Below, piece after piece: positions 1 through 64,000 of a DNA stretch of 64,000 nt. This DNA comes from Aequorivita sp. H23M31 (GTDB taxonomy: Bacteria > Bacteroidota > Bacteroidia > Flavobacteriales > Flavobacteriaceae): assembly GCF_004022485.1 (NCBI RefSeq), contig NZ_CP034951.1, positions 744,001-808,000 on the forward strand, written 5' to 3'. Numbering within the stretch: position 1 is the first letter of the stretch; every line of letters begins with the position of its first letter. The notes beneath the pieces were generated by a model, which had not been told where the DNA came from, did no database searches, and was given only the letters and a program-made list of their open reading frames with translations. The translations under genes were made by a program, and so were the position numbers.

Positions 1-155
1 TTGCTCCCAAAACTCTAAAAACTACATTTCCAACACTTCACGTTCTTAGCCTGCTTGCCTACCTGTCTTTTCTGGCAAGTCTTGGCTCTTGATTCTAGTA
101 GTCCCGAAATATCGGGACGGTCTTGTTTCTTTTACCGCACAACAATGATTCTCAA

Positions 156-1670
156 TTATAAACCCAATTCCCTTAAATACCCTTCCATCTCCGCCTTCAC
201 TTCTACTAACTCTTTTTCCAACTGCACGATCTCCTGTTTTGTTGCTTCCATATCAACAGGTTCTTCCTCCTCAAAAGTGTCCACATATCGCGGAATGTTG
301 AGGTTGAAATCATTCTCCTTTATCTCATCCAAAGGAGCCAAATGACTGTACTTTGGAATTTCAGCAAAACCCTGGTACGCATCCACTATTTTCTTAATAT
401 CCTTTTTCCGCAATCGGTTCTGCTTCTTGCCATCATCAAACTCCTTACTGGCATCGATAAACAAAGTATCGGTATTCGTTTTGGCCTTGTTGAAAATAAG
501 GATAGCTGCAGGAATCCCCGTTCCAAAGAAAAGGTTTGGAGGCAATCCAACCACAGCTTCCAATAAGTTCTCCTCTATGAGTGCCTGGCGAATTTTTCCT
601 TCGCTGCCACCTCTAAATAAAACTCCGTGCGGCACAATCACTCCTACCCGACCGTTTGGCAAGGTGGTCTCTATCATATGAAGTATAAAAGCGTAATCTC
701 CCTTGGATTTAGGTGGAATCCCTCTCAGATACCTTCTATGCCTATCGGCCTCCGCATTTTCATGTCCCCATTTGTCAAGTGAGAATGGCGGATTAGCTAC
801 CACCACATCAAACTTCATCAACCCGTTGCCTTCCAATAATTGCGGATTGTTCAAGGTATCACACCATTCTATCCGCGCAGCATCCATTCCGTGGATAAAA
901 CAATTCATCTTGCTCAACGCCCAAGTATCTCCATTGCTCTCCTGCCCGTAAATAGCGAAGTCCCTCGATGGGTTGCCGTCTTTATCTTTTACTTCCTCTG
1001 CAACTTGTACTAAAAGTGATGCGGAACCTGCAGTTGGGTCGAAGATTCGATCTCCCGCTTTTGGTGCTACAAGCTTGGCTAAAAGTTGCGACACTTCTTT
1101 TGGTGTGAAAAATTCTCCACCTTTCTTACCAGCTCCCGAAGCAAATTTCTCCAAGAGATACATATACGCCTCTCCCAAAACATCCTGCTTCCCATCCCAT
1201 AACGACGGACGGAAATCCAGCTCTGGTTTGGAAAAATCGTTGATAAGGTTTAGCAACCTGCGGTTCCTATCTTTGGTTTGCCCCAATTTCTCCGAATTGA
1301 AACTTATATTTCTAAAGACACCATCCAATTTCTCAATATTCTTTTCCTCGATCTGGGAGAGAATCTTGTCTATTTTTTCCCCAATATCCGCATCATTTCT
1401 ATGATCGTAGATATAATCATAAGTACAATTATCGGGCAGCACAAAACGCTCTCGGTTCAGCTTGCGCTTAATCAATTCTTCATCATCTCCGTACTGTTCT
1501 TTATATTCGTTGTAATGATCTTTCCATACATCGCTCAAATATTTCACGAACATAAAAACTAAAATGTAATTTTTATATTCCGATGAATCAAACGCACCTC
1601 GGAAGGTATCACACGCATTCCAAAGCATCTTGTTTATCTGATCTTGACTGGGTCTTTCTTTAATATTCAT
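156..1670 (-). CDS. hsdM: Type I restriction-modification DNA methyltransferase subunit HsdM
   Basis: N6-adenine methyltransferase subunit of a type I RM complex, which methylates host DNA with S-adenosylmethionine and pairs with HsdS for target choice. Seen: an N-terminal helical HsdM_N region (about 1-150), the GGEFFTP motif at 184-190, SAM-binding motif I DPTAGSAS at 211-218 and catalytic motif IV NPPF at 293-296, with a charged coiled C-terminus (about 465-500). At 504 aa it is full length. It starts 5 nt after the upstream hsdS stop, so the two form one transcript in the order hsdS-hsdM, the reverse of the more usual hsdM-hsdS. No hsdR is visible; it would have to lie beyond the left edge. 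A GTCCCGA-AATA-TCGGGAC hairpin at 101-118 follows the gene but lacks a clear U-run. Confidence 0.93.
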   Translation of the reverse strand: MNIKERPSQDQINKMLWNACDTFRGAFDSSEYKNYILVFMFVKYLSDVWKDHYNEYKEQYGDDEELIKRKLNRERFVLPDNCTYDYIYDHRNDADIGEKIDKILSQIEEKNIEKLDGVFRNISFNSEKLGQTKDRNRRLLNLINDFSKPELDFRPSLWDGKQDVLGEAYMYLLEKFASGAGKKGGEFFTPKEVSQLLAKLVAPKAGDRIFDPTAGSASLLVQVAEEVKDKDGNPSRDFAIYGQESNGDTWALSKMNCFIHGMDAARIEWCDTLNNPQLLEGNGLMKFDVVVANPPFSLDKWGHENAEADRHRRYLRGIPPKSKGDYAFILHMIETTLPNGRVGVIVPHGVLFRGGSEGKIRQALIEENLLEAVVGLPPNLFFGTGIPAAILIFNKAKTNTDTLFIDASKEFDDGKKQNRLRKKDIKKIVDAYQGFAEIPKYSHLAPLDEIKENDFNLNIPRYVDTFEEEEPVDMEATKQEIVQLEKELVEVKAEMEGYLRELGL

Positions 1671-1675
1671 AAGTT

Positions 1676-2272
1676 TTAATTGATAACTTTAAGTAGTTGA
1701 GTTTCTATTAATTGATTTCTTTTTTCCTTGAGCGCAGTGTAAATATATTGTTCTTTTTGGGCAAGCTCGGCGACTTTCGCAATCTTTCGCTGAATATCCA
1801 GTGGAGGCAGCATCAGTGGTATATCCTCAACCACCTCTTTGTTTATACTCAACGAATAAGTACCAGAAGCGTGGGTTGTGAAATATTGCTGCACTCTCTT
1901 TTTATTTATATACCAAGCAACATAATAAGGATTAGCCTGAGCAGTATCCACCTTAATCACATAAAAAACGGAACTAGCCACTGTGGCTACTCCGTCCTTT
2001 AAATCATAAACAGTCGCAAAATTATTCGCCCCTTTCGAAATGAATAAAATATCACCCACTTCTAAATAATACTTCTCCTTGATATCACTTCCGTCAATAT
2101 AAGTACAATCATTCCCAATATCGGAATAATCATTTTCCATATCCTTTAATTGCACTACGCGCAAATCTCCATTTAAAGAGCCTTTGATTTTCCCTCTAAA
2201 TGAGTATCCAGAAACGATTCCATCTGAGATGACAATACGCTTTAAAACTGTTTTTTTGATCCTCATAAACAA
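1676..2272 (-). CDS. hsdS: Type I RM specificity subunit HsdS, single target-recognition domain
   Basis: DNA-recognition subunit of the type I system. The 198 residues hold one target recognition domain (about 5-165, with the DILFISKGANNFATV and LPPLDIQRKIAKVAE signatures) and one following conserved helix (about 165-198, QKEQYIYTALKEKRNQL). Typical HsdS proteins are about 400 aa with two TRDs, so this is a half-size subunit. Known half-HsdS proteins can dimerise and recognise a palindromic split site; whether this one does is inference. It could also be a truncated leftover. It lies immediately upstream of hsdM. The 19-bp direct repeat next to its start is described separately. Confidence 0.82.
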   Translation of the reverse strand: MFMRIKKTVLKRIVISDGIVSGYSFRGKIKGSLNGDLRVVQLKDMENDYSDIGNDCTYIDGSDIKEKYYLEVGDILFISKGANNFATVYDLKDGVATVASSVFYVIKVDTAQANPYYVAWYINKKRVQQYFTTHASGTYSLSINKEVVEDIPLMLPPLDIQRKIAKVAELAQKEQYIYTALKEKRNQLIETQLLKVIN

Positions 2273-2275
2273 ATG

Positions 2276-2352
2276 ACATAATTGCTATGATGCAAATATA
2301 ATATATTTTAATTTATAAAACGTCATTAATATTACATAATTGCTATGATGCA
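2276..2352. repeat. Pair of 19-bp direct repeats upstream of hsdS
   Basis: ACATAATTGCTATGATGCA occurs at 2276-2294 and again at 2334-2352, 58 bp apart, directly in front of hsdS. The intervening DNA is very AT-rich. Two identical sites in a promoter position suggest an operator; alternatively they mark a small duplication or recombination event at the hsdS 5' end. No regulator gene is adjacent. Confidence 0.6.
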
Positions 2353-2765
2353 GATACCCTCGCTTAATCTCGGGTAGACACACATTGATTTCACATGGAT
2401 TTAATTCACACAAAAACAGCCCATCAGAAGAGAATCGTGGACTAGAATTATCGCCTGTGCTCCGATTATTAACTATATTGATTGTTCTGGATTATTACTA
2501 CAAGAGATAACCATAAAAAAATGAAACTAATAATGTGATACATTAGTAGAAAAATTTTTATGAATAGTCACAGCCCAGCTTTGTCCAACTCTATCCAGAA
2601 TTGCACTTTCAAGATGAGTTATTTCTTTGCTGATTACACTATGGTAAAATTCTTAGTTGGCGTACCCCTCTGAATTATGTTTATTATGACGGCTATATTT
2701 GAAGATTACTGAATTTCATTTTGTTCAAATATACTTTTGCTTTCCAATGTGAAATATGAACGTCA
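2353..2765. other. Gene-free AT-rich spacer
   Basis: About 410 bp between the hsdS upstream repeats and the 3' end of the 127-aa gene. I see no convincing reading frame, RNA or long repeat here. Confidence 0.5.
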
Positions 2766-3149
2766 TTAGCAGGCTAATCTTTCATAAAAGTCATTTATTT
2801 TGAAGCCTTTTATATCCCGTTTTAATTTTTCTATTAGAGCCTCATAAAAATGTGAATTAACCAAATAATCAAAATTATCCTTAATTACCATATTATATAG
2901 ATCCTCATCAGAAAATTCGTTTTTTGAATTAGATATATCATAATGCCTCTTAATCTCCTCCAACTCATTATTAATCCAGGCTTCTGTTTGTATTTCGTGA
3001 TACATTTCCATAGTACGAAAAAGTGTCTCCTCCATTTGATCATGGAATATATCGGGAATCTCAAACGGTAATTCCTCAAAATTCAAGTTAAAACTATATA
3101 TATCATTATGCTCTGTTACCCCGCTAGTGCGCGATTGCATCGCCTTCAC
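2766..3149 (-). CDS. Hypothetical acidic protein, probably 5'-truncated
   Basis: 127 aa, rich in Glu, Asp and aromatic residues (FEELPFEIPDIFHDQMEETL), predicted mostly helical; I do not recognise a family. The first codons (MKAMQSRTSG) are read from a short palindromic repeat, AGTGCGCGATTGCATCGC on the plus strand at 3126-3143. The same repeat supplies the first codons of the truncated mcrC at 63722. The natural start of the ancestral gene may therefore be lost and the present one borrowed from the repeat. No partner gene is contiguous. A translated fragment is plausible but unproven. Confidence 0.5.
   Translation of the reverse strand: MKAMQSRTSGVTEHNDIYSFNLNFEELPFEIPDIFHDQMEETLFRTMEMYHEIQTEAWINNELEEIKRHYDISNSKNEFSDEDLYNMVIKDNFDYLVNSHFYEALIEKLKRDIKGFKINDFYERLAC
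3126..3143. repeat. REP-like 18-bp motif, copy 1
   Basis: AGTGCGCGATTGCATCGC. A 17/18 match in the same orientation lies at 63708-63725 and a 14/18 inverted match at 63856-63869. In the first two cases an open reading frame on the minus strand begins inside the motif. Confidence 0.55.
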
Positions 3150-3429
3150 TTCCCAACTTTATAGTAATTCCATTCTATTGAACATATTTCGAGCAACTTA
3201 CAAAAACAAAAAGTCATTCAATTGCGGGATTCCTCAATTATCTTAAATTTTATTTCGCCATTTTTGAGTATTGTTAATTTTTGCCTTGACTTAACGAATC
3301 TGGGCATAAGTGTTTTATTGAAGAAGGAAAACCTTTAATTTTTGATTTATGGAGAGCGGGAAGAATTAAACTGTATCGATAAAGCAAACCCGAAATCCAT
3401 AAATTAACCTTACATCAAAACGATAAATT

Positions 3430-6400
3430 ATGAAGAAATTGTTTGAGTTCCTGCAACCTAACATACATTCCAACTCAAAACTTGTTGAAAAGGAAAGTAC
3501 CTATGACACTCTTTCGCCTACGATACTTAAGGTTGAAGAAATCAAAACGTATATCTCGGCAATTAATGAAGCACTTGGAGATTCAAGGAATAAGAATATT
3601 GCCATAACAGGAGCTTATGGTTCTGGTAAGAGTAGCATACTACAAACTTACCAATCTATCAACCCACAGGAGAAGTTCCTAAATATATCTCTAGCAAATT
3701 TTAAGGTAGATAAATTGGATCCCGAGGATTCTAAACAAACGAGTCCAGAAGAGGACAGTCTCAATCGTTTACTTGAGCTAAGTATCCTACAACAGATTTT
3801 TTACCACGTAAAAAAAAGTGAAATTCCCGATTCTCGTTTCAAAAGAATTAATTCTCTATCAAGAAATAGCATCATAAATTTTGTTCTTATCGTTTTGGTT
3901 TGGTTAATTAGTTATACGGTATTATTTCATTTCCCATTGATTGAAGGATGGTTCCCTGAAATCATTTATAGTAAGCCTCTAAAAATTACTGCGGCTATTA
4001 TATTTCTAACTGGGATTGGATTAGGACTAGGTAACCTTAGAAGAGTTTTTAACAATTCTAAAATAAATAAATTTAATATCCAAAGTGGCGATTTCGAAAT
4101 TGATAAGGATATTGATCAGTCAATAATAAACAAACATCTCGATGAAATAATATATTTCTTCCACGTAACCGACTATCGAATAGTAATTATCGAAGATTTA
4201 GACAGGTTCAACAACACGGAGATTTTCAGTAAGTTAAGGGAAATAAACTTACTATTAAACAACTCAGAACAAATTGATAAATCGAAAAAGCCAATCGTAT
4301 TCATCTATGCAATAAGGGATGATATGTTTGTGGATAGAGATAGGGTTAAATTCTTTGATTTTATTATCCCTATTATTCCGATTATAAATCCATCAAATTC
4401 GGGTGATATTCTGCTCAAAAAACTAGCTACGTTAGACTTTGTCAGAAGACCTAGCGAAGAATTGGTGCAAGGAATTTCATATTTCATTGATGATATGAGA
4501 TTACTGAAAAATATTTGGAATGAGTATTTAACATATAGAAACATACTAAAGGAATCTTTATCCCAGGATAAACTATTCGCAATCATCACCTATAAAAACT
4601 TCTATCCAGACGACTTTGTCGCCCTACATAATAACAAAAGTGATATTTCAAAAATATTTGAAAGAAGAAAGTCCTTCGAAGAAAATTTAATGGAACAACT
4701 CGATAATGAAATAACTAATTCCCGAAATGAACTAAAAGAGGTAGATAGACAGAAAATCAATGACATAGATGAACTAAAAAAAATCTATATAGCCACATTA
4801 TTTGAAATGAATCCTGGAAGCATTGCATTCGGTATATCTGGAGCTGTCTTCACATTCAACCAATTGAATGAGGATGAAAATTTCGATAAACTAATATCAA
4901 CAAAATCAATTTTAAAAATATCCAGCCCCTCGATTCAATTTGATCGAAATTACCGAAGCTATAGAGGTGATATGTCAAATCAGAATGAAGATTTTAATTT
5001 TTCAAACTTGGAAAAGAAAGTAAATGAAAAATTATCGTACGAAAATAGAAGAAAACTTGTCAATAAAGATTACTCCTACCGAGAAACCCTTATTTCCAAA
5101 ATCGCAGCGCTTCAAGAGAAAAAGAAAGTTATTAAAAACTATGACCTAAGGCAGCTGTTAATTGAACTTGATGCCAAAGAAATCCTCAAAGAGTACAACT
5201 CCAACAAGCTCCTAATTTATATAATAACAAATGGCTATGTTGATAAATATTACTCTGAATATATCTCATATTTTCACGAAGTGAGCCTCACCAGTATGGA
5301 TTTCGACTTTTTACTTGCATTAAGAAGTGGAGTGGCCTTCGCCTTTGATTTTGAGTTAAAAAACATAAGCAACCTGGCGGAAAAAATAGAATCAAAATAT
5401 TTTCACACAAGACCAATTCTAAATTACCAACTTTTTGATTTTTGGTTCGCAAACGATAAATACGCAATTCAACAGCAATCTATAATTTCCTTATTGGCTA
5501 CGGATTTTAAAGAAAGAACAGATTTTATTAACGGAATTATAGAACACTCCACGGAGGTTAATAATTTCTCCAAAGCTTGTATTGCTCAATGGAATGGCTT
5601 TTGGAAACATTTAGAAGAGAATTCCGCATACACGGAAGATCTAGTGGAAATATATTTTAAGAACATCCTAATTCAAGGAGAAATAAAGGATATTCTACAA
5701 CAATCCGATAATTCTTCACTTAAAGATTACATTCAAAACAAAGATGGCTTTTTGACACTTTTCCCAGAAGCCAAAAACTTTATAAAGATTGAAGAGGTAA
5801 TAGATGAACTGCAAATCAAATTTGAGAATCTTTCTTTGGCGAGAAATGACCTGATGGACTTCATTTATGAGACGAATAAATACAAGATAAATGAGCACAA
5901 TCTAAAGACTATGATGGCTTACAAAAACGAAAAAGAATCGTTAAGCTACTTTGACATTTCGAAATCTCCTTTAAAAACTCTTAAAGAAAATATTGAAGTA
6001 GAAATCGATGAATATGTCCAGAATGTATTATTAGATGCCAATGAATTGGTTACTGAGCCTGATAAAGGCTTTATTAATTTGATTAATCACTTAAAACTAT
6101 CCAAAGATCTAAAGGTGTCTATAATTGAAAAATTTGAAAGAACTATCATAGAGTTAGATCAAATTAAGGAGATCGAGATTATGGACTCCCTAATAGAGAA
6201 CAATAAGGTTTCTCCAACTTGGCCAAATGTCTTATTGTATTTTAATAAATACGAAGGTGTAATCAACGCAAGCTTCACGAAGTTTTTAGGAAGAAAAGAA
6301 GTTTATACAGTTTTAAACAAATTAAAACTTCGAGACACAATTTCAGATAAATCCCACAGATTAGATTTGGTAAAAAACCTATTAATTAATGATGATTTAA

Positions 6401-7071
6401 GTTTCGAGGCCTATACGAGTCTTTTGAGCCCTACTCATTTTATATTTTCAGAAATCAACCTTGACGACCTATCCGAAAATAAAGTTCACTGGGTTATTCA
6501 AAACAAATATGCGAAGGCGACAAAAAACAATTTTGACTACTTAAAAACAAATTTTCCTGACGAACATATTCATCTTGCCGAAGTTCAGTCTTCAGATTTT
6601 CTTAGAGAGATTGAAGCTTATGCCCTTGACGACAATGACATCTTGGCTCTCCTTAAATCTCAGAGCTTAAATCTAAAGGAAAAAATAATTGTATTTCAAA
6701 AGCAGGTAGATTCTTCGCTTATAGAACGGACAACTGGAATGGCAGAAGTCGTTTCACAAATATTGGTCGATGCAAAACTAAAAACAAACGTTGAAATTTT
6801 GACCAATTTGTTCGCAACCACAAAAAGCGTAGAATCAAGAGTAAAACTTATAAATATTAATTTTATAGAACTGAGTAATTCAGAAATTTATGATCTCATT
6901 CGTCAACTGCCAGAACCCTACAAAAAAATACCAGTTAATTACAAAAGGCCTTTACTTCTCAAAAATGATTATAACCGTGTTCTTGCCGAGAATTTAGAAA
7001 GGTCCGATCTTATTTCTTCATATAGTGAAGATAAAAACGGAATTAGAATAATTGCCAATTATTCTAATTAA
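3430..7071 (+). CDS. YobI/KAP-like membrane P-loop NTPase
   Basis: 1213-aa NTPase with Walker A GAYGSGKSS at 61-69 and a Walker B-like hydrophobic strand ending IIEDLDRF near residue 255. Two membrane-spanning segments (about 146-168 and 185-205) lie between the Walker motifs, the layout of KAP-type and YobI-like P-loop NTPases. The long C-terminal region (about 400-1213) is helical and repetitive with no recognised domain, as in sensor arms of STAND/KAP proteins. KAP and related STAND NTPases are frequent in phage-defence islands, and this one lies next to a type I RM pair and a TAC operon. A role in defence is inference from neighbourhood and architecture; no nuclease domain is visible. It is transcribed alone, with a small coiled-coil gene 61 bp downstream. 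Confidence 0.72.
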   Translation: MKKLFEFLQPNIHSNSKLVEKESTYDTLSPTILKVEEIKTYISAINEALGDSRNKNIAITGAYGSGKSSILQTYQSINPQEKFLNISLANFKVDKLDPEDSKQTSPEEDSLNRLLELSILQQIFYHVKKSEIPDSRFKRINSLSRNSIINFVLIVLVWLISYTVLFHFPLIEGWFPEIIYSKPLKITAAIIFLTGIGLGLGNLRRVFNNSKINKFNIQSGDFEIDKDIDQSIINKHLDEIIYFFHVTDYRIVIIEDLDRFNNTEIFSKLREINLLLNNSEQIDKSKKPIVFIYAIRDDMFVDRDRVKFFDFIIPIIPIINPSNSGDILLKKLATLDFVRRPSEELVQGISYFIDDMRLLKNIWNEYLTYRNILKESLSQDKLFAIITYKNFYPDDFVALHNNKSDISKIFERRKSFEENLMEQLDNEITNSRNELKEVDRQKINDIDELKKIYIATLFEMNPGSIAFGISGAVFTFNQLNEDENFDKLISTKSILKISSPSIQFDRNYRSYRGDMSNQNEDFNFSNLEKKVNEKLSYENRRKLVNKDYSYRETLISKIAALQEKKKVIKNYDLRQLLIELDAKEILKEYNSNKLLIYIITNGYVDKYYSEYISYFHEVSLTSMDFDFLLALRSGVAFAFDFELKNISNLAEKIESKYFHTRPILNYQLFDFWFANDKYAIQQQSIISLLATDFKERTDFINGIIEHSTEVNNFSKACIAQWNGFWKHLEENSAYTEDLVEIYFKNILIQGEIKDILQQSDNSSLKDYIQNKDGFLTLFPEAKNFIKIEEVIDELQIKFENLSLARNDLMDFIYETNKYKINEHNLKTMMAYKNEKESLSYFDISKSPLKTLKENIEVEIDEYVQNVLLDANELVTEPDKGFINLINHLKLSKDLKVSIIEKFERTIIELDQIKEIEIMDSLIENNKVSPTWPNVLLYFNKYEGVINASFTKFLGRKEVYTVLNKLKLRDTISDKSHRLDLVKNLLINDDLSFEAYTSLLSPTHFIFSEINLDDLSENKVHWVIQNKYAKATKNNFDYLKTNFPDEHIHLAEVQSSDFLREIEAYALDDNDILALLKSQSLNLKEKIIVFQKQVDSSLIERTTGMAEVVSQILVDAKLKTNVEILTNLFATTKSVESRVKLININFIELSNSEIYDLIRQLPEPYKKIPVNYKRPLLLKNDYNRVLAENLERSDLISSYSEDKNGIRIIANYSN

Positions 7072-7132
7072 TTAATTTCTAGAAAGCCTCTTTCAGAAGG
7101 TCTTTCAAGATGTTGGCCAATATTTAGTTACA

Positions 7133-7366
7133 TTGTTAGTCAATTCAAAACCAAAGAACATTATGCAAGACATCCGAGAAGTTATTCGACTAGCAACTAT
7201 TATCATTAATAACCAACAAATAACAGGTAAAAAATTTCAGGAACTTGATGCTGAAGTAAAGCAAAATCGTAATTTACTGAATACAATAATTAATAATCAA
7301 GACACGATTAACAAGAATGTGCTCTACCTGATGGATCAAGTAAGCCAGCTTAAAATGGATAAGTGA
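7133..7366 (+). CDS. Small coiled-coil hypothetical protein
   Basis: 77 aa, Asn/Gln-rich, with heptad-like spacing of Ile and Leu (QDIREVIRLATIIINNQQI). A later ATG at residue 11 (MQDIREV) is an equally good start. It lies 61 bp after the large NTPase on the same strand and could be an accessory subunit. The family is not recognised. A hairpin, ACCGAATTAAAAATTCGGT near 7407-7425, follows it and may end the transcript. Confidence 0.45.
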   Translation: MLVNSKPKNIMQDIREVIRLATIIINNQQITGKKFQELDAEVKQNRNLLNTIINNQDTINKNVLYLMDQVSQLKMDK

Positions 7367-7464
7367 TTTTTCATCGAAAAATTTCAGGCTTTTAATAAGA
7401 ACTTTTACCGAATTAAAAATTCGGTATGCTGCAAGACTCTCCCGAAATAACCATATTTAATCCT

Positions 7465-7668
7465 CTACAAAGTTAATTGTGGAAACTCCAAAATGGCATT
7501 TAGATAAATTTTTGCTGCTTTCATTAGAAGTGGGAAAGATTCATCGGGATGATCCTTCACAACACGTGTGCAAGCCTCCCTTAATTTCACCTTTTGTTCT
7601 GGATTAAGAGAATATCCATCTTGTACTTCTTCAAACAATTTAATTTCAAGCTCATTCATAACGCACAA
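7465..7668 (-). CDS. Small hypothetical helical protein
   Basis: 67 aa, or 64 from the second Met (MNELEIKLFEEVQDGYSL). Amphipathic helical, charged, no signal peptide. It lies 115 bp downstream of the ART-like gene on the same strand. It might be its partner (for example an immunity or antitoxin protein), but nothing in the sequence proves that. Confidence 0.5.
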   Translation of the reverse strand: MCVMNELEIKLFEEVQDGYSLNPEQKVKLREACTRVVKDHPDESFPLLMKAAKIYLNAILEFPQLTL

Positions 7669-7783
7669 TTATTGGTAAATAAAAATACTGAAAATAATAA
7701 GTATAAATTTTAAAATTAATAATTCCCTTTTAGCCAAGATAAAAGCTAGGGAACCTAAGTCTTCAACTCAGATATTAAAAATA

Positions 7784-8524
7784 TTATGGGATTGTGTTAC
7801 GATTAAAAATATTTGAATCTGGCTCTATTTTCGTCATTGTCCATTCAAAATCTAAATATTTTGGATGACTGGAATATTCTATCTCGTAAAATTTCAAACG
7901 TTCCGGAGGAGTTGGCTTTAATATTTTAAAATTAATGAATTGTAGTTTTTCAAATCTTTCCCTTTTTGAAAGAGTCGGAATTATTTCACGCAATTCATTT
8001 AAAATATGAGAAGCCTCTCTTCCATTTTCGGTTTCTAAATCCTCTTCCTTGACTCCAATGGCTTCGACCAAAATTGGCATTTGTTCATAATCTAAGTATT
8101 TCTCAATGCCAAACAAGTTCAAATCTGCCGGAAGCCTAAAATCTTTACATTCAATTTTCAAAAGCTTATACAGCTTTATGCAATAATCTAGTATTTCGCT
8201 ACCATACCTGTTTGCACAAGCATATATTGCAGCTCTCTCACGCGTAAATGCTACATAAATTCCATCGTGACGATAATTAAAAAAGATATTATTACCATTG
8301 GGGATATCAATCTCCAAATCGGTTTGTCGTGCCATTGCCAAAATGGGTTCTCTTGATTTTAAATACTCAATATTAGTAGTCAAATGAATCTCACCTTGGT
8401 CACTTAAATATTTAAGCAACTCTAAATTCTTATATTTTAAATTAGGATTAATTCCACCTAATCCGAATTCTGCTATTGAAGCTAAAAATATTGAAGAAGT
8501 TCCGTGATAGTATTTGTAGTTCAT
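7784..8524 (-). CDS. ADP-ribosyltransferase-fold-like protein
   Basis: 246-aa cytosolic protein. It opens with YYHGTSSIFLASIAEFGL, the HGT-x(n)-GL signature at the first strand of many ADP-ribosyltransferase-fold proteins. Around residue 90 it has GIYVAFTRERAAIYACANRYG, resembling the second ART motif (strand with Tyr/Phe-Thr followed by an Ala-Tyr-Ala helix). These place the NAD-binding His and Tyr; a catalytic Glu cannot be fixed by eye. Proteins of this type act as toxins, as RNA 2'-phosphotransferase-like enzymes, or in phage defence. The small downstream gene may be a partner. Assignment is by motif only. Confidence 0.45.
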   Translation of the reverse strand: MNYKYYHGTSSIFLASIAEFGLGGINPNLKYKNLELLKYLSDQGEIHLTTNIEYLKSREPILAMARQTDLEIDIPNGNNIFFNYRHDGIYVAFTRERAAIYACANRYGSEILDYCIKLYKLLKIECKDFRLPADLNLFGIEKYLDYEQMPILVEAIGVKEEDLETENGREASHILNELREIIPTLSKRERFEKLQFINFKILKPTPPERLKFYEIEYSSHPKYLDFEWTMTKIEPDSNIFNRNTIP

Positions 8525-8769
8525 TAGTTTCTAAATTGTTGTGAATAGCATAATAAATATACCCATTCGAACCCACGAGAAAACAAAAATATACCTCAAG
8601 TTAATAAAACTACGAATCAAAGGCTCCTGAGCCTGTCCGCCGAAGGAGGATATTTCCAATCGTTTGGCAGTGCGAGTGGAAATGTATAGAAGGATATAAA
8701 CAAAATAAAACCCATCCAATACGGATAACCATAAGGGAAGGCATCAATTAATTCTGAAAATCCTATAAA

Positions 8770-8922
8770 CTATTTTTTCTTTTTTGCCGTCTTTTTTTTG
8801 TCTGGCGTCTGTGTCAAAGCAGAAGCTGCAACAGATTTGACATTTTTAGATGTTTTTGGATCTTTTAATAACTTGGAAGCTTTGCTAGCCACAGATTTCG
8901 ATGTTTTTTCATTTTTGGCCAT
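8770..8922 (-). CDS. 50-aa Lys/Ala/Ser-rich small basic protein
   Basis: Runs from ATG at 8922 to TAG at 8770: begins MAKNEKTSKSVASKASKLL and ends in a run of lysines. The central SKNVKSVAASALTQTPDKKK resembles a widespread family of roughly 50-60-aa uncharacterised bacterial proteins of the type SKxVAS-K-A-LTQxxDK. Function unknown; composition suggests nucleic-acid binding. It stands alone, 185 bp before the chaperone stop of the TAC operon and on the same strand. Confidence 0.65.
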   Translation of the reverse strand: MAKNEKTSKSVASKASKLLKDPKTSKNVKSVAASALTQTPDKKKTAKKKK

Positions 8923-9106
8923 TTCATTTGAATTTTAAATTAATATTCGGTTTTCTCCAATCTTTGGTATACCTGTATATTCCAGCTAAGATTTTTTTTG
9001 AATAAGCGGAAGTAGATTTAATTTCATGTTCTATCACATCAATTGAATGGCTCTCCACATACCAAAAAAAACAACCATATTTTATTTTAATATCGCCAGA
9101 AGAAAT

Positions 9107-9550
9107 TTACATATCCTGAGATGAAAAAACCAAATCGTCATTAATCAATGCATCCACATTTACGGTTGGTAATACAAACTCATTGTAAACTGTCCCCTCA
9201 GTTTTAGCGTGAAGTATTCCTCTAGTTGCGCCTATAGTTAAAACTGTAAGATGAACCATTAGTTTTTTTGGAAGCAAAAACTCTTTCTTTTCTGGAAAAA
9301 AAAATGTTTTCAAGGTGTTTTTTTCAATTTCAAAATAACCCTGTACTTTTATTTTAATGAAAGGGATTTCTTTTTTGTAAAAGTTAAATTCCACCTCTAC
9401 AATCAAAGTGCTCTCAACTTCATTAAAACCAAAGGAGCAACTTGTTTGAATACTCAAGGGCCCGCTTTTGCGAAAAGCCTCTTCAATAATTGCAAACTCT
9501 ACTGTTTTAAGGCCAGTAAAAGCGAATCCCAATGAATTATGATCTGCCAT
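9107..9550 (-). CDS. SecB-like chaperone of a toxin-antitoxin-chaperone system
   Basis: 147 aa with the beta-rich pattern of SecB and a diagnostic C-terminal stretch: GATRGILHAKTEG followed by LPTVNVDALI. This matches the SecB REAISDLVSRGG...LAPVNFDAL region (shared Arg, VN and DAL). It is the third gene of an operon after an HTH antitoxin and its upstream partner, the order of TAC modules such as Mycobacterium HigBA-Rv1957. In those modules the SecB-like protein protects the antitoxin from degradation by binding its C-terminal addiction segment. A housekeeping SecB role is unlikely here given the operon. Gap to the antitoxin stop is 9 bp. Confidence 0.7.
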   Translation of the reverse strand: MADHNSLGFAFTGLKTVEFAIIEEAFRKSGPLSIQTSCSFGFNEVESTLIVEVEFNFYKKEIPFIKIKVQGYFEIEKNTLKTFFFPEKKEFLLPKKLMVHLTVLTIGATRGILHAKTEGTVYNEFVLPTVNVDALINDDLVFSSQDM

Positions 9551-9559
9551 AGCGAATTT

Positions 9560-10075
9560 TTAGCCGGTTGGTCTTAAATTGTAATCTGCCACTTCAGAAC
9601 TATTGAACTGCTTTAAGGGCACTTGCCTTTTGTCAGTACTGTAAACCTGTTGCAGTGAATTTAAACTAATTGATGTAACAGGAGTTTTGGTTTTAACAGC
9701 TTTATGCTTAAGCTCCTTGTCAATCCATTGCTTAACAAATTCAAATGTACGGGCTTCCCTATCCCTATCTATCAAATTGATTTCAAACAATTTATTACCT
9801 AAAGCAGCCTCTAATTTTGCAATACTTTCCAGGGTAAAATTCACCCTTCCTTTAACTATATTGCTTATGTGTTGGGCACTGACTTTTAGTTCCGTCGCAA
9901 GACGCGCCTGCGACCAGTTCTTTTCCTCCAAAAGTGTAAGCACGTTTAAGGCTATAATCGCACTTTTTTGCTTCCAAGACTGTTCTGCTCGTCTTTTTTG
10001 ATGATTAACTCCCCAGGAGGAAGCGGTTTTTCCTACCACTTCTTCAAATTTTTCTTTGTTGAAATTGTTGCTCAT
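9560..10075 (-). CDS. HTH (XRE/HigA-like) antitoxin with C-terminal extension
   Basis: 171 aa. Residues about 48-92 form a Cro/C1-type helix-turn-helix (EEKNWSQARLATELKVSAQH, then ISNIVKGRVNF). The region after about residue 110 is an extra, charged tail ending in polar residues, the place where TAC antitoxins carry the chaperone-addiction segment. Its start overlaps the stop of the upstream toxin-like gene by 4 nt (ATGA type), indicating translational coupling. Expected to bind and repress its own promoter; an AACCT-GT-AGGTT palindrome lies just upstream of the first gene. Confidence 0.78.
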   Translation of the reverse strand: MSNNFNKEKFEEVVGKTASSWGVNHQKRRAEQSWKQKSAIIALNVLTLLEEKNWSQARLATELKVSAQHISNIVKGRVNFTLESIAKLEAALGNKLFEINLIDRDREARTFEFVKQWIDKELKHKAVKTKTPVTSISLNSLQQVYSTDKRQVPLKQFNSSEVADYNLRPTG

Positions 10076-10641
10076 ATAGTGTTGTCTGATACGATATCAT
10101 CGACGTCTAAAATATTGTGGTCGATTAAGAATTGTTGAACGTTTTTTAATACGGTTAACTCATTGTTTAAAAGAATGGATTCTTGCATTGTTCTTACAAG
10201 TTTTATGCCGCCTCCCGTAATAATAAAAGAATTGGCGCTAAGTCTAATGGCATACAGACGAAGCCAGCCATCTGCTATCTCAAGGCCATAAGCCTTACAT
10301 TGTTGATGCTGCACCAATAATGCTGCATCACTCTTGTGCAGTGGCACAAAGAATTGGGAAAGATTTTCTTGTGGATCTTCAAAACCTGCTTCTGCAATAT
10401 CATACAATTGATTAAAGAGAATCTGCGCATCTTTTATGGTTTTAAGTACAGCTTCGCGAACGGTGTAGTGCGAATATATGCTGTTTGAAAGTAAGGTTTC
10501 GTTTGCTTTGAAAAATTGTAATAAAAATTCTGGATCTGCCCACTGCTCCTCAAGCATATCTAGTTGACACTGATCGTATCCGCTCTTTTGAAGACTACAA
10601 ATGCCCTGATTTTGCTCGGTAAATATAGGTAATATTTTCAA
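10072..10641 (-). CDS. Putative toxin of the TAC operon
   Basis: 189 aa, first gene of the three-gene operon. The second half contains GLEIADGWLRLYAIRLSANS then FIITGGGIKLVRTMQE, the Bacteroidota pattern of RelE/HigB-like proteins (strand WLRLYAIR, then TGG and a basic helix) paired with XRE antitoxins. The first half (EEQWADPEFLLQFFKANETL) is an extra helical domain, so it is longer than the usual 90-110-aa HigB. The reading frame opens with TTG at 10641; no in-frame ATG lies near. Toxic activity (mRNA cleavage at the ribosome) is inferred from gene order and motif, not shown. Confidence 0.6.
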   Translation of the reverse strand: MKILPIFTEQNQGICSLQKSGYDQCQLDMLEEQWADPEFLLQFFKANETLLSNSIYSHYTVREAVLKTIKDAQILFNQLYDIAEAGFEDPQENLSQFFVPLHKSDAALLVQHQQCKAYGLEIADGWLRLYAIRLSANSFIITGGGIKLVRTMQESILLNNELTVLKNVQQFLIDHNILDVDDIVSDNTI

Positions 10642-10648
10642 ATTATCA

Positions 10649-10660
10649 ACCTGTAGGTTT
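10649..10660. promoter_or_regulatory. Candidate operator of the TAC operon
   Basis: AACCTGTAGGTT: 5-bp inverted half-sites (AACCT/AGGTT) immediately upstream of the TTG start of the toxin gene. Position and symmetry fit an autoregulatory site for the HTH antitoxin. Confidence 0.4.
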
Positions 10661-11027
10661 ATTATTGCCCGGTTTTAACAATATTATAATATTTCATATT
10701 AAAAAGCTACTAAGGTTTTTAAACTTTACTTTACCCATTCACTTATTTCTCAAGGGCATTCTTATTACAATGAATGCTAAAATGGTTTTGCAACAAACTC
10801 AAAAAAAACCATTAGGCGTAACCTAAAGTCGTCAAATTAATAAGCTCTCCATCGCGATACGCTATTAAGACAAGAGCCCACCTTCGTTCCTGGCTTCTGT
10901 GGCCTAAAAAGAGCTTATCAAATATAATTATTTCCTGGTCATAATCCCATCACTCTTTAAACTGTAAACCTATTTTAAAATAAGTACAAAATAGGTACAC
11001 TTTATTGGGACGAGACAAATATAACAA
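10661..11027. other. Gene-free spacer
   Basis: About 370 bp between the TAC operon and the terminator of the next lipoprotein gene. No supportable coding sequence or RNA was seen. Confidence 0.45.
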
Positions 11028-11069
11028 TCAAAAAAGCCCACTGATTTATTTCACAGCGGGCTTCATTAA
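11028..11069 (-). terminator. Rho-independent terminator of the 210-aa lipoprotein gene
   Basis: On the minus strand AGCCCGCTG ... CAGTGGGCT forms a 9-bp stem with one G-T pair and is followed by TTTTTTG. It lies 30 bp past the lipoprotein stop codon. Confidence 0.8.
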
Positions 11070-11097
11070 AAAAAATATATTAACTAATCTATAGGTA

Positions 11098-11730
11098 TCA
11101 AAAACTCAGATCAAAAATCCCATTGGTCAATTCAATCTGGCCATTATCATTGTTTATAACAACTCCGGAGAAGGAACCCGTAAGAACGCCACCAGAATTT
11201 GTTGTCACAGAATTATTAAAATTTGAAGCCATTGGATAATAGGATGATATTAGGTTGATTTTAAAATTCTGAAAAAGATCATTTCCAACCATGTTTTCTT
11301 CAACTTCAAAATAAATATTGTAGTTATTGGCCGCAGAAGTTTCACCTAGTATTTTTAAAAGTCCTCCCTCCCGGTCAATTCTTATTTCATCAAAAACGAT
11401 GCTCAGCGTTCCTGCTTTCACACTTATTTGACCTTCAACCTCATTACCCGCTGATACGGAACAGTCACCAAGACCGTCGATTATAGCTTGTAAACTTCCA
11501 TCACTATCGCCACATTCCTGCTGTTGTTTTTCTAAAGCTACTCGGTAGGCAATGCAGAGTTGCGTATAATTTTCTACCGTTGCCGCCTCATAGTTTTGTT
11601 TAGCCCCTACTGCTGCTTCAATCGCAATCTCGCACTGGCTCGGAGTGTTATCATTATCGTCATTACTACTACAGGAAAATAATGCAAGCATCACAAAGAT
11701 GCTTAAAATCAATTTTTTTATGGTCATCAT
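11098..11730 (-). CDS. Hypothetical lipoprotein
   Basis: 210 aa. A typical Bacteroidota lipoprotein signal (about 1-20) ends in the lipobox LFSC with SSNDDNDN after the cysteine, predicting export and lipid anchoring. A Cys-containing helical segment (about 32-90, with CEIAIEAAVGAKQNYEAATV and QQQECGDSDG) precedes a beta-rich domain (about 100-210). The family is not recognised. Followed by its own terminator; first of a series of exported proteins on this strand, though not obviously in one operon with the next gene 84 bp away. Confidence 0.75.
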   Translation of the reverse strand: MMTIKKLILSIFVMLALFSCSSNDDNDNTPSQCEIAIEAAVGAKQNYEAATVENYTQLCIAYRVALEKQQQECGDSDGSLQAIIDGLGDCSVSAGNEVEGQISVKAGTLSIVFDEIRIDREGGLLKILGETSAANNYNIYFEVEENMVGNDLFQNFKINLISSYYPMASNFNNSVTTNSGGVLTGSFSGVVINNDNGQIELTNGIFDLSF

Positions 11731-11813
11731 TTTTAAATTAAAAATTATTATTGAGGGTATAGAACGGGTTCTAAGGTTTTATATTTCAATCGAGTCTATT
11801 TAATTCTGTACCC

Positions 11814-12932
11814 TTAATTGCTCCCTTTACCTACAACCTGTATTAAATCAATAGTTTTATTCTCTTCCTTTAAACCAATTGAACCCTCCTCAAAATCATT
11901 TCCATAAATCCCAATTCGATTTGAACTATCAGTTTTAAAAATTAACCTTAAGCTCTGGTCTTTTAAAAAAACATATTCCCAATGCGTAATCAAATCAATA
12001 TGTAATTTTAAATCTGGATACCTCTTTAAAATTTCATTAATCGTCCAGGAGGTATTAATTCCGTGAATATCTATTTCTGGGCTCATTACAAAGACCGAAA
12101 CAATTTCCTTCTCTTTTACTACTAGAAAATATTGACGTAAATCATTATTAATAATTTCATATCCCATTTCTTCAGAATCATAACCATATGCAAAAAGAGG
12201 TATTTCCTGCACTTCTTTATCGTTGGTTCTTAAAAATTCGTCAATTGACATTCCTAAACAAAAGGAGTCTATCCATTCAATGTCGTTCATACTCAAATTC
12301 CTTTCTGAATATGATTTTACCTTTCTCAATATATCTCCTTTGATTACATAAATTCCCGTCGAAATACATTCTTCACATTCATTCCGGAAATTGTCGTTTT
12401 CATAGCATAATGTATGCACCGTAAGAAAATCATCCTCGATATTCATTAAAGATTTACATGCACTATTATAAACAATCATATTTTCTTCATCATCAAATTC
12501 CCAGCTTTGTACCGAGTTATAAGTAAACAGTCCAATGTAGGACAAATTGTTTAAGTCGATTATAATCTGTTCCTTCGAGGTACCCCTAATTTGTCTCGCG
12601 CTACTACGATATTCAACCTTTTTTAAAAGATAATTTTCGTTTTTAGAAAATACTATTTCGGTGCTGTTTTGAAAAGGTAGCTTATAAATGATAAAACCAG
12701 CTTTATTCTTTTTAAATAGGAAAGAATTGTCTAAAAGTCGGTTTATCAACGTTCCGTCATAAATAAAAAAATCGTCATTCTTGAATTGACTTTTTGACTG
12801 GTAGTAAGCTATCACTTTACTGTCAGTAAGAGTATCCGCAGTTTCAAGTTTTTCAAAATGTCTTTCAAAATCATCCTGGCCAAAACTATATATTGAACTT
12901 AAAACAAGTAATATTTTCAGTAGTATTCTCAT
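11814..12932 (-). CDS. Hypothetical exported protein
   Basis: 372 aa with a cleavable signal peptide (MRILLKILLVLSSIYSFGQ). The mature part is beta-strand rich with many aromatics and a CEECIS motif near residue 192; no known domain recognised. It is preceded 46 bp upstream by the BNR-like gene on the same strand, so they may be co-transcribed. Function unknown. Confidence 0.72.
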   Translation of the reverse strand: MRILLKILLVLSSIYSFGQDDFERHFEKLETADTLTDSKVIAYYQSKSQFKNDDFFIYDGTLINRLLDNSFLFKKNKAGFIIYKLPFQNSTEIVFSKNENYLLKKVEYRSSARQIRGTSKEQIIIDLNNLSYIGLFTYNSVQSWEFDDEENMIVYNSACKSLMNIEDDFLTVHTLCYENDNFRNECEECISTGIYVIKGDILRKVKSYSERNLSMNDIEWIDSFCLGMSIDEFLRTNDKEVQEIPLFAYGYDSEEMGYEIINNDLRQYFLVVKEKEIVSVFVMSPEIDIHGINTSWTINEILKRYPDLKLHIDLITHWEYVFLKDQSLRLIFKTDSSNRIGIYGNDFEEGSIGLKEENKTIDLIQVVGKGSN

Positions 12933-12978
12933 TCCTTTTCCTAGTGGCTAGGTTTGTTAGCTAGCCCCAACTGTGTTA

Positions 12979-14805
12979 TTAATTATTCTCCCATTCAAGA
13001 AACTGACTGAACACTTTATTGAACTCGTATCCATTTTTCCTCCAACTGTTTTTTAAATGTGTAATTACGCCCTGTTCATTTATTTCCAACAGGTCATATC
13101 TGCTGTCCTTTTCTAAAGGTAAAGGATAAACATACCAAGTACTTCCTCCATCAAAAGATAATAATGTGCCAATTCCTAAACCAATTAAATAGATTTGATT
13201 TCCCCTTTCAAAAATTAATTCCTTTTTATGTAGTTCAGATAAATCGGTCGAAAAATCTAAACTTCCATTTTCGTTGTTTAGAAAAAGTAAATTATTTAGG
13301 ATTTTAAAATTTCTGAAATTAATCACGCTCAGGTCAGTCTTGGGCTGAATTCGCGAATAAGTTTTTTCAATCACTTGGAACTTCCATTGATTACCAACTT
13401 TTGTCAAAATCGGCTGAAAATATTTTGTTTTGCCAATAGTGTAATGCGGATCGTAAGTCCAACTCCCAAGAAGAATAGTGTCATTTTTTATGCTATACTG
13501 GTAACGATTATAATTGTCGTTGTAATGTAAATCCTTTGGGGTTTTTAGCGAATCTATAATGCGAAAATCTTTTAACAAATAGTAGGTTCCTTGCTGTATG
13601 TCGTATTTTTTATTTTCTGGTCTAATTTTATCCAGTTTGAAAATCAATGCGTGATTTTTGTCTAAAAATTCAAGTTTTCTAAATTCCTGCTTTTGGTATA
13701 ATTGTGTTAGCTTTTTATCTTCTTTCCACATTTTTCCTTCATCTGTGGAACGGTAAAATTTGTTTACAAAATCACATTTGTAAATCAGTTCTTTACAGTT
13801 AGAATCTCGTATGATACTTCTATTGTAATAAACATCATTAAAAGTGTCTTTGTACAAAAGTGCAGTGGAGGAATACATTAATTTTTCGGTAGGTGACCAA
13901 ATTTTCATTTGGTTCTTTTTTCTGTCAAACCTTACAATCATTCCCCTTCCGCCAGACCAATTTAATGTGTCGTATGAAAAATCAACAATCCCTAAATATT
14001 CATTTTTATCTTTCGTTGAGAAATATGAATTTCCCCAAGAACTCCAACGAGGTTTATTAAAAGGTTGGACGGATCTATCGAATGTCGTGGGTTGTATGCC
14101 GCGCTCAAGGGAAAAATAACCTTTCATAAAATTTTTTACTACCAAGTTTTCGGCTTCTTCCTTATGCTTCTGTTCCATGTCATATTTTCTACTGAAATAG
14201 AAAACAGAGTCATAAACCTTTTTGGGTATTATGAAATGACGTTGGTCTATGTTTTTTATTTTCACATTCCCCTTGGTTTGAGGTATGTTGTCTAAAAGAT
14301 TTTTTGTCCAGCTTGGAAAGAAATAGTGACCTCCTATAAATCGAAATGTAAAATCAGGGCTTGGTTCTGTTGGCTTACCTTGAAAATCCTTGATCCAAAA
14401 ACTTCCTGTCCCCGAAGACTGATAAATATACATGGTGTCTTTCTTATGAATAATTTTGATTTCCAATTGCTTTTGGGTTTCATAATTGGAATTGATTGAA
14501 ATTACAAGAGAAAAGTCATTAATCCTAATTTGATTTTCAAACGCGAAACTATTTTGTGTGGCAGGTTTTAAAGAGTCTTGTGGGACATTGGGTGATCTAT
14601 ACAACTCACTGTCAACCATAATACTATAATCCTTATTCCCCTTAAACGAAATTGCCTTACCGTTTTTATCAAGTATAGTGTAAGAATAACGTTGCGTAAA
14701 ATCTTGCCACCCAGGTTGTGCTTTAATTGGAAGAGTACAAAAAAGAGTAATTACTACGATGCTTAAGAGCGTCAACCGACCTTTATATTTAAATATTTTA
14801 CTCAT
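12979..14805 (-). CDS. Exported protein with Asp-box (BNR-like) motifs
   Basis: 608 aa, N-terminal hydrophobic signal (about 8-30, ending IKAQP). Two Asp-box-like motifs, STDEGKMWKED (about residue 355) and SFDGGSTWYVY (about residue 555), of the S-x-D-x-G-x-T-W type mark a sialidase/photosystem-assembly-type beta-propeller. The first 200 residues are a separate beta domain. Likely periplasmic or surface; the ligand cannot be inferred. Lies 46 bp upstream of the 372-aa gene. Confidence 0.68.
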   Translation of the reverse strand: MSKIFKYKGRLTLLSIVVITLFCTLPIKAQPGWQDFTQRYSYTILDKNGKAISFKGNKDYSIMVDSELYRSPNVPQDSLKPATQNSFAFENQIRINDFSLVISINSNYETQKQLEIKIIHKKDTMYIYQSSGTGSFWIKDFQGKPTEPSPDFTFRFIGGHYFFPSWTKNLLDNIPQTKGNVKIKNIDQRHFIIPKKVYDSVFYFSRKYDMEQKHKEEAENLVVKNFMKGYFSLERGIQPTTFDRSVQPFNKPRWSSWGNSYFSTKDKNEYLGIVDFSYDTLNWSGGRGMIVRFDRKKNQMKIWSPTEKLMYSSTALLYKDTFNDVYYNRSIIRDSNCKELIYKCDFVNKFYRSTDEGKMWKEDKKLTQLYQKQEFRKLEFLDKNHALIFKLDKIRPENKKYDIQQGTYYLLKDFRIIDSLKTPKDLHYNDNYNRYQYSIKNDTILLGSWTYDPHYTIGKTKYFQPILTKVGNQWKFQVIEKTYSRIQPKTDLSVINFRNFKILNNLLFLNNENGSLDFSTDLSELHKKELIFERGNQIYLIGLGIGTLLSFDGGSTWYVYPLPLEKDSRYDLLEINEQGVITHLKNSWRKNGYEFNKVFSQFLEWENN

Positions 14806-15206
14806 TGTTTTACTTTCAGCCTTCCATATTACACTTAAATTTAGGTAGAAAAAAGAGCTCTGTGCTTCTCCGCTCCTACCCGTTTTCCAAATGCGAGTTT
14901 CAGTCTTTCGGTACTTTTAAAACACTCAACGCGCTTTGAAAATGATGGATGGACCTTTTAGCTAATTTGTATTCAAAAAAGATTTGAACATATTTGCCTT
15001 TTCCAGTCACACATCAGGTCATTTATAAAGCTTTTTAGGCTCTTTATGATTTGTAGTAGGTAAAAGTAATTGATTTATAGAAAAAGTGTCACCTTGAGCG
15101 CAGTCGAAAGGTCTCGTGGTCTAGAATGCGCTGGACCGAAAACGATATATAAATATTCATTACCCACTATATTCAACATAGCACTGCCTTTAAATTGCAG
15201 TCGGCT
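14806..15206. other. Intergenic DNA with a common flavobacterial repeat fragment
   Basis: 400 bp without a supportable gene. It contains GTCACCTTGAGCGCAGTCGA at 15088-15107, the same TGAGCGCAGTCGA(A)GG motif found in the structured repeats at 35.6 and 37.3 kb, a frequent intergenic motif in this family. Confidence 0.5.
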
Positions 15207-15896
15207 TCATTCCCTTTTTCTAATTAATTCTAACACCATTCTGCTTCCGTCAATATTTGTATAATCTAATTTTTTAAATCCATCTGTCCTATCAAAATCG
15301 GCCGTCAAATGAGTAATTCCTAATTCAGATTTGGCGATAGCTGTCACTTTTCCATTCTCTCCATTATAACTATATTCAGAGGCAATTTCAATATTGCCTT
15401 TCCAAGTTTTCCATCTTTTATTTCCCCAATGGTCGCCAACTTCAAGTTTGGTACTCCATTTTTCCTTATCAAACCGAATTTCTGGAAAAGGATTTAGTTC
15501 CAATATTTTAAAATACCTTCCTCTTGGGGGATGCAACCAAATAGTAGAGTCATTTTCTATCAAACCAGTTGCCTCCATTCCTATTTTCTCGAATTCTGCG
15601 TTATAGTAGTTAAACTGATATGGTTTTTGATCTCCATTTATTTTGCCCTCCATTATCTCCATTCCTAAATAGACAACTGTATTCTTATCTATTATAAGGT
15701 CTTCTGACAATTCCCAAGCATTATCAAATTCTTCACCATTCTCTCCAGTATGTTGAAAAGGAAAGAATCTCAAACCCATTTCATTTTCATTCTTATAAAT
15801 CTTGACTGAAAAAATAAATTCTCCTTTGTCGTAAATTTCTTTAATTGGTTGTGGACCAATTAAGAATAACAATAATAGAGCAAAGAGAGTTTTCAT
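15207..15896 (-). CDS. Hypothetical exported protein
   Basis: 229 aa. A short hydrophobic N-terminus (MKTLFALLLLFLIGPQP) predicts export. The mature region is beta-rich with repeated Trp/Gly positions (WLHPPRGRYFKI, GDHWGNKRWKTWKGN) and ends in a strand pattern typical of small all-beta proteins. No family recognised. Same strand as, and 38 bp after, the lipoprotein at 15935-17116. Confidence 0.68.
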   Translation of the reverse strand: MKTLFALLLLFLIGPQPIKEIYDKGEFIFSVKIYKNENEMGLRFFPFQHTGENGEEFDNAWELSEDLIIDKNTVVYLGMEIMEGKINGDQKPYQFNYYNAEFEKIGMEATGLIENDSTIWLHPPRGRYFKILELNPFPEIRFDKEKWSTKLEVGDHWGNKRWKTWKGNIEIASEYSYNGENGKVTAIAKSELGITHLTADFDRTDGFKKLDYTNIDGSRMVLELIRKRE

Positions 15897-15934
15897 ATTT
15901 CGTTAGCTTTTTGGCTCTTATTAGGCAATGTTTT

Positions 15935-17116
15935 TTATTCCGGTTTCGAAAGTTTTACATCATACGGTTCAAGTAGATATATATTTTTTTTAACTTTTAA
16001 TAAATTATATTTTCCAGTTAATAAATATTCTCCCATAACTTTATCATTACGATACCAAGTCCCAAATATAAATTCCCCATTTTTATTTATGTCCACTCCA
16101 TAATAATTCCTTGGATATAAGCTATCAGGTATTTTATAATTCGTTTCTATGGTGTTAACGAAATTAGTTTCAAAATTATCAATATCAAGTGCGTATAGGT
16201 TACCTAAGGAATGTCCATAAGTATGAGTTGAATGAATAAATATAAATGGATGATTGTCAAAATATCGTAAAGAAATTTCATCTAGATAGTCTCCTCCAAA
16301 ACCATTATACCTCAACAGTTCCGTTCTAATGCTATCTTTTTTTGCGTAAATTGTTATTGCATCGGTACTGGATGTTCTACAATTAGTACAATCATAAACC
16401 AATTCATAACCACTAATTTTACCAAATAGTGTATTACGAGTAATTGTTGTGTTTTCCTGTTCCTTATCTCTAATTGCTTGTTTTTTTAATTCAATTGGTT
16501 GAGCAAAGAGTTTATACTTACCTGAATCAGTTTTAATGAATTTCAAAGAGCAAGCTGTAGAGTATATTGTGTCGTTATAAATTAAATCACTATAAATTCT
16601 AAACCCACTGTTAGTAGAATCCCTTGTACAATAAAGCCCGTTATACATTCCTTTACCCGTTTTGTTGCAATAAAATTGATTGAAAATGTCACCATCTATA
16701 GGCTCCACTTCCAATAAAGATTTGTTTATAGTGTCTATCTGGAAAAATTTACTATAAATATCAGTTTGTGTTAGTCTATAATTTCCATTTTTAGAATTTG
16801 CGAGAACTATGAAAAAATTCGAAGTCTCTTTAACGATAGTGCTATTTATGAGTATTCTTTTGTCACCAAAATACTTGAATATTGTATCGTCTTTTTTATT
16901 CAAAACCACAAGTAATCCGTGCCCGGGAAAGAAGTCGTTTTTTTTAAAATATACTTTGGATGAATAATTTAGAGTGTCTATTGATAATTCATTGGATACT
17001 TCAAAGAGAGAATAGTCATTCTGTAAACTTTTAAAATTAATACTATCACATTTACTTTCTTTTTTACAAGAAACTAAAGCCAATGTTAATATAAGGAATA
17101 TTAGTTTTTTAATCAT
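15935..17116 (-). CDS. Hypothetical lipoprotein downstream of IS copy 1
   Basis: 393 aa with lipobox LVSC followed by KKESKCD, so exported and lipidated. A CTNC motif sits near residue 240 (YDCTNCRTSS) and aromatic Tyr/Asp patterns continue to the end; no domain recognised. IS4-family copy 1 ends 54 bp upstream of its start, so its native promoter has been displaced and it may now be read from the IS or from a hybrid promoter. Confidence 0.7.
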   Translation of the reverse strand: MIKKLIFLILTLALVSCKKESKCDSINFKSLQNDYSLFEVSNELSIDTLNYSSKVYFKKNDFFPGHGLLVVLNKKDDTIFKYFGDKRILINSTIVKETSNFFIVLANSKNGNYRLTQTDIYSKFFQIDTINKSLLEVEPIDGDIFNQFYCNKTGKGMYNGLYCTRDSTNSGFRIYSDLIYNDTIYSTACSLKFIKTDSGKYKLFAQPIELKKQAIRDKEQENTTITRNTLFGKISGYELVYDCTNCRTSSTDAITIYAKKDSIRTELLRYNGFGGDYLDEISLRYFDNHPFIFIHSTHTYGHSLGNLYALDIDNFETNFVNTIETNYKIPDSLYPRNYYGVDINKNGEFIFGTWYRNDKVMGEYLLTGKYNLLKVKKNIYLLEPYDVKLSKPE

Positions 17117-17170
17117 TTGACAAGTTCATAAAACAATTACGCATGTGGAGATTAATTTTATATTTTTTTT

Positions 17171-18556
17171 CATTGTTGTCCGATAAAAATCTAAAGTAGC
17201 AAAAATAGCATTGTCGTTGCCATATTTTACTGGATTGTGTTCCGATTTTCAAAACAGAACCCCCTAAGGATCGAAAAAGCTCAATTGGCCAATGTTTTTT
17301 GTGGTGATTTCTTCCCATTTGGAGTCTGGGTTTTTCAGGAACTTGAACAGATCGATGTAGGTCATCAAATGGTAGCGTATTACAGACACCATATTTGAAT
17401 ATGCCCAACTTCTCTGCGCCTTTCTTTGTATTACCAGCATTATGAGTTGAATGATCAGACTGACCCAGATCTGTATCTCTATTGCATTTTGGTTGTCGCC
17501 CAGAAAGTATTTGAGGGGAAAGTTCTGTTTTAGGCGTTTGAACATGGTCTCTATCTGCCAGCGATTTTTGTAGATATCAGTGATCCTGTCGGCCTCCACT
17601 TCATAGTTGTTGGTGATGAACTCATATACCTTGCCCTTCTCCTGGTGCCAAAAGGCTATCCGCCGTAGGTGGAATTCGTTGCCTTCCTTATCGGCAAGCG
17701 TTATTTTTTCATCCTTTAGGACAGCATCGTCCACGTTGTCCGGAATATCAAACTCTTCAAGGCTCGTATAGCGTGCATTGCTCTTTTGCCTGGTCACAAA
17801 GTAGATGCCATCCAACGTCCATTGCTCGTATTGCTGATAATCTACGTATCCTTTGTCAAAGACAACATAGGAACCCTTCTTTAGATCGAGTTCTTTCAAA
17901 AACGTATGATCGTGCGTCGCGGCATCTGAAAATTTTATCAGACAAGGAACATCCTCCATGGCGTTGATCATCGTGTGCATTTTTATCCCGCCCTTCTTCT
18001 TGCCGTTGAGCGGGTTCCGGCCAACACCCCTCAATATGTCGCTAAAGAGCGCTATTGTCGAGGAATCGACTATTTTGAGGCCTTTTATGGCGGGCTCCCT
18101 GGTTCTGCTGTCCGATAAAAACCGGTGGTAACGTTTATAGAGACCAGAGTAAATATCAGCAAAGACCTCTGCACTTCTTCTTTTGTTGGCATCGGACAAC
18201 GTACTGCGTTTTGGAAAGTCCCGTAGCCCTAAATGGTTGATCTTGCCCTCGCACGCCAGCATTATGCTTGTTACTTCGCGAAGTGAGTTGCAGCCACTGA
18301 TAACGGCGAATATCATCGTAACCAAGTGATCATAGGTCGTGAACTTTTTGGTGTACCTGTCGCTGTTGTGCTTCTTTGCTGTCCGATAAATATCTTTGGC
18401 GTCAAGGAAGTTTAAAACCTGTTTGATAATAGGTTGTCCACTGAAATTTTTACTTTTGTTCATATCTCGAGTTTTGTGGTAAAAACTAAGATATAAATAA
18501 AGCGGGAAATCCTTCTTGGAAATCCCGCTTTTAAAAATGTTTATCGGACACTACTG
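17171..18556 (-). mobile_element. IS4-family insertion sequence, copy 1 (1386 bp)
   Basis: Ends were set by comparison with an identical copy at 27167-28552 (constant offset 9996) and by the direct repeats outside. Left end CATTGTTGTCCGATAAA and right end (complement) CAGTAGTGTCCGATAAA form imperfect 17-bp terminal inverted repeats. A single transposase fills the element. Complete and probably recently active, since the two copies look identical. Confidence 0.9.
17264..18463 (-). CDS. IS4-family transposase (DUF4372 N-terminus)
   Basis: 399 aa DDE transposase. The N-terminal DUF4372-type region (about 1-75, FTTYDHLVTMIFAVISGCNS) is followed by the DDE core: first Asp in KIVDSSTI (about 130), second Asp in VVFDKGYVDY (about 200), and the IS4 Y-x2-R-x3-E-x6-K signature in YKNRWQIETMFKRLKQN (about 297-313). 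Intact and full length. It catalyses cut-and-paste movement of its own element. The gene reads outward toward the 393-aa lipoprotein. Confidence 0.93.
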   Translation of the reverse strand: MNKSKNFSGQPIIKQVLNFLDAKDIYRTAKKHNSDRYTKKFTTYDHLVTMIFAVISGCNSLREVTSIMLACEGKINHLGLRDFPKRSTLSDANKRRSAEVFADIYSGLYKRYHRFLSDSRTREPAIKGLKIVDSSTIALFSDILRGVGRNPLNGKKKGGIKMHTMINAMEDVPCLIKFSDAATHDHTFLKELDLKKGSYVVFDKGYVDYQQYEQWTLDGIYFVTRQKSNARYTSLEEFDIPDNVDDAVLKDEKITLADKEGNEFHLRRIAFWHQEKGKVYEFITNNYEVEADRITDIYKNRWQIETMFKRLKQNFPLKYFLGDNQNAIEIQIWVSLIIQLIMLVIQRKAQRSWAYSNMVSVIRYHLMTYIDLFKFLKNPDSKWEEITTKNIGQLSFFDP

Positions 18557-18827
18557 ATTTTTTTTATATAACATTCTCTTTCTGAAATAGATTCCTTAAA
18601 AAATCCTGTGCTTATGATTCCTTTAGATTCCGAAATACACTTGACTATGAAGATTGGCACCAATTCAAATTGATATTTTGATGAGGTTGGCCTTCTTAGG
18701 AAACCTAAATCCAAGCCCATAACTACCTGCCTAAAGCCAATTTAATGAAATTCCCTAATAAGAGTCAACAGGTTTTTAATTAATTCATAATATCTGAAAA
18801 TAGCAATTAATCCTTATTCATTTTAGC

Positions 18828-18901
18828 ACCACTGAGCACTGATTACTGAACACTGACCACTGAACACTACTGCCAAATGCTACTGAACACTGCCACTGAA
18901 C
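18828..18901. repeat. Short CACTGA(A/G)CACTG repeat cluster
   Basis: Between IS copy 1 and the S41 peptidase, variants of ACTGAACACTG/ACTGAGCACTG occur about six times in 75 bp. This is a low-complexity intergenic array, not a CRISPR: units are short, contiguous and without spacers. The rest of the 18566-18942 spacer shows nothing else. Confidence 0.6.
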
Positions 18902-18942
18902 ATCATCATCACCCGTCATCCAGCATCCCACACCTCCCCCCA

Positions 18943-21195
18943 TCACTCCAAAACAACCTCCAATGCTTTTTCTAAAAACTCGTCTTTTCCTGATTTGAGC
19001 CCATCAATTGATTTATTGACATATATATCTGGCAATATTCCTATACCATGATGTTGAGACCCATCGTGTTTTACTACTTTCATTCCAGTCCAACTAATAT
19101 TGAAATTTCTTAAAAGGGTAAACGGATTTATATTGCCATTGGTACCGGCCGTTGGTTGCCCTACTATGGTAGCCAATTTATATCCTTCAATAAAACTCAT
19201 AAAACTTTCGGCATAACTTATAGACCTTCCATCAATAATGAATACAACTTTTTTATCTCCTAAATAAGGCTTCTTTGGCTGAATTTCCCAACCATCCTTC
19301 TCATACCCAATGATTTTTTCGTGATCTGGATATATTATTTTAGGAATCCTCATCCAAGCGGTAGAAGTATCCTTTTTCTTTAAGAGATGGGAGATAAAAT
19401 CGTGGTTTCCGTTAGGATAACCCCTTAAATCACAAATAATACCTTTTGACTGTTCCAATTGCGGTAATAGCGCATTGATGGTATCCATCTCAATCTTATC
19501 AAGATTGAGATAATATATATTTCCATCCAAGAGTTTATAGGTGTTTTCTTGAATCGCTATATCATTATCCCTATAATCATACTTTTTATCCTTATTCAGA
19601 ACTATATTTTTACTATTTACTTCTATAATTAGTTCTTCGTCCTTTTCACCAAAAAGACTGGTACTTTGCGCCCTGTAGTTTAACCATCCCTCAGTGCCTG
19701 CCGAAATTCTGGAATTAATCTCTTTAAAATAATCCTCGGATAATTGGTTGTTTACCTTGGTTACTATATCGCCGATTTGTATTCCTAAACCTTCTTCATT
19801 CACTTGGGTTATTACCAACTTTCCTTCAATCCACTCCCATTTAATAGGAGGCACATAATAATCCATTTTAGGACCGCTAACATGGATGTGTCCATCCCTT
19901 AATGGTGCAGTAAATTTTTGCAAGGTTATCAGATAATCACTGTCATTCTTGTCATTTAAACTTCTTTCTAAAGCCGTTTCCAGAACCTTATTCCAATCTA
20001 CATCCACTTCATTAAAATATGGGTAAAAATGTTGAAATACATTGTAGGTATTTATAACATTTCCTAGGTAAATGGAAGTATAATCCAGGCTTTCGCTAGC
20101 GTTCTTTACATGCTTTTGCAAGGATGATAAAGTTTTACTTTTAGGGTAAGTATTTTCGTTATTGCCGTATAGATTTAAAGGGATTTGACAGAAAATACCC
20201 ACTCCAATTTCTTTTTCTATAAGCTCACCAAATTTGGGAAATGAGTCAAAAAGAGCCTTCCCCTTTACTTTGTTACCCTTCCCTTCATAAGTTATAACTG
20301 CACAATTCTTCCCCTCTTTGCTTTCAGTATTGGAAACAGTATATGAATACCCCTTGCTACTCCCTGTCCATGATGTCTCTTCATTTTTTACCCCAATAGA
20401 ATTAGCTTCAAAGTCACTGTTTTTAATTGGTATTTCTATCCATTCATTGTTTTCCTTGTAATAGAGATGCACATCATCTAAAAACAAACCTCCTTTGCCT
20501 TTTATAAAAGCTCCTAGATACAGTCCCGATGCGGCTTCATCTACTTTTCCAACAATTTCGTATTGCTTCCATTCATTGCTTTTAATCGGATTGTTATCCA
20601 TATTCTCAAAAAAGCCTAAGGTTTTATCAGTCTTATCAACTCTTAACCATAAATGGCCCGTACCCTTGGAATCCTCCTTAAGTTTTACCCACCCAGTATA
20701 TTTTATCTCCTTTCCTTTATATTGCTCTGGATCTATCGCTAACGCTAGGTTACCGAAAACCCCCGTCTCATCAATTTCATTAAACCGATTAACCCTAACA
20801 CTACTATAAACACCATCCTGATAATTCATATCTTTGGAAACCCCCTTATGTTGCCAATAAGCCGGTTTATAAACTTTTGTATTGCTGGGTGTAATGGCGC
20901 TAATATCATATTGCTGCTTGGTATTAGAAAACACAACACTGGGTGCAATAGGTTTAAATAGGTTGTTTAGGGTAGCTATGACTTCAGTTGTAGAATTACA
21001 TTTTAAAATCTCGTTAGCCCCAAAGGCAGCAAAACTATTCCAATCTATTTCGGAAGCTTCATCACTTGGATGAAAGTATTTTACGTAACCATAGGCTTTA
21101 GCAAAGGTTTTTAAATTTTGAACCTTATCCTGTTGTTGTGCCTGACATGCGCCCACAAACATTGCAGCAAATAATACTAAAATATATTTTTTCAT
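18943..21195 (-). CDS. S41 family (C-terminal-processing-like) peptidase, lipoprotein
   Basis: 750 aa from the chosen start MKKYILVLFAAMFVGACQAQ, a signal with lipobox VGAC; a start 7 codons upstream (MSQKCKI) would spoil the signal. An N-terminal region with carbohydrate-binding-like beta sandwich (about 130-300) precedes a helical cap, a PDZ-like stretch (VTQVNEEGLGIQIGDIVTKV, about 480) and the S41 catalytic core: GRSISYAESF with the nucleophilic Ser (about 660) and GQPTAGTNGN (about 680). Known S41 enzymes cleave proteins near C-termini in the periplasm or at the outer membrane. Follows two genes on the same strand with touching ends. Confidence 0.85.
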   Translation of the reverse strand: MKKYILVLFAAMFVGACQAQQQDKVQNLKTFAKAYGYVKYFHPSDEASEIDWNSFAAFGANEILKCNSTTEVIATLNNLFKPIAPSVVFSNTKQQYDISAITPSNTKVYKPAYWQHKGVSKDMNYQDGVYSSVRVNRFNEIDETGVFGNLALAIDPEQYKGKEIKYTGWVKLKEDSKGTGHLWLRVDKTDKTLGFFENMDNNPIKSNEWKQYEIVGKVDEAASGLYLGAFIKGKGGLFLDDVHLYYKENNEWIEIPIKNSDFEANSIGVKNEETSWTGSSKGYSYTVSNTESKEGKNCAVITYEGKGNKVKGKALFDSFPKFGELIEKEIGVGIFCQIPLNLYGNNENTYPKSKTLSSLQKHVKNASESLDYTSIYLGNVINTYNVFQHFYPYFNEVDVDWNKVLETALERSLNDKNDSDYLITLQKFTAPLRDGHIHVSGPKMDYYVPPIKWEWIEGKLVITQVNEEGLGIQIGDIVTKVNNQLSEDYFKEINSRISAGTEGWLNYRAQSTSLFGEKDEELIIEVNSKNIVLNKDKKYDYRDNDIAIQENTYKLLDGNIYYLNLDKIEMDTINALLPQLEQSKGIICDLRGYPNGNHDFISHLLKKKDTSTAWMRIPKIIYPDHEKIIGYEKDGWEIQPKKPYLGDKKVVFIIDGRSISYAESFMSFIEGYKLATIVGQPTAGTNGNINPFTLLRNFNISWTGMKVVKHDGSQHHGIGILPDIYVNKSIDGLKSGKDEFLEKALEVVLE

Positions 21196-21212
21196 AATTT
21201 TACATTTCTGAC

Positions 21213-21449
21213 TCATATCCCTGTATTTGCTACTTCATCATTGAACCGCAATTCTAAAACCTTTATGAATCGCAGCGAATTTATCAATCTGTTCTTTAAT
21301 TCTCTTAACAAAGCCGAATTTTTGATTAAGATTTCCTTTCCTTGCTGAAATTGATCCTGTGGTAAAAATCTATAATCGGTAGCCACTTCTTTATTTATTT
21401 CCTTTCTTGTGATACCATCGCGATTTACTCCTATCTCTCTATTAATCAT
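21213..21449 (-). CDS. Small hypothetical protein between lipoprotein and S41 peptidase
   Basis: 78 aa, charged and helical (QGKEILIKNSALLRELKNRL). Its start overlaps the stop of the 522-aa lipoprotein by 4 nt (ATGA) and its stop nearly touches the S41 gene, the spacing of translationally coupled operon members. No family recognised. The overlaps argue for a real gene, but the sequence alone does not exclude a spurious frame. Confidence 0.42.
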   Translation of the reverse strand: MINREIGVNRDGITRKEINKEVATDYRFLPQDQFQQGKEILIKNSALLRELKNRLINSLRFIKVLELRFNDEVANTGI

Positions 21450-23014
21450 TCTTTTATAAAAAAAACTATTATAAGATCTTCTTGTATCGTTATTTCCACT
21501 TGTGTTATTCCGAGGCGCTTAAAATGATCCGTTAAATCATTTACACTTATTTTAATGGTAGATTTATCAGTAACAAGTGCTAGTTTGTCCCCCTTTTTAT
21601 TGTCAGGTTGACTTTTTATTTCAAATGCACCTGCAATTAGCTGATTGTTTATAATAAGGTCTTTCCCTTTTACCCTTAAATTATGACCTTTGATTGGAAT
21701 TTGAAGATTGGCATTCGGCACCAACAAACCAGTAAAATTTGTCAAGTAGGTCTCCTCCATTTGACCGTTTTTGTAAACATGGACACGCTCATTTTCTGCA
21801 ATCCTTTTTAGCAGAGGATTGTTTTTAATACTCGAATGTATTTGACCGTAATTATAATCCATAATTTTAGGTGGAAAAACCAATTGGGCCTTATCAAATT
21901 CTAATAAAATACCAGTTCCAGAAATTTCTGCAGTCGAAGAGCACAAACTATCAATGACCATTTTGTCCGATCTAAAATTGGAAAAATAAAAGGCATCGGA
22001 ATAGACCAGAATATCCGCAGAAACATTATTTCCGGTAGAATCTGTTTCAGATTTATTGGTAACAGAATCTGCTTTTCTTAGGATGTCCGTACTAATTTCA
22101 ACAGAAGCAATAAACTTTCCTGTATTGCCCGATAGATGCCCGTTGTACAATTGGTTTTTTAACTTGAAGTCTATCTTTTCAAAAAGTAAATTTTCTCGGT
22201 TTTTAGTTATAGCTCTTAGCCGGTTTTTTTCCTCTTCATTTATTCTATGGTTGGTGTTCTCTGTTAACACAAATTCTTCTACAATAAGTTTTGCAATATC
22301 AATTTGTGCTTCTTCAAGGTTTTGTGTAATTGTTGCTATTGTGCTTGTTCCATCTTCTAAATAAAGAGCATTATACTCCTGTATAGCGATATTGTAGTTC
22401 GTATTGATCTTATTGATAAATTGTTTGTAATCATTAGATATTTCAGCATCATCCCGGTAAAAGAATTGCTCTTCAATAATCTCTTTCAACATTATTTGAA
22501 GATCTCGAGGTCCGAACATATATGTGCCCCCAGTCAAATAATCAAAATATGCAAAAGCTGAATAATCAAAATCCTCCGTAGAATAACTTATTTCGTCCCT
22601 TTCAATATTAATCCCAAAATAGGGTATAACATAAAATTTGTCACTATAGTCGCAAGGGGTCAGATTTAAAGTCAGTGCTTTATCCTTTGTCGATATTATA
22701 ATGGGTTCTGTAGCAAGTAGCTTCATGCTCAAACCGCTTCCCAGATTCGTGAAATAAATATTTTCATATAAGTTATCTAAAGTCCAATTAGAAACTCTAT
22801 TGAATTCAGCCTTGTCCAGCATTAAGCTCACGGGCGGTCTATATCTGCCAATATTTCTAAGTACGACATCGCTAGTGCATTCACAAACCTTTTTAATTTC
22901 TTGATGGGTATGCTTATTATTTATTTCCTTTGTGACAGTCCTATTGCTGCTACACGAAAAGATGAATAGTAAACAAACTAAAAAAGTGAAAGCTTGTTGT
23001 TTGGTTTTGTCCAT
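21446..23014 (-). CDS. Hypothetical lipoprotein
   Basis: 522 aa. Signal and lipobox IFSCSSNRTVTKE predict lipidation. The body contains long helices (about 190-300, with IDIAKLIVEEFVLTENTNHR) flanked by beta-rich parts. The C-terminus has a nucleotide-like phrase KGDKLALVTDKSTIKISVND, but no known domain. First gene of the likely three-gene unit lipoprotein / small protein / S41 peptidase. Confidence 0.7.
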   Translation of the reverse strand: MDKTKQQAFTFLVCLLFIFSCSSNRTVTKEINNKHTHQEIKKVCECTSDVVLRNIGRYRPPVSLMLDKAEFNRVSNWTLDNLYENIYFTNLGSGLSMKLLATEPIIISTKDKALTLNLTPCDYSDKFYVIPYFGINIERDEISYSTEDFDYSAFAYFDYLTGGTYMFGPRDLQIMLKEIIEEQFFYRDDAEISNDYKQFINKINTNYNIAIQEYNALYLEDGTSTIATITQNLEEAQIDIAKLIVEEFVLTENTNHRINEEEKNRLRAITKNRENLLFEKIDFKLKNQLYNGHLSGNTGKFIASVEISTDILRKADSVTNKSETDSTGNNVSADILVYSDAFYFSNFRSDKMVIDSLCSSTAEISGTGILLEFDKAQLVFPPKIMDYNYGQIHSSIKNNPLLKRIAENERVHVYKNGQMEETYLTNFTGLLVPNANLQIPIKGHNLRVKGKDLIINNQLIAGAFEIKSQPDNKKGDKLALVTDKSTIKISVNDLTDHFKRLGITQVEITIQEDLIIVFFIKE

Positions 23015-23218
23015 TATGTATTATGTCTTATGCAATTAATGCTATCTTTTTTGTTCTTGACCATTGAGTCTAAAATCCATGTGACATTTAAAATCCTATT
23101 CGGTATATCACTTATCTCGTAAATATACAATCACTTTTTAATATCCCTAGACCTAGTATTTCTTGTGTCCTTTAATTAACATAAATTTTCTATTCCCCGC
23201 TTGGACATCTTATTTTAT

Positions 23219-24088
23219 TTATTTCCGCACTGATAATGAAATATGCTCTACTACATATCCTCTTTCTCGAAGTTGGACTATTAATCCACATTGTCCATAA
23301 AGATGGAGTAAACCAACAGCGATAAAACAATTTTTTTCAGTAGAATCTTTGCGAGTTGTGGAATCCAACTTTCATTACGAGTTCTAAGTTCTTTATTCCC
23401 ACAAGTCTCCTGAAATTGGTAATCAAACTGCATATTCATATACTCTTGCGCGGACTGGCAATTTCTATTAATATTCCGATGTTTTTTGATGTCAATGATA
23501 ATAGTGTGGATTGGTTTCTCTACGTCTTTCCAAGTCATTTTTGTTTTAGAAAGAGAGTTGATCAGCTCAATCTGTAAACTGTCTGTTTCCAAACCATATA
23601 ATTTGATGGAGTTCTCCGTCGCAAGATTCTTTAAATATTGTTCAAAATGTTTCCATTTGTCAGAAGGTTTAACTGTGCCACATTGGGTTTCAACGTATGT
23701 CTGTTGAAGTTTAATCAATAATTCCATTGGCGATAACTTTGAAACAGGTACTTTCCAATCGGAAGAAATTTCATCTAAATAGGCCAAATCAGATTGCTTC
23801 AAATTATTTTTATAATCATTATTCCCTTTGCGCAGATTCATTAATTCTGAAACTGCATTTCCGGCATTCGTTGTTTCAAAAATTGCCAATTCTGATGATT
23901 TTAAGGCTTTTTTAATTTGTGGTATTGAATCTACGAAGCTGTTTCCTATTTGGTGGAGAGTACCTAATAAATAAGATGTTTTGTTAGTTGAAGGGTCTTT
24001 AACTGACCACAATATGGTGTTTTGTCCAAATGAAATAATGGATATCTGGAATAATAAAAATATGAGTATTGCTTTTTTTTTTCATCAT
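23219..24088 (-). pseudogene. TraB/GumN-family exported protein, two frameshifts
   Basis: The central frame (23281-24012) reads SVKDPSTNKTSYLLGTLHQI, the TraB/GumN opening with the conserved GTxH. Both ends are in other frames. Upstream, ATGATG at 24083-24088 is followed by ten A's; with nine, it would continue as KKKAILIFLLFQISIISFGQ, a perfect signal peptide joined to the core. Downstream, from about 23345, a second frame gives STEKNCFIAVGLLHLYGQCG then LINxLRERGYVVE-like residues, the expected C-terminal motif, ending at 23219. So the gene is TraB/GumN of about 285 aa, broken twice or mis-sequenced. TraB/GumN proteins are putative TIKI-like metalloproteases. Confidence 0.78.
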
Positions 24089-24231
24089 AATGAAGTTTAT
24101 TTAACTTGTGCTATTATTCACAGGAGTGTGATTGATGTATCATCTTTTCAGCCTTTAATGCGCCTAAATTTATAAAATCCCTTACCATTATTGGACTTAT
24201 CCCCTATTGTGTTTATACCACTTCGCCAAAG

Positions 24232-25344
24232 TTATTTCAATGCCTCCGCTTTTAGTTGGTTTCTCAAATATTGGTTTAGATTGCTTCTTTTTATTCCAAG
24301 GTATTTCTCAATTGCGCTATAATAATCATTATCCGATTTTCCGCTATTCATAAATTCCTTTATCATCGCCCAACCTCCCCTTTCATAAATCCGTTTGGCA
24401 ATTAAACCTCCTAAGGAATAATGATAACTCGTATATTCATCCAAATTAACCAAATCGAGTAAGTTGTTCAGGTTAATTTCTGGATGTTTTTGCAGATAGT
24501 CATAGGTTCTCTTTAAATGCCAATGTAAGTCCTTCCCTCGGCTACCGCCCAAAAAGGTTGCCATACCTTCTGAAACCCAATAATGCTTATTTGGATAATG
24601 ATCATCGATTTCTACGTGGAAAACTTCGTGGGGATAATATTCTCCTAATCCGCCACAAAAAACCTTGTCGTCTGAAGCTTTTCCTGACGGTTTCGTTTCT
24701 CCACCCATTCCGATATAACAATCAAACCCTTTTAGAGCCTGAATTTCATCAAAATCATCGGCTAAATAATATTCAATTGGCTTGGGTTTAACGTCAAAAT
24801 CATTACAAATATCTTTAATAAAATTATTCAGTTTTTCGGCCTTTTCGTAGTTGAATTCGTGATATTTTGGATAATAGAAATCTACAAAGCCAACCTTCGT
24901 AGAAAGCCACTCTTTTTTGTTAAAAGTTAGAGCGTTGTATAATTTATAGCTTCCATTTTCTTTTTTTACAAAATAATTGGCTATCGCTAAAACATAAGGC
25001 TCTCCATTTTCTTGACATAATCCAAATTGAGCTTTTATCTGATAAACTCCATTTTTTGATTTTATACTCAATACGTGGACGGGAAAGCCCATATATAATG
25101 AGGGTTGAAATTCACTTTCTAAAAAGTCATATTTTATATGTTCTTTTTGTTCTTGTAAATTCCAAAATGAATTTTTTTCGCGATTTTGTCGATTCGATTC
25201 TAAATAGTCCTCGAAAAGCTTCATCACTTTTTTAATTTCTAAATTTGTTGAATCTAAAATGTGGTTGTAGGTTACATTTTGAGCATTTGTTATAAAGCTC
25301 AATGTAAAAATTGAAAGAAATATTTTGAATTTTAAAGGTTTCAT
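24232..25344 (-). CDS. Exported HExxH (gluzincin-like) metallopeptidase
   Basis: 370 aa, signal peptide about 1-21 (KIFLSIFTLSFITNAQ). The zinc-binding motif HEVFH (about residue 240) is followed after about 18 residues by WVSEGMATFLGG, where the Glu would be the third zinc ligand, as in M1/MA-clan gluzincins. Residues 40-200 form a substrate or regulatory domain of unknown type. Likely periplasmic or secreted zinc protease; substrate unknown. Stands alone on the minus strand. Confidence 0.75.
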   Translation of the reverse strand: MKPLKFKIFLSIFTLSFITNAQNVTYNHILDSTNLEIKKVMKLFEDYLESNRQNREKNSFWNLQEQKEHIKYDFLESEFQPSLYMGFPVHVLSIKSKNGVYQIKAQFGLCQENGEPYVLAIANYFVKKENGSYKLYNALTFNKKEWLSTKVGFVDFYYPKYHEFNYEKAEKLNNFIKDICNDFDVKPKPIEYYLADDFDEIQALKGFDCYIGMGGETKPSGKASDDKVFCGGLGEYYPHEVFHVEIDDHYPNKHYWVSEGMATFLGGSRGKDLHWHLKRTYDYLQKHPEINLNNLLDLVNLDEYTSYHYSLGGLIAKRIYERGGWAMIKEFMNSGKSDNDYYSAIEKYLGIKRSNLNQYLRNQLKAEALK

Positions 25345-25506
25345 TTTAATTATTCAACATTTACGTATATCGGAGGCGAGTTTCCGTCCATACTTTACCA
25401 AAATTGTCTGCAAGGCCGGTATATACTCACATTCTAGTTCGGGTGTTCCGAAGTTTCAGCGTATCAAATGAGACCTGTCAACTTCATAGCTCCTTTATTG
25501 GCACGG

Positions 25507-27105
25507 TTAGTTATCCAAAAACTCATTTCCTAACCTATCTAACCATCCTTTTTGACCATTTGGTAATTCAAATCTTGAAAAATATTCTGCAACTTCAATG
25601 TTTTTGTATTTTGGCTTTTCATTCAGACCATACAAACCCAATAATCCGTTTTTAGAAAATAAAATATGTGATGTACCCATTTTAAGCTTAATGAAATCGA
25701 ACTCTGCTGGCAATAATTCTTTCAATTCTATTATTGGATACTTTTTTGAATTGTCATTATAGTCTATTGCTATTGCTTTGAGAGAAAACAGGCCAAATTT
25801 CTCACCATGCTCTACTACAATTAATTCAGTAAAACCAAACGCCTTAAAAAATCGGTGAAAATCAATAGATTTGGATGTTTGCTTATTTTGTAGCATCGTA
25901 TAATCTAAAAAATTGACTGAGTCGTATTTATCTTTATCAAAAAGATTTTCTATAAAACTTAAATCTACTTCTTCTTCATCATAATCAACATAGTGATGTT
26001 GTATGTCCAAATAATAATTTGTACTATCTTTTTTTATTGACAAATAACTTGAGCCCATTGAACTATTAAAGCCACATATTATTAAAGGTTCTTTTTCTGG
26101 GAGTTGCGCAAGTATACTTCCATTCTTTGTAATGTACTTTATTTTATCGTTGATTAATGCTATTGAATAGCCTTTATCAGAGAGCAAAGGAAAAGCAGAT
26201 TGAATGCCTTTAGGTGTTATATCCTTAAGTTTAAAATTATAAACATTTATCAATTCATCTTCTTTACCGACAATGAAACCATTGTTTACGATTATTGTGT
26301 CAAATTTTTTATTAATTAATTTTTGTCCAAAAACAGCATCTGTTAAGAAATTGTTTTCGAACTTGAATTGGCGACTCCAGCTAAATGATTTATCATCATA
26401 ACTTTCGAGGTTATTTAAAAATTCTAACTCTGGTTGTAAATTAAAATCCTTCGATTCAAATTTGGTAATAATTTGTTTTTTCGTTGGAATAATATACCCG
26501 TAAAAATCAATGAGATATTTCCTGTCAGAATGCCAAGTATTATCATACGAAGCATTATATCCGATTTTATTGAATATAATAATACGTCTGTTTTTGGTAA
26601 TGTTTATAACTTCAAAATTCATAAAATCTTGTTCATTGCATCCCCATTCAGGTTCCGTGTTTTTATTAAATTTTTCAAAGTAACATTCTGTGGCAATAAA
26701 AGTGGAATTATTGTATAATGACAAAACTCTAATTTCTTCTTCTGAATTTTTATGATAAAACGGTTTGGTTAAAATGTTCTGCTTAAATTGTTTGGGATTT
26801 TGTTTGACAATATCCTTTACATCAACAACAAAGGAGTATTGATTACCATTCAAGGAAAAATTGTTAAATCGTTCAATATCAAAATCACTAACAGGAACTG
26901 TACGTAATTCAATTCTTTTCCCACGATTTTCATCTGTTGGATAAAATCTAATTTCAGTTTTTAAATTAATTTTTCCATTTTCTTTTTTCAAAAAAACTAA
27001 TTCGTTTTTATCGACTAATATAAAATCCGCATCTATATCAATATTGGTCTGCGCCAGAATTAATTTTGATGAAAGTAATAATAATATTAAGCAGATTTTA
27101 TTCAT
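25507..27105 (-). CDS. Hypothetical exported protein downstream of IS copy 2
   Basis: 532 aa with signal peptide (MNKICLILLLLSSKLILAQ). The mature part is a repeat-rich beta protein, with WG/KG-type strands in the C-terminal third (KFGLFSLKAIAIDY, NGLLGLYGLNEKPKYKNIEV, NGQKGWLDRLGN) resembling WG-repeat proteins. Function unknown. IS copy 2 ends 61 bp upstream, in the same orientation, so the native promoter is probably displaced, as for the lipoprotein after copy 1. Confidence 0.68.
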   Translation of the reverse strand: MNKICLILLLLSSKLILAQTNIDIDADFILVDKNELVFLKKENGKINLKTEIRFYPTDENRGKRIELRTVPVSDFDIERFNNFSLNGNQYSFVVDVKDIVKQNPKQFKQNILTKPFYHKNSEEEIRVLSLYNNSTFIATECYFEKFNKNTEPEWGCNEQDFMNFEVINITKNRRIIIFNKIGYNASYDNTWHSDRKYLIDFYGYIIPTKKQIITKFESKDFNLQPELEFLNNLESYDDKSFSWSRQFKFENNFLTDAVFGQKLINKKFDTIIVNNGFIVGKEDELINVYNFKLKDITPKGIQSAFPLLSDKGYSIALINDKIKYITKNGSILAQLPEKEPLIICGFNSSMGSSYLSIKKDSTNYYLDIQHHYVDYDEEEVDLSFIENLFDKDKYDSVNFLDYTMLQNKQTSKSIDFHRFFKAFGFTELIVVEHGEKFGLFSLKAIAIDYNDNSKKYPIIELKELLPAEFDFIKLKMGTSHILFSKNGLLGLYGLNEKPKYKNIEVAEYFSRFELPNGQKGWLDRLGNEFLDN

Positions 27106-27166
27106 AATTGTTGCCCTTGGTTTGCTTTCGCTAACAGGTAGTAGAATTAAAAATTATATAACTAAT

Positions 27167-28552
27167 CATTGTTGTCCGATAAAAATCTAAAGTAGCAAAA
27201 ATAGCATTGTCGTTGCCATATTTTACTGGATTGTGTTCCGATTTTCAAAACAGAACCCCCTAAGGATCGAAAAAGCTCAATTGGCCAATGTTTTTTGTGG
27301 TGATTTCTTCCCATTTGGAGTCTGGGTTTTTCAGGAACTTGAACAGATCGATGTAGGTCATCAAATGGTAGCGTATTACAGACACCATATTTGAATATGC
27401 CCAACTTCTCTGCGCCTTTCTTTGTATTACCAGCATTATGAGTTGAATGATCAGACTGACCCAGATCTGTATCTCTATTGCATTTTGGTTGTCGCCCAGA
27501 AAGTATTTGAGGGGAAAGTTCTGTTTTAGGCGTTTGAACATGGTCTCTATCTGCCAGCGATTTTTGTAGATATCAGTGATCCTGTCGGCCTCCACTTCAT
27601 AGTTGTTGGTGATGAACTCATATACCTTGCCCTTCTCCTGGTGCCAAAAGGCTATCCGCCGTAGGTGGAATTCGTTGCCTTCCTTATCGGCAAGCGTTAT
27701 TTTTTCATCCTTTAGGACAGCATCGTCCACGTTGTCCGGAATATCAAACTCTTCAAGGCTCGTATAGCGTGCATTGCTCTTTTGCCTGGTCACAAAGTAG
27801 ATGCCATCCAACGTCCATTGCTCGTATTGCTGATAATCTACGTATCCTTTGTCAAAGACAACATAGGAACCCTTCTTTAGATCGAGTTCTTTCAAAAACG
27901 TATGATCGTGCGTCGCGGCATCTGAAAATTTTATCAGACAAGGAACATCCTCCATGGCGTTGATCATCGTGTGCATTTTTATCCCGCCCTTCTTCTTGCC
28001 GTTGAGCGGGTTCCGGCCAACACCCCTCAATATGTCGCTAAAGAGCGCTATTGTCGAGGAATCGACTATTTTGAGGCCTTTTATGGCGGGCTCCCTGGTT
28101 CTGCTGTCCGATAAAAACCGGTGGTAACGTTTATAGAGACCAGAGTAAATATCAGCAAAGACCTCTGCACTTCTTCTTTTGTTGGCATCGGACAACGTAC
28201 TGCGTTTTGGAAAGTCCCGTAGCCCTAAATGGTTGATCTTGCCCTCGCACGCCAGCATTATGCTTGTTACTTCGCGAAGTGAGTTGCAGCCACTGATAAC
28301 GGCGAATATCATCGTAACCAAGTGATCATAGGTCGTGAACTTTTTGGTGTACCTGTCGCTGTTGTGCTTCTTTGCTGTCCGATAAATATCTTTGGCGTCA
28401 AGGAAGTTTAAAACCTGTTTGATAATAGGTTGTCCACTGAAATTTTTACTTTTGTTCATATCTCGAGTTTTGTGGTAAAAACTAAGATATAAATAAAGCG
28501 GGAAATCCTTCTTGGAAATCCCGCTTTTAAAAATGTTTATCGGACACTACTG
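27167..28552 (-). mobile_element. IS4-family insertion sequence, copy 2 (1386 bp)
   Basis: Same length, ends and inner sequence as copy 1 at 17171-18556, in the same orientation. The target duplications differ between the copies, so each inserted on its own. Confidence 0.92.
27260..28459 (-). CDS. IS4-family transposase (copy 2)
   Basis: 399 aa, identical in translation to the transposase at 17264-18463, with all DDE residues present (KIVDSSTI, VVFDKGYVDY, YKNRWQIETMFKRLKQN). Reads toward the 532-aa exported protein gene. Confidence 0.93.
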   Translation of the reverse strand: MNKSKNFSGQPIIKQVLNFLDAKDIYRTAKKHNSDRYTKKFTTYDHLVTMIFAVISGCNSLREVTSIMLACEGKINHLGLRDFPKRSTLSDANKRRSAEVFADIYSGLYKRYHRFLSDSRTREPAIKGLKIVDSSTIALFSDILRGVGRNPLNGKKKGGIKMHTMINAMEDVPCLIKFSDAATHDHTFLKELDLKKGSYVVFDKGYVDYQQYEQWTLDGIYFVTRQKSNARYTSLEEFDIPDNVDDAVLKDEKITLADKEGNEFHLRRIAFWHQEKGKVYEFITNNYEVEADRITDIYKNRWQIETMFKRLKQNFPLKYFLGDNQNAIEIQIWVSLIIQLIMLVIQRKAQRSWAYSNMVSVIRYHLMTYIDLFKFLKNPDSKWEEITTKNIGQLSFFDP

Positions 28553-28677
28553 ATAACTAATAGTAAAATGTTTGTGTAGGTTACTACTTTTTAATCGTTC
28601 AACAATACCAGAATTCCTTTGGAGAAAATTATTGGAGAAAATGTTTGGTTTTTACCTCAGTTCTTTGTTGAACTAAA

Positions 28678-28727
28678 CCTAAAGGTAGCTTCACGGGACA
28701 GTTATGTCACGATTCACTACCTTTAGG
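28678..28727. repeat. 11-bp inverted repeat before the recombinase
   Basis: CCTAAAGGTAG and CTACCTTTAGG enclose a 28-nt loop that itself contains CGGGACAGTTATGTCACG. Candidate IS91-type terminus or recombinase binding site. Confidence 0.6.
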
Positions 28728-28756
28728 AATTAAGGTTTAATCTAATACTCAATATT

Positions 28757-29678
28757 ATGAAAAAAAAATGACACCCTTATCCAAAGGGCAATTATTTCCG
28801 TTCCAGAGTTTGCAACACTCTACCACAAACTCAAACGATCTGTTGAGCTCGCTGGCAAAAGCCAGAGCACCCTTACCAACTATGCCCGCTGTTTGGCACA
28901 CATCGCACTCCATTTTAACTGTAGCCCACTTGAGCTCGATGAGGAACAGATCTTGGACTATCTGCACGTTTTAAAGTCACAGCACAAGACCCCTTCGGAC
29001 AGTTTTTTCAAGCACACCGTTTATGGTCTTCGCTATGCCTACCGCATCTTCGGGATGAAAGAGATGCACGTGGTGCTCCCGAGCATCGAACGTCCCAAGA
29101 AACTCCCCGTTGTGTTGAACCAAAGGGAGATAAAACAACTGCTGAAGACCCCTAAACTGCTCAAGCACCGATTGATACTTGCGATGCTCTATGGTTGTGG
29201 GCTCCGCAATTTTGAACTCCGCAACCTACAGTGCAGGGACCTGGACTTTGACCGAAAGATGGTGCACGTGCGCCAGGGCAAAGGACGCAAGGACCGGTAT
29301 GTTCCCCTGTCCGAGATGCAGATCCGTGGTCTAAAGAAGTACTTCTTGGCGGAAAACCCCACTACCTGGTGCTTTACCGGCAATGATAAAACAGGCAGTC
29401 CTGCACAGCTTTCCTCACAGGGAATACAATGGATCGTACGTGAGGCCCGCAAGCAAAGCGGGATCCCAAAGGAGATCACCGCCCATATTCTGCGCCACAC
29501 TTATGCCACCCATCTCTTGGAAATGGGCCTGGACATTATGAGCGTGAAGGATCTCTTGGGGCATGCGGATATCCAGACTACGCTTATCTACCTTCATGTG
29601 GCACAATCGGGTAGGCAAAAGCCATTCAGTCCGCTGGATAGGCTTTATGGCAATAGGGATGTCCTGTCCCGATCATGA
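28757..29678 (+). CDS. Tyrosine recombinase of the IS91-like element, start frame interrupted at A9
   Basis: Site-specific recombinase. The continuous frame from TTG at 28893 gives 261 aa with the catalytic set: Arg in YGCGLRNFELRNL, Lys in GKGRKDRYVP, HILRHTYATHLL (H-x-x-R) and GHADIQTTLIYLH with the nucleophilic Tyr. Upstream sequence in the same frame encodes a sensible SAM-like N-terminal domain (SVPEFATLYHKLKRSVELAG, KSQSTLTNYARCLAHIALHF) that reaches back to 28769. The only ATG, at 28757, is followed by nine A's and then TGA; with eight A's it would read in frame. Either ribosomal or polymerase slippage on A9, an indel, or a base-call error. Partner of the transposase that overlaps its 3' end. 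Confidence 0.82.
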
Positions 29679-30813
29679 AGTAGCGCACGTATTGGAGCGC
29701 AACAGGGAGAGCCTTGCCGATCTTTGTGCCAACAGCTGGCAAGCACGCACCCTGCACGCCCTTCGCAAGTGCCGCACCGCGGCCCTGGGCGGCCACATAG
29801 ACGGTTGCGACAATCCTACCTGCCATAAGCTCCATCTCAGTTACAACAGCTGCCGCAACCGTCATTGCCCCAAGTGCCAGGGACACAAAAAGGAGGAATG
29901 GATCCGGGCAAGGGAGGCAGATCTATTGAACGTTTCTTACTTCCACGTGGTCTTTACCCTGCCCTGTGAACTGAACCAATTATGTCTGTACGAGCCAAAA
30001 TTGGTGTACGACCTTTTGTTCAAAACGGCCTGGGGCATCATTGGGGATTTTGGTGCCAACCCCAAGCTCTTGGGCGCCAAGATGGGCATGGTCGCCATCC
30101 TGCACACCTGGGGCCAGAACCTCTCGTTGCACCCACACCTGCACTGCATCGTTCCCGGGGGCGGGATCACCCAATCCGGCAAATGGAAACATGCCAAAAG
30201 CAAGGGAAAGCTTGGCTGCCGAACGGCACGCTACCTGTTCCCTGTAAAGGCAATGGGCAAGGTCTTTAGGGCCCGTTTTGTAGCTGGCCTGCGCAAGGAA
30301 CTGGGGAAATCAAAGCCCCCTTCATTTTACGAAAGCCTGTTCAGGCACAACTGGGTGGTCTATTGCAAACGTCCATTCTTTAGGCCCTCGCAGGTAGTGG
30401 AATACCTGGGGCGCTATACCCATAAGATCGCCATAAGCAACCATCGGATAAAAAGCCTGGAAGATGGAAAAGTAACGTTTATGGTAAAGGATTATCGGCA
30501 AGGGGGCAAAAAGTCGATACTCGGCCTGCCCGATGCCGAGTTTATCAGGCGGTTTTCATTGCATATCCTGCCCAAGGGGTTTACCCGTATCAGGCATTAC
30601 GGCATCTTGAGCAGTTATTATAAGCGAACTATTATCCCAGAATTACAAGAAGTGGTTGGCAAACCAGAGCTTGCGGAAACAGAGCCTTTGATGCACCGCA
30701 AGTGTCCGGCCTGCAAGAAAGGCAACCTGGTCACCATCGCGACCTTCCCCGCCCGGGGACCACCGCAACACTGGCAAGAACAAATCAAAAAACAGTTAAA
30801 CAGGCCCATTTAA
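29647..30813 (+). CDS. IS91-family (Y2/HUH) transposase
   Basis: 389 aa from ATG 29647 (ATG 29659 is equally possible; an upstream extension to 29563 overlaps the recombinase and is unlikely). N-terminal zinc ribbon CRNRHCPKCQGHKKEEW (C-x4-C-x2-C type), then the HUH-like histidines in LSLHPHLHCIVPGGG, and the C-terminal two-tyrosine region around YLGRYTHKIAISNHR. A second Cys pair lies at the C-terminus (HRKCPACKKGN). It nicks and moves the element by rolling circle. Overlaps the recombinase by 32 nt. Confidence 0.9.
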   Translation: MAIGMSCPDHEVAHVLERNRESLADLCANSWQARTLHALRKCRTAALGGHIDGCDNPTCHKLHLSYNSCRNRHCPKCQGHKKEEWIRAREADLLNVSYFHVVFTLPCELNQLCLYEPKLVYDLLFKTAWGIIGDFGANPKLLGAKMGMVAILHTWGQNLSLHPHLHCIVPGGGITQSGKWKHAKSKGKLGCRTARYLFPVKAMGKVFRARFVAGLRKELGKSKPPSFYESLFRHNWVVYCKRPFFRPSQVVEYLGRYTHKIAISNHRIKSLEDGKVTFMVKDYRQGGKKSILGLPDAEFIRRFSLHILPKGFTRIRHYGILSSYYKRTIIPELQEVVGKPELAETEPLMHRKCPACKKGNLVTIATFPARGPPQHWQEQIKKQLNRPI

Positions 30814-31109
30814 AAAAACGTGAATCCCGACGTAACGGGACTCCTATGGCCACCCCGAAACTTCGGGGGAAGAAAACGGCCTGACAGACCTGAAAAGCAG
30901 AGAAGAGAAACTACAAATGAACAGTACACATTGATTCCTTAGCAAAAAAAGAGGTCAACGATCCCAAATCAGGAAAGACCGACTCCTAAAGATCCATCCC
31001 AAACTAGACCAATCCCCATAGGGCAAACCGACAAAAACCGGTTCAGTCAACACTGCATTCATGTTGGGTCGTTCCGACCACACGAATGCTTAGTTATTGT
31101 AAAACGTTT
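30814..31109. other. Non-coding right part of the IS91-like element
   Basis: Contains CCCCGAA-AC-TTCGGGG at about 30853-30869, a good stem, a weaker TCCCG...CGGGA stem just before it, and GGTCG-TTC-CGACC near 31067-31079. No gene. The hairpins fit transcription termination and a rolling-circle end. Confidence 0.5.
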
Positions 31110-31439
31110 TTATCTATTAGTGTCTTTATAATTTTCCCTAAGATAAGATTTGCTTTTTTTTATAAAATCAAAGTAATATTTATTAGCTATATCGATGATT
31201 GTTTTAAATTCTTTTATTATTTCTGAAGGTAATTTTGGATTTGGTTCGAATGCAATTAAATATTCATCTAACCTATTTCTAAAAGAATCTTGAATATTGC
31301 CAATACAATGATGAAAATCCATTTCTGTATATTTATCAGTTTGCAATGCCATTAATTCCTTCCAATAACTTTTAAATAATTTGTCACAAGAATTATCAAA
31401 TTCTCGTACTGACGTATTTTTAATTTTTTGATTATCCAT
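31110..31439 (-). CDS. Hypothetical helical protein
   Basis: 109 aa, cytosolic, helical (LPSEIIKEFKTIIDIANKYY), no recognised family. Starts 2 nt after the stop of the 245-aa membrane-anchored protein, so the two are almost certainly one operon. The pair is wedged between the IS91-like and IS110 elements. Confidence 0.6.
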   Translation of the reverse strand: MDNQKIKNTSVREFDNSCDKLFKSYWKELMALQTDKYTEMDFHHCIGNIQDSFRNRLDEYLIAFEPNPKLPSEIIKEFKTIIDIANKYYFDFIKKSKSYLRENYKDTNR

Positions 31440-31441
31440 TT

Positions 31442-32179
31442 TTAGAGGAGATTATTAATTAAGGGAATATTAAGTTTCTTTTTTCGTATAGTTTTAAATT
31501 CCAAACCCCATAAATCATTATTATTATCTTTCAATAAGGTTACGATGTAATATTGGTCATCAGAAATATCACGATTTATCATAATATCACTACCTTTTTT
31601 CATACTCGATTCTTTTTTTAGATAACCAATCTCTTTAAAGCTTTCAAATGAATTGATTAAATATTCATTATAATATTTGTCAAATGAATTGTTAACTAAT
31701 GTTCCGTTATTTTGATTTGCATTTGGATAATTTCTTTTATACCAGTAATAAATATCATCAGGTCTTAAGATAATTCTGAAAGGATAACCTTGGCCTTCAT
31801 AAAACTGTCCAATTAATCTTATTCCATTTTTTGGATAGGCTAAATATTTTACATAATCTTCATCGCTAATATTAGCTTTGTCCCAATAGTAAAGTGTAAA
31901 TTCATCTCTAAACTTTTCCTCTTTATTTTGAGTTATTAAAAATTCATTGCTTGACTCGGAAAATGCGGTAAACATTTTTAAGTTTGAAACGACATAAGGA
32001 GATTTTTCCCATTGTTCACGGTTATCAAATGCCCGAATATCAAATATTCCATTTTCAAATTCTTCTATATTGTCGGGCGTAATTTCATCAAATTTTATCT
32101 GGTTATAAGAACTGAAATAATAAAAAAGAAAAAGTCCAAAAATTAACATTAAGGCGATAAATATTTTAATGAGTTTCAT
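31442..32179 (-). CDS. Hypothetical N-terminally anchored protein
   Basis: 245 aa with one N-terminal membrane segment (about 4-22, IFIALMLIFGLFLFYYFSS) and no obvious cleavage site. The remainder is polar, aromatic-rich (DDIYYWYKRNYPNANQNNGT) and unrecognised. First gene of a two-gene unit with the 109-aa protein. Its upstream region is occupied by the IS110 gene, whose stop lies 23 bp away, so its promoter may have been altered. Confidence 0.62.
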   Translation of the reverse strand: MKLIKIFIALMLIFGLFLFYYFSSYNQIKFDEITPDNIEEFENGIFDIRAFDNREQWEKSPYVVSNLKMFTAFSESSNEFLITQNKEEKFRDEFTLYYWDKANISDEDYVKYLAYPKNGIRLIGQFYEGQGYPFRIILRPDDIYYWYKRNYPNANQNNGTLVNNSFDKYYNEYLINSFESFKEIGYLKKESSMKKGSDIMINRDISDDQYYIVTLLKDNNNDLWGLEFKTIRKKKLNIPLINNLL

Positions 32180-32201
32180 AGTTTTTAAATTCTGACTAAC
32201 G

Positions 32202-33581
32202 TCAAATTAAGTTGCTGATATTCAGGTTGTTTTTAAACCCTAGGTCCTCTGGTTTCAATTCAAATTTATCCATTTGTTTTTTAATGCGGTTCACTAGTCC
32301 GAGTTTTCTTTTTTGGTCCAGGAACAAGTATTGTTTCGGAGGCTGATATTGGATTTTTTTTGTGATCATGTTCCATATAATTACTGCGAGTTTTCGAGCC
32401 GTTGCACTCACTGCCGAATGCCTTCCCTTGCGGTAGGCGACCCTTCGGAAAAAGTCGGATAGATGGGTGCCCTTTAGGTTGCCTATGGCATTGGCCGCTT
32501 GGCGCAGGGCGATCTTTAGCCGGTTACTTCCCTTAGGCACTCTGTTGCTTAGTATTTTCTTTCCTGATATCTTATTATTGGGCGCTAGCCTGAGCCAGGA
32601 AGTAAATTGTTTAGATGAGCCGAACTTATTGAAGCCCTCGGGACCTATCTCGCTCATAATGGTCAATATCGTGGAGTGGCTCAATCCTTCGATGGCAAAG
32701 AGATCAACCCCGTCAAAATAGCGGAAAGCTATTTGGTTCAGATCTTTGATCTGTGGTGCATTTTTGTTCATCCTCTTATGCGGCTTTTCAGTTGTTTTCA
32801 TTTTCCCGCGCTCAGGATGCTGTTTCAGTTCTTGCTTTATAAAATGTTCGATCTTTTTGTCGCAGTCCGCAATCTTTTTTTGAAAGAACTTATAGGCCTC
32901 GAACTCTTGTTGTAGTCCAAAGAGATAGTCAGACCGGTTGTTGCCGTGGAGTGCACTGGCAATTTCTTCTTTTGGTTTTCTGCAGTTGTAGTGGCGGTGC
33001 TCGGCTAGACTAAGGGGATCAAGGTTGCCCTTGCAGATATCCTCAATGATCTTCATGCCTGTAAGGCCACATACGTCCTTGACCACTACGTCCAATCTAA
33101 AGTTCAATAGTTTTAGGTACTTCTGCATCTTGTGCGTAGCCGAAGCGGCCAGATCTATCCAGTTTCCCCTTTGGCGACAGAATGTCCTCAACTGTTCGGT
33201 TGTAAGATCTGGTAGGAAGCTGCCGCTGAGCAACCCTAGGGTGTGGAGTTTCTGTATCCATCGGCAATCCTTAACGTCTGTTTTTTTACCCTTGGCATTC
33301 TTGGTGAACTTTCCATTGGCCAGCACCACCTCAAAACCGAAGGAGATAAGCTCTACGTACAGGTTTTGCCAATAGTCTCCAGTGGACTCCATTGCCACTG
33401 TGGTCACGTCAGATTCCATGAGCCACTGGCAGAGTGCTGTGAGATCTTCGGCATAGACCCCGAATTCCCTTACATTGTCTAGTTCTTGGCCAATGGCCAC
33501 ATAGTGGGAGCGGCTGCCCACGTCGATTCCGGCGGCATTGAAATTTACAACGTCCATGCCGAGTTTCATTTTTCTTTCCAT
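32202..33581 (-). CDS. IS110-family transposase (DEDD recombinase)
   Basis: 459 aa. N-terminal RuvC-like DEDD domain: first Asp in GIDVGSRSHYVAIG (about 19), Glu in AMESTGDYW (about 65), and the Asp pair in KTDVKDCRW (about 100). C-terminal Transposase_20 domain with EGLSHSTILTIMSEIG and the conserved Ser in LRLAPNNKISGKK. IS110 enzymes insert via a structured bridge RNA encoded in a non-coding end of the element. The gene is intact. Element borders are not visible because IS110 elements have no clear inverted repeats. Confidence 0.92.
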   Translation of the reverse strand: MERKMKLGMDVVNFNAAGIDVGSRSHYVAIGQELDNVREFGVYAEDLTALCQWLMESDVTTVAMESTGDYWQNLYVELISFGFEVVLANGKFTKNAKGKKTDVKDCRWIQKLHTLGLLSGSFLPDLTTEQLRTFCRQRGNWIDLAASATHKMQKYLKLLNFRLDVVVKDVCGLTGMKIIEDICKGNLDPLSLAEHRHYNCRKPKEEIASALHGNNRSDYLFGLQQEFEAYKFFQKKIADCDKKIEHFIKQELKQHPERGKMKTTEKPHKRMNKNAPQIKDLNQIAFRYFDGVDLFAIEGLSHSTILTIMSEIGPEGFNKFGSSKQFTSWLRLAPNNKISGKKILSNRVPKGSNRLKIALRQAANAIGNLKGTHLSDFFRRVAYRKGRHSAVSATARKLAVIIWNMITKKIQYQPPKQYLFLDQKRKLGLVNRIKKQMDKFELKPEDLGFKNNLNISNLI

Positions 33582-33830
33582 GATAAAAAAGTTTATGGAT
33601 TAATAAAAAATGACCCTAAGGAAATGTAACTTTGATATAGAAAATTATTCTGAACGGGGTTCCTCTTTGATGGACCACCACTGAAATTATCAACAAGCCC
33701 TTGAATTAGTACTTCGGGGGCTTTTACATTTCAACCAGAATGTGTCCCGGGCTATGACGCGCCAGTTTAAAAAACGGCCTTGCATAGGATCAACGTAAAG
33801 TTCGGGAGTTCTTACCGTTAGCTCAAGAAA
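33582..33830 (-). ncRNA. Candidate bridge RNA region of the IS110 element
   Basis: About 250 bp of non-coding DNA directly upstream of the transposase start, more GC-rich than the AT-rich DNA that follows (from about 33840). In the IS110 subgroup the bridge RNA is encoded in this upstream end. Several short complementary segments occur (for example GGTGGTCC/GGACCACC-type pairing near 33670 and GCCCCCGAAGTAC near 33710), but I did not derive a full structure. Confidence 0.35.
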
Positions 33831-33839
33831 TTAATAGAA

Positions 33840-34250
33840 ATTTTTATATGGGGAATGTTTTACAACCTGTGGATAAATACATGTTTGATTGGTGTTATAC
33901 CGCACATGTACGCAACTTCATTTCATAAATTATAAACTCAAATATACCCGATTCTATAGGATTATCAAACAACTAACTATAATTCGTTCCAATTCCATCC
34001 AAATAGTATAATTATCATTCCAAAAAGTTTCCTAACCGTTGAGAACGACTCATCACTCCTCCTGGCTGATGTTTGAATTTATACATTACCAATTAAACTT
34101 AATTCCTACTAATCTATTTAACTTGAATTTATTCCAAATAAATAACCATAATATCCGGTTGAGTAGAACACATCACAACCACTTAGTTAAACCATTAACA
34201 TCACGGAAGGCAGGTAAATAGGTGTTCGTCAGTCGTTCCGTTTCGTTCCG
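33840..34250. other. Gene-free AT-rich DNA
   Basis: No supportable reading frame or repeat. Short open frames here have no protein-like composition. Confidence 0.4.
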
Positions 34251-34257
34251 CAAAACA

Positions 34258-34325
34258 TCCCGACAAGGGTATACAAGCAGCTATACTTTAATATTTAAAA
34301 AATGGAATAGCTGCCCTTGTCGGGA
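34258..34325. repeat. Long two-part hairpin (11 + 8 bp stem)
   Basis: TCCCGACAAGG (34258-34268) pairs with CCTTGTCGGGA (34315-34325). Inside, GCAGCTAT (34277-34284) pairs with ATAGCTGC (34307-34314), with an 8-nt bulge on one side only. Perfect pairing over 19 bp is far from chance in this AT-rich stretch. Candidate oriT, element end or structured RNA. Confidence 0.75.
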
Positions 34326-34330
34326 CCATA

Positions 34331-34382
34331 AATAGCCACTTGAATATCATTGAAATATTGGCCTAGCTCGCTTGTGGCTATT
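34331..34382. repeat. 9-bp inverted repeat
   Basis: AATAGCCAC (34331-34339) and GTGGCTATT (34374-34382) follow the previous hairpin by 5 nt. The loop is 34 nt. Confidence 0.65.
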
Positions 34383-34520
34383 CACGAGCACTTAAAACAA
34401 TATAAAAGTCGCGAGCTAAATAGCACCGCTGCGGCGACACGTCCTCGCTGGCACTATTTATTTGTTTTGCTTCACACACTACACTCCTTCCTCACCCCGT
34501 GGCTACTCCATCCCCCCAAA

Positions 34521-34582
34521 CCCCAATAAGGTGCCTGCCCGCCGGCAGGCGGGTTCGCTATCGCTCACCACTTTTATTGGGG
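34521..34582. repeat. Nested palindrome CCCCAATAA...GCCTGCC
   Basis: CCCCAATAA (34521-34529) pairs with TTATTGGGG (34574-34582), GGTG with CACC next inside, and GCCTGCC (34533-34539) with GGCAGGC (34544-34550) as an inner stem. The third strong hairpin within 330 bp. Confidence 0.65.
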
Positions 34583-35390
34583 GTCTGCCGCCACTTGATA
34601 ATTGTGCGAGCCTGCGGGTCGCTGCGGGCTGATCGGGCTGTCACGATTTTTGCATTTCCCCATTTGCCTACAGTCGCTTCAGTCCTAGTCGTTCCTATAT
34701 CGCTTCCGTCAACCAAACAATTCCAAATCTCTACCCCCTTCTCGGGAGGGGGCCAGGGGGAGGACCTTCAGCCACTTTCGGCAACCCGCACAAGAGTAGC
34801 TCCTTCTCTCCACTACACGAGCCTACGTACCTCCATTTCGCAATGCCACCTGGTTCATCTCAATTTCCATCCGCTACACCTAAATAAAAACTATATAATA
34901 TAATAATTCATCTTACTCCGGCATTGCTCCATTACGGCTCCGGCTCGTTTCGCTAAACCTGCCCTGATGAATAGAAGGGTTCAGTCGCTACCCTTGCCTT
35001 TCCCATCCGAAGCAAAAAATCGCGCCAGCCCTGCCGTAAACGGTTGGTGTCTGCCGCCCTCCTTCCTCGGGCTACTGCATCCACCACCCTTGCTCCGCTC
35101 GCAGGCGGCTCGCACTATAGTTCCAGCAATCCATTCCGTTACTCTCCATTCCTTGCTTCCACTATAGCTTCGCTTTGGTTTACCTGCCTAATAAACTTCA
35201 ATCCAATAACAATCAAAATCCCAGTTGACTTGTATAGAAAAGACATCCGATAAACATTCCTGAATAAAAATGAACTTCCGCCTTGAAAAACCAATGGTTT
35301 ACGAAATAATTTTTGATTTTATCTGAAGATCTTATTTAGAAAGCTTCATATAAACTACCAAGATTAGGATTATTTATATAAGGTCCTTAT
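34583..35390. other. GC-shifted non-coding region
   Basis: About 800 bp, markedly richer in C and G than neighbouring DNA, with open plus-strand frames that look compositional rather than coding (Pro/Ser/Arg/His-rich, no family). Contains pyrimidine-rich runs such as CCCCTTCTCGGGAGGGGG near 34736. I cannot support a gene. Confidence 0.4.
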
Positions 35391-35391
35391 T

Positions 35392-35630
35392 GGCCTATCG
35401 AAAACTTATCGTAATAATTTGAAATGAGAGCGCCGTCAAAATTTTAGGCTGTTTGAGCAATCCAACTCTTTTTCGAAATCAAAAATCTTTAAAGCGAGTT
35501 CCTAATCCCGAAGCTTCGGGAAGGCGCCGAATGAAAAATTTAGATAAGTTTTCGTCAGCCTAGATTTTTTTGGCTTGGTTTATCCTGAGCGCAGTCGAAG
35601 GGTTTGCAGCAATGGAAAAAAGAACAAGTT
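35392..35630. repeat. Structured 240-bp repeat, copy A
   Basis: Direct repeat of 37162-37400, roughly 88-90% alike by eye. Closing stem CGAAAACTTATC (35399-35410) with GATAAGTTTTCG (35543-35554), 12 perfect pairs. Inside are the palindrome TCCCGAAGCTTCGGGA and a TAGGCTG segment that can pair with CAGCCTA just after the closing stem. It ends in the common TGAGCGCAGTCGAAGGG motif. Candidate structured RNA or mobile repeat; orientation unknown. Confidence 0.75.
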
Positions 35631-35797
35631 AAATCATTCAGAATAAAATTGATTAGGAGCATAATACTATCCGACTTCTACCATCAAGACCCCATTCCAA
35701 TTCACCCGATTTACTGAAAAAAATAATCCCAGTTTAATTCCGAATCAAACCAACATTCCGTTAGAGAGAAGTAAAAACTCCAACATAAAGCAAAGGT

Positions 35798-35841
35798 ACA
35801 GGCGTGCGGATGCGAGAGCTGCAAGGGTTCGCTTCGCCTGT
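35798..35841. repeat. Hairpin ACAGGCG...CGCCTGT
   Basis: ACAGGCG pairs with CGCCTGT and an inner GCGA with TCGC; TTTT follows on the plus strand. Possible terminator of a plus-strand transcript coming from the repeat upstream. Confidence 0.45.
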
Positions 35842-35989
35842 TTTAAAAAAAAATCTCCACCCTGGCTTTGGTTTGAATCAGAGTTTCCACTGTTATTCAA
35901 ACTATGGTCTGCGCCAGTCACCTCCGTTGTTAAATGCCGGGTAGTATTTTTTTTAACAGCCCTTGCATCAGTCGCACCGATCCTGTGGC

Positions 35990-36179
35990 ATAAGGCATTA
36001 TGTTCAAGTTTTTATTTAGAGTCCGTTTAGGTAGCCGGTGGTTACTGGCGGGCATACGCACCTCGGGCAGTCCGTTCTTCTGTGGTGTGCATCACGTAGG
36101 CTTCAAAGAGTATACGTTGCGCATCCTTTGGCTAGAGTGCTGCCTCACAGAGCTCCCTTTTTAGGGGGCTCTTTTTTTT
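35990..36179 (+). ncRNA. Possible non-coding RNA ending in a strong terminator
   Basis: A GC-richer 150-190-bp stretch with no open frame ends exactly at an intrinsic terminator. Local complementarities exist (for example GGTAGCCGGTGG/CTGGCGGGC, GGTGTGCATCACG). Absence of a gene for the terminator to serve suggests a plus-strand RNA gene. Start and structure are not determined. Confidence 0.35.
36149..36179 (+). terminator. Rho-independent terminator
   Basis: AGAGCTCCC-TTTTTA-GGGGGCTCT followed by TTTTTTT: a 9-bp stem with one T-G pair and a clean U-run. Confidence 0.85.
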
Positions 36180-36574
36180 AGTCCTTCCCCGAAAAATTAA
36201 TTTCAAGAGATCAGACGAGATAGGCGGGTTGTGCCTCCGAAACCTTGCTGAAGAAGAAGCCAGGAATTCATTTTTAAAAGCAAAAAATCAAAGCAAAGGT
36301 AGTATGGGCGCCAAAAGCAGCAATAAAGACCAAGCCCTATGGTTTTGAGAAAAATCTCCACCCAGAATCCTGTCAACATCCCTCTTCATCCACTCAAATC
36401 CGCAAGGCCTCTGACCTCTGATCCCAATCCAAACCGGGTCGTATTTTTCCCAAAAGTCTTGACAGCCGCGCGCCCCTACTGGAATGCAGCTTTCTTTTTC
36501 CTTTTTTCTTTTTTCCGAAAAAAATAAAGGGGAAGGGAAGCAAATCAATCAATGTTTAATTAAAAATAACAATT

Positions 36575-36997
36575 ATGAAAGCATTCAAAATCAAAACACA
36601 TCAACCTGGAAAAACCTACCAGTCCCCTCATTTCTTTATCATTAGCAAAGGAAAAAATGCCGGCGAACCCAGCATTCGCCCCCTTACAAATTCATTTGTA
36701 GTCTTCGCAAATTCAGCAGAGGAAGCGCAGCAGTTATTTTGGATTTGCAACATCCTCTATTGCGGAAACCACTTTAAAACCTGCCTCTTTGGCCCCCTAA
36801 TCCTTTTTATCCACATTGGAGAAGTCCGATCAGTACGCAATAAAATGATTCGGAACTACGAGGGCCACCACTGGAACGGCCGATTTACAGCTCTTGAGAA
36901 ACTCGAGCGTTTGACGGAACCCCTCAAACATCAACATCAATGCTTAAACGAATATAAGATTGCCCTGATGCAGTCCTACAACCTTTGCCGTGAATAG
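36575..36997 (+). CDS. DUF6943-like hypothetical protein
   Basis: 140 aa starting MKAFKIKTHQPGKTYQSPHF, then FFIISKGKNAGEP: the opening of a Bacteroidota family I associate with DUF6943 (F-x-I-K-x-H-x-P-x-x-T-Y-x-SPHF-FIISKGKNSGKP). A WICxILYCGN-type segment and a helical tail follow. Function unknown; members sit in mobile and accessory regions. The gene lies between the two copies of the structured 240-bp repeat and has its own terminator. A decayed second copy of its 3' half is present at 60243-60428. The family number is from memory. Confidence 0.7.
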   Translation: MKAFKIKTHQPGKTYQSPHFFIISKGKNAGEPSIRPLTNSFVVFANSAEEAQQLFWICNILYCGNHFKTCLFGPLILFIHIGEVRSVRNKMIRNYEGHHWNGRFTALEKLERLTEPLKHQHQCLNEYKIALMQSYNLCRE

Positions 36998-37014
36998 TCG
37001 ACCTATCTAAAAAC

Positions 37015-37047
37015 AGAAAAGCCCGGGATCAAATCTCGGACTTTCTC
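37015..37047 (+). terminator. Terminator-like hairpin after the DUF6943-like gene
   Basis: AAAG-C-CCGGGA with TCTCGG-A-CTTT, one mismatch in the stem. The homologous hairpin at 60465-60495 is fully paired there. Confidence 0.6.
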
Positions 37048-37161
37048 AATTTATAATTTAATGTGAATTACTTTTATTCCTTATCCTTTTTCTTCCGAAA
37101 ACTAACATTCCAATTAAACCGAATGATTTAATAATGACTAATTTTCAATGTTGTTAACCCC

Positions 37162-37400
37162 GGCCTATCGAAAAGGTATCGTAATAATTTGAAATGAGAG
37201 CGCCGTCAAAATTTTAAGCTGTCTGAGCAATCCAAATCTTATAGGAATTCGAAATCTTTAAAGCGAGTTCCTAATCCCGAAGCTTCGGGAAGGCACCGAA
37301 TGAAAAATTTAGATACCTTTTCGTCAGCCTAGATTTTTTTGGCTTGGTTTATCCTGAGCGCAGTCGAAGGGTTTTCATCAATGGAAAAAATGAACATGTT
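37162..37400. repeat. Structured 240-bp repeat, copy B
   Basis: Closing stem CGAAAAGGTATC (37169-37180) with GATACCTTTTCG (37312-37323), again 12 perfect pairs. Relative to copy A two adjacent bases differ on each side of the stem (CT to GG, AG to CC), so pairing is kept. The inner TCCCGAAGCTTCGGGA palindrome is unchanged. Confidence 0.78.
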
Positions 37401-37436
37401 TAATTTTAAGTACAATTATAGTCGTTTCTATAATTA

Positions 37437-37682
37437 CTAAAACCTCTTCTCCTCTTCCTTATCCTTTTTCTTCTGAAATCTAACATCCGACTTAAACTGA
37501 GCCGAAAAGAAATTCTTGACAACTATTTTTAACGAAAATGAAACCGAAAAACTCACCACCGCTCCTACTAAAGCCAAAATCCCCGTCCGAATCAAATCAT
37601 CCGAACCAATAACCGGCAAAGTGGCCAACACCGTTCCACCACAGGTTCCCATAACGGTGGAAAAAGATCTAAACGGCATCAT
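37437..37682 (-). CDS. Small membrane protein, last gene of four-gene operon
   Basis: 81 aa. Two hydrophobic stretches (about 10-25, weak; about 33-52, ILALVGAVVSFSVSFSLKIV) and a Lys/Glu-rich cytoplasmic tail (KKKDKEEEKRF). Overlaps the preceding gene by 14 nt. Small, membrane-embedded and basic-tailed like a holin, but no family recognised. Confidence 0.62.
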   Translation of the reverse strand: MMPFRSFSTVMGTCGGTVLATLPVIGSDDLIRTGILALVGAVVSFSVSFSLKIVVKNFFSAQFKSDVRFQKKKDKEEEKRF

Positions 37683-37926
37683 CAGAATTGTTATTTACAT
37701 CCGATTTGGTTTCATCTTTATCCGGATCACTAACAACCGCCTGACTCACAGCCATTACTATTGTTCCGGCAATAGTTAGGTAAGTTGCCACAGATAGTAA
37801 CACAGCAGGAATAGCCACTGGTGCCGCCAGAATTGCCGCTCCCGTAGATCCCAATACGATTCCAATATTCCGTAAGGTCTTAAAGAATTTTGGAGTAGGT
37901 TTTTTATACCGATCAATTAAATTCAT
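37669..37926 (-). CDS. Small membrane protein, third gene of four-gene operon
   Basis: 85 aa with two adjoining membrane segments (about 20-62: NIGIVLGSTGAAILAAPVAI then PAVLLSVATYLTIAGTIVMA) and an acidic tail. Overlaps its neighbours by 14 nt on both sides, so it is translated in a tightly packed unit. Holin-like topology; function not established. Confidence 0.65.
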   Translation of the reverse strand: MNLIDRYKKPTPKFFKTLRNIGIVLGSTGAAILAAPVAIPAVLLSVATYLTIAGTIVMAVSQAVVSDPDKDETKSDVNNNSDDAV

Positions 37927-38326
37927 AACCCGTACTTTTAATAGTTAATAAAACAATTTCTTTTCGTTCAAACACTTGATGACACAATGAAAGAACCTTC
38001 TGCATGGCCCTTTTGGAATTACTCCCAACTCCTATGGATGTCAATTCCGATACTGGGCCGATACACCCCAAAAGCTCATCCTTGGCATAATTTGCAGGAT
38101 GCACCAAAATCAAATTCCGATTTGGAACATTCCTAACCAACAGATGATTTCCAAACTTCTTTGAGTACCTTGCTTCCAATTCATAAGTCCCTTCTGGAAT
38201 ACAAGATTGGAAACGTTGATTTCCCAACCAGGGGAGCTCGATTGTGAAGCACAGAAACCTGGAATTCAAAAAGAGGGAACCGTGGGTTCCCTCTTGATGA
38301 TAACTTCGCTCTAGAACCAATTCCAT
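37913..38326 (-). CDS. DUF5675-like protein
   Basis: 137 aa beginning MELVLERSYHQEGTHGSLFL, then CFTIELPWLGNQ, SCIPEGTYELEARYSKKFGN, and LVHPANYAKDELLGCIGP. This order (short beta strands, IPxGxY, Gly-N-x-x-HP-A-N-x-xx-x-L-x-GCI) is that of the DUF5675 family seen in phage and mobile elements. The HPAN...GC part resembles L,D-transpeptidase-like or cysteine-dependent sites, which is only suggestive. Starts 3 nt after the 251-aa gene and runs into the two small membrane genes. Confidence 0.72.
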   Translation of the reverse strand: MELVLERSYHQEGTHGSLFLNSRFLCFTIELPWLGNQRFQSCIPEGTYELEARYSKKFGNHLLVRNVPNRNLILVHPANYAKDELLGCIGPVSELTSIGVGSNSKRAMQKVLSLCHQVFERKEIVLLTIKSTGYEFN

Positions 38327-38329
38327 CCA

Positions 38330-39085
38330 CTATAGAGTATCAGTGAGAACAACCGCCAAGGCGTTAAAAGCGCCATTTTTCAAAGGATACATTTCTCCGT
38401 TGACTTCCTGGTAAAACTCCACTCCCAATACCACAATAACTGGCAATGTGGAGTTCGGAGTCAACACTCCCGCCAAACTTAACGGCGCAATATCTGGAGC
38501 CGTGTAGTGAAGAATTCCAGAATCCTTCATATCGACAATAAAAGATTCGTTTACAAAATCCAATTCCGCAGCCCCCATCACCAATTTGAAATGAGTGGTC
38601 CCACCAGGAGCAGCAATCCGAATTATCGGACTAAAAGCATCCAAATCAGCCGTAACATCTCCAGTCGCGCGATCATAAGCCACAAGGAAGGGAGCAAAAA
38701 GAGTAGTGCCCAACTTTCCACGGATATTAAAATCGAATCCCTTAATGAGGCCCAAATTTCCATCTTGGATAGTTCGCTGTCCTCTTTCATTCATAGGGTC
38801 AGATTTTACCACAGTCACCAGTTCCTTGGTCAATCTGCTGGTCACTCTTTTATCCTTAGCATTCTGCAACAAAATCCGAATCGCATTCCGGATAAGCTTG
38901 CCACCCTTTCCTGCTCTTCCAAATTCAGACCCATTCTCACGGGTCCTCTGGAATGCCGGATCGCTCATTATACGGTCCTTCTCCACCCCACCCTTTTCAC
39001 GGGCCAGGTGACCGTCAGTCGTTTTGTAAAAGGAAATATCTCCGATAGTCCCTTTCAACTTGATAATACCTTTTTGTCTTGCCAT
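38330..39085 (-). CDS. Hypothetical protein, first gene of DUF5675 operon
   Basis: 251 aa starting MARQKGIIKLKGTIGDISFY, then KTTDGHLAREKGGV. The basic N-terminal 120 residues and beta-rich remainder match a family I have seen beside DUF5675 in Flavobacteriaceae, of unknown function. Four genes follow one another with overlaps (this, DUF5675, two holin-like proteins). The combination looks like a phage-derived or lysis/secretion cassette, but no structural or lysin gene is present to prove it. Confidence 0.65.
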   Translation of the reverse strand: MARQKGIIKLKGTIGDISFYKTTDGHLAREKGGVEKDRIMSDPAFQRTRENGSEFGRAGKGGKLIRNAIRILLQNAKDKRVTSRLTKELVTVVKSDPMNERGQRTIQDGNLGLIKGFDFNIRGKLGTTLFAPFLVAYDRATGDVTADLDAFSPIIRIAAPGGTTHFKLVMGAAELDFVNESFIVDMKDSGILHYTAPDIAPLSLAGVLTPNSTLPVIVVLGVEFYQEVNGEMYPLKNGAFNALAVVLTDTL

Positions 39086-39270
39086 TTCAATAAAATTTTA
39101 AGTTCTCGACAAAACACCGTAATTTTAAACCACCACACGATTTTGACCCATCACCCATTCCGAACAAGTCTTTTTTTACCGAAACTGCCGGTAAATAACC
39201 CTATTATTGAGTATATATGAAGTATAGATACGGTATAGATGAAGTATAGATAGAGTATGAAAATTATATT

Positions 39271-39468
39271 ATGAAGTCAGATCGAGTGTGCATATTCCCA
39301 AAAGACGTCCAACGCATCACTGGAAGAAGTGAGCGATATGGTAGGCTCCTACTCCACCAGATCAGAAAGCATTTTGACAAGCAGCCTCATCAATTCGTCA
39401 CAGCTGAAGAATTCGCAGAGTTCACAGGGGTAGATTTAGAAACCGTAAAAGACTACCTTAAAGATTAA
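39271..39468 (+). CDS. Small HTH-like protein of duplicated module, copy 1
   Basis: 65 aa: VCIFPKDVQRITGRSERYGR, then LLLHQIRKHFDKQPHQFVTA and a EEFAEFTGVDLETV end. Two short helix-turn-helix-like units (DVQRITGRSERYGR and EEFAEFTGVDLETV) suggest DNA binding, like excisionases. A near-identical paralogue lies at 49071-49340, with nucleotide identity close to complete over about 150 bp. The two copies bracket the WYL/HerA/dynamin island. ATG at 39271 is preceded by an AT-rich leader with repeated GTATAGAT. Confidence 0.68.
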   Translation: MKSDRVCIFPKDVQRITGRSERYGRLLLHQIRKHFDKQPHQFVTAEEFAEFTGVDLETVKDYLKD

Positions 39469-39489
39469 TAAATCTCATTAAATTATAGG

Positions 39490-39618
39490 AACCCTAATCA
39501 GACACCTCTCTTAAATAAAAGAAGCTAAGAGTTTGATTATCAATATATCATTTACGAGGTGTCGTTCAGTCATCTTGGACTAACGGAAAATGATCTAGCT
39601 TGGCTAGATTATTTTTTA
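39490..39618 (+). ncRNA. Structured non-coding segment, module copy 1
   Basis: Directly after the small gene: GACACCTC (39501-39508) pairs with GAGGTGTC (39556-39563); a CGTTcAGTC/GACTaACG hairpin follows (39563-39584); then a terminator AATGATCTAGC-TTG-GCTAGATTATT with TTTTT (39589-39618). The second module has the same order of hairpin and terminator with different stem bases. Could be a trans-acting RNA or a long structured 3' UTR. Confidence 0.5.
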
Positions 39619-39637
39619 TTTCCAGACGTCAAAAGCG

Positions 39638-39735
39638 TCATTTTGTAAGTGAATGGGAAGAAAAAATGGGCACACGTTATGCGTTCATTTTACATTTTCA
39701 CTAAAGGTTATTTTGATTTTGTTAAAAACCATGAC
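39638..39735. repeat. Conserved tail of module copy 1
   Basis: CATTTTGTAAGTGAATGG ... GCGTTCATTTTACATTTTCA resembles the two tandem units at 49595-49789 (shared TTTTGTAAGT-AATGG and GCGTTCATTTT-CATTT). Marks the right border of homology between the modules. Confidence 0.45.
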
Positions 39736-39861
39736 ATCAATATCACTCTCGCCAGAGACGTATTCCTATGGTCATAATTGCTAAATTCAATTTTAGGAAT
39801 GAGAACTTATTAAACAAACAAAGTCTTCATTCAGTTTCATTATAACTAAAATTTAAAAGCT

Positions 39862-40758
39862 TCAATACTTCGCAATTGCGTTTTGCAATTCTTTCCTGAT
39901 ATCTTCCCTTACCCAATTAGGTTCCAAAACCTCAAGTAAACTTCCGTATTTTAAAAGTTGCTGCTTGAGCTCGAAATTATAACTAACGAATAATTTAATA
40001 GTATAAAAATCTTCCAATCCATCTTTCAACTCTTCTTGCGATCTGTGGAGTTTTAAAGATTCTAAATATGGTTTTTGACTCAAGTGGAAACGTAAAATCA
40101 TTCGGGTTGGTTCGTAGTCACTGAAATTTAAACCAACCGTATGTAATAGCTTCTCGTTAGCTTCTTCGGTTTTGTTTATAAAAGGTTTGTTGTCCAAAAC
40201 TTGTAACCCCATAATTCTATCGAGACCGAATACACGAAATCCATTGTCTGTCTCCCCTACTACATACCATCTGTTTTGATATTCCTTAAGCAGATGTGGT
40301 TTTATTTTATGGGTTCTTGGCTCGCTTCTATCTGTATGGTAAAAACTGGTATGCTGAAAACTGATTTCATTTCTATTCTTTATTGCTTCTAAGATTTTAT
40401 CAAAATATTGAAAGTTCTTCACCAAGCTGGTTTCATCCAGAGACAGATATTTATGAGTATCCTTTTCCAAAGTGATGCTTTTGTTGAGCAAATTTGAAAG
40501 AGCAATACGCTTAAAGATATTGGTCAACAACGAAAATTCCTCCGTGTCATCAATGTCCAGTTTATAGCCCTTGGTTTTTGTGTTGTGAATTTTAAAACCA
40601 ATACTGACCAAAAACTGGTAATCTCTATTTAAGGACGATGTCGAAAAACTTAAACCTTCTCTTTTTAATCCTGCTTCAATTTCTTCGGAAGTCACCAAGC
40701 GGTCCGCCGCTTCTAAAAGCTCTAAAAAAACCAAATATCGTCTAATGTCTTTGCTCAT
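39862..40758 (-). CDS. WYL-domain transcriptional regulator
   Basis: 298 aa: N-terminal winged HTH (about 1-65, LVTSEEIEAGLKREGLSFST), WYL domain (about 140-200, containing KEYQNRWYVVGETDNGFRVF then GLDRIMGL) and a WCX-like C-terminus. Proteins of this layout (BrxR, CapW) bind an inverted repeat as dimers and repress phage-defence operons until a ligand is sensed. Here the inverted repeat TTTCCCACTATCTGGGAAA lies 19 bp upstream of its own start and an identical-arm copy lies before the operon at 48350. It is divergent from two small membrane-protein genes. Autoregulation and control of the operon are strong inferences. Confidence 0.88.
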   Translation of the reverse strand: MSKDIRRYLVFLELLEAADRLVTSEEIEAGLKREGLSFSTSSLNRDYQFLVSIGFKIHNTKTKGYKLDIDDTEEFSLLTNIFKRIALSNLLNKSITLEKDTHKYLSLDETSLVKNFQYFDKILEAIKNRNEISFQHTSFYHTDRSEPRTHKIKPHLLKEYQNRWYVVGETDNGFRVFGLDRIMGLQVLDNKPFINKTEEANEKLLHTVGLNFSDYEPTRMILRFHLSQKPYLESLKLHRSQEELKDGLEDFYTIKLFVSYNFELKQQLLKYGSLLEVLEPNWVREDIRKELQNAIAKY

Positions 40759-40776
40759 AATAGTTACATTTCAATC

Positions 40777-40795
40777 TTTCCCACTATCTGGGAAA
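40777..40795. promoter_or_regulatory. Operator TTTCCCA-N5-TGGGAAA, copy 1
   Basis: TTTCCCACTATCTGGGAAA in the 79-bp divergent promoter region between the WYL gene and the 56-aa gene. Perfect 7-bp arms, 5-bp spacer. The same arms with the same spacing occur once more, at 48455-48473. Confidence 0.85.
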
Positions 40796-40837
40796 AGTAC
40801 AGTCTAAATTTGTTGGAAACAACAAAAACAAAGTATT

Positions 40838-41008
40838 ATGGACTTACAAAAATCAGAATTAGATCAATTAAGCCGCTTATTACAAAGCGGAATGAACACC
40901 TCAAAAGAAATCGCAGAAATTTCTGGACAGGATAAAGTTACAGTGACACTTTTTACATTGGGATTAACAATGGTTGTGGCTGGGTTGCTTCGCGCTGTCA
41001 ATGAATAA
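40838..41008 (+). CDS. 56-aa single-pass membrane protein
   Basis: ATG 40838 to TAA 41008. Starts MDLQKSELDQLSRLLQSG, with a polar helical half and a C-terminal membrane segment (VTLFTLGLTMVVAGLLRAV). Divergent from the WYL gene and downstream of the operator, so probably under its control. Small single-span proteins in defence loci are often membrane-disrupting effectors or their regulators; function here is inference. Followed 69 bp later by another small membrane gene. Confidence 0.7.
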   Translation: MDLQKSELDQLSRLLQSGMNTSKEIAEISGQDKVTVTLFTLGLTMVVAGLLRAVNE

Positions 41009-41077
41009 TAAATTATTGGTATCAGCCCAAAGGCCAATTCAAAAAATCGAGTAGGCAAAATACAAAATATTAATATT

Positions 41078-41248
41078 ATGAATGACGAAAAAACAACTGA
41101 AGGTAAGATTGTTGCAGCCATCGGAGCTGCAGGAGCCGGCGTTGGCGCCCTAATTGCTGCTTCCGCAGGAATTGCATTTGCAATACCAATTGCTCTTGGA
41201 GCGGGTATAGCTTGCATAGGTTATGCGGTGGTTAAAGCCCAAGCCTAG
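41078..41248 (+). CDS. 56-aa Gly/Ala-rich membrane protein
   Basis: ATG 41078 to TAG 41248. Short polar start (MNDEKTTEGK) followed by about 40 residues of Gly/Ala/Ile with GxxxG-type spacing (AAIGAAGAGVGALIAASAG), enough for one long or two short membrane spans. Composition recalls bacteriocin-like and holin-like pore formers and the glycine zipper in the HerA-like protein of the same locus. Probably co-transcribed with the previous 56-aa gene; a terminator follows at once. Confidence 0.72.
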   Translation: MNDEKTTEGKIVAAIGAAGAGVGALIAASAGIAFAIPIALGAGIACIGYAVVKAQA

Positions 41249-41252
41249 ATTT

Positions 41253-41291
41253 ATAAACCCTGAAGTTTGAGGCTTTGGGGTTTAATTTTTA
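41253..41291 (+). terminator. Terminator of the two small membrane genes
   Basis: AAACCC-x-GAAG...CTTTGGGGTTT with a following AATTTTT: an imperfect stem and U-run 5 bp after the second stop codon. It separates this unit from the convergent operon. Confidence 0.65.
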
Positions 41292-41364
41292 CTTCTCATT
41301 TGATCCTCAATAGATTTACTCTCTCCTAATTTTAAGAAACGAACTTTATTAAGATCAACTTCTC

Positions 41365-41808
41365 TTATAACATTCTAGACAATATTTCCTTCACTTTCTG
41401 CTGAATCCCTTTATCCGCTCGAGCAATTGCGTGTCTTGCAAATGCGACGTTTATTCCGTGATTAGAGACATTACTAGAGTTAGCCAGCCAATCTTCCATT
41501 CTCATCTTCCCTTTTGACTGGTTAATAGTGCGTAAAGTAACGGCAACATTCTCAGGACAGTTTACAACCTCTGCAATTTGAGAGTTAGTTAAGCGGTCTC
41601 GATAAGCCATAAAAACAGCTTCTGAAGAACGTATGTGCTCATAATCATATCTATCGCCACCACGCAGAGCCTGTCCAGTATAACAATCAGTATAGAGTGC
41701 TATTCCGTCTCCACCTCTCTCCAAAGCCTGTTGATGCATTTGTGCTTTTACTTTTGTGAATAGTAGGTCTATTTCTGCGCGGTGATAGGGGCGGGGCGGG
41801 TTATTCAT
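41365..41808 (-). CDS. HNH-endonuclease-like protein, last gene of the operon
   Basis: 147 aa. Residues 40-108 carry an HNH-type pattern: DCYTGQALRGGDRYDYEHI with His58 (YEHI in place of DHI), then VNCPENVAVTLRTINQSKGK with Asn87 and N96-x-x-K99, then MEDWL. The C-x-x-G ... EHI ... N ... NxxKg-x-x-W order is that of small HNH nucleases. Without a structure the metal site is not certain. It is the last gene of the six-gene operon, 12 bp after the coiled-coil protein, and the only candidate nuclease effector in the locus. Confidence 0.6.
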   Translation of the reverse strand: MNNPPRPYHRAEIDLLFTKVKAQMHQQALERGGDGIALYTDCYTGQALRGGDRYDYEHIRSSEAVFMAYRDRLTNSQIAEVVNCPENVAVTLRTINQSKGKMRMEDWLANSSNVSNHGINVAFARHAIARADKGIQQKVKEILSRML

Positions 41809-41820
41809 AGTTTGTATAAT

Positions 41821-42357
41821 TTATTCAGCACCCTCTCCTTCTTCTAAATCATCCATCTCATCAATTTCAAGAGCTTCGGCATTTAGCATTGTTAATAAGT
41901 CTGGACTTACCCCCAATTCTTTTAACTTATCTTGTATTTCTTGTATCTGAGTTAGTACCTCTTTAAATTTTTCTAGTCCGTCTTTTATTTCTGAAAGAAA
42001 ACTAGACTCTAATTTCTCACTTATTTCTTTTGCTACCTCATTTACATTTTCTGTAACCTCATTTACTTCCTTGACCTCTTCTGTTGGATTTTCTATGACA
42101 GCCTCAGAATCTAACTCTACTTTCTGTTGAACAGCATCTAATTTCTGCGCGGATTCTGTTAATTCATTTTGGCTTTCCGGAGATAAGACTTTGTCAAGTT
42201 CCTTAAATGCAGATTCTTTAGCAGTTTCAATACTACCTTTTAATACTTCACTAATGTTCTTACCTGCTTTAATATCGTTTAAGGTTCTGTGACCCGTTTC
42301 CTTTAAAACTTTTTCCCCAATTTCTTTCGCTGCAGCTATTACTTTGTCTAATGCCAT
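41821..42357 (-). CDS. Acidic coiled-coil protein
   Basis: 178 aa, very rich in Glu, Lys, Val and Ser. Long heptad patterns (EVKEVNEVTENVNEVAKEIS, KEVLTQIQEIQDKLKELGVS) and a strongly acidic end (EIDEMDDLEEGEGAE). No family recognised; likely a scaffold or partner that binds the ATPase or nuclease. Its start overlaps the HerA-like gene's stop by 10 nt, so it is translationally coupled to it. Confidence 0.65.
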   Translation of the reverse strand: MALDKVIAAAKEIGEKVLKETGHRTLNDIKAGKNISEVLKGSIETAKESAFKELDKVLSPESQNELTESAQKLDAVQQKVELDSEAVIENPTEEVKEVNEVTENVNEVAKEISEKLESSFLSEIKDGLEKFKEVLTQIQEIQDKLKELGVSPDLLTMLNAEALEIDEMDDLEEGEGAE

Positions 42358-45300
42358 AATTTAATATTTGTTAGTTTATGATTACTTTCAAGTTTTTTCA
42401 ACAAATGAACCACATATTTTAAAATAGGTTCAACATCTCTTTCCCCTGTGATACTTATTAATTTTTTCAATAATTCAATTTTCAATTTACTATTAGTCTT
42501 GGATTCCCATTCTTGTCTTAACAAAAAATCCAAACCAATAACTTCGTGAATAAAATCTGCATCACGATTAGTCATTTCTTTGGTTCTTTCATATTCTAAT
42601 ATAATATAAAGAACCTCTTCCACCTTGTCCTTTTTATCCGAAACCTCAATGTGGAAAAACCCATCATTTTGTGATTCAAACTTGTCAAACTTACATAGAA
42701 TTGCTTCCTGCCAATCGTTTTGATATATCGCCGCAACTCCAGTTTCCAGTTTTGCTAATTCTTTGATTTGGTCATCGGAAAGATTCATAGCACTACCTAC
42801 TAACTTTCTATCTTCAAAGTCAGGTAATCGCAAGCAAATTTTAGTGTTGGTATTTCGAATAACCGACATATCTAAGAGTCCTGGTGCTTGGTCTGCAATT
42901 ATAAAACCTTCACCATAAGTGCGCATCTCGGCAATAGCATTAGATATCATTTCTACAGATTTACCTGCTAAATTTGCACTAGATGATGATTGTTCTGAAG
43001 ATGTTCTTTTTAATAAATTATGAGCTTCCTCAATTATAGTTATGTGTTTTAGGTCACTATTACTTTGAGACTTATTTGCAATTCGATATTCATTTAGTCT
43101 CATAAATAAAATTCCCATAAATAGAGCCTTTCCTTCTGAAGAAGCTACACGAGATAAATCTACAATCACATTTTTGTCAAATAAATCTTCATCCGAAATA
43201 CAAACATCAGTAAAAATTAATTTATTCAAACCATTGGTCATACTTCGAACACGAGAAACTAATGCACCTTCATAATTACTTTTAACTTCTTCAGAAAACT
43301 TACTTTGAGCAATTACGTTTTCCAACGACTTTAATAAATCTGAAAATAAAGGATATTGTGTTTTTTCTGCAATACATCTAGATTCCTCGAGTAACCAGCC
43401 TTTTGATATATAAGCATCTTCAATAGCGTCCTTAAGGATATTAGGCATTGCAGCTTCCATTGGCCAACACGCATTCAGAATTTCGATAAATCGATCTATG
43501 TGTTCATATATGTGAATACTTTTAGGAAATGAAAACGGATTAATTCTTAATAATTCAGTTTCCGAAGAATTAGTGCCATATACCGACACATCTTTTCTTC
43601 CGCCAAACTCTTCTTTATATTCTCCTTTAGCTGGTTCTATTACAAGAAAGTTAATGCCTTCATCGCAAAGCTTATCTATTAAATTATAAGTAACATTAGA
43701 CTTTCCAGAACCTGTACTGCCAGTAACGAAAACGTGACTCGTGAATTTATTAAGATCTAATAAAATATCGTTATTTAGCTTTTGCTCATAATTATATAAC
43801 TGACCAATCTTAATATTATTTTTAACCTCTTTTTTTGGGTTGTTTCCAAAAGGTATTATTTCTACCACATCTAATCCTACCACTGACTTATGAGGAAAAT
43901 TCATTTGAACCGTAAGTTCATCTGTAGTAATCGCTTGGGCTAAAAATCCGAAATCTACAATTCTTGGAACTTCATATCTCTGTAAATAGGCTACAACTTT
44001 ATCCTTTTCAGATTTATTAATAGAATTAAAGGTTTTGATTGCAGCCGTTTCAAAGTTAGATTCAGCGCCTTTAGTAATACCATTGTAAATATTAGCAGCA
44101 ATAATACTATTTTGCTCTTCATCGGATACGAAGTAGACCCCAACATTCCAGAACCCAACTCCTTTTCCTTGTACTAAGCGCTCGATTTGTTTATCTAATT
44201 GATCTAAAAAGTTAGATGCTCTTTTGTTGGTATATGTTTTTTGTCTAGAGTTAGAAGTTCCTGACGTATTACCTTTAACATTACCATCTGTATCGGTATG
44301 TCCCTCAGTTAAGCCGTCTGTTTCACTTTGACTCTCTGCGCCTGCCTTACTACCTTCTGCTTTGTCTTTTAAATCTAAACCTTCACTAAGTTCTTTTCCT
44401 TTATCTAATGCAGCTTTACCTCCGATTATTGCTCCTGGAGCTCCTGCCACTACAGTTCCTAAAATTGCTCCTCCTAAACCAGTGCCATATTTAACAGCAC
44501 CTTTAACACCTTTTTCTAATCCTTTTGAAAGTGAATCTGCAGTTTTAGAACCTGTTCCAAAAAAGCCATTCATCATTTTTCTGCCAATCCAAGGAGAAGA
44601 GTTAGTAGTTTTTGTCTCACTTGTCCCAACAGTTGTACTTTGTGAAGTTGAAGTTGTTTTGCTCGTGGAATAGCTTATGGAATCTGAAATTGAAGTGTTT
44701 TCGCCTTCCGTAACCACAAATTCTTTTTCACTTGACAAAACACTATAAATTTGCTCGTAAGTATCTAGAGTCAGTTCTACTTGTTCTGATGAAACTGGGT
44801 CTGCAATAAAAAAAGCTGAAAAGGGCTTTCCGTTCATTCCTAAAATGAGATTTTCTATTCCTTGAAAAAATTGATCTTCTTCTTTATCCTTTATTGAAGG
44901 AATTCCAACAACAGCAGTTACTTCCTTACAGTTATTAAAAATTTTATTATTAATATCTAGAACTTCTTGATTACCCAGATATTCCTTATCATTTGAAAAT
45001 TTGGTTCCAGGAAAGTTTCCTTCTAATGCTCCTTTTAAAACTTTTGCTTTTTCATTGACCTTTACACCGGACTTAACTCCGACATATAAATTACATTCTG
45101 TACCGTTTGAAACAATTTTAAAAATTAATGAGCTATCAACAGAATGCAGCGTAGTAAATACAGATTTTAGCTTATTGGTTATCTTAACATCTTTTTCATA
45201 AACAAATTTTTGTATTTGCAAAAAGCGTATTTTACGCTTAATCTCGTCCGTGGAAATCTGGGACAACAAAGCTTCATTCTTTAATTTATCTATGGATAAA

Positions 45301-45410
45301 ATGCTTAAATGATCATCGCGTAAATATTGTTTTTGTAAATCGAATTTTATATCAATTAAATTTACAGGTGCCGTTACCCTTTCTTCTAGGTTTAATAATT
45401 CTTCACTCAT
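42348..45410 (-). CDS. HerA/DUF87-type ATPase with glycine-zipper insert
   Basis: 1020 aa. N-terminal domain of unknown type (1-235), a Ser/Thr-rich linker (about 238-272), a Gly/Ala-rich hydrophobic zipper (about 303-335, GTGLGGAILGTVVAGAPGAI) that could insert in membrane, another low-complexity polar linker (350-395), then the ATPase: Walker A GSTGSGKS at 564-571, IEPAKGEYKEEF (590-601), Walker B ITIIEEAH at 790-797, and FIIADQAPGLL. This is the HerA/FtsK-like DUF87 order. HerA ATPases form hexamers and in known antiphage systems pair with SIR2 or DUF4297 effectors; here the partners are a dynamin and an HNH-like protein. Starts within the stop of the 140-aa gene (1-nt overlap). Confidence 0.85.
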   Translation of the reverse strand: MSEELLNLEERVTAPVNLIDIKFDLQKQYLRDDHLSILSIDKLKNEALLSQISTDEIKRKIRFLQIQKFVYEKDVKITNKLKSVFTTLHSVDSSLIFKIVSNGTECNLYVGVKSGVKVNEKAKVLKGALEGNFPGTKFSNDKEYLGNQEVLDINNKIFNNCKEVTAVVGIPSIKDKEEDQFFQGIENLILGMNGKPFSAFFIADPVSSEQVELTLDTYEQIYSVLSSEKEFVVTEGENTSISDSISYSTSKTTSTSQSTTVGTSETKTTNSSPWIGRKMMNGFFGTGSKTADSLSKGLEKGVKGAVKYGTGLGGAILGTVVAGAPGAIIGGKAALDKGKELSEGLDLKDKAEGSKAGAESQSETDGLTEGHTDTDGNVKGNTSGTSNSRQKTYTNKRASNFLDQLDKQIERLVQGKGVGFWNVGVYFVSDEEQNSIIAANIYNGITKGAESNFETAAIKTFNSINKSEKDKVVAYLQRYEVPRIVDFGFLAQAITTDELTVQMNFPHKSVVGLDVVEIIPFGNNPKKEVKNNIKIGQLYNYEQKLNNDILLDLNKFTSHVFVTGSTGSGKSNVTYNLIDKLCDEGINFLVIEPAKGEYKEEFGGRKDVSVYGTNSSETELLRINPFSFPKSIHIYEHIDRFIEILNACWPMEAAMPNILKDAIEDAYISKGWLLEESRCIAEKTQYPLFSDLLKSLENVIAQSKFSEEVKSNYEGALVSRVRSMTNGLNKLIFTDVCISDEDLFDKNVIVDLSRVASSEGKALFMGILFMRLNEYRIANKSQSNSDLKHITIIEEAHNLLKRTSSEQSSSSANLAGKSVEMISNAIAEMRTYGEGFIIADQAPGLLDMSVIRNTNTKICLRLPDFEDRKLVGSAMNLSDDQIKELAKLETGVAAIYQNDWQEAILCKFDKFESQNDGFFHIEVSDKKDKVEEVLYIILEYERTKEMTNRDADFIHEVIGLDFLLRQEWESKTNSKLKIELLKKLISITGERDVEPILKYVVHLLKKLESNHKLTNIKLWH

Positions 45411-45832
45411 TAACTTAAAGCTTTAAAGATTAAATATCCTGCAATTAATACAACACCACCAATTATTACCTTTTTCAAAATTTCGTTATTCACTGAGGGT
45501 AGATCCGATTTATCAATGTCTTCTTGTTCTGGAAAAGTTTCCTTGAATAATCCTACCAATAGATAATATCGTTCTTTAGAATAATTTTCACGCATATTCC
45601 ACTTCTCGTCAGAGAAGTAATCTTGCTTGTCGGTTTTATTTGAAACTTCTATCTCTTTATGTGCTCCAAAATTAAAGTCGCTATTATTAATAGCGTATTC
45701 AACTGCCTTATTAATCTCATTTTTATCTCCTTGAAGAAAAAATATATTATCAATCAAAGTTCTCTTAATTTCATTTATATCATTTTCTTTTACACTTCCA
45801 ATAAAACTCTCATTTTCTGTAAATTCTCTCAT
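45410..45832 (-). CDS. Tail-anchored membrane protein
   Basis: 140 aa, soluble acidic N-terminal part (EFTENESFIGSVKENDINEI) and one C-terminal membrane span (about 120-138, KVIIGGVVLIAGYLIFKALS) ending at the stop, so the body faces the cytosol. No family recognised. It starts 4 bp after the dynamin stop and its stop overlaps the HerA-like start by 1 nt. Likely the membrane anchor of the complex. Confidence 0.7.
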   Translation of the reverse strand: MREFTENESFIGSVKENDINEIKRTLIDNIFFLQGDKNEINKAVEYAINNSDFNFGAHKEIEVSNKTDKQDYFSDEKWNMRENYSKERYYLLVGLFKETFPEQEDIDKSDLPSVNNEILKKVIIGGVVLIAGYLIFKALS

Positions 45833-45836
45833 TACA

Positions 45837-48089
45837 CTATTGTATTTTAAATTTCAAGATGGTATTTGAAATCTCAATTAATTTTTGCAACTCATTTTGT
45901 ATTTCTTTCTCATTCCTAGTTAGTTCATCATCGGAAGTTTTATAAACACTATTTTTGGATTCTTCAAAGGATTTCTTAACAAGAGTCTGAAAGGCAATGT
46001 TATATTCCTGAAATATCTTTTCAGAAGCATTTTCACAATTCTTTATTAAAGCTTCAAATTCCTTAATTTTAGGTTCAATTTTATCATTGTAAAATTTTGA
46101 AACATTAATTACTGTTGTTTCTATTGAATAAACTTCTATATATACAATGGTATCTTCTATCCCAAATAACCTTTTATACCATTTTTCACTTTTAACTTTT
46201 TCTTCTACCGTTCGTTGTTTGTTTTCTGTTTCTGTTTCTTTATACCCATTTATCTGTTTGATGTCTAAAATGTTAATTTTATTAAGTAATTGAGCATTAA
46301 AAGATTTTTGTTCAAAACTTTGGTTTTTTAGATTAAACTTATTACCAACCTTCTTTTTTAAATTTTGCAGATAATTTTGACCTTCATCATTTATTTTTGC
46401 CACTATATCCGTTTTTACACTTACTTCTAATTCAGAAATTGTGTTATTGACCCATTCTACTAATCGTTTTGCCTCAAAGGGACTAAGATTAGTTTTTGTG
46501 GATTTAGCTTTCAGCTTATCAAATGCCTGATCTGTCTTCCTAGTTGCATCTTGAATGAATTTTTTATTAACTTTAACACTAGCTATTTCTTGCAAAGCTT
46601 GATCTTTTCTAATACTTAATTCCTCTTCTTCCTTTTTCTTTCTCTCTTCGATTTTTTTTTGCTCGTCAACTGTTTTCTCTTCTAGATTTTTCTTTTCTAA
46701 GTCAATTTTAGATTTAATTTCATCGAATACATTATTTGCAATGCTCATCAAATCTCTATATTGAATTTTTTGATGATGATTTGCAATATAATCTTCGATA
46801 TATAACTTTAAAGCCGCTAGTCCAGAATATACTAAATCTGCATCTAATTCACTTTTTGTAATTCTTTCTTTTAAGTGTGCTTTTTGTTTTATAGTTAGAG
46901 GCGCATAGTCAATAAGTTGATAGCCTTTATAGTTTTTTTCAGGAACTGGAGTAAACTTATGTCTATAACCAGTTAATTCACCTACCTCATCATGATTTAG
47001 GGTCCCATTTAATTGTGCTAGTTTAGCGTAACTTGAACTTATAGGAAAAACACAAGGATTCTTAATTCCAAATTTCCCCAAGAACTTATAAACTTTCTCT
47101 AAAATCTCGCTAAATGACTTATTGCCTAGTTTTTCACAATCTACCTTATTGTATATAAATACGATTCTATCAAGATTTTGTTTTTGTTCTTTAAACTGAT
47201 TACTTATTGCCTTCAATGTAAAATTATCATCATTAGAGTCCATCTTTTCAGGGTCTAAAACATATAGTACAATCGGCAGGTCTTGGTTATCCTTTAAATA
47301 CCCCTGTGTTTTCAATTTATGATTTTCAAATTGAGCACTATTTGGTCCTGGTGTGTCAATAAAGTTCAATTCCATTCCAGATGAATTTAAATCTTTAATA
47401 GGGCCCTCCAAGCATAACTCTAACTCTGGATCTTTCTCTTTGTTAGCATATGTATTCCATTTTTCAAAAAAGGGTTTTATTTCATCACTTGTTTCATCAA
47501 GTATCTTATTACCTTTAATTGCCCTAGCAGTGAATTTATCAGAATCCTTTATTTTAATGGTACAAATGGTTCCAGTAGCTGTCCCGGTATCTTCAAATAA
47601 TATGTTTTTCCCTAAAATCGCATTTAACAAAGTTGATTTCCCAGAGCTCATTGTGGCAATGACAGGAACTTCAACCTTATTACTTCTTAAACTTTTAACT
47701 CTATCCTGGTTAGGTTTTATAGCGTTTGTTATAATTGGCTCGTTCGATTTTAAAGTATAATCTATAAAAGCGTCAACGGCATTATGTCTTTCCATAACTC
47801 TTCTATCATCAATAAAGTTTATTTTTCTTTTATTAATAAAGTTTTTTTCTATTTCTAAAATAGATTCAATAAAGTCCTTTTCATATGAATCACAACCATA
47901 TATTTCAATCGAGAACTTGTCATTATTGGTTGCATCTTTAACTCCTTTAATAAAACCCTCGAACCAATCTGTAATCCTTTTATCCTTATTCTCTTCTATA
48001 GATTGTTTTAAATTATTTTCTATTACTTTATCTGTGCATTCAATTTGAGAAACAAATGATACGGTATCATAATTTATTATTATTTTCAT
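45837..48089 (-). CDS. Dynamin-like GTPase
   Basis: 750 aa. GTPase domain at about 135-400: P-loop MSSGKST at 147-153 (preceded by VPVIAT), the switch Thr in TGTATGTICT (168-177), G3 DTPG at 245-248, and G4 NKVD at 314-317. The rest is two long helical bundles, including a charged coiled coil near residues 475-520 (QKKIEERKKKEEEELSIRKD) typical of dynamin stalks. The first 130 residues are an unrecognised N-terminal domain. Bacterial dynamins remodel or guard membranes, and some serve in phage defence. Second gene of the operon, 51 bp after the 69-aa gene. Confidence 0.88.
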   Translation of the reverse strand: MKIIINYDTVSFVSQIECTDKVIENNLKQSIEENKDKRITDWFEGFIKGVKDATNNDKFSIEIYGCDSYEKDFIESILEIEKNFINKRKINFIDDRRVMERHNAVDAFIDYTLKSNEPIITNAIKPNQDRVKSLRSNKVEVPVIATMSSGKSTLLNAILGKNILFEDTGTATGTICTIKIKDSDKFTARAIKGNKILDETSDEIKPFFEKWNTYANKEKDPELELCLEGPIKDLNSSGMELNFIDTPGPNSAQFENHKLKTQGYLKDNQDLPIVLYVLDPEKMDSNDDNFTLKAISNQFKEQKQNLDRIVFIYNKVDCEKLGNKSFSEILEKVYKFLGKFGIKNPCVFPISSSYAKLAQLNGTLNHDEVGELTGYRHKFTPVPEKNYKGYQLIDYAPLTIKQKAHLKERITKSELDADLVYSGLAALKLYIEDYIANHHQKIQYRDLMSIANNVFDEIKSKIDLEKKNLEEKTVDEQKKIEERKKKEEEELSIRKDQALQEIASVKVNKKFIQDATRKTDQAFDKLKAKSTKTNLSPFEAKRLVEWVNNTISELEVSVKTDIVAKINDEGQNYLQNLKKKVGNKFNLKNQSFEQKSFNAQLLNKINILDIKQINGYKETETENKQRTVEEKVKSEKWYKRLFGIEDTIVYIEVYSIETTVINVSKFYNDKIEPKIKEFEALIKNCENASEKIFQEYNIAFQTLVKKSFEESKNSVYKTSDDELTRNEKEIQNELQKLIEISNTILKFKIQ

Positions 48090-48140
48090 TCTTTTGGAAA
48101 TTTTGTTTTATTATTAAGACAAATCCTTTAATCTAGATAT

Positions 48141-48350
48141 CTAAACGGTTCTATACTCCATATACCCCATACTCAAATACCCCTCAGATTTCAAATCCAA
48201 CCCATGAACCCTCATAAAAGCCTTATGAATTTTCTCAACTTCATCAAATGGATTGGAGCACATTGTGCTCACTTGAACAGATAATCCTTTGTCCACAAAT
48301 TCTCCCTTTACGGTCATTGGTATCTTTGTTTTGATTTCGAAAACTGCCAT
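48141..48350 (-). CDS. DUF6140-like small protein, first gene of the operon
   Basis: 69 aa: MAVFEIKTKIPMTVKGEFVD, then KGLSVQVSTMCSNPFDEVEK and a LKSEGYLSMGYMEY end. This pattern (short strands, KGxxVxVxSxxSNP, LGxL-x-MGYxE) fits a small Bacteroidota family I associate with DUF6140, of unknown function. It leads the six-gene unit; the operator copy lies 105 bp upstream of its start. The family number is from memory and should be checked. Confidence 0.65.
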   Translation of the reverse strand: MAVFEIKTKIPMTVKGEFVDKGLSVQVSTMCSNPFDEVEKIHKAFMRVHGLDLKSEGYLSMGYMEYRTV

Positions 48351-48454
48351 AAATGCTTTATTTTAATTTTATTACTTTTCTATTATTCACCTTATTTTAT
48401 TTTTCATTCTCCAAAAACAACGTTCAGTTCTTTTATGCAATAATAAAAATTTCC

Positions 48455-48473
48455 TTTCCCATATATTGGGAAA
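48455..48473. promoter_or_regulatory. Operator TTTCCCA-N5-TGGGAAA, copy 2
   Basis: TTTCCCATATATTGGGAAA upstream of the six-gene operon. The arms are identical to the site at the WYL promoter; only the 5-bp spacer differs. Confidence 0.85.
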
Positions 48474-48479
48474 ATCGAA

Positions 48480-49065
48480 TTACTTAAATCCCTATTGACA
48501 TTTTTGTAATAAAAGGAGATTACAACAAAAATTTTAACAACTCGTTTTCTGAAAATCCTTATCAGGATTCCATAAAATTATGTTAAAACTAGACTATTTT
48601 TTATATACTCTCCAAAATTAATTTCATCATAAAATGACTCTGTCAGGTGTAATTTATTTTAATATTCTCAAAATTTTTACCTTAATTCTACTCTTTATAG
48701 CTGAGATTTAAAACATTAGCCATTACAAAATTTTCAAAGCTTTTCAAGATTATATTATTGAATTTTCTCAAATAATTTTAATAGCAAATCCTTGATTAAA
48801 TAACATTCACTAATTAATCTCATTTCTATTCAATAAGAATAAGTTTTTAACTTTCCAAACATAAAATAAAACCAGCAACCATTTTTACGGGATTCCACAT
48901 ATAGTCAAAAAAGATTTTTATTCTAGAACACAACTGACATTTCCAAACATGTATATGCGTATAGATTGTGCTATTAGAATAATTTAAATCAAAAAAGGAC
49001 ACCTTTTAAAAAAGATGTCTCTAGCACAGAAGAAAGATTTTTACAGTTTTAAAAATTGAGGTAAT
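48480..49065. other. Very AT-rich gene-free DNA
   Basis: About 590 bp between the operon promoter and module copy 2. No supportable gene or repeat seen. Confidence 0.45.
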
Positions 49066-49070
49066 CCTTC

Positions 49071-49340
49071 TTGCAATTGAAAATGATTCCTTTAAGTAAA
49101 ATAGGATCGATAACTACCGAAAGTGTAAAAAAGATTGAAAATGAAGTAAAAACTGACGTGTGCATATTCCCAAAAGACGTCCAACGCATCACTGGAAGAA
49201 GTGAGCGATATGGTAGACTCCTACTCCACCAGATCAGAAAGCATTTTGACAAGCAGCCTCATCAGTTCGTCACAGCTGAAGAATTCGCAGAGTTCACAGG
49301 AGTCAATATTGAGACCGTAAATGAATACCTCAAGAATTAA
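49071..49340 (+). CDS. Small HTH-like protein of duplicated module, copy 2
   Basis: 89 aa, or 85 from the second Met (MIPLSKIGSITTESVKKIEN). The last 60 residues are nearly identical to the 65-aa protein at 39271 (VCIFPKDVQRITGRSERYGR onwards); the N-terminal 28 residues are unique to this copy. The last codons diverge too (GVNIETVNEYLKN versus GVDLETVKDYLKD). High nucleotide identity in only the central part points to recent duplication with decay outside, or gene conversion. Confidence 0.68.
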   Translation: MQLKMIPLSKIGSITTESVKKIENEVKTDVCIFPKDVQRITGRSERYGRLLLHQIRKHFDKQPHQFVTAEEFAEFTGVNIETVNEYLKN

Positions 49341-49436
49341 CAAATTATAGCAAATTCTATGAGAAATAGAATTCCAATAATTCGTATCTTTAACTCAGAA
49401 TCGATTTGAACCAAGTACAATGGCCATCAAATTGAA

Positions 49437-49568
49437 TGTACCCTAATCGGACCCCTATCCAAAAATCACATAATTAGAGGTTTGGTTATCAATGTGTTAC
49501 AAGCAAGGTTGTAATCTTGTCATCCCGACAAAGTGGAAAATGATCCGGCAGGGCCGGGTCATTTTTTA
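49437..49568 (+). ncRNA. Structured non-coding segment, module copy 2
   Basis: Aligns with 39490-39618 through shared ACCCTAATC, GTTTG-TTATCAAT, GGAAAATGATC and ATTTTTTATTT. Contains CTTGTC-ATCC-CGACAAAG (49516-49533) and a terminator AAATGATCCGGC/GCCGGGTCATTT followed by TTTT (49538-49568). The terminator stem differs in several bases from copy 1 yet stays paired. Confidence 0.5.
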
Positions 49569-49594
49569 TTTGAGAAAACGTCAAAAGCAGAACT

Positions 49595-49789
49595 TTTGTA
49601 GGATTTCGCGAATAAAAAATGAGAACGCGATGAGCGTTCATTTTCCATTTGCAAGGAGGATTTATTAAGATCCTGTAAATCTTATAACGTTAAATGCATT
49701 GCTTTTGTAAGTAAATGGATATAAAAAATGAGAACGCGATGAGCTTTCATTTTCCATTTGCAAGGAGGATTTATTAAGATTCTGTAAAT
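49595..49789. repeat. Two tandem 109-bp units after module copy 2
   Basis: Cores at 49612-49680 and 49721-49789, each TAAAAAATGAGAACGCGATG then CATTTTCCATTTGCAAGGAG, differ at only a few bases. A related single unit follows module copy 1 at about 39638-39735. Confidence 0.75.
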
Positions 49790-49866
49790 TTTGTAAACCT
49801 AATCAAGGCAAACACCATTTCACACCTAAGCCCTAAATCATACTGATATACAGGGTTTTCTTTCTG

Positions 49867-50503
49867 ATGCATAGCAAAAAACCATTATATTTGGTCTAAA
49901 AATATCCTCTGGTCCTGGTTCCTCGCCAACGAAAAAAAACTACGAACCATTCACACCCTTCCGAAAAGTGAAGGCAACCAATTATTATACTGGTTTCACC
50001 AGCATCTCCGTTACTACAGTCCTAAAATAGGATTTCAGTTAATTATCGCTATCAGTTCCAAAAAACCATCAACGCTTTCCTTTTCAACTTGTGGTGATTA
50101 CGAAGTGCGGCAACTCATTTTAAGCCTAATAGAATCGGCCCTGAAATTCCCCAACTGGATTATCTCAACCATTATAGAAACGCTATCTGAAGATGATTCA
50201 GAATATCTCGAAAATGAATTCAACATAAATAAAGCAAGCTTTATCACCTCCAACATAAAGTCTTGGATTGAACACATTGACCCAGTAACAAATAAGTTTA
50301 TGCTAGGAATAGTTCTCAATTTTCCAACAGCTAAAACTGGGCGTGAAATAGTACATCAAACAGTAGTCAGAATATTAAAAGAAACCCTAGGAGATTACAT
50401 CTACAACCACCAAATAGAAAACATCATCATCCACAACCAACTCCCAAACGATAAAGAAGTACTCGAACTCAAAGAACTCAAACTGTTTTTAGAGTATAAA
50501 TAG
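49867..50503 (+). CDS. Hypothetical protein with likely N-terminal frameshift
   Basis: The clear frame from GTG 50105 gives 132 aa (MRQLILSLIESALKFPNWII onwards). The same frame continues upstream without stop to 49868 and encodes protein-like sequence (ILWSWFLANEKKLRTIH, LLYWFHQHLRYYSPKIGFQL), but with no start codon. ATG 49867 is one base out of frame: it reads MHS then six A's; with five it would join as MHSKNHYIWSKNILWSWF. So the gene is probably about 211 aa with a +1 indel in an A6 run, or a sequencing error. Family not recognised; cytosolic and helical. Confidence 0.5.
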
Positions 50504-50571
50504 CAGAAAACCTTCAACACAGATAACTCATAACTCTGAACTCATAGCTAAAACAATACTAACTGCAGTTA

Positions 50572-50840
50572 TTAACTATTCATAATACTTAAGGTTAAAT
50601 CAACTTCAGTTAAATGCTCTAAAACTATTGCCTCACTTAAAAAGTCACCTTTTTTCTTTAAAGATTTTTCAATATAATTATCAAAATCTATTTTTTTAAA
50701 AAGGTTATGGGAAACCCAAAAACATGTCCTAAAAACTCTATTTCAACGAATTTATCACTGGAAAACAAGAGATTCGTAGAAACTTTAAAGTTTGATTATT
50801 TCAAAATTGTCATCTATACTATTACCATAAGAGAAGATTC
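50572..50840 (-). pseudogene. Frameshifted hypothetical gene remnant
   Basis: Directly after the lipid kinase stop on the minus strand. One frame reads YPIGIFSYGNSIDDNFEIIK and stops; shifting by one T in CTTTAAAG it continues as VSTNLLFSSDKFVEIEFLGH, VFGFPITFLKKIDFDNYIEK, to a stop at 50572. Composition is protein-like in both parts. No family recognised and no good start codon, so a decayed gene of about 90 aa is the best reading. Confidence 0.4.
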
Positions 50841-51692
50841 CTATAGGGTAATGAATACTCTAGGGCTTGAAATGCAAAGAAGTTCACCATCAATTTGCGC
50901 TTGAAAATCAGTTCCAGTTTTTCGGAATATATCAATCCGCTTAGTCTGATAGCAATGAAATTCGAGAAGAAATTCCGGTTTCTTTAAAAGCATAAGAAGT
51001 CCGAAAACCAACATTTTCCATGCTAATTGGGGCACGATTACCACATTCAAAAGGCCATCTTGTAGTGATGCTTTGGGAGTTAGGCTCATTCCGTATCCCA
51101 TCACATTGGAGTTCGACACGAAAATAAGAAACGGATTTACCATCTGAGTGGTGCCGTTGATTTCAATTACAATTTCGTCCTGTCTGTGGTATTCCTTAAA
51201 GGATTGTAGAGAAGCTTTAACATAGGTTAAAAGCGAGCGACGCTGGGATGCTTCGTAATTCTTGATCACACTGGCATCAAAGCCAAAACCGGTGTTGCTG
51301 AAAAAATAGGAATCATTGACACGACCCACATCAATAGGAACAGATTTATTTTTAAGGATTACCCCTATCGCTTTTTCCAGCTTTTTTGGGATTTTCAGAT
51401 TGGAGGCCAATCCATTGCCGGAGCCCATCGGAATAATACCCAAAAGAATACCCGTATTCACCAAGGCAGAAGCAACCTCATTGATGGTGCCATCCCCACC
51501 ACAGGCCACGATAACCTCGGCTTTTTCCCTTATGGATTCCTCTGTAAGCGAGATGGCGTACCTTTTATATTCCGAAATTTTAACAGTGATTGAATATTTA
51601 TCCTTAGAAAAATAATTCCCCAAAAAGGCTTCAGAAAGTTTGTTCTTTCCCGATCCGGAAATAGGATTTATGATGAAATGGATATGGATCAA
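50841..51692 (-). CDS. YegS/DagK-family lipid kinase
   Basis: 283 aa diacylglycerol kinase catalytic family. NPISGSGK at 8-15, the nucleotide-binding CGGDGTINEVASAL (about 64-77), IPMGSGNGLASNL (about 86-98), and the C-terminal DGELL. Phosphorylates a lipid (diacylglycerol or a related alcohol) with ATP at the inner membrane. Its start follows the stop of the LTA-synthase-like gene by 1 bp, so they are one operon. The pairing makes sense: glycerophosphate transfer releases diacylglycerol, which such a kinase can recycle. Confidence 0.9.
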   Translation of the reverse strand: MIHIHFIINPISGSGKNKLSEAFLGNYFSKDKYSITVKISEYKRYAISLTEESIREKAEVIVACGGDGTINEVASALVNTGILLGIIPMGSGNGLASNLKIPKKLEKAIGVILKNKSVPIDVGRVNDSYFFSNTGFGFDASVIKNYEASQRRSLLTYVKASLQSFKEYHRQDEIVIEINGTTQMVNPFLIFVSNSNVMGYGMSLTPKASLQDGLLNVVIVPQLAWKMLVFGLLMLLKKPEFLLEFHCYQTKRIDIFRKTGTDFQAQIDGELLCISSPRVFITL

Positions 51693-51693
51693 T

Positions 51694-53673
51694 CTATTTG
51701 TTTTTCAGTTTTAAACCTCCACTTTCATATAGGTCATCCGCTACTTCATAATAGGAAACCGTGTGCTTCATAAACTCTTCGTTTAAAGGTTGGGGAGATA
51801 GAGCGTTGTCCACCGGATTCCAAGAATAGAAATTGGCGTCTCCAAGTTCGTCCAGGATCATCACCTTATTGTCTTTTAAAAGTCCTAATTTTCTGTAGTT
51901 TCCTATAAACGCCCGTTCCTCGGTAGGATCCATTTTCAAAATGTCCTGACCAAATAGATTGGAATCATAATCCCAATTGAATTGTGCAAAAAGTGTTGGA
52001 AACAGATCGAATTGTGAAGCAAGCTGGCTCGCTTTTAAAGGGGATTTATTTGGTAAGTTTATAATAAAAGCCGGAATGTGGTAATTTTTGACATCCAACT
52101 CCCATCGGCCAGCGCTACTGGCACAGTGGTCACTCATAATCACAAAAACAGTGTTTTTATACCAAGGTTTATCTTTCGCCTGTTTTAGAAATTCTTTAAT
52201 GGCATAATCGGTGTATTTTACCGCTCCTTCCCTACTGGTACCTGAGGGAATGTCGATTTTACCTTCGGGATAGGTATAGGGCTTGTGGTTTGAGGTGGTC
52301 ATTACGAAGTCAAAAAAGGGTTTGTCACTGGTGTGTGCTTTATCGGCCTCTTTTAAAACCTTATTGTAGATATCCATATCGCAAACGCCCCAGGCATTTT
52401 CAAAAGTTACCTCCTTATCATCGATATTGGTCCTATTGGTAGTAATACTGGCATCGAGGAGGAAACCCCGGCCCCTATCAATAATATTGAAACCGTTGCC
52501 CCCAAAATAGGTGTTCATATTATCGAAATACCCATCACCACCATAAAAGAAATTCCGAACATATCCTTTTTCCTTAAATACTTCGCCTATAGTAAAAAGA
52601 CCCTGATTGTTTTTGCGTTTAACGATACTTCTTCCCGGAGTTGGCGGAATGGAAAGGGTAATTGCCTCCATTCCCCTAACGGTTCGCGTTCCCGTAGCAT
52701 ACAGATTTTGGAAAAAAAGACTGTGGTTTGCCAAGGAATCTAAAGTGGGGGTTATGTGTTCCTCATTTCCAAAAGTCTTTAAAAAATCTGCACTCAGGCT
52801 TTCCACACAAATAAAAATGACATTTGGGGTAAGATCTTTTTGGGTACTATGGCTGTTTACAACTTTTCTATAAATGGAATTCGCTTCGGGATCGATCAAA
52901 CTATCACCAGCACGGGTATAAACCGACTTTAAATAAGCAAAGGCCTCCTTCTCTGAAATGGTTTTATAAAAATCCTTATAGGGCAATTCGTTGTTTCTGA
53001 AAGCTGCAAAAAAGGAATAAATACCTGCTTTTGCCAATTCATTATTGTATCTGTTTTTTGAAAAGTCGGCTATACTGTTTGTAATAAAAAAGCCGGCTAT
53101 CAACGCAATTATAAACCAGGGCAAGGCTGCATAAAGTTTTGGAAGAAAGGAAGTTTGGCTTGTAAAAGTGCTTTTGAAATATCCCAATTTTGAGACTATA
53201 TAGACACTTCCTAAAACCATTATTAGCATTCCTGAAATTAAGAGTGGCAAGGGATAGCTTTCGTCAATGTTCTTTACAACTTCATAGGTATAGATTAAAT
53301 AATCAACTGCTATAAAGTTGAACCGTCTGTGGAATTCATCCCAAAAGGTAAATTCCCCGAAAAAGGAAAATAGAACTATAAGTGTAACCAAGGAAAAACC
53401 AAAATAGGTCACTATCCGGTCCAATATGGAGCCATAGAACTTTTTGGGAAGCAGAAGAAGATAGATGAGATAAGGGATAGTAAAAAATGAAAGGGTAGTA
53501 ATGTCGAATAAAAAACCGATCACGAACGTGCTCAGCAACGCAGAAAAACCCTTATCAACTTCGGAAAAACTCCATACCAAAAAGCTGAGCCTAACAATAA
53601 AAGAAAGAATAAGAAAAAGGGATGCAAACGCATTTAGAGCAGCAAAGCGTTTGGGGAAAATGGTGTATTTCAT
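51694..53673 (-). CDS. LTA synthase family (MdoB-like) phosphoglycerol transferase
   Basis: 659 aa. Five N-terminal membrane spans (about 10-190), then a periplasmic sulfatase-fold domain (about 260-600). Metal-binding Glu in VIFICVESLSADFLK, nucleophilic Thr in ATGTRTVRGMEA, and VFVIMSDHCASSAG with the metal-binding Asp and His. Transfers phosphoglycerol-type groups from phospholipid to glycans or lipids outside the membrane. Substrate in Bacteroidota is not established. First gene of the operon with the lipid kinase. Confidence 0.9.
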   Translation of the reverse strand: MKYTIFPKRFAALNAFASLFLILSFIVRLSFLVWSFSEVDKGFSALLSTFVIGFLFDITTLSFFTIPYLIYLLLLPKKFYGSILDRIVTYFGFSLVTLIVLFSFFGEFTFWDEFHRRFNFIAVDYLIYTYEVVKNIDESYPLPLLISGMLIMVLGSVYIVSKLGYFKSTFTSQTSFLPKLYAALPWFIIALIAGFFITNSIADFSKNRYNNELAKAGIYSFFAAFRNNELPYKDFYKTISEKEAFAYLKSVYTRAGDSLIDPEANSIYRKVVNSHSTQKDLTPNVIFICVESLSADFLKTFGNEEHITPTLDSLANHSLFFQNLYATGTRTVRGMEAITLSIPPTPGRSIVKRKNNQGLFTIGEVFKEKGYVRNFFYGGDGYFDNMNTYFGGNGFNIIDRGRGFLLDASITTNRTNIDDKEVTFENAWGVCDMDIYNKVLKEADKAHTSDKPFFDFVMTTSNHKPYTYPEGKIDIPSGTSREGAVKYTDYAIKEFLKQAKDKPWYKNTVFVIMSDHCASSAGRWELDVKNYHIPAFIINLPNKSPLKASQLASQFDLFPTLFAQFNWDYDSNLFGQDILKMDPTEERAFIGNYRKLGLLKDNKVMILDELGDANFYSWNPVDNALSPQPLNEEFMKHTVSYYEVADDLYESGGLKLKNK

Positions 53674-53778
53674 TGAAGTATTGAGAATTTAGTTAACACC
53701 AAAACTAAGGGAAGAATCTAAAGTAAATTTAAAGTTAGAACAATGGATAAATGGAGGGTGAAGGACTTACTATCACCT

Positions 53779-54730
53779 GACTACTGTGCGGGGACAGGGC
53801 GGGGCAACCGATTTAAAGAAGTTCTGAGTGTTGAACCCCATTCGGGGTTCTGGGCGATGGGTGGATTATAACCCCCGCACGGCACTTCGTTTGTGCGGGG
53901 TTATCGATATTGGACCCCTTCGGGGCCATTCGAGAAAAATGGAAATTCCGTACCCAATAAACTCGAAGAGGTGAAATCTTGAATTTTAAAATTGGGAAAT
54001 CGGAAAAAATGGACGACTAAAAGCTTACTCTCCTGACTACTGTGCGGGGACAGGGCGGGGCAAACGATTTAAAGAAGTTCTGGGCGTTGAACCCACTTCG
54101 GGGTTCTGGGAATGTGTGGGTTATAACCCCCGCACCGCTCTTCGTTTGTGCAGGGTTATCGATATTGGGCCCCTTCGCGGTCATTCGCAAAAAATGGAAA
54201 TTCCGTACCCAATAAACTCGAAGAGGTGAAAATTTTAAAGTTGGCATAGCGGAAAAAATGGACGACTAAAAGCTTACTGCTGACTACTGTGCGGGGACAG
54301 GGCGGGGCAACCGATTTAAAGAAGTTCTGGGTGTTGAACCCACTTCAGGGTTCTGGGTGATGGGTGGGTTATAACCCCCGCACGGCACTTCGTTTGTGCG
54401 GGGTTATCGATATTGGACCCCTTAGGGGTCATTCCCGAAAAATGGAAATTCTATACCCAATAAACTCGAATATTTGAAATGTTGAATTTTAAAGTTGGCA
54501 TAGCGGAAAAAATGGACGACTAAAAGCTTACTCTCCTGACTGCTGTGCGGGGACAGGGCGGGGCAACCGATTTAAAGAAGTTCCGGGTGTTGAAACCACT
54601 TCGGGGTTCTGGGTATGTGTGGGTTATAACCCCCGCACGGCACTTCGTTTGTGCGGGGTTTTCGATATTGGACCCCTTCGGGCCATTCCCGAAAAATGGA
54701 AATTCCGTACCCAATAAACTCGAAGAGGTA
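53779..54730. repeat. Four tandem ~250-bp hairpin-rich units
   Basis: Units start at 53779, 54035, 54282 and 54538 (GACT(A/G)CTGTGCGGGGACAGG), with periods of 256, 247 and 256 bp. Each holds three hairpins: GAACCC-x-TTC-GGGGTTC, ATAACCCCCGCAC...GTGCGGGGTTAT (one bulge) and GACCCCTTCGGGGC. Units end in CCCAATAAACTCGAA. GC is far above the flanks. No coding potential; open frames inside are artefacts of the repeat. Confidence 0.9.
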
Positions 54731-54906
54731 TTATTCCTCGTCAATGTCCGTTCCCCATTCCATTCATCCAAAAAATTCCTTGACCTATTTGCCTTATATC
54801 TATGAGCATCCAGAAGAATAATCAATTATCAGAGATTTGCCTATTCAGGAAGGTAGGCGTCCGCTAAAGGAATCAAAAATTAAAGCGATTCCCCTTCCAG
54901 CTTTCC

Positions 54907-55653
54907 TTATTCTTCAATTGGCTCACTATGTTTTTTATGCGCAACAAAAATAAGAATGCCCAATAAAGTTATTGCGATAAGGGAAGCGTACAATGTTGAG
55001 AGATGTAGCCCGCCACTAGAGGAAGGCTTGGTTAAAAAATCCCCGAATGTAGCGCCAAAGGGTCTTGTAAAAATAAAGGCTATCCAAAAAAGGACAATCT
55101 CATTGATTTTGGTGGCATAATGCAGAAGCACGACCAGAACAATAATTCCAGCGGTTACTCCAGCACCCGTTAGATAGCTCAATCCCAATACATCGCTCAA
55201 ATAATCACCGAAAGCAGTTCCCAAGCTATTGGAAAAAAGAATGGCTGTCCAATAGTAAATCTCCTTATTGCGATCGAAAATTGGATATATATCGAGATTT
55301 CCAAATCTTTTATACCCAGCGGATAGGGATGATATTAAACAGAGAAAAAGTATAAAGCTTCCCCAAGTGTAGCCCAATTTAAGGCTTCTATCCATAAAAT
55401 CGGAAATCTCGGTCCCAAAGGTTGTGGTGGCCACTATCACAAGCCAATAGTAAAGGGGAATATACTTTTTGCGGGTCAATTGTATTGCCAACACCGTTAA
55501 AAAGAAAGCAAGAGTTATGATCAGTCCGGTAAGATACCCGAGTTTCGAGGTAATGGAAATAAAATCCCCAAGTGTTTCGCCCAAAGTAGTGGCGATGATT
55601 TTCATAAACCAAAATATCAGGGTAATTTTGGCCATCTTGTTTGCCTTAGCCAT
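54907..55653 (-). CDS. DUF347-family membrane protein
   Basis: 248 aa with four repeats, each a pair of membrane helices around a TxG-x-x-x-x-DF motif: TLGETLGDF, TFGTEISDF, SLGTAFGDYLSD, PFGATFGDFLTKP. This is the repeat that defines DUF347 (COG4705) inner-membrane proteins of unknown transport function. Located 73 bp after the histidine kinase on the same strand, so probably a target or member of the two-component operon. Confidence 0.88.
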   Translation of the reverse strand: MAKANKMAKITLIFWFMKIIATTLGETLGDFISITSKLGYLTGLIITLAFFLTVLAIQLTRKKYIPLYYWLVIVATTTFGTEISDFMDRSLKLGYTWGSFILFLCLISSLSAGYKRFGNLDIYPIFDRNKEIYYWTAILFSNSLGTAFGDYLSDVLGLSYLTGAGVTAGIIVLVVLLHYATKINEIVLFWIAFIFTRPFGATFGDFLTKPSSSGGLHLSTLYASLIAITLLGILIFVAHKKHSEPIEE

Positions 55654-55726
55654 CTCTTTTTCTTCTTTAGGTTATAAATTTAGACCCAAAATCTAAAGAG
55701 AGTTTAAAGCGGTCGGTTGGTTTTAA

Positions 55727-56995
55727 TTATTCGTCGGCAACACCATTCCCTTTAAAATCCACCTCAAAAATATGATATGAATCCTGGAAATTATATCGGA
55801 TTTTAAACCCATACAGGTCACAGATCTTTTTTACGATGGCAAGTCCAAGTCCGGTGGATTTTACGGAATTCACCTCCCTATAAAACCTCTGAAAAAGTCT
55901 TTCGGGATGAAGAAGGGGGGTTTTTCCGTAATTAGAAAACATCAGGCTATTTTCCATTAGGGTTACCGAAATGATTTTCTTTAAGGTGTTGTGCCTGATG
56001 GCATTGGTAAGAAGATTGTTTATTAGGATTTCTGCAAGATAGGAATCCATTGAAACCACAAGGTCCGTTTTGGAATGAAGTATAATATAATCAATTTGGA
56101 GTTCCTTAAAGGTCTCTACTTTATCAGCCAGCAATTTGGTGATATTCACCGTTTCGACCTTGACAAACTGGTTGTTGTCGATTTTGGTAAGGAGAGTTAT
56201 CCGTTGGTTTAGGTGTTTTAGCCTTTGAATATCTTTCTGGATGGAAGAAATCTGTTCAAATTGCTTATCATTGATATGGTGCTCGTTGATTATATTATCA
56301 ATCTTGGCCTGGATAATTGCCAAGGGGGTTTGCATTTCGTGTGACACATCTTCGGTGAACTGTTTCAGGTTTTGGTAGTCGTTTCTTACTTTTGAGGTAA
56401 GCAGCTGGATTTCTTCCTTGAGTTCGGAAAATTCCAAAACATCACTGTCCACCAGTTGCAATTCTTCATTGGATGAAATGGAGAATTTTTTCATCTGTTC
56501 CAGGTTTTTAAAGAATGGGCTCCAAAGCTTAATATTACGGTTTGTATTGAAAAAAAACAGAAACAAGACAGACAGAACAAAGATGAGAATATATGAAATA
56601 ATAATGGCCACAAGTATGTCTCCAGATTCCACCACCAAGTCCCTAATGGTTATTTGGTATAATTGTCCTCCAATATTTTCATAAGTGGAGAGCTCCCTAA
56701 ACTCCTCCATTTCATCTTGAGAGGGATCATAAATGATAGTATCCTTAAGAATTTTCTTTCCTGTTTTATCCACTTTCCGTACCTCAATAACGGGCGATAC
56801 TGAAAAAACTGGCTGGTCGTCCCTTAGGGCGTCCACTACTCTGGCCTCTGTGGAATACAAACTTTCCTCCACCTGATCCTGAAGAAGTTTTTTTGTGTAA
56901 AAATATAGGGAGATAGAACTGAGAATGGTCAAAAGCAATCCTGTAAGCAGGAATGCTTTTGACGTTTTTTGCAAAAGTTTTGTTTTTTTTCCCAA
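55727..56995 (-). CDS. Two-component sensor histidine kinase
   Basis: 422 aa. Membrane spans at about 15-36 and 133-155 enclose a periplasmic sensor of about 95 residues. H-box SHEMQTPLAIIQAKI with the phosphorylated His (about 220), N-box NNLLTNAIRHN (about 335), and G-box STGLGLAIVKKI (about 385). The signal is unknown. Starts 1 bp after the response regulator stop; co-transcribed with it. Confidence 0.92.
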   Translation of the reverse strand: MGKKTKLLQKTSKAFLLTGLLLTILSSISLYFYTKKLLQDQVEESLYSTEARVVDALRDDQPVFSVSPVIEVRKVDKTGKKILKDTIIYDPSQDEMEEFRELSTYENIGGQLYQITIRDLVVESGDILVAIIISYILIFVLSVLFLFFFNTNRNIKLWSPFFKNLEQMKKFSISSNEELQLVDSDVLEFSELKEEIQLLTSKVRNDYQNLKQFTEDVSHEMQTPLAIIQAKIDNIINEHHINDKQFEQISSIQKDIQRLKHLNQRITLLTKIDNNQFVKVETVNITKLLADKVETFKELQIDYIILHSKTDLVVSMDSYLAEILINNLLTNAIRHNTLKKIISVTLMENSLMFSNYGKTPLLHPERLFQRFYREVNSVKSTGLGLAIVKKICDLYGFKIRYNFQDSYHIFEVDFKGNGVADE

Positions 56996-56996
56996 G

Positions 56997-57671
56997 CTAG
57001 TCCCCTATAAATTTATAACCACTCCCATAAGCCGTTTTTATATATTTTGCTCCTTCAGCGGTAAGTTTCTTCCGCAGGTTATTGATATGAACATAGATAA
57101 AATCGAAGTTGTTCAACAAATCACTGTTGTCGCCCCACAGATGTTCGGCTATCATTTCCTTTGAAAGCACCCTTCCTTTGTTGGACACAAAAAACACGAG
57201 CAGATCGTATTCCTTTTTGGTCAGAACAATTGCATTCCCGTCGATGAATACGGTCCTGGAACGGGTATCGATTTTTATCTCGTTAAATTCAATAAGGTCA
57301 TTTCCGCCATATTTTCCCCGGCGTAGGATGGCATTTATACGTGCGTTCAGTTCTGCTAGGTGAAAAGGTTTGGTTATATAATCATCGGCTCCCAGATCAA
57401 GACCTTCCAATTTATCAGTGAGCGAATTGTTTGCCGATATAATAATGACGCCTACATCTTTGTGTTCCTTTTTAAGCGACCTTAGTATGTCAAGGCCGCT
57501 ACCGGAAACCAAATTTATATCGAGAATAATTACATCGTAATCGTACAGGTATGCTTTTTCGGAAGCCTCCTCAAAATTGGATGCAACTTCACAAAGATTG
57601 CCATCCCGTTCCAGATAGGTAACTATGGATTGCTGCAGATCGATTTCGTCTTCGGCTATTAGATATTTCAT
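56997..57671 (-). CDS. OmpR-family response regulator
   Basis: 224 aa. Receiver domain (1-115) with acidic pocket at EDEID, phospho-acceptor Asp in VIILDINLVSG (about 51) and DYITKPFH with the conserved Lys. C-terminal winged helix (about 125-222, FVSNKGRVLSKEMIAEHLWG). First gene of the unit response regulator / kinase / DUF347 protein; likely controls that unit. Confidence 0.93.
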   Translation of the reverse strand: MKYLIAEDEIDLQQSIVTYLERDGNLCEVASNFEEASEKAYLYDYDVIILDINLVSGSGLDILRSLKKEHKDVGVIIISANNSLTDKLEGLDLGADDYITKPFHLAELNARINAILRRGKYGGNDLIEFNEIKIDTRSRTVFIDGNAIVLTKKEYDLLVFFVSNKGRVLSKEMIAEHLWGDNSDLLNNFDFIYVHINNLRKKLTAEGAKYIKTAYGSGYKFIGD

Positions 57672-57741
57672 TGGTTTAAATTTACGATATAAAAATAATA
57701 TTGAAATCGAAAACTAAAAACGAAAAGGAAATAGCTCAAAG

Positions 57742-57784
57742 TCGCAGACTTTGCGCAGCAGTGCACTCGCAGACTTTGCGCAGC
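57742..57784. repeat. 18-bp direct repeat
   Basis: TCGCAGACTTTGCGCAGC at 57742-57759 and again at 57767-57784, 25 bp apart, between the response regulator and the glycosidase. Confidence 0.7.
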
Positions 57785-57829
57785 GGAAAACTGGTTGGGA
57801 TGAGCGGTCCCCCTGGCCCCCCTTTTCCT

Positions 57830-57958
57830 ACTTGGTGCAATTCTGTAGGTGCATCATCTTTGGACATCAAGCATACTATAGATTTTTCTGTTCCGAAGGA
57901 ATTAAGTGTAGAAAAAGTACAACATGCTTTTGCAGCAGACAAACAATTTGAAGTTTGA
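57830..57958 (+). pseudogene. Possible C-terminal gene remnant
   Basis: A plus-strand frame ends LDIKHTIDFSVPKELSVEKV then QHAFAADKQFEV and a stop, 28 bp before the glycosidase. Protein-like, while the sequence before it is not. Looks like the tail of a lost gene; family not recognised. Confidence 0.3.
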
Positions 57959-57986
57959 AACCCTAATTATTAGTAATTAAATTATA

Positions 57987-59422
57987 ATGAAAAAAACAAT
58001 TAACAGACGAGATTTTATGAAAGTAAATTCTCTTGCAGGTTAGGATTCCTTGTTCCCAATGATCCTTTATCTACACTTTATAATTTAAATCTTGATGGTA
58101 AAAATGCTGTTTTTCCCAAAGATTTTTTGTGGGGTGTAGCAGCTTCTGCACCACAAACGGAAAGTCGAGAGGGACGAGGTCGTAGCAATTGGGATGTATT
58201 TATGGACAATGTTGGGGGGTCTGCCGACGGAACAAACAATATGCGGAACACCGAATTTGAAAAACGTTATCTCGATGAATTCAAGATGTTAAGAGATGCT
58301 GGAGTAAAAGCTTTTCGTTTTTCTTTCTCATGGCCAAGAGTGCAACCAGAAACACCTGGAACTCCTAATGCAAAAGCTATGTCATACTATGATAAGTTGA
58401 TAGATGCAATGCTAGAACACGGTTTGGAGCCAGTTCCAACTTTGTTTCATTGGGATATGCCACTATGGGCAGGTGATTTTCTTAAAAGGGATGTCAGCGA
58501 CAAAATGCAAGATTATGCTGATATTATGTCACGGTTAGTAGGAAGTAGAGCAAAGACGTGGCTGGCCTTTAACGAGCCGAGCGTTATTGCCGCATTCGGT
58601 TATGGGAAAGGAACTTTTGCGCCGGGGTATCATTCAAAAAAAACAATGGGTGCTGCGATTCATCATATTAATGTCTCACAGGCAAAAATATTTGAAGCTG
58701 TCAGGTCGAATGTATCTGCCGTGAAAATTGCTTCAGCTTTTAATATTATGCCTTTTGAGGCTTTGTCCGGCAAAAAGGAGGATATTGATGCCGCTCATTT
58801 TATTGATGTTCTTTGGAATCAGTCTTTTGCTGACCCAACTTATGGATTAGGTTATCCCGATTTAATAAAACCTCTTGTAGAGCCTTATATAAAGGATGGA
58901 GACCTAGAATTTATAGCTTCAAAACCAGATTTTTATGGCGTTAATTTCTACTCGAGAACCTTTGTCAAAGCAGACAATGATAAACATTCAATCCTTGGGA
59001 CAATTCCTATTGCACCGCCATCAGAATTGGAAAAAACTCAGGAATTTCCTTATGATCCTAACACATATACCAAAATATTATTAGATATACATAATAAATA
59101 TGGTCAGCCTGATATATTGGCAACAGAATTCGGTTTTGCAATCGAGGAGGATAAGCCGATAAACGGTATTTTGAATGATCCAAAACGTATCAAATATATC
59201 CAAGGATATATCAAAGCTGCTCAGGAAGCGGTTAAGAAAGGAGTAAAACTCAAAGGGATGATGTATTGGTCTTCAACAGATAATTGGGAGTGGACATTAG
59301 GTCTGAGTCACCATTTCGGCTTGATCTATATTGATAAAAATACCTTGGAGCGTATTCCAAAGAAAAGCCTAGAATATTATGGGAAATGTATCAAGGCAAA
59401 CGCTGCAGCAGATATTAGATAA
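57987..59422 (+). pseudogene. GH1-family glycosidase with Tat signal, one frameshift
   Basis: ATG 57987 gives MKKTINRRDFMKVNSLAG, a twin-arginine (RRDFMK) signal, then TAG at 58041. One missing T restores GGxLGFLVPNDPLSTLYN, continuous with the large frame, whose FPKDFLWGVAASAPQTE is the GH1 start. Catalytic acid/base Glu in LAFNEPSVIAAFGYGKG and the nucleophile position in ILATEFGFA (ATEFG instead of I/V-TENG). WSSTDNWEWTLGLSHHFGL is the GH1 C-terminal signature. The enzyme domain (about 430 aa from TTG 58127) is intact, so it might still be made in the cytosol, or the shift is a base-call error. It would hydrolyse beta-glycosides. Followed by an outer-membrane protein gene. Confidence 0.85.
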
Positions 59423-59462
59423 ATTAAAACTAAATAAGAAAAACAATTTTAAATAAATTTTC

Positions 59463-60176
59463 ATGAAATCAAAATTACTTTCATTACTTTTCTTGGGCAT
59501 GGCAACATCTATTTTTTCTCAGCAAAATAATGCAAATGAAAACATAGATCCATCCAAGCCTACCAACTTATACACGCAGGTGAATGTGCAGGCTGAACTC
59601 AACTCTTACAAAGGTTTCAGTACATACGGAACGCGAGTTAATTTCCAATATGACCTTAATCCAGATAATTTGATTCTTGCTGAGGTTCCTTTGCTGTATA
59701 ATTCAGAAACAAAAGAGTTTGGCTTGTCGGATACCAGAGTCAGATATTTTAACGTGCGGAGAATGAACAGCAAAACCTTGTTTGCATTGGCTCCCTTTGT
59801 AGACATCTATATGCCAACAGGAAAGTCTGCTCACGGCTTGGGTGGGGGAACATGGTCTTTGTCAGCTGGTTTAATTGCTGGTTTGGGTTTTTCTAAAGAT
59901 GTTTCTATGTTTCCAGGCGTAAGTTATGTATATCTTACCGAGAGTGGAAAAAGCGGGATGCAGATTCAGTCTAATGTAAGCTTGAAATTCAGTGATAAAA
60001 CGTTTGTGTTTTTTAATCCAAGTGCAATATTTATTAACTCGGGTGTAACATGGCAGGGCGAATTAGATGTTAATCAGATTATTATACAAAATAAATTCAA
60101 AGCTAATATCGGATGGTTGCCTAATTTTACGGATAAGGTAAATACTTTCAGAATTGGTGTTACTTTCTTTATGTAA
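59463..60176 (+). CDS. Outer-membrane beta-barrel protein (porin-like)
   Basis: 237 aa with signal peptide (SKLLSLLFLGMATSIFSQ). The mature part alternates polar and aromatic residues in strands (GTRVNFQYDLNPDNLILAEV, AGLIAGLGFSKDVSMFPGVS) and ends with Phe-Phe-Met (TFRIGVTFFM), near the terminal aromatic typical of barrels. Begins 40 bp after the GH1 gene and is likely co-transcribed. Together they suggest uptake and cleavage of a small glycoside, an inference. Confidence 0.68.
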   Translation: MKSKLLSLLFLGMATSIFSQQNNANENIDPSKPTNLYTQVNVQAELNSYKGFSTYGTRVNFQYDLNPDNLILAEVPLLYNSETKEFGLSDTRVRYFNVRRMNSKTLFALAPFVDIYMPTGKSAHGLGGGTWSLSAGLIAGLGFSKDVSMFPGVSYVYLTESGKSGMQIQSNVSLKFSDKTFVFFNPSAIFINSGVTWQGELDVNQIIIQNKFKANIGWLPNFTDKVNTFRIGVTFFM

Positions 60177-60242
60177 GTATTGATAAGGTCTTGGATATGC
60201 AAACAAAATTTACAAAAATGTAGCTTAACATAGGTTGGAAAT

Positions 60243-60428
60243 TCCGTAATCCCCTTTGTGCACACTGAACAAGTCCGATCATTACTCAAAAAAATGATTC
60301 GGAACTACGAAGGCCACCACTGGAACGGCCGATTTACAGCCCTCGAGAAGCTCGAATGTTTAACCGAACGTCTCCAACACCAACAACGCTGCTTAAACGA
60401 GTATAAGATTGCCCTAATGCAGTCATAA
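60243..60428 (+). pseudogene. DUF6943-like gene remnant (3' half)
   Basis: Reads SVIPFVHTEQVRSLLKKMIR then NYEGHHWNGRFTALEKLE-type sequence to a stop at 60428; strongly similar at DNA and protein level to the last 55-60 codons of the gene at 36575-36997. Homology goes on through the terminator and about 150 bp beyond. The first half of the gene is absent. Confidence 0.75.
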
Positions 60429-60464
60429 AAAATCGGCCGTGAATAGTCGGCCAATCTAAAATCA

Positions 60465-60495
60465 GAAAAGCCCGGGATCAAATCTCGGGCTTTCT
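60465..60495 (+). terminator. Terminator hairpin of the DUF6943-like remnant
   Basis: AAAGCCCGGGA-TCAAA-TCTCGGGCTTT, 11-bp stem with one G-T pair. Homologous to 37015-37047. Confidence 0.75.
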
Positions 60496-60592
60496 CAATT
60501 AATAAGTTTATCGGATTTACTTTACCTCTTAATCCCTCATCTTCCAAAAACTAACTTTCCATTTAAACCAAATGATTTAATAATATCTAATT

Positions 60593-60856
60593 TTAATCCC
60601 GTGGGAATGCCGCCCGGCGACTTCCACCATTGTACAAATCCTTGTCATCCCGATTTAGCGCTAAAAACGATTGGTCATGCCCTCTGTTTTCTTTCGCCAT
60701 CACAAAGGCTTTGTTCAAATTTTCTAAGGAAGCAAGGTGATTCCTTTCTGAAAGTTGATTTACCCCTACTTTTATTAGTGAATCACAGCTCGGTTTAGGT
60801 TGTGCTATTGAAATATTCTGAAGGAATAGAAATGCGAAAAGGATAATGGTTTTCAT
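60593..60856 (-). pseudogene. Truncated N-terminus of an exported TPR-like protein
   Basis: Signal peptide (MKTIILFAFLFLQNISIAQ) plus about 40 residues of TPR-like helix (SLIKVGVNQLSERNHLASLE, NLNKAFVMAKEN). From about residue 60 the frame runs into unrelated intergenic sequence (RDDKDLYNGGSRRAAFPRD) and the DUF6943-related block. The gene was probably cut when that block arrived. Confidence 0.55.
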
Positions 60857-60966
60857 ATTATATCTCTTGGAATTGTTTGATTAGTAATTCCATATTGAAA
60901 ATGTTACATCGTGATTTTTTTTCCACATAACATTTTAAATAATTAAATCCATCAGAAAAACTTTTA

Positions 60967-61422
60967 ATGAATGTAGCCACTACTGCTGATGAGATTATTT
61001 TCGGAAATCGCAACAGGGTAAGTGTTGAGAACGCTTTTCAGGCAATTTATAATATCACCACCGAAAATGCAATTTCCCTCAGTTTTAGAAACTTTTGGTC
61101 GGTGGCTGAATATGCCCCAGATAAGTTCACCTCCTTAAATAGGGATGGAAGTCTAAGTCCGTACAATTTTGAGGCAACCGGAACCAATGATCCCAATGTG
61201 CGTTTTAATATTTGGAATTTGGATTTGCGTTATAATTGGCGTTTTGCCCCGGGCAGCGAACTCAGTGTGCTGTATCGGAATACCGTCTCGGTTCGTGATG
61301 GCCAAAAAGAAAGCTCATTTTGGGATAGTACCGATTATATGTTTTCGCAACCTCTATTGCATGGGTTTTCGGTGCGAGTGGTTTATTATATTGATTACAA
61401 TAAATTGAAGAAAGTGTTTTGA
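60967..61422 (+). pseudogene. C-terminal fragment of a DUF5916-type outer-membrane protein
   Basis: 151 aa ending in FNIWNLDLRYNWRFAPGSEL, SVLYRNTVSVRDGQ and VYYIDYNKLKKVF. This is the terminal barrel region of DUF5916-containing proteins (N-terminal CBM9-like domain, normally about 750-850 aa). At least 600 N-terminal residues are missing; the start codon here is fortuitous. Confidence 0.72.
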
Positions 61423-61581
61423 AGTTAAATTTTATGAGAAGATTTAGCTCGTAGAAAAGGAATTCAAAAAGAAAAATCCTTTTAAAAAATAAAATTATTG
61501 TTATAAATTTATTTCTCATATTGATAATAAGCCGCTCTCTTCCGGATGCGGCTTCTCGATTTGAAGGAACAATTTTGGCAT

Positions 61582-62277
61582 ATGAAAAGAATCAGAATTG
61601 GAAACTGGAGAAAACAGGGTTTTGAGTTTTTGTTGATTTTTATTGCAGTTATATCGGCTTTTGCCTTAAACAACTGGAACGAAAACAGGAAAACCGAAGA
61701 TTCTGAAAATAAAATATTGACCGCCATCGCCAATGGCCTCGAAAAGGATATAGACGATATCCGTTCGAACAAACGTGGCCATAAAAAAGGGATTTCCGCT
61801 TGTGTTTACTTTAGAAAGCTGTTGACGAACCAAGAGGTAAATCCTGATTCGCTATTGGTCCAGTATGAAAATCTTACCCGTACTTTTATTTCCATTCAGA
61901 ATGTGGCGGGGTATGAAACCTTAAAATCGCAGGGATTGGGGCTTGTTTCCGACGATTCATTGCGATTGCAAATTATTTCGCTTTACGAGTACGATTTTAA
62001 TGCGCTGCGCAAATTGGAGGAAGAATACTCCGAATTGCAATTTCAAAAAAATTATTTCAACGAAATCAATACCGTCCTAGCCCCCAATTTTGAATTTGAT
62101 GAAAATGGCAAGCCAAGCGGGATCGCCCTCCCTTTGGAAATCAGTGAAAATCAGAAGAAGATTTTGCTGGTGTACCTATCTAAAATAGAAGAAAACAGAA
62201 ACTTTATCCTCACTTTCTATTCCGATATTGAAACCAAAATTGAATCAGTTCGAAAGAATATTACAAAGGAAATATAA
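61582..62277 (+). CDS. DUF6090-like single-span membrane protein
   Basis: 231 aa from the chosen ATG 61582 (MKRIRIGNWRKQGFEFLLIF; an upstream ATG at 61546 adds 12 unlikely residues). N-terminal membrane segment (FEFLLIFIAVISAFALNNWN) followed by ENRK and a helical periplasmic domain, the pattern of DUF6090-like Bacteroidota proteins (FLLIFxAVxLALxxNNWNE). Function unknown. Stands alone. Confidence 0.72.
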   Translation: MKRIRIGNWRKQGFEFLLIFIAVISAFALNNWNENRKTEDSENKILTAIANGLEKDIDDIRSNKRGHKKGISACVYFRKLLTNQEVNPDSLLVQYENLTRTFISIQNVAGYETLKSQGLGLVSDDSLRLQIISLYEYDFNALRKLEEEYSELQFQKNYFNEINTVLAPNFEFDENGKPSGIALPLEISENQKKILLVYLSKIEENRNFILTFYSDIETKIESVRKNITKEI

Positions 62278-62400
62278 AGAATAGTCCTAGCTAAAAAATT
62301 GCGATAACCCAGATAAATCATCTCTCCCAATTTCCAAACACCCCCGAAGAATTAAATAGAATGTTCCATAATTCCCTTTAAAAACAAAAAGCATATACAG

Positions 62401-63171
62401 ATGAAAACAAAATTAATTGTCGTCAAAGCCATCCTACTTCTATTCTTTATTTCAGGAAATGGTCAAAACGAAAAATCCAATAAAGCAGCTAAAGCCTATA
62501 AAACCGAAGTTTTTGTTATCAGCACAATTCACAAGGCCCATACTATCAATCCCAATTATACCTACGATTCCCTCTTCACTTTTATAAATAAATACAACCC
62601 TGATATAATTGGGGTGGAAATTAGACCTGAGGATATAGACAGCTCACTTGAATATCTAAAATCGAATTATCCCTATGAAATGTACACCTGTATTACGCAA
62701 TTTCCGTCAAAAAAAGTATTGGGGATAGACTGGTTGGGTAATGACCTCGTGGGAAAACCAATTCCCCAGGACTACTGGAAAGAAAAGAGCACCATAAAAA
62801 AATTACAACATAAATTGAATGCCGATACGGTAATGCGACGAAAACTATCCGTAACGGAGATAATCCAAGAAGAGAAGAACCATCTTGCCTTAAATTCCTC
62901 CCTTCGGGAAATGAACGACGGACGGTATGATTTGATTAACTCCATTTATTACAAACAGTTGGAATTATTACTGAAGGATACAGAATATCAGCCCTTGACC
63001 GATTTCTATAAAAAAAGAGACGAAATGATATTGCAAAACTGTGTCGAAATAATAAAAGGCAACAAGGGGAAAAAAATCATTTTCTTGGTGGGCGCAGATC
63101 ATAGGGACTTCATCCTAAAAAAGATTTCTGAAGTATATGAAGGCAATCTTATTGAACTCACTGCCATTTGA
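62401..63171 (+). CDS. Exported TraB/GumN-fold-like protein
   Basis: 256 aa with signal peptide (VVKAILLLFFISGNGQ). Motifs: VFVISTIHKAH (about 37-47, in place of GTxH), NPDIIGVEIRPEDID (about 75), and IFLVGADHRDFILKKI at the C-terminus (about 225-240). The order strand-H, GVE, GADH-R resembles TraB/PrgY/GumN or DUF5694-type proteins, possibly metal-dependent. Weak match, so the fold is a suggestion. Second such protein in the window, with no close similarity to the broken one at 23219-24088. Confidence 0.5.
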   Translation: MKTKLIVVKAILLLFFISGNGQNEKSNKAAKAYKTEVFVISTIHKAHTINPNYTYDSLFTFINKYNPDIIGVEIRPEDIDSSLEYLKSNYPYEMYTCITQFPSKKVLGIDWLGNDLVGKPIPQDYWKEKSTIKKLQHKLNADTVMRRKLSVTEIIQEEKNHLALNSSLREMNDGRYDLINSIYYKQLELLLKDTEYQPLTDFYKKRDEMILQNCVEIIKGNKGKKIIFLVGADHRDFILKKISEVYEGNLIELTAI

Positions 63172-63200
63172 GAATTCCTAAAAATAGATTATACCTAGGT

Positions 63201-63722
63201 CTATAAATACCCATCCTCTTGAAAATAGTCAACCAACCGCTCCCCTATTCCTTTATCCAGTTTGCCATCCAAATCCAATATATTGATCTTTAAAATTCCA
63301 CAAAAATGATCTGGATAGGAAAACTTACGGCGAAAAATGGGAGTTTGTTCTGCTCCGGGATAAAGCAAAATTGAAAATTTAGATTGCCAATGATCATTGT
63401 AAACGTACATCTGCCTCAAATCGTTTGTGGAGGGTTTCTTGGCTTCTATTTGTTTCCATTTGGTGTCGATGATCACCTGGGTCGTATTGTCTTTTTTGAT
63501 GATGATATCCGGGCGGAGGCTCATATTGCCCCAAAAGGACTTGGATTGCTGCTCTGATACGCTGTAGGGCGTGTTTAGACAGGCCTTTTTTAATTGCACC
63601 AGTATATATTCTTCCCACAGGCTATTCATATCGACGTCTGCTTGACCTACTTGGTTAACTTTTAGTTTTCGGGTAATGCGAACCATTTCGATGAGTACAT
63701 TACCCCCAGTGCGGGATTGCAT
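63201..63722 (-). pseudogene. 5'-truncated McrC (5-methylcytosine restriction subunit)
   Basis: 173 aa equal to the C-terminal part of McrC. DMNSLWEEYILVQLKKA, then QQSKSFWGNMSLRPDIII, VIIDTKWKQI (PD-(D/E)xK core: Asp, Asp-x-Lys) and NDLRQMYVYNDHW. Full McrC is about 400-450 aa; the first 230-250 residues are absent and no mcrB lies upstream in view. The first codons (MQSRTGG) come from the 18-bp repeat also found at 3126-3143. The nuclease core is intact, so the fragment could still be an active domain, but without McrB it is probably inert. Confidence 0.75.
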
Positions 63723-63869
63723 CGCGTTCCTTTCCCCGTCTTCCTTAAATAGCTTCTATTTTTCGAGATTCAATCCTTTTGGATTTGTAGTTGCGCCACG
63801 TAACCTAAAGTTGGTCACTTTCTAAAATGTATCAAAAAATGATTCGTGGTGCCACGCGATGCAATCGCG
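63708..63869. repeat. REP-like 18-bp motif, direct and inverted copies
   Basis: AGTGCGGGATTGCATCGC at 63708-63725 and GCGATGCAATCGCG at 63856-63869 in opposite orientation. The first matches 3126-3143 at 17 of 18 bases. Confidence 0.55.
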
Positions 63870-64000
63870 AGGGAGGGGGGAGGGGGGTTGAAGGAGGCCT
63901 CACGGTCTCTGGGAACGGCAATCTCGGATTCGCCAAAGGAGGTTTTTATTTTCTTCCGGGAGTGCCCGTTGCGCGAGTTGCCTCCATTGGACCTCTGGTG
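63870..64000. other. Window end, no gene seen
   Basis: A G-rich tract (GAGGGAGGGGGGAGGGGGG) and mixed sequence to the end of the window. Nothing supportable; a gene entering from the right cannot be excluded. Confidence 0.3.

Follow-up and report, generated by a model that had tools for sequence, protein, structure and literature searches.

The Bacteroidota form of a widespread operon that combines dynamin-family GTPases with a HerA/VirB4-like ATPase

Several described systems share components with the locus analysed here, which lies in a window of 64,000 nucleotides from the genome of Aequorivita sp. H23M31. Like the HerA-nuclease complexes SIR2-HerA and DUF4297-HerA and like HerA-NurA, it encodes a motor of the HerA superfamily with intact Walker motifs, but the window motor is about twice as long, carries a Ser-rich insert and is in fold at least as near to DndH and VirB4 as to HerA, and the operon type adds a toxin/immunity slot as well as genes for dynamins and a tail-anchored protein. 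The candidate partner encoded beside the motor, an HNH-like protein termed HNH147, has a conserved motif without a significant fold match, whereas relatives of the locus feature clear nuclease families. Dnd (DndH) and MADS (mad8) possess similar motors, but no other Dnd or MADS gene was recognised in the operon, and the resemblance of the ATPase to VirB4 of type IV secretion is not matched by VirB6-B10 channel or pilus genes in the window operon (Pfam). Dynamin-family GTPases, usually two in tandem, are shared with Eleos/LeoABC, DynA and SynDLP; to our knowledge, few jobs of bacterial dynamins have been established. Membership in Eleos/Leo was rejected as the window dynamin has no PADLOC match to LeoA or LeoBC, and its partner genes differ from those of Leo. 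Parts of the PADLOC model PDC-M40B are matched by HNH147 and by two proteins from locus L096, but the window match is weak (E 2e-7, residues 72-143 only) and L096 contains neither dynamin nor motor. As in the polymorphic toxin systems described in PMC3482391, exchangeable toxins in the wider family are followed by SUKH, YezG-like and SUFU proteins, whereas the window has neither a variable toxin domain nor a recognised immunity gene downstream, HNH147 and then peptides on the opposite strand being next. The word "dynamin" does not occur (0 occurrences) in the accessible text of that survey (Zhang et al., 2012; PMC3482391). No PADLOC model in the version of 2023 fits the operon, the 750-aa dynamin has 0 matches there at E<=1, and neither a name nor a description was found in the accessible open-licence PMC literature. 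The statement of the initial annotation that this combination has no known name thus stands, with a newer name being possible.

The same annotation had reported a six-gene operon together with a WYL gene and two 56-aa peptides, and the gene set and coordinates (39862..48473) proved real when checked against the sequence. The operon is located on the minus strand and begins with the gene for a DUF6140 protein of 69 aa (48141..48350; PF19637, E 4e-11) that has homologues of 64-70% identity in loci L004, L094 and L097 (tblastn). Next come a dynamin-family GTPase of 750 aa with a system-specific N-terminal domain of about 130 aa (45837..48089; PF00350, E 3e-14), a tail-anchored protein of 140 aa (45410..45832; phmmer cluster c1), a HerA/VirB4/DndH-like motor ATPase of 1020 aa with a Ser/Gly-rich low-confidence insert at about residues 235-391 (42348..45410), an acidic coiled-coil-like protein of 178 aa (41821..42357) and HNH147 with 147 aa (41365..41808). 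A WYL/WCX transcriptional regulator of 298 aa (39862..40758, minus strand; PF13280, E 2e-10; PF25583, E 1e-7), 75% identical to its counterpart in L004, is linked to the operon in the manner of WYL-regulated loci of the BrxR/CapW type. The plus strand encodes a 56-aa peptide, divergent from the WYL gene, with a hydrophobic C-terminal segment as judged by eye (40838..41008) and a Gly/Ala-rich hydrophobic peptide of 56 aa, a membrane peptide by eye (41078..41248); ORFs 67% and 80% identical to them, respectively, occupy the same places in L004. This copy resides at the edge of an IS-rich stretch and between two 205-bp direct repeats, of which only two copies were found in the whole genome. The left one (39286..39490, plus strand) codes for a small ORF of 65 aa, while the right one (90%; 49158..49362, plus strand) is part of an ORF of 89 aa that weakly matches a Cox-like excisionase (PHROG 575, E 2e-4).

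Relatives were surveyed as the best 80 of at least 578 confirmed loci together with four plasmid hits selected among 43 records, a sample that leans to the closest relatives; three loci that were short or the window's own (L001-L003) were dropped from all family counts, and L098 (G335) stands outside the tree and the 84-locus counts. Within this sample, a dynamin ORF (E<1e-10) is present 5' of the ATPase gene in 60 of the 73 loci with at least 3.5 kb of upstream sequence, two or more occur in 55 of 73, and the tail-anchored family is found in 60 of the 80 relatives with 0.7 kb upstream. The co-occurrence of dynamin and ATPase put forward in the initial annotation is thereby borne out, while within the window's own family (397 genomes) it is thin, the ATPase (E<=1e-60) and the dynamin sharing 2 genomes, that of the window and a single further one. 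Control by a WYL protein, likewise proposed, is a common but not a universal trait, with a WYL-family ORF anywhere in the locus in 36 of the 62 sampled loci with 6 kb upstream. Judged from gene content and order, the typical operon consists, often after a WYL regulator, of one or two dynamin GTPases, a small tail-anchored protein, a HerA/VirB4-like ATPase and an effector slot, and the window locus is the Bacteroidota branch of this widely conserved arrangement. Among the thirteen loci without a dynamin ORF (L037, L041, L056, L073, L074, L087 as well as L044, L062, L066, L068, L069, L075 and L083), the last seven encode upstream proteins of 712-724 aa that fall into the dynamin cluster under single linkage and may be divergent dynamin relatives. 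The dynamin alignment (n=31) shows invariant G1 and G3 residues and a nearly invariant G4 NK, and a profile search of solved structures returned SynDLP and BDLP as nearest; the N-terminal domain of about 130 aa is found also in 7 ORFs that lack GTPase motifs. The 140-aa protein belongs to a cluster of 64 proteins (phmmer) sited one or two genes 5' of the ATPase gene, in whose alignment a conserved N-terminal part and a hydrophobic/Gly-rich tail at the C-terminus stand out by eye. The fold of the ATPase also resembles SIR2-HerA. Since VirB4 and DndH are no more distant from this fold than HerA, the DNA translocation proposed in the initial annotation is only a possible activity.

The initial annotation overlooked the slot after the ATPase gene, which holds a toxin and its immunity protein in most of the relatives examined and thus changes the meaning of the locus. 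Outside Bacteroidota the slot is occupied by interchangeable pairs, mostly WHH, LHH or other nucleases followed by SUKH, DUF6985 or other proteins. Matches among 82 slot proteins were to Colicin-DNase (43), WHH (43), LHH (15), Endonuclease_NS_2 (5), GH-E, Gln_amidase and NERD (2 each) and others; L051 and L064 have no first downstream ORF within 120 bases, and for L030 and L072 the toxin was taken to be the second ORF downstream. A second downstream gene is present in 78 of the 82 loci, and the 74 proteins scanned (set A4, which omits the second downstream ORFs of L004, L006, L030 and L072) matched SUKH families (38), DUF6985 (18), YezG-like (2), DUF7832 (2), Ank (1), SUFU (1) and others. From their position we infer that the DUF6985, DUF7832 and ankyrin proteins are immunity proteins. 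Toxin and immunity types are paired with a mutual information of 1.23 bits in 74 loci, the window, L004 and L006 being left out, as compared to a mean of 0.28 and a maximum of 0.58 in 2000 shuffles, and the slot type changes 32 times on the ATPase tree (n=83). Partners of the WHH toxins fall into two immunity clusters (23 and 19 loci), and the SUKH cluster is found with WHH as well as LHH toxins, so that the types are matched without a strict one-to-one relation. The family matched by two slot proteins is that of a papain-like glutamine deamidase and not of a nuclease; DNA-coupled cleavage is therefore not general. With regard to a shared trafficking domain, a motif noted post hoc in 22 of 83 N-termini was found in a mean of 6 and a maximum of 16 after shuffling and in 39 of 439 background ORFs, which include toxins.

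The coiled-coil protein and HNH147 fill the slot in the window and in three relatives, where no immunity gene was recognised. The 178-aa protein, with counterparts in L004, L005, L006 and L098, takes the position of the toxin gene of other phyla and forms, together with those of L004-L006, a clade-specific slot type of its own (T4); Pfam recognised no toxin domain in it. By eye, its N-terminus resembles other slot proteins. The idea that it is a shortened toxin whose docking segment is common to the slot proteins is unsupported, the controls of the N-terminal motif comparison having contained toxins. HNH147 is a probable nuclease and probably the effector, as suggested by the conserved motifs DCYTG, YDYEHI and N-SKGK and by invariant residues in the HNH motif of the alignment; its structure gave no Foldseek match at E<=0.001 and its profile only chance-like matches to solved structures. 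Apart from the entry of the window itself, the 120 listed of its 526 relatives (E<=0.001) show 70-91% identity, a narrow divergence unlike that which a polymorphic export toxin would display. In L121, the HNH-like domain forms the C-terminal part of a 371-aa protein, behind a beginning that resembles a lipoprotein and a hydrophobic helix further on, a topology that, by eye, suggests a position in the cytoplasm of the producer; joined behind a membrane helix, the domain would thus act in its own cell.

The best explanation, to which we assign a probability of about 50%, is that the locus represents the Bacteroidota branch of a membrane-anchored, self-acting conflict or defence system with a plug-in effector, its role most likely being to protect the cell or to fight rivals. 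The fixed membrane chassis would be formed by the dynamin(s), the tail-anchored protein and the motor of the HerA/VirB4 class. Dynamin(s) and tail-anchored protein would keep the motor attached to the inner membrane and detect an insult at this site, for which entry of phage DNA, envelope damage or an invading conjugative element are candidates. GTP/ATP hydrolysis would then free or load the nuclease, which would cut DNA in the same cell and kill the invader or the infected cell, while immunity proteins would restrain the more toxic variants, and the WYL protein and the small peptides would limit expression. Besides the co-occurrence, the slot data and the self-acting reading of HNH147 given above, points in favour are a motor fold like those of DndH and SIR2-HerA, the occurrence in bacteria with one and with two membranes, the lack of a Pfam match to an envelope channel in the window operon, the rarity in the window's family and the presence on conjugative plasmids. 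Polymorphic toxins are commonly classed as weapons of intercellular warfare, for which exchange of toxins and a cognate immunity gene are typical. The main rival, in our view somewhat unlikely, has the VirB4-like ATPase and the dynamins export a toxin through a pore or in vesicles while the downstream immunity protein protects kin. The toxin exchange and cognate immunity genes of the wider family are in line with such delivery, as is a motor equally near in fold to DndH and to VirB4, a secretion ATPase. However, in the window operon Pfam recognised no gene for an envelope channel, a needle or secretion, the toxin N-termini are short and without a clear shared trafficking domain (in an HMM comparison whose control set was contaminated with toxins), hosts with one and with two membranes are both represented, and the form found in Bacteroidota lacks a variable toxin as well as any recognised immunity gene.

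A bolder form of the self-acting conflict or defence system can be entertained tentatively, namely a phylum-spanning immune machine in which dynamins are membrane sensors and the motor arms toxin/immunity cassettes in most phyla, with an invariant HNH nuclease in Bacteroidota that is shared with several other membrane-linked systems. If true, membrane remodelling by dynamins, a translocating ATPase and polymorphic toxins would here be united for the first time in one system, and "warfare"-type cassettes would be interchangeable warheads of intracellular immunity. The operon joins dynamins, toxin/immunity cassettes and a motor of the HerA/VirB4 class, and it can now be tested which membrane event bacterial dynamins sense and whether such cassettes arm intracellular immunity, the Bacteroidota form, in which an HNH-like protein is conserved and no immunity gene was recognised, offering a natural contrast case.

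HNH147 also occurs with WYL-like genes in loci without dynamin or motor and so need not be the effector of this system, and the DUF6140 gene adjoins that of HNH147 in such loci as well. It is conceivable, though rather improbable, that DUF6140, HNH147 and WYL constitute a separate module into which the dynamin/motor operon was merely inserted, the two not working together. In L094 and L097, DUF6140 and HNH147 indeed bracket other cargo (681 aa and 679+171 aa, respectively), and HNH147 lies beside other cargo in L096, L121 and L122. Against this, the coiled-coil gene and then that of HNH147 directly follow the motor gene in all four sampled Bacteroidota motor loci that reach far enough (window, L004, L006 and L098), and the motors of L006 and L098 are only 49-56% identical to that of the window, indicating that the link between motor and HNH147 is old.

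The initial annotation further considered the locus a coherent system for defence or membrane surveillance. Coherence holds, as a conserved unit with a dynamin ORF upstream was encountered in the 60 of 73 loci mentioned above, but the part concerning defence finds little backing in the flanks. Among 120 flanking genes of up to 700 aa from 17 loci, the matches listed (25 of 28 families, possibly with repeats of one protein) comprise one each of AbiLi, PDC-S23, PDC-S05, AriA and WYL at E<=1e-20, as compared to one PDC-S04 in 123 genes from one arbitrary 12-kb stretch of each of the same 17 genomes, while mad3 was matched twice in flanks and four times in controls; a few flanking genes could belong to the operon core and have escaped the operon walk (e.g. 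L055:7590-8258). The flanks are thus barely richer in defence genes than the controls, and support from defence islands is weak.

Motor and dynamin were seen together in Bacteroidota, Bacillota, Pseudomonadota, Spirochaetota, one Leptotrichia and one Verrucomicrobia locus, and the system resides on conjugative plasmids in Escherichia and Lactococcus. That it is an addiction or exclusion module, with toxin and immunity retaining a mobile element or killing recipients of a rival one and dynamin and motor serving entry or segregation, is very improbable despite these plasmids, the recombinase-like genes (by eye) on IMG/VR contigs and the repeats at the IS-rich edge, because the large conserved NTPase machinery exceeds the needs of a toxin-antitoxin pair, motor relatives occur in only 43 of 72,556 plasmid records, none covering 80% of the motor, and the operon is present at near identity in 1 of 5,426 Escherichia coli genomes. 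A phage origin is not supported, with no dynamin relative in phage records and no relative of dynamin or HNH147 confirmed in viral contigs. A related motor is encoded on four IMG/VR contigs, and in three of these (L118-L120) Hsp70 is found beside a protein with the dynamin N-terminal domain and no GTPase (by Pfam in L118, by the sequence start in L119 and L120).

All genes listed in the initial annotation (39862-48473) are present at the coordinates given: six on the minus strand, a pair of 56-aa ORFs on the plus strand, and the gene for the WYL regulator. The operon encodes a 69-aa DUF6140 protein, a 750-aa dynamin, a 140-aa tail-anchored protein, a 1020-aa HerA/VirB4/DndH-like motor ATPase, a 178-aa coiled-coil protein and a 147-aa HNH-like probable nuclease (HNH147), and gaps of 51, 4, -1, -10 and 12 bases between successive genes identify it as one unit. 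The WYL gene had been described as facing the operon. It lies on the same strand at the operon's 3' end and is transcribed away from the pair of small ORFs instead, so this wording needs correction. Clear-scoring Pfam matches comprise DUF6140, Dynamin_N, DUF87/HerA and WYL/WCX, while the Pfam scan placed the 140-, 178- and 147-aa proteins in no confident family. PADLOC matched the motor to HerA and mad8 only and the dynamin to nothing. Text searches of open-licence papers found none that combines dynamin and HerA with polymorphic toxins or with SMI1, or dynamin with DUF87 and WYL; the two containing dynamin, HerA and anti-phage mention each separately in the relevant passages, and dynamin is absent from the searched text of the polymorphic-toxin survey PMC3482391.

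An ATPase profile search confirmed at least 578 loci with related motors in genome contigs, the best 80 of which were analyzed together with four plasmid loci picked from 43 matching plasmid records. Annotated Lactococcus and Treponema plasmids feature the order WYL, dynamin, dynamin, hypothetical protein(s), ATP-binding or DUF87 protein, HNH endonuclease and hypothetical or SMI1/KNR4 protein. An Escherichia plasmid shares this arrangement but has no WYL gene annotated, and on the Exiguobacterium plasmid a 658-aa protein precedes ATPase, HNH and SMI1/KNR4 genes. Among 5,426 E. coli genomes, a near-identical operon occurs in a single one, the bearer of the Escherichia plasmid. ORF analysis of the 73 best-relative loci with at least 3.5 kb upstream revealed one or more dynamins in 60 and two or more in 55; the remaining 13 have none at E<1e-10, and in seven of these upstream proteins enter the dynamin cluster by single linkage. 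Of 80 loci, 60 encode a member of the tail-anchored family to which the 140-aa protein belongs, and 36 of the 62 with 6 kb upstream have a WYL-family ORF. Six loci (L044, L062, L066, L068, L075 and L083) carry alternative genes upstream of the motor, encoding two 519-549-aa, two or three 315-419-aa and one 712-720-aa protein, and still the slot gene, i.e. the gene directly following the motor, downstream. Within the window's family (397 genomes), ATPase matches at E<=1e-60 and the window-type dynamin fall in the same two genomes, G335 and that of the window itself; genome G365 gives another dynamin match (E 5e-6), which belongs to a different dynamin locus. Immediately upstream of the G335 dynamin/motor locus (L098, 12627-19899), PADLOC recognizes a type I restriction enzyme (E 4e-44) followed in the same stretch by a TmtA-like protein (E 3.5e-243).

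Slot proteins from 82 loci matched Colicin-DNase (43), WHH (43), LHH (15) and Endonuclease_NS_2 (5), more rarely GH-E, papain-like glutamine deamidase and NERD (2 each) and a few others; an eight-protein cluster with an EVTS...K motif appears PD-(D/E)XK-like by eye. In the 74 loci scanned, the following protein belongs to SUKH families (38), DUF6985 (18), YezG-like (2), DUF7832 (2), ankyrin (1) or SUFU (1). Of these, PMC3482391 describes SUKH and SUFU as immunity families, and the title of PMC7033585 does so for YezG; by gene position, the DUF6985, DUF7832 and ankyrin proteins may act likewise. The pairing of toxin with immunity clusters far exceeds the chance level (mutual information 1.23 bits over 74 loci; mean 0.28 and maximum 0.58 in 2000 shuffles). 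On a tree of 83 motors, calculated by a quick method with SH-aLRT support only, slot type changes 32 times, against a minimum of 10 and a shuffled mean of 37.8 with none of 200 shuffles as low; slot types are therefore partly inherited and often exchanged.

In this tree the motors of the window and of the Bacteroidota loci L004, L005 and L006 form one clade (support 100), which, under midpoint rooting, joins loci from Pseudomonadota and Verrucomicrobiota with WHH, LHH or the unclassified toxin type (support 97). The slot of the window, L004, L006 and L098 holds a coiled-coil protein followed by HNH147, while the L005 sequence ends before it becomes readable. No immunity family was recognized in this Bacteroidota form, and no second dynamin was found in the window, L004 or L098, L005 and L006 being cut upstream. 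At 6339-6779, L006 has a second, degenerate HNH147-like ORF without the EH pair. An alignment of 34 HNH147 sequences shows invariant DCYTG, YDYEHI and N-SKGK residues. Six of 397 family genomes carry HNH147, as do six of 395 genomes at the level of the order, two of the latter with broken pieces; both counts include the window's genome. Elsewhere it accompanies PDC-M40B-like proteins (L096), a WYL-like gene only (L095) or four small genes opposite a WYL gene (L122); in L123, close to where the contig begins, it has no clear partner. In L094 (10370-12642) and L097 (6575-9808), DUF6140 and HNH147 flank homologous 681- and 679-aa proteins, 32% identical and without Pfam or PADLOC match, joined in L097 by a 171-aa protein; these loci possibly represent a further system. 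The L121 gene run (7026-10711) is a different HNH147 system: a DUF6140-like gene (by eye), WYL, a vWA protein with signal-like start, a membrane-tethered HNH147 fusion and free HNH147. The 371-aa fusion has a lipoprotein-like start, a hydrophobic helix further on and HNH147 at its C-terminus; judged by eye, this topology would place the HNH147 domain in the producer's own cytoplasm, and mainly for this reason we prefer a self-acting role.

A membrane-anchored immune machine that frees a nuclease inside its own cell is the reading we favor, with a probability of about 0.5, because nucleases dominate the slot, the Bacteroidota HNH147 is conserved, the L121 topology agrees and the bearers include one- and two-membrane bacteria. 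A machine delivering toxins, the other reading that fits, is less likely; toxin/immunity exchange at the slot, the papain-like toxins and the motor's VirB4 likeness speak for it. Defence-gene richness of the locus flanks is weak.

The G1 and G3 residues of the dynamins are invariant. Their N-terminal 130 residues behave as a separate domain, the profile of which matches 73 ORFs in the loci retrieved, a locus retrieved more than once being counted each time. Seven of these lack GTPase motifs by a simple pattern; those of L064 and L082 may be truncated or disrupted, and those of the IMG/VR contigs L118-L120 adjoin Hsp70-like genes (L118 by Pfam, E 3e-124, beside a TPR protein; L119 and L120 by eye). 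This suggests a modular adaptor that links different NTPases to the motor. The L118-L120 variant operon (about 7000-16800, near recombinase-like genes by eye) encodes a related motor, an acidic protein of ~165-183 aa, the dynamin-N-terminal-domain protein, which in L118 also has a bacterial Ig-like domain (Pfam), and Hsp70; a chaperone appears to take the place of the GTPase.

The window motor is 92% identical to that of Gelidibacter, the nearest named relative, which points to Flavobacteriaceae as the family of the window's genome. A 205-bp repeat (39286-39490 and 49158-49362), with no further copy found in the 3.68-Mb genome, brackets the locus. Lipid-kinase and sulfatase genes on its right are shared with G254, another genome of the genus; none of the ORFs left of them had a match in the 40-kb stretch of G254 used for comparison. 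Relative to this single genome, the locus lies on the margin of a variable island. The left side comprises the type I methylase HsdM and a 1213-aa YobI-type P-loop NTPase (156-7071), two 399-aa transposase ORFs with identical start about 10 kb apart (17264-18463 and 27260-28459; the one Pfam-scanned is DDE_Tnp_1), and IS91-like (29563-30813) and IS110 (32202-33581) elements in a stretch of raised GC. Two 76-nt direct repeats, 95% alike and spaced by 109 bases, occupy 49612-49796; a third match, more remote (62%), lies at 39659.
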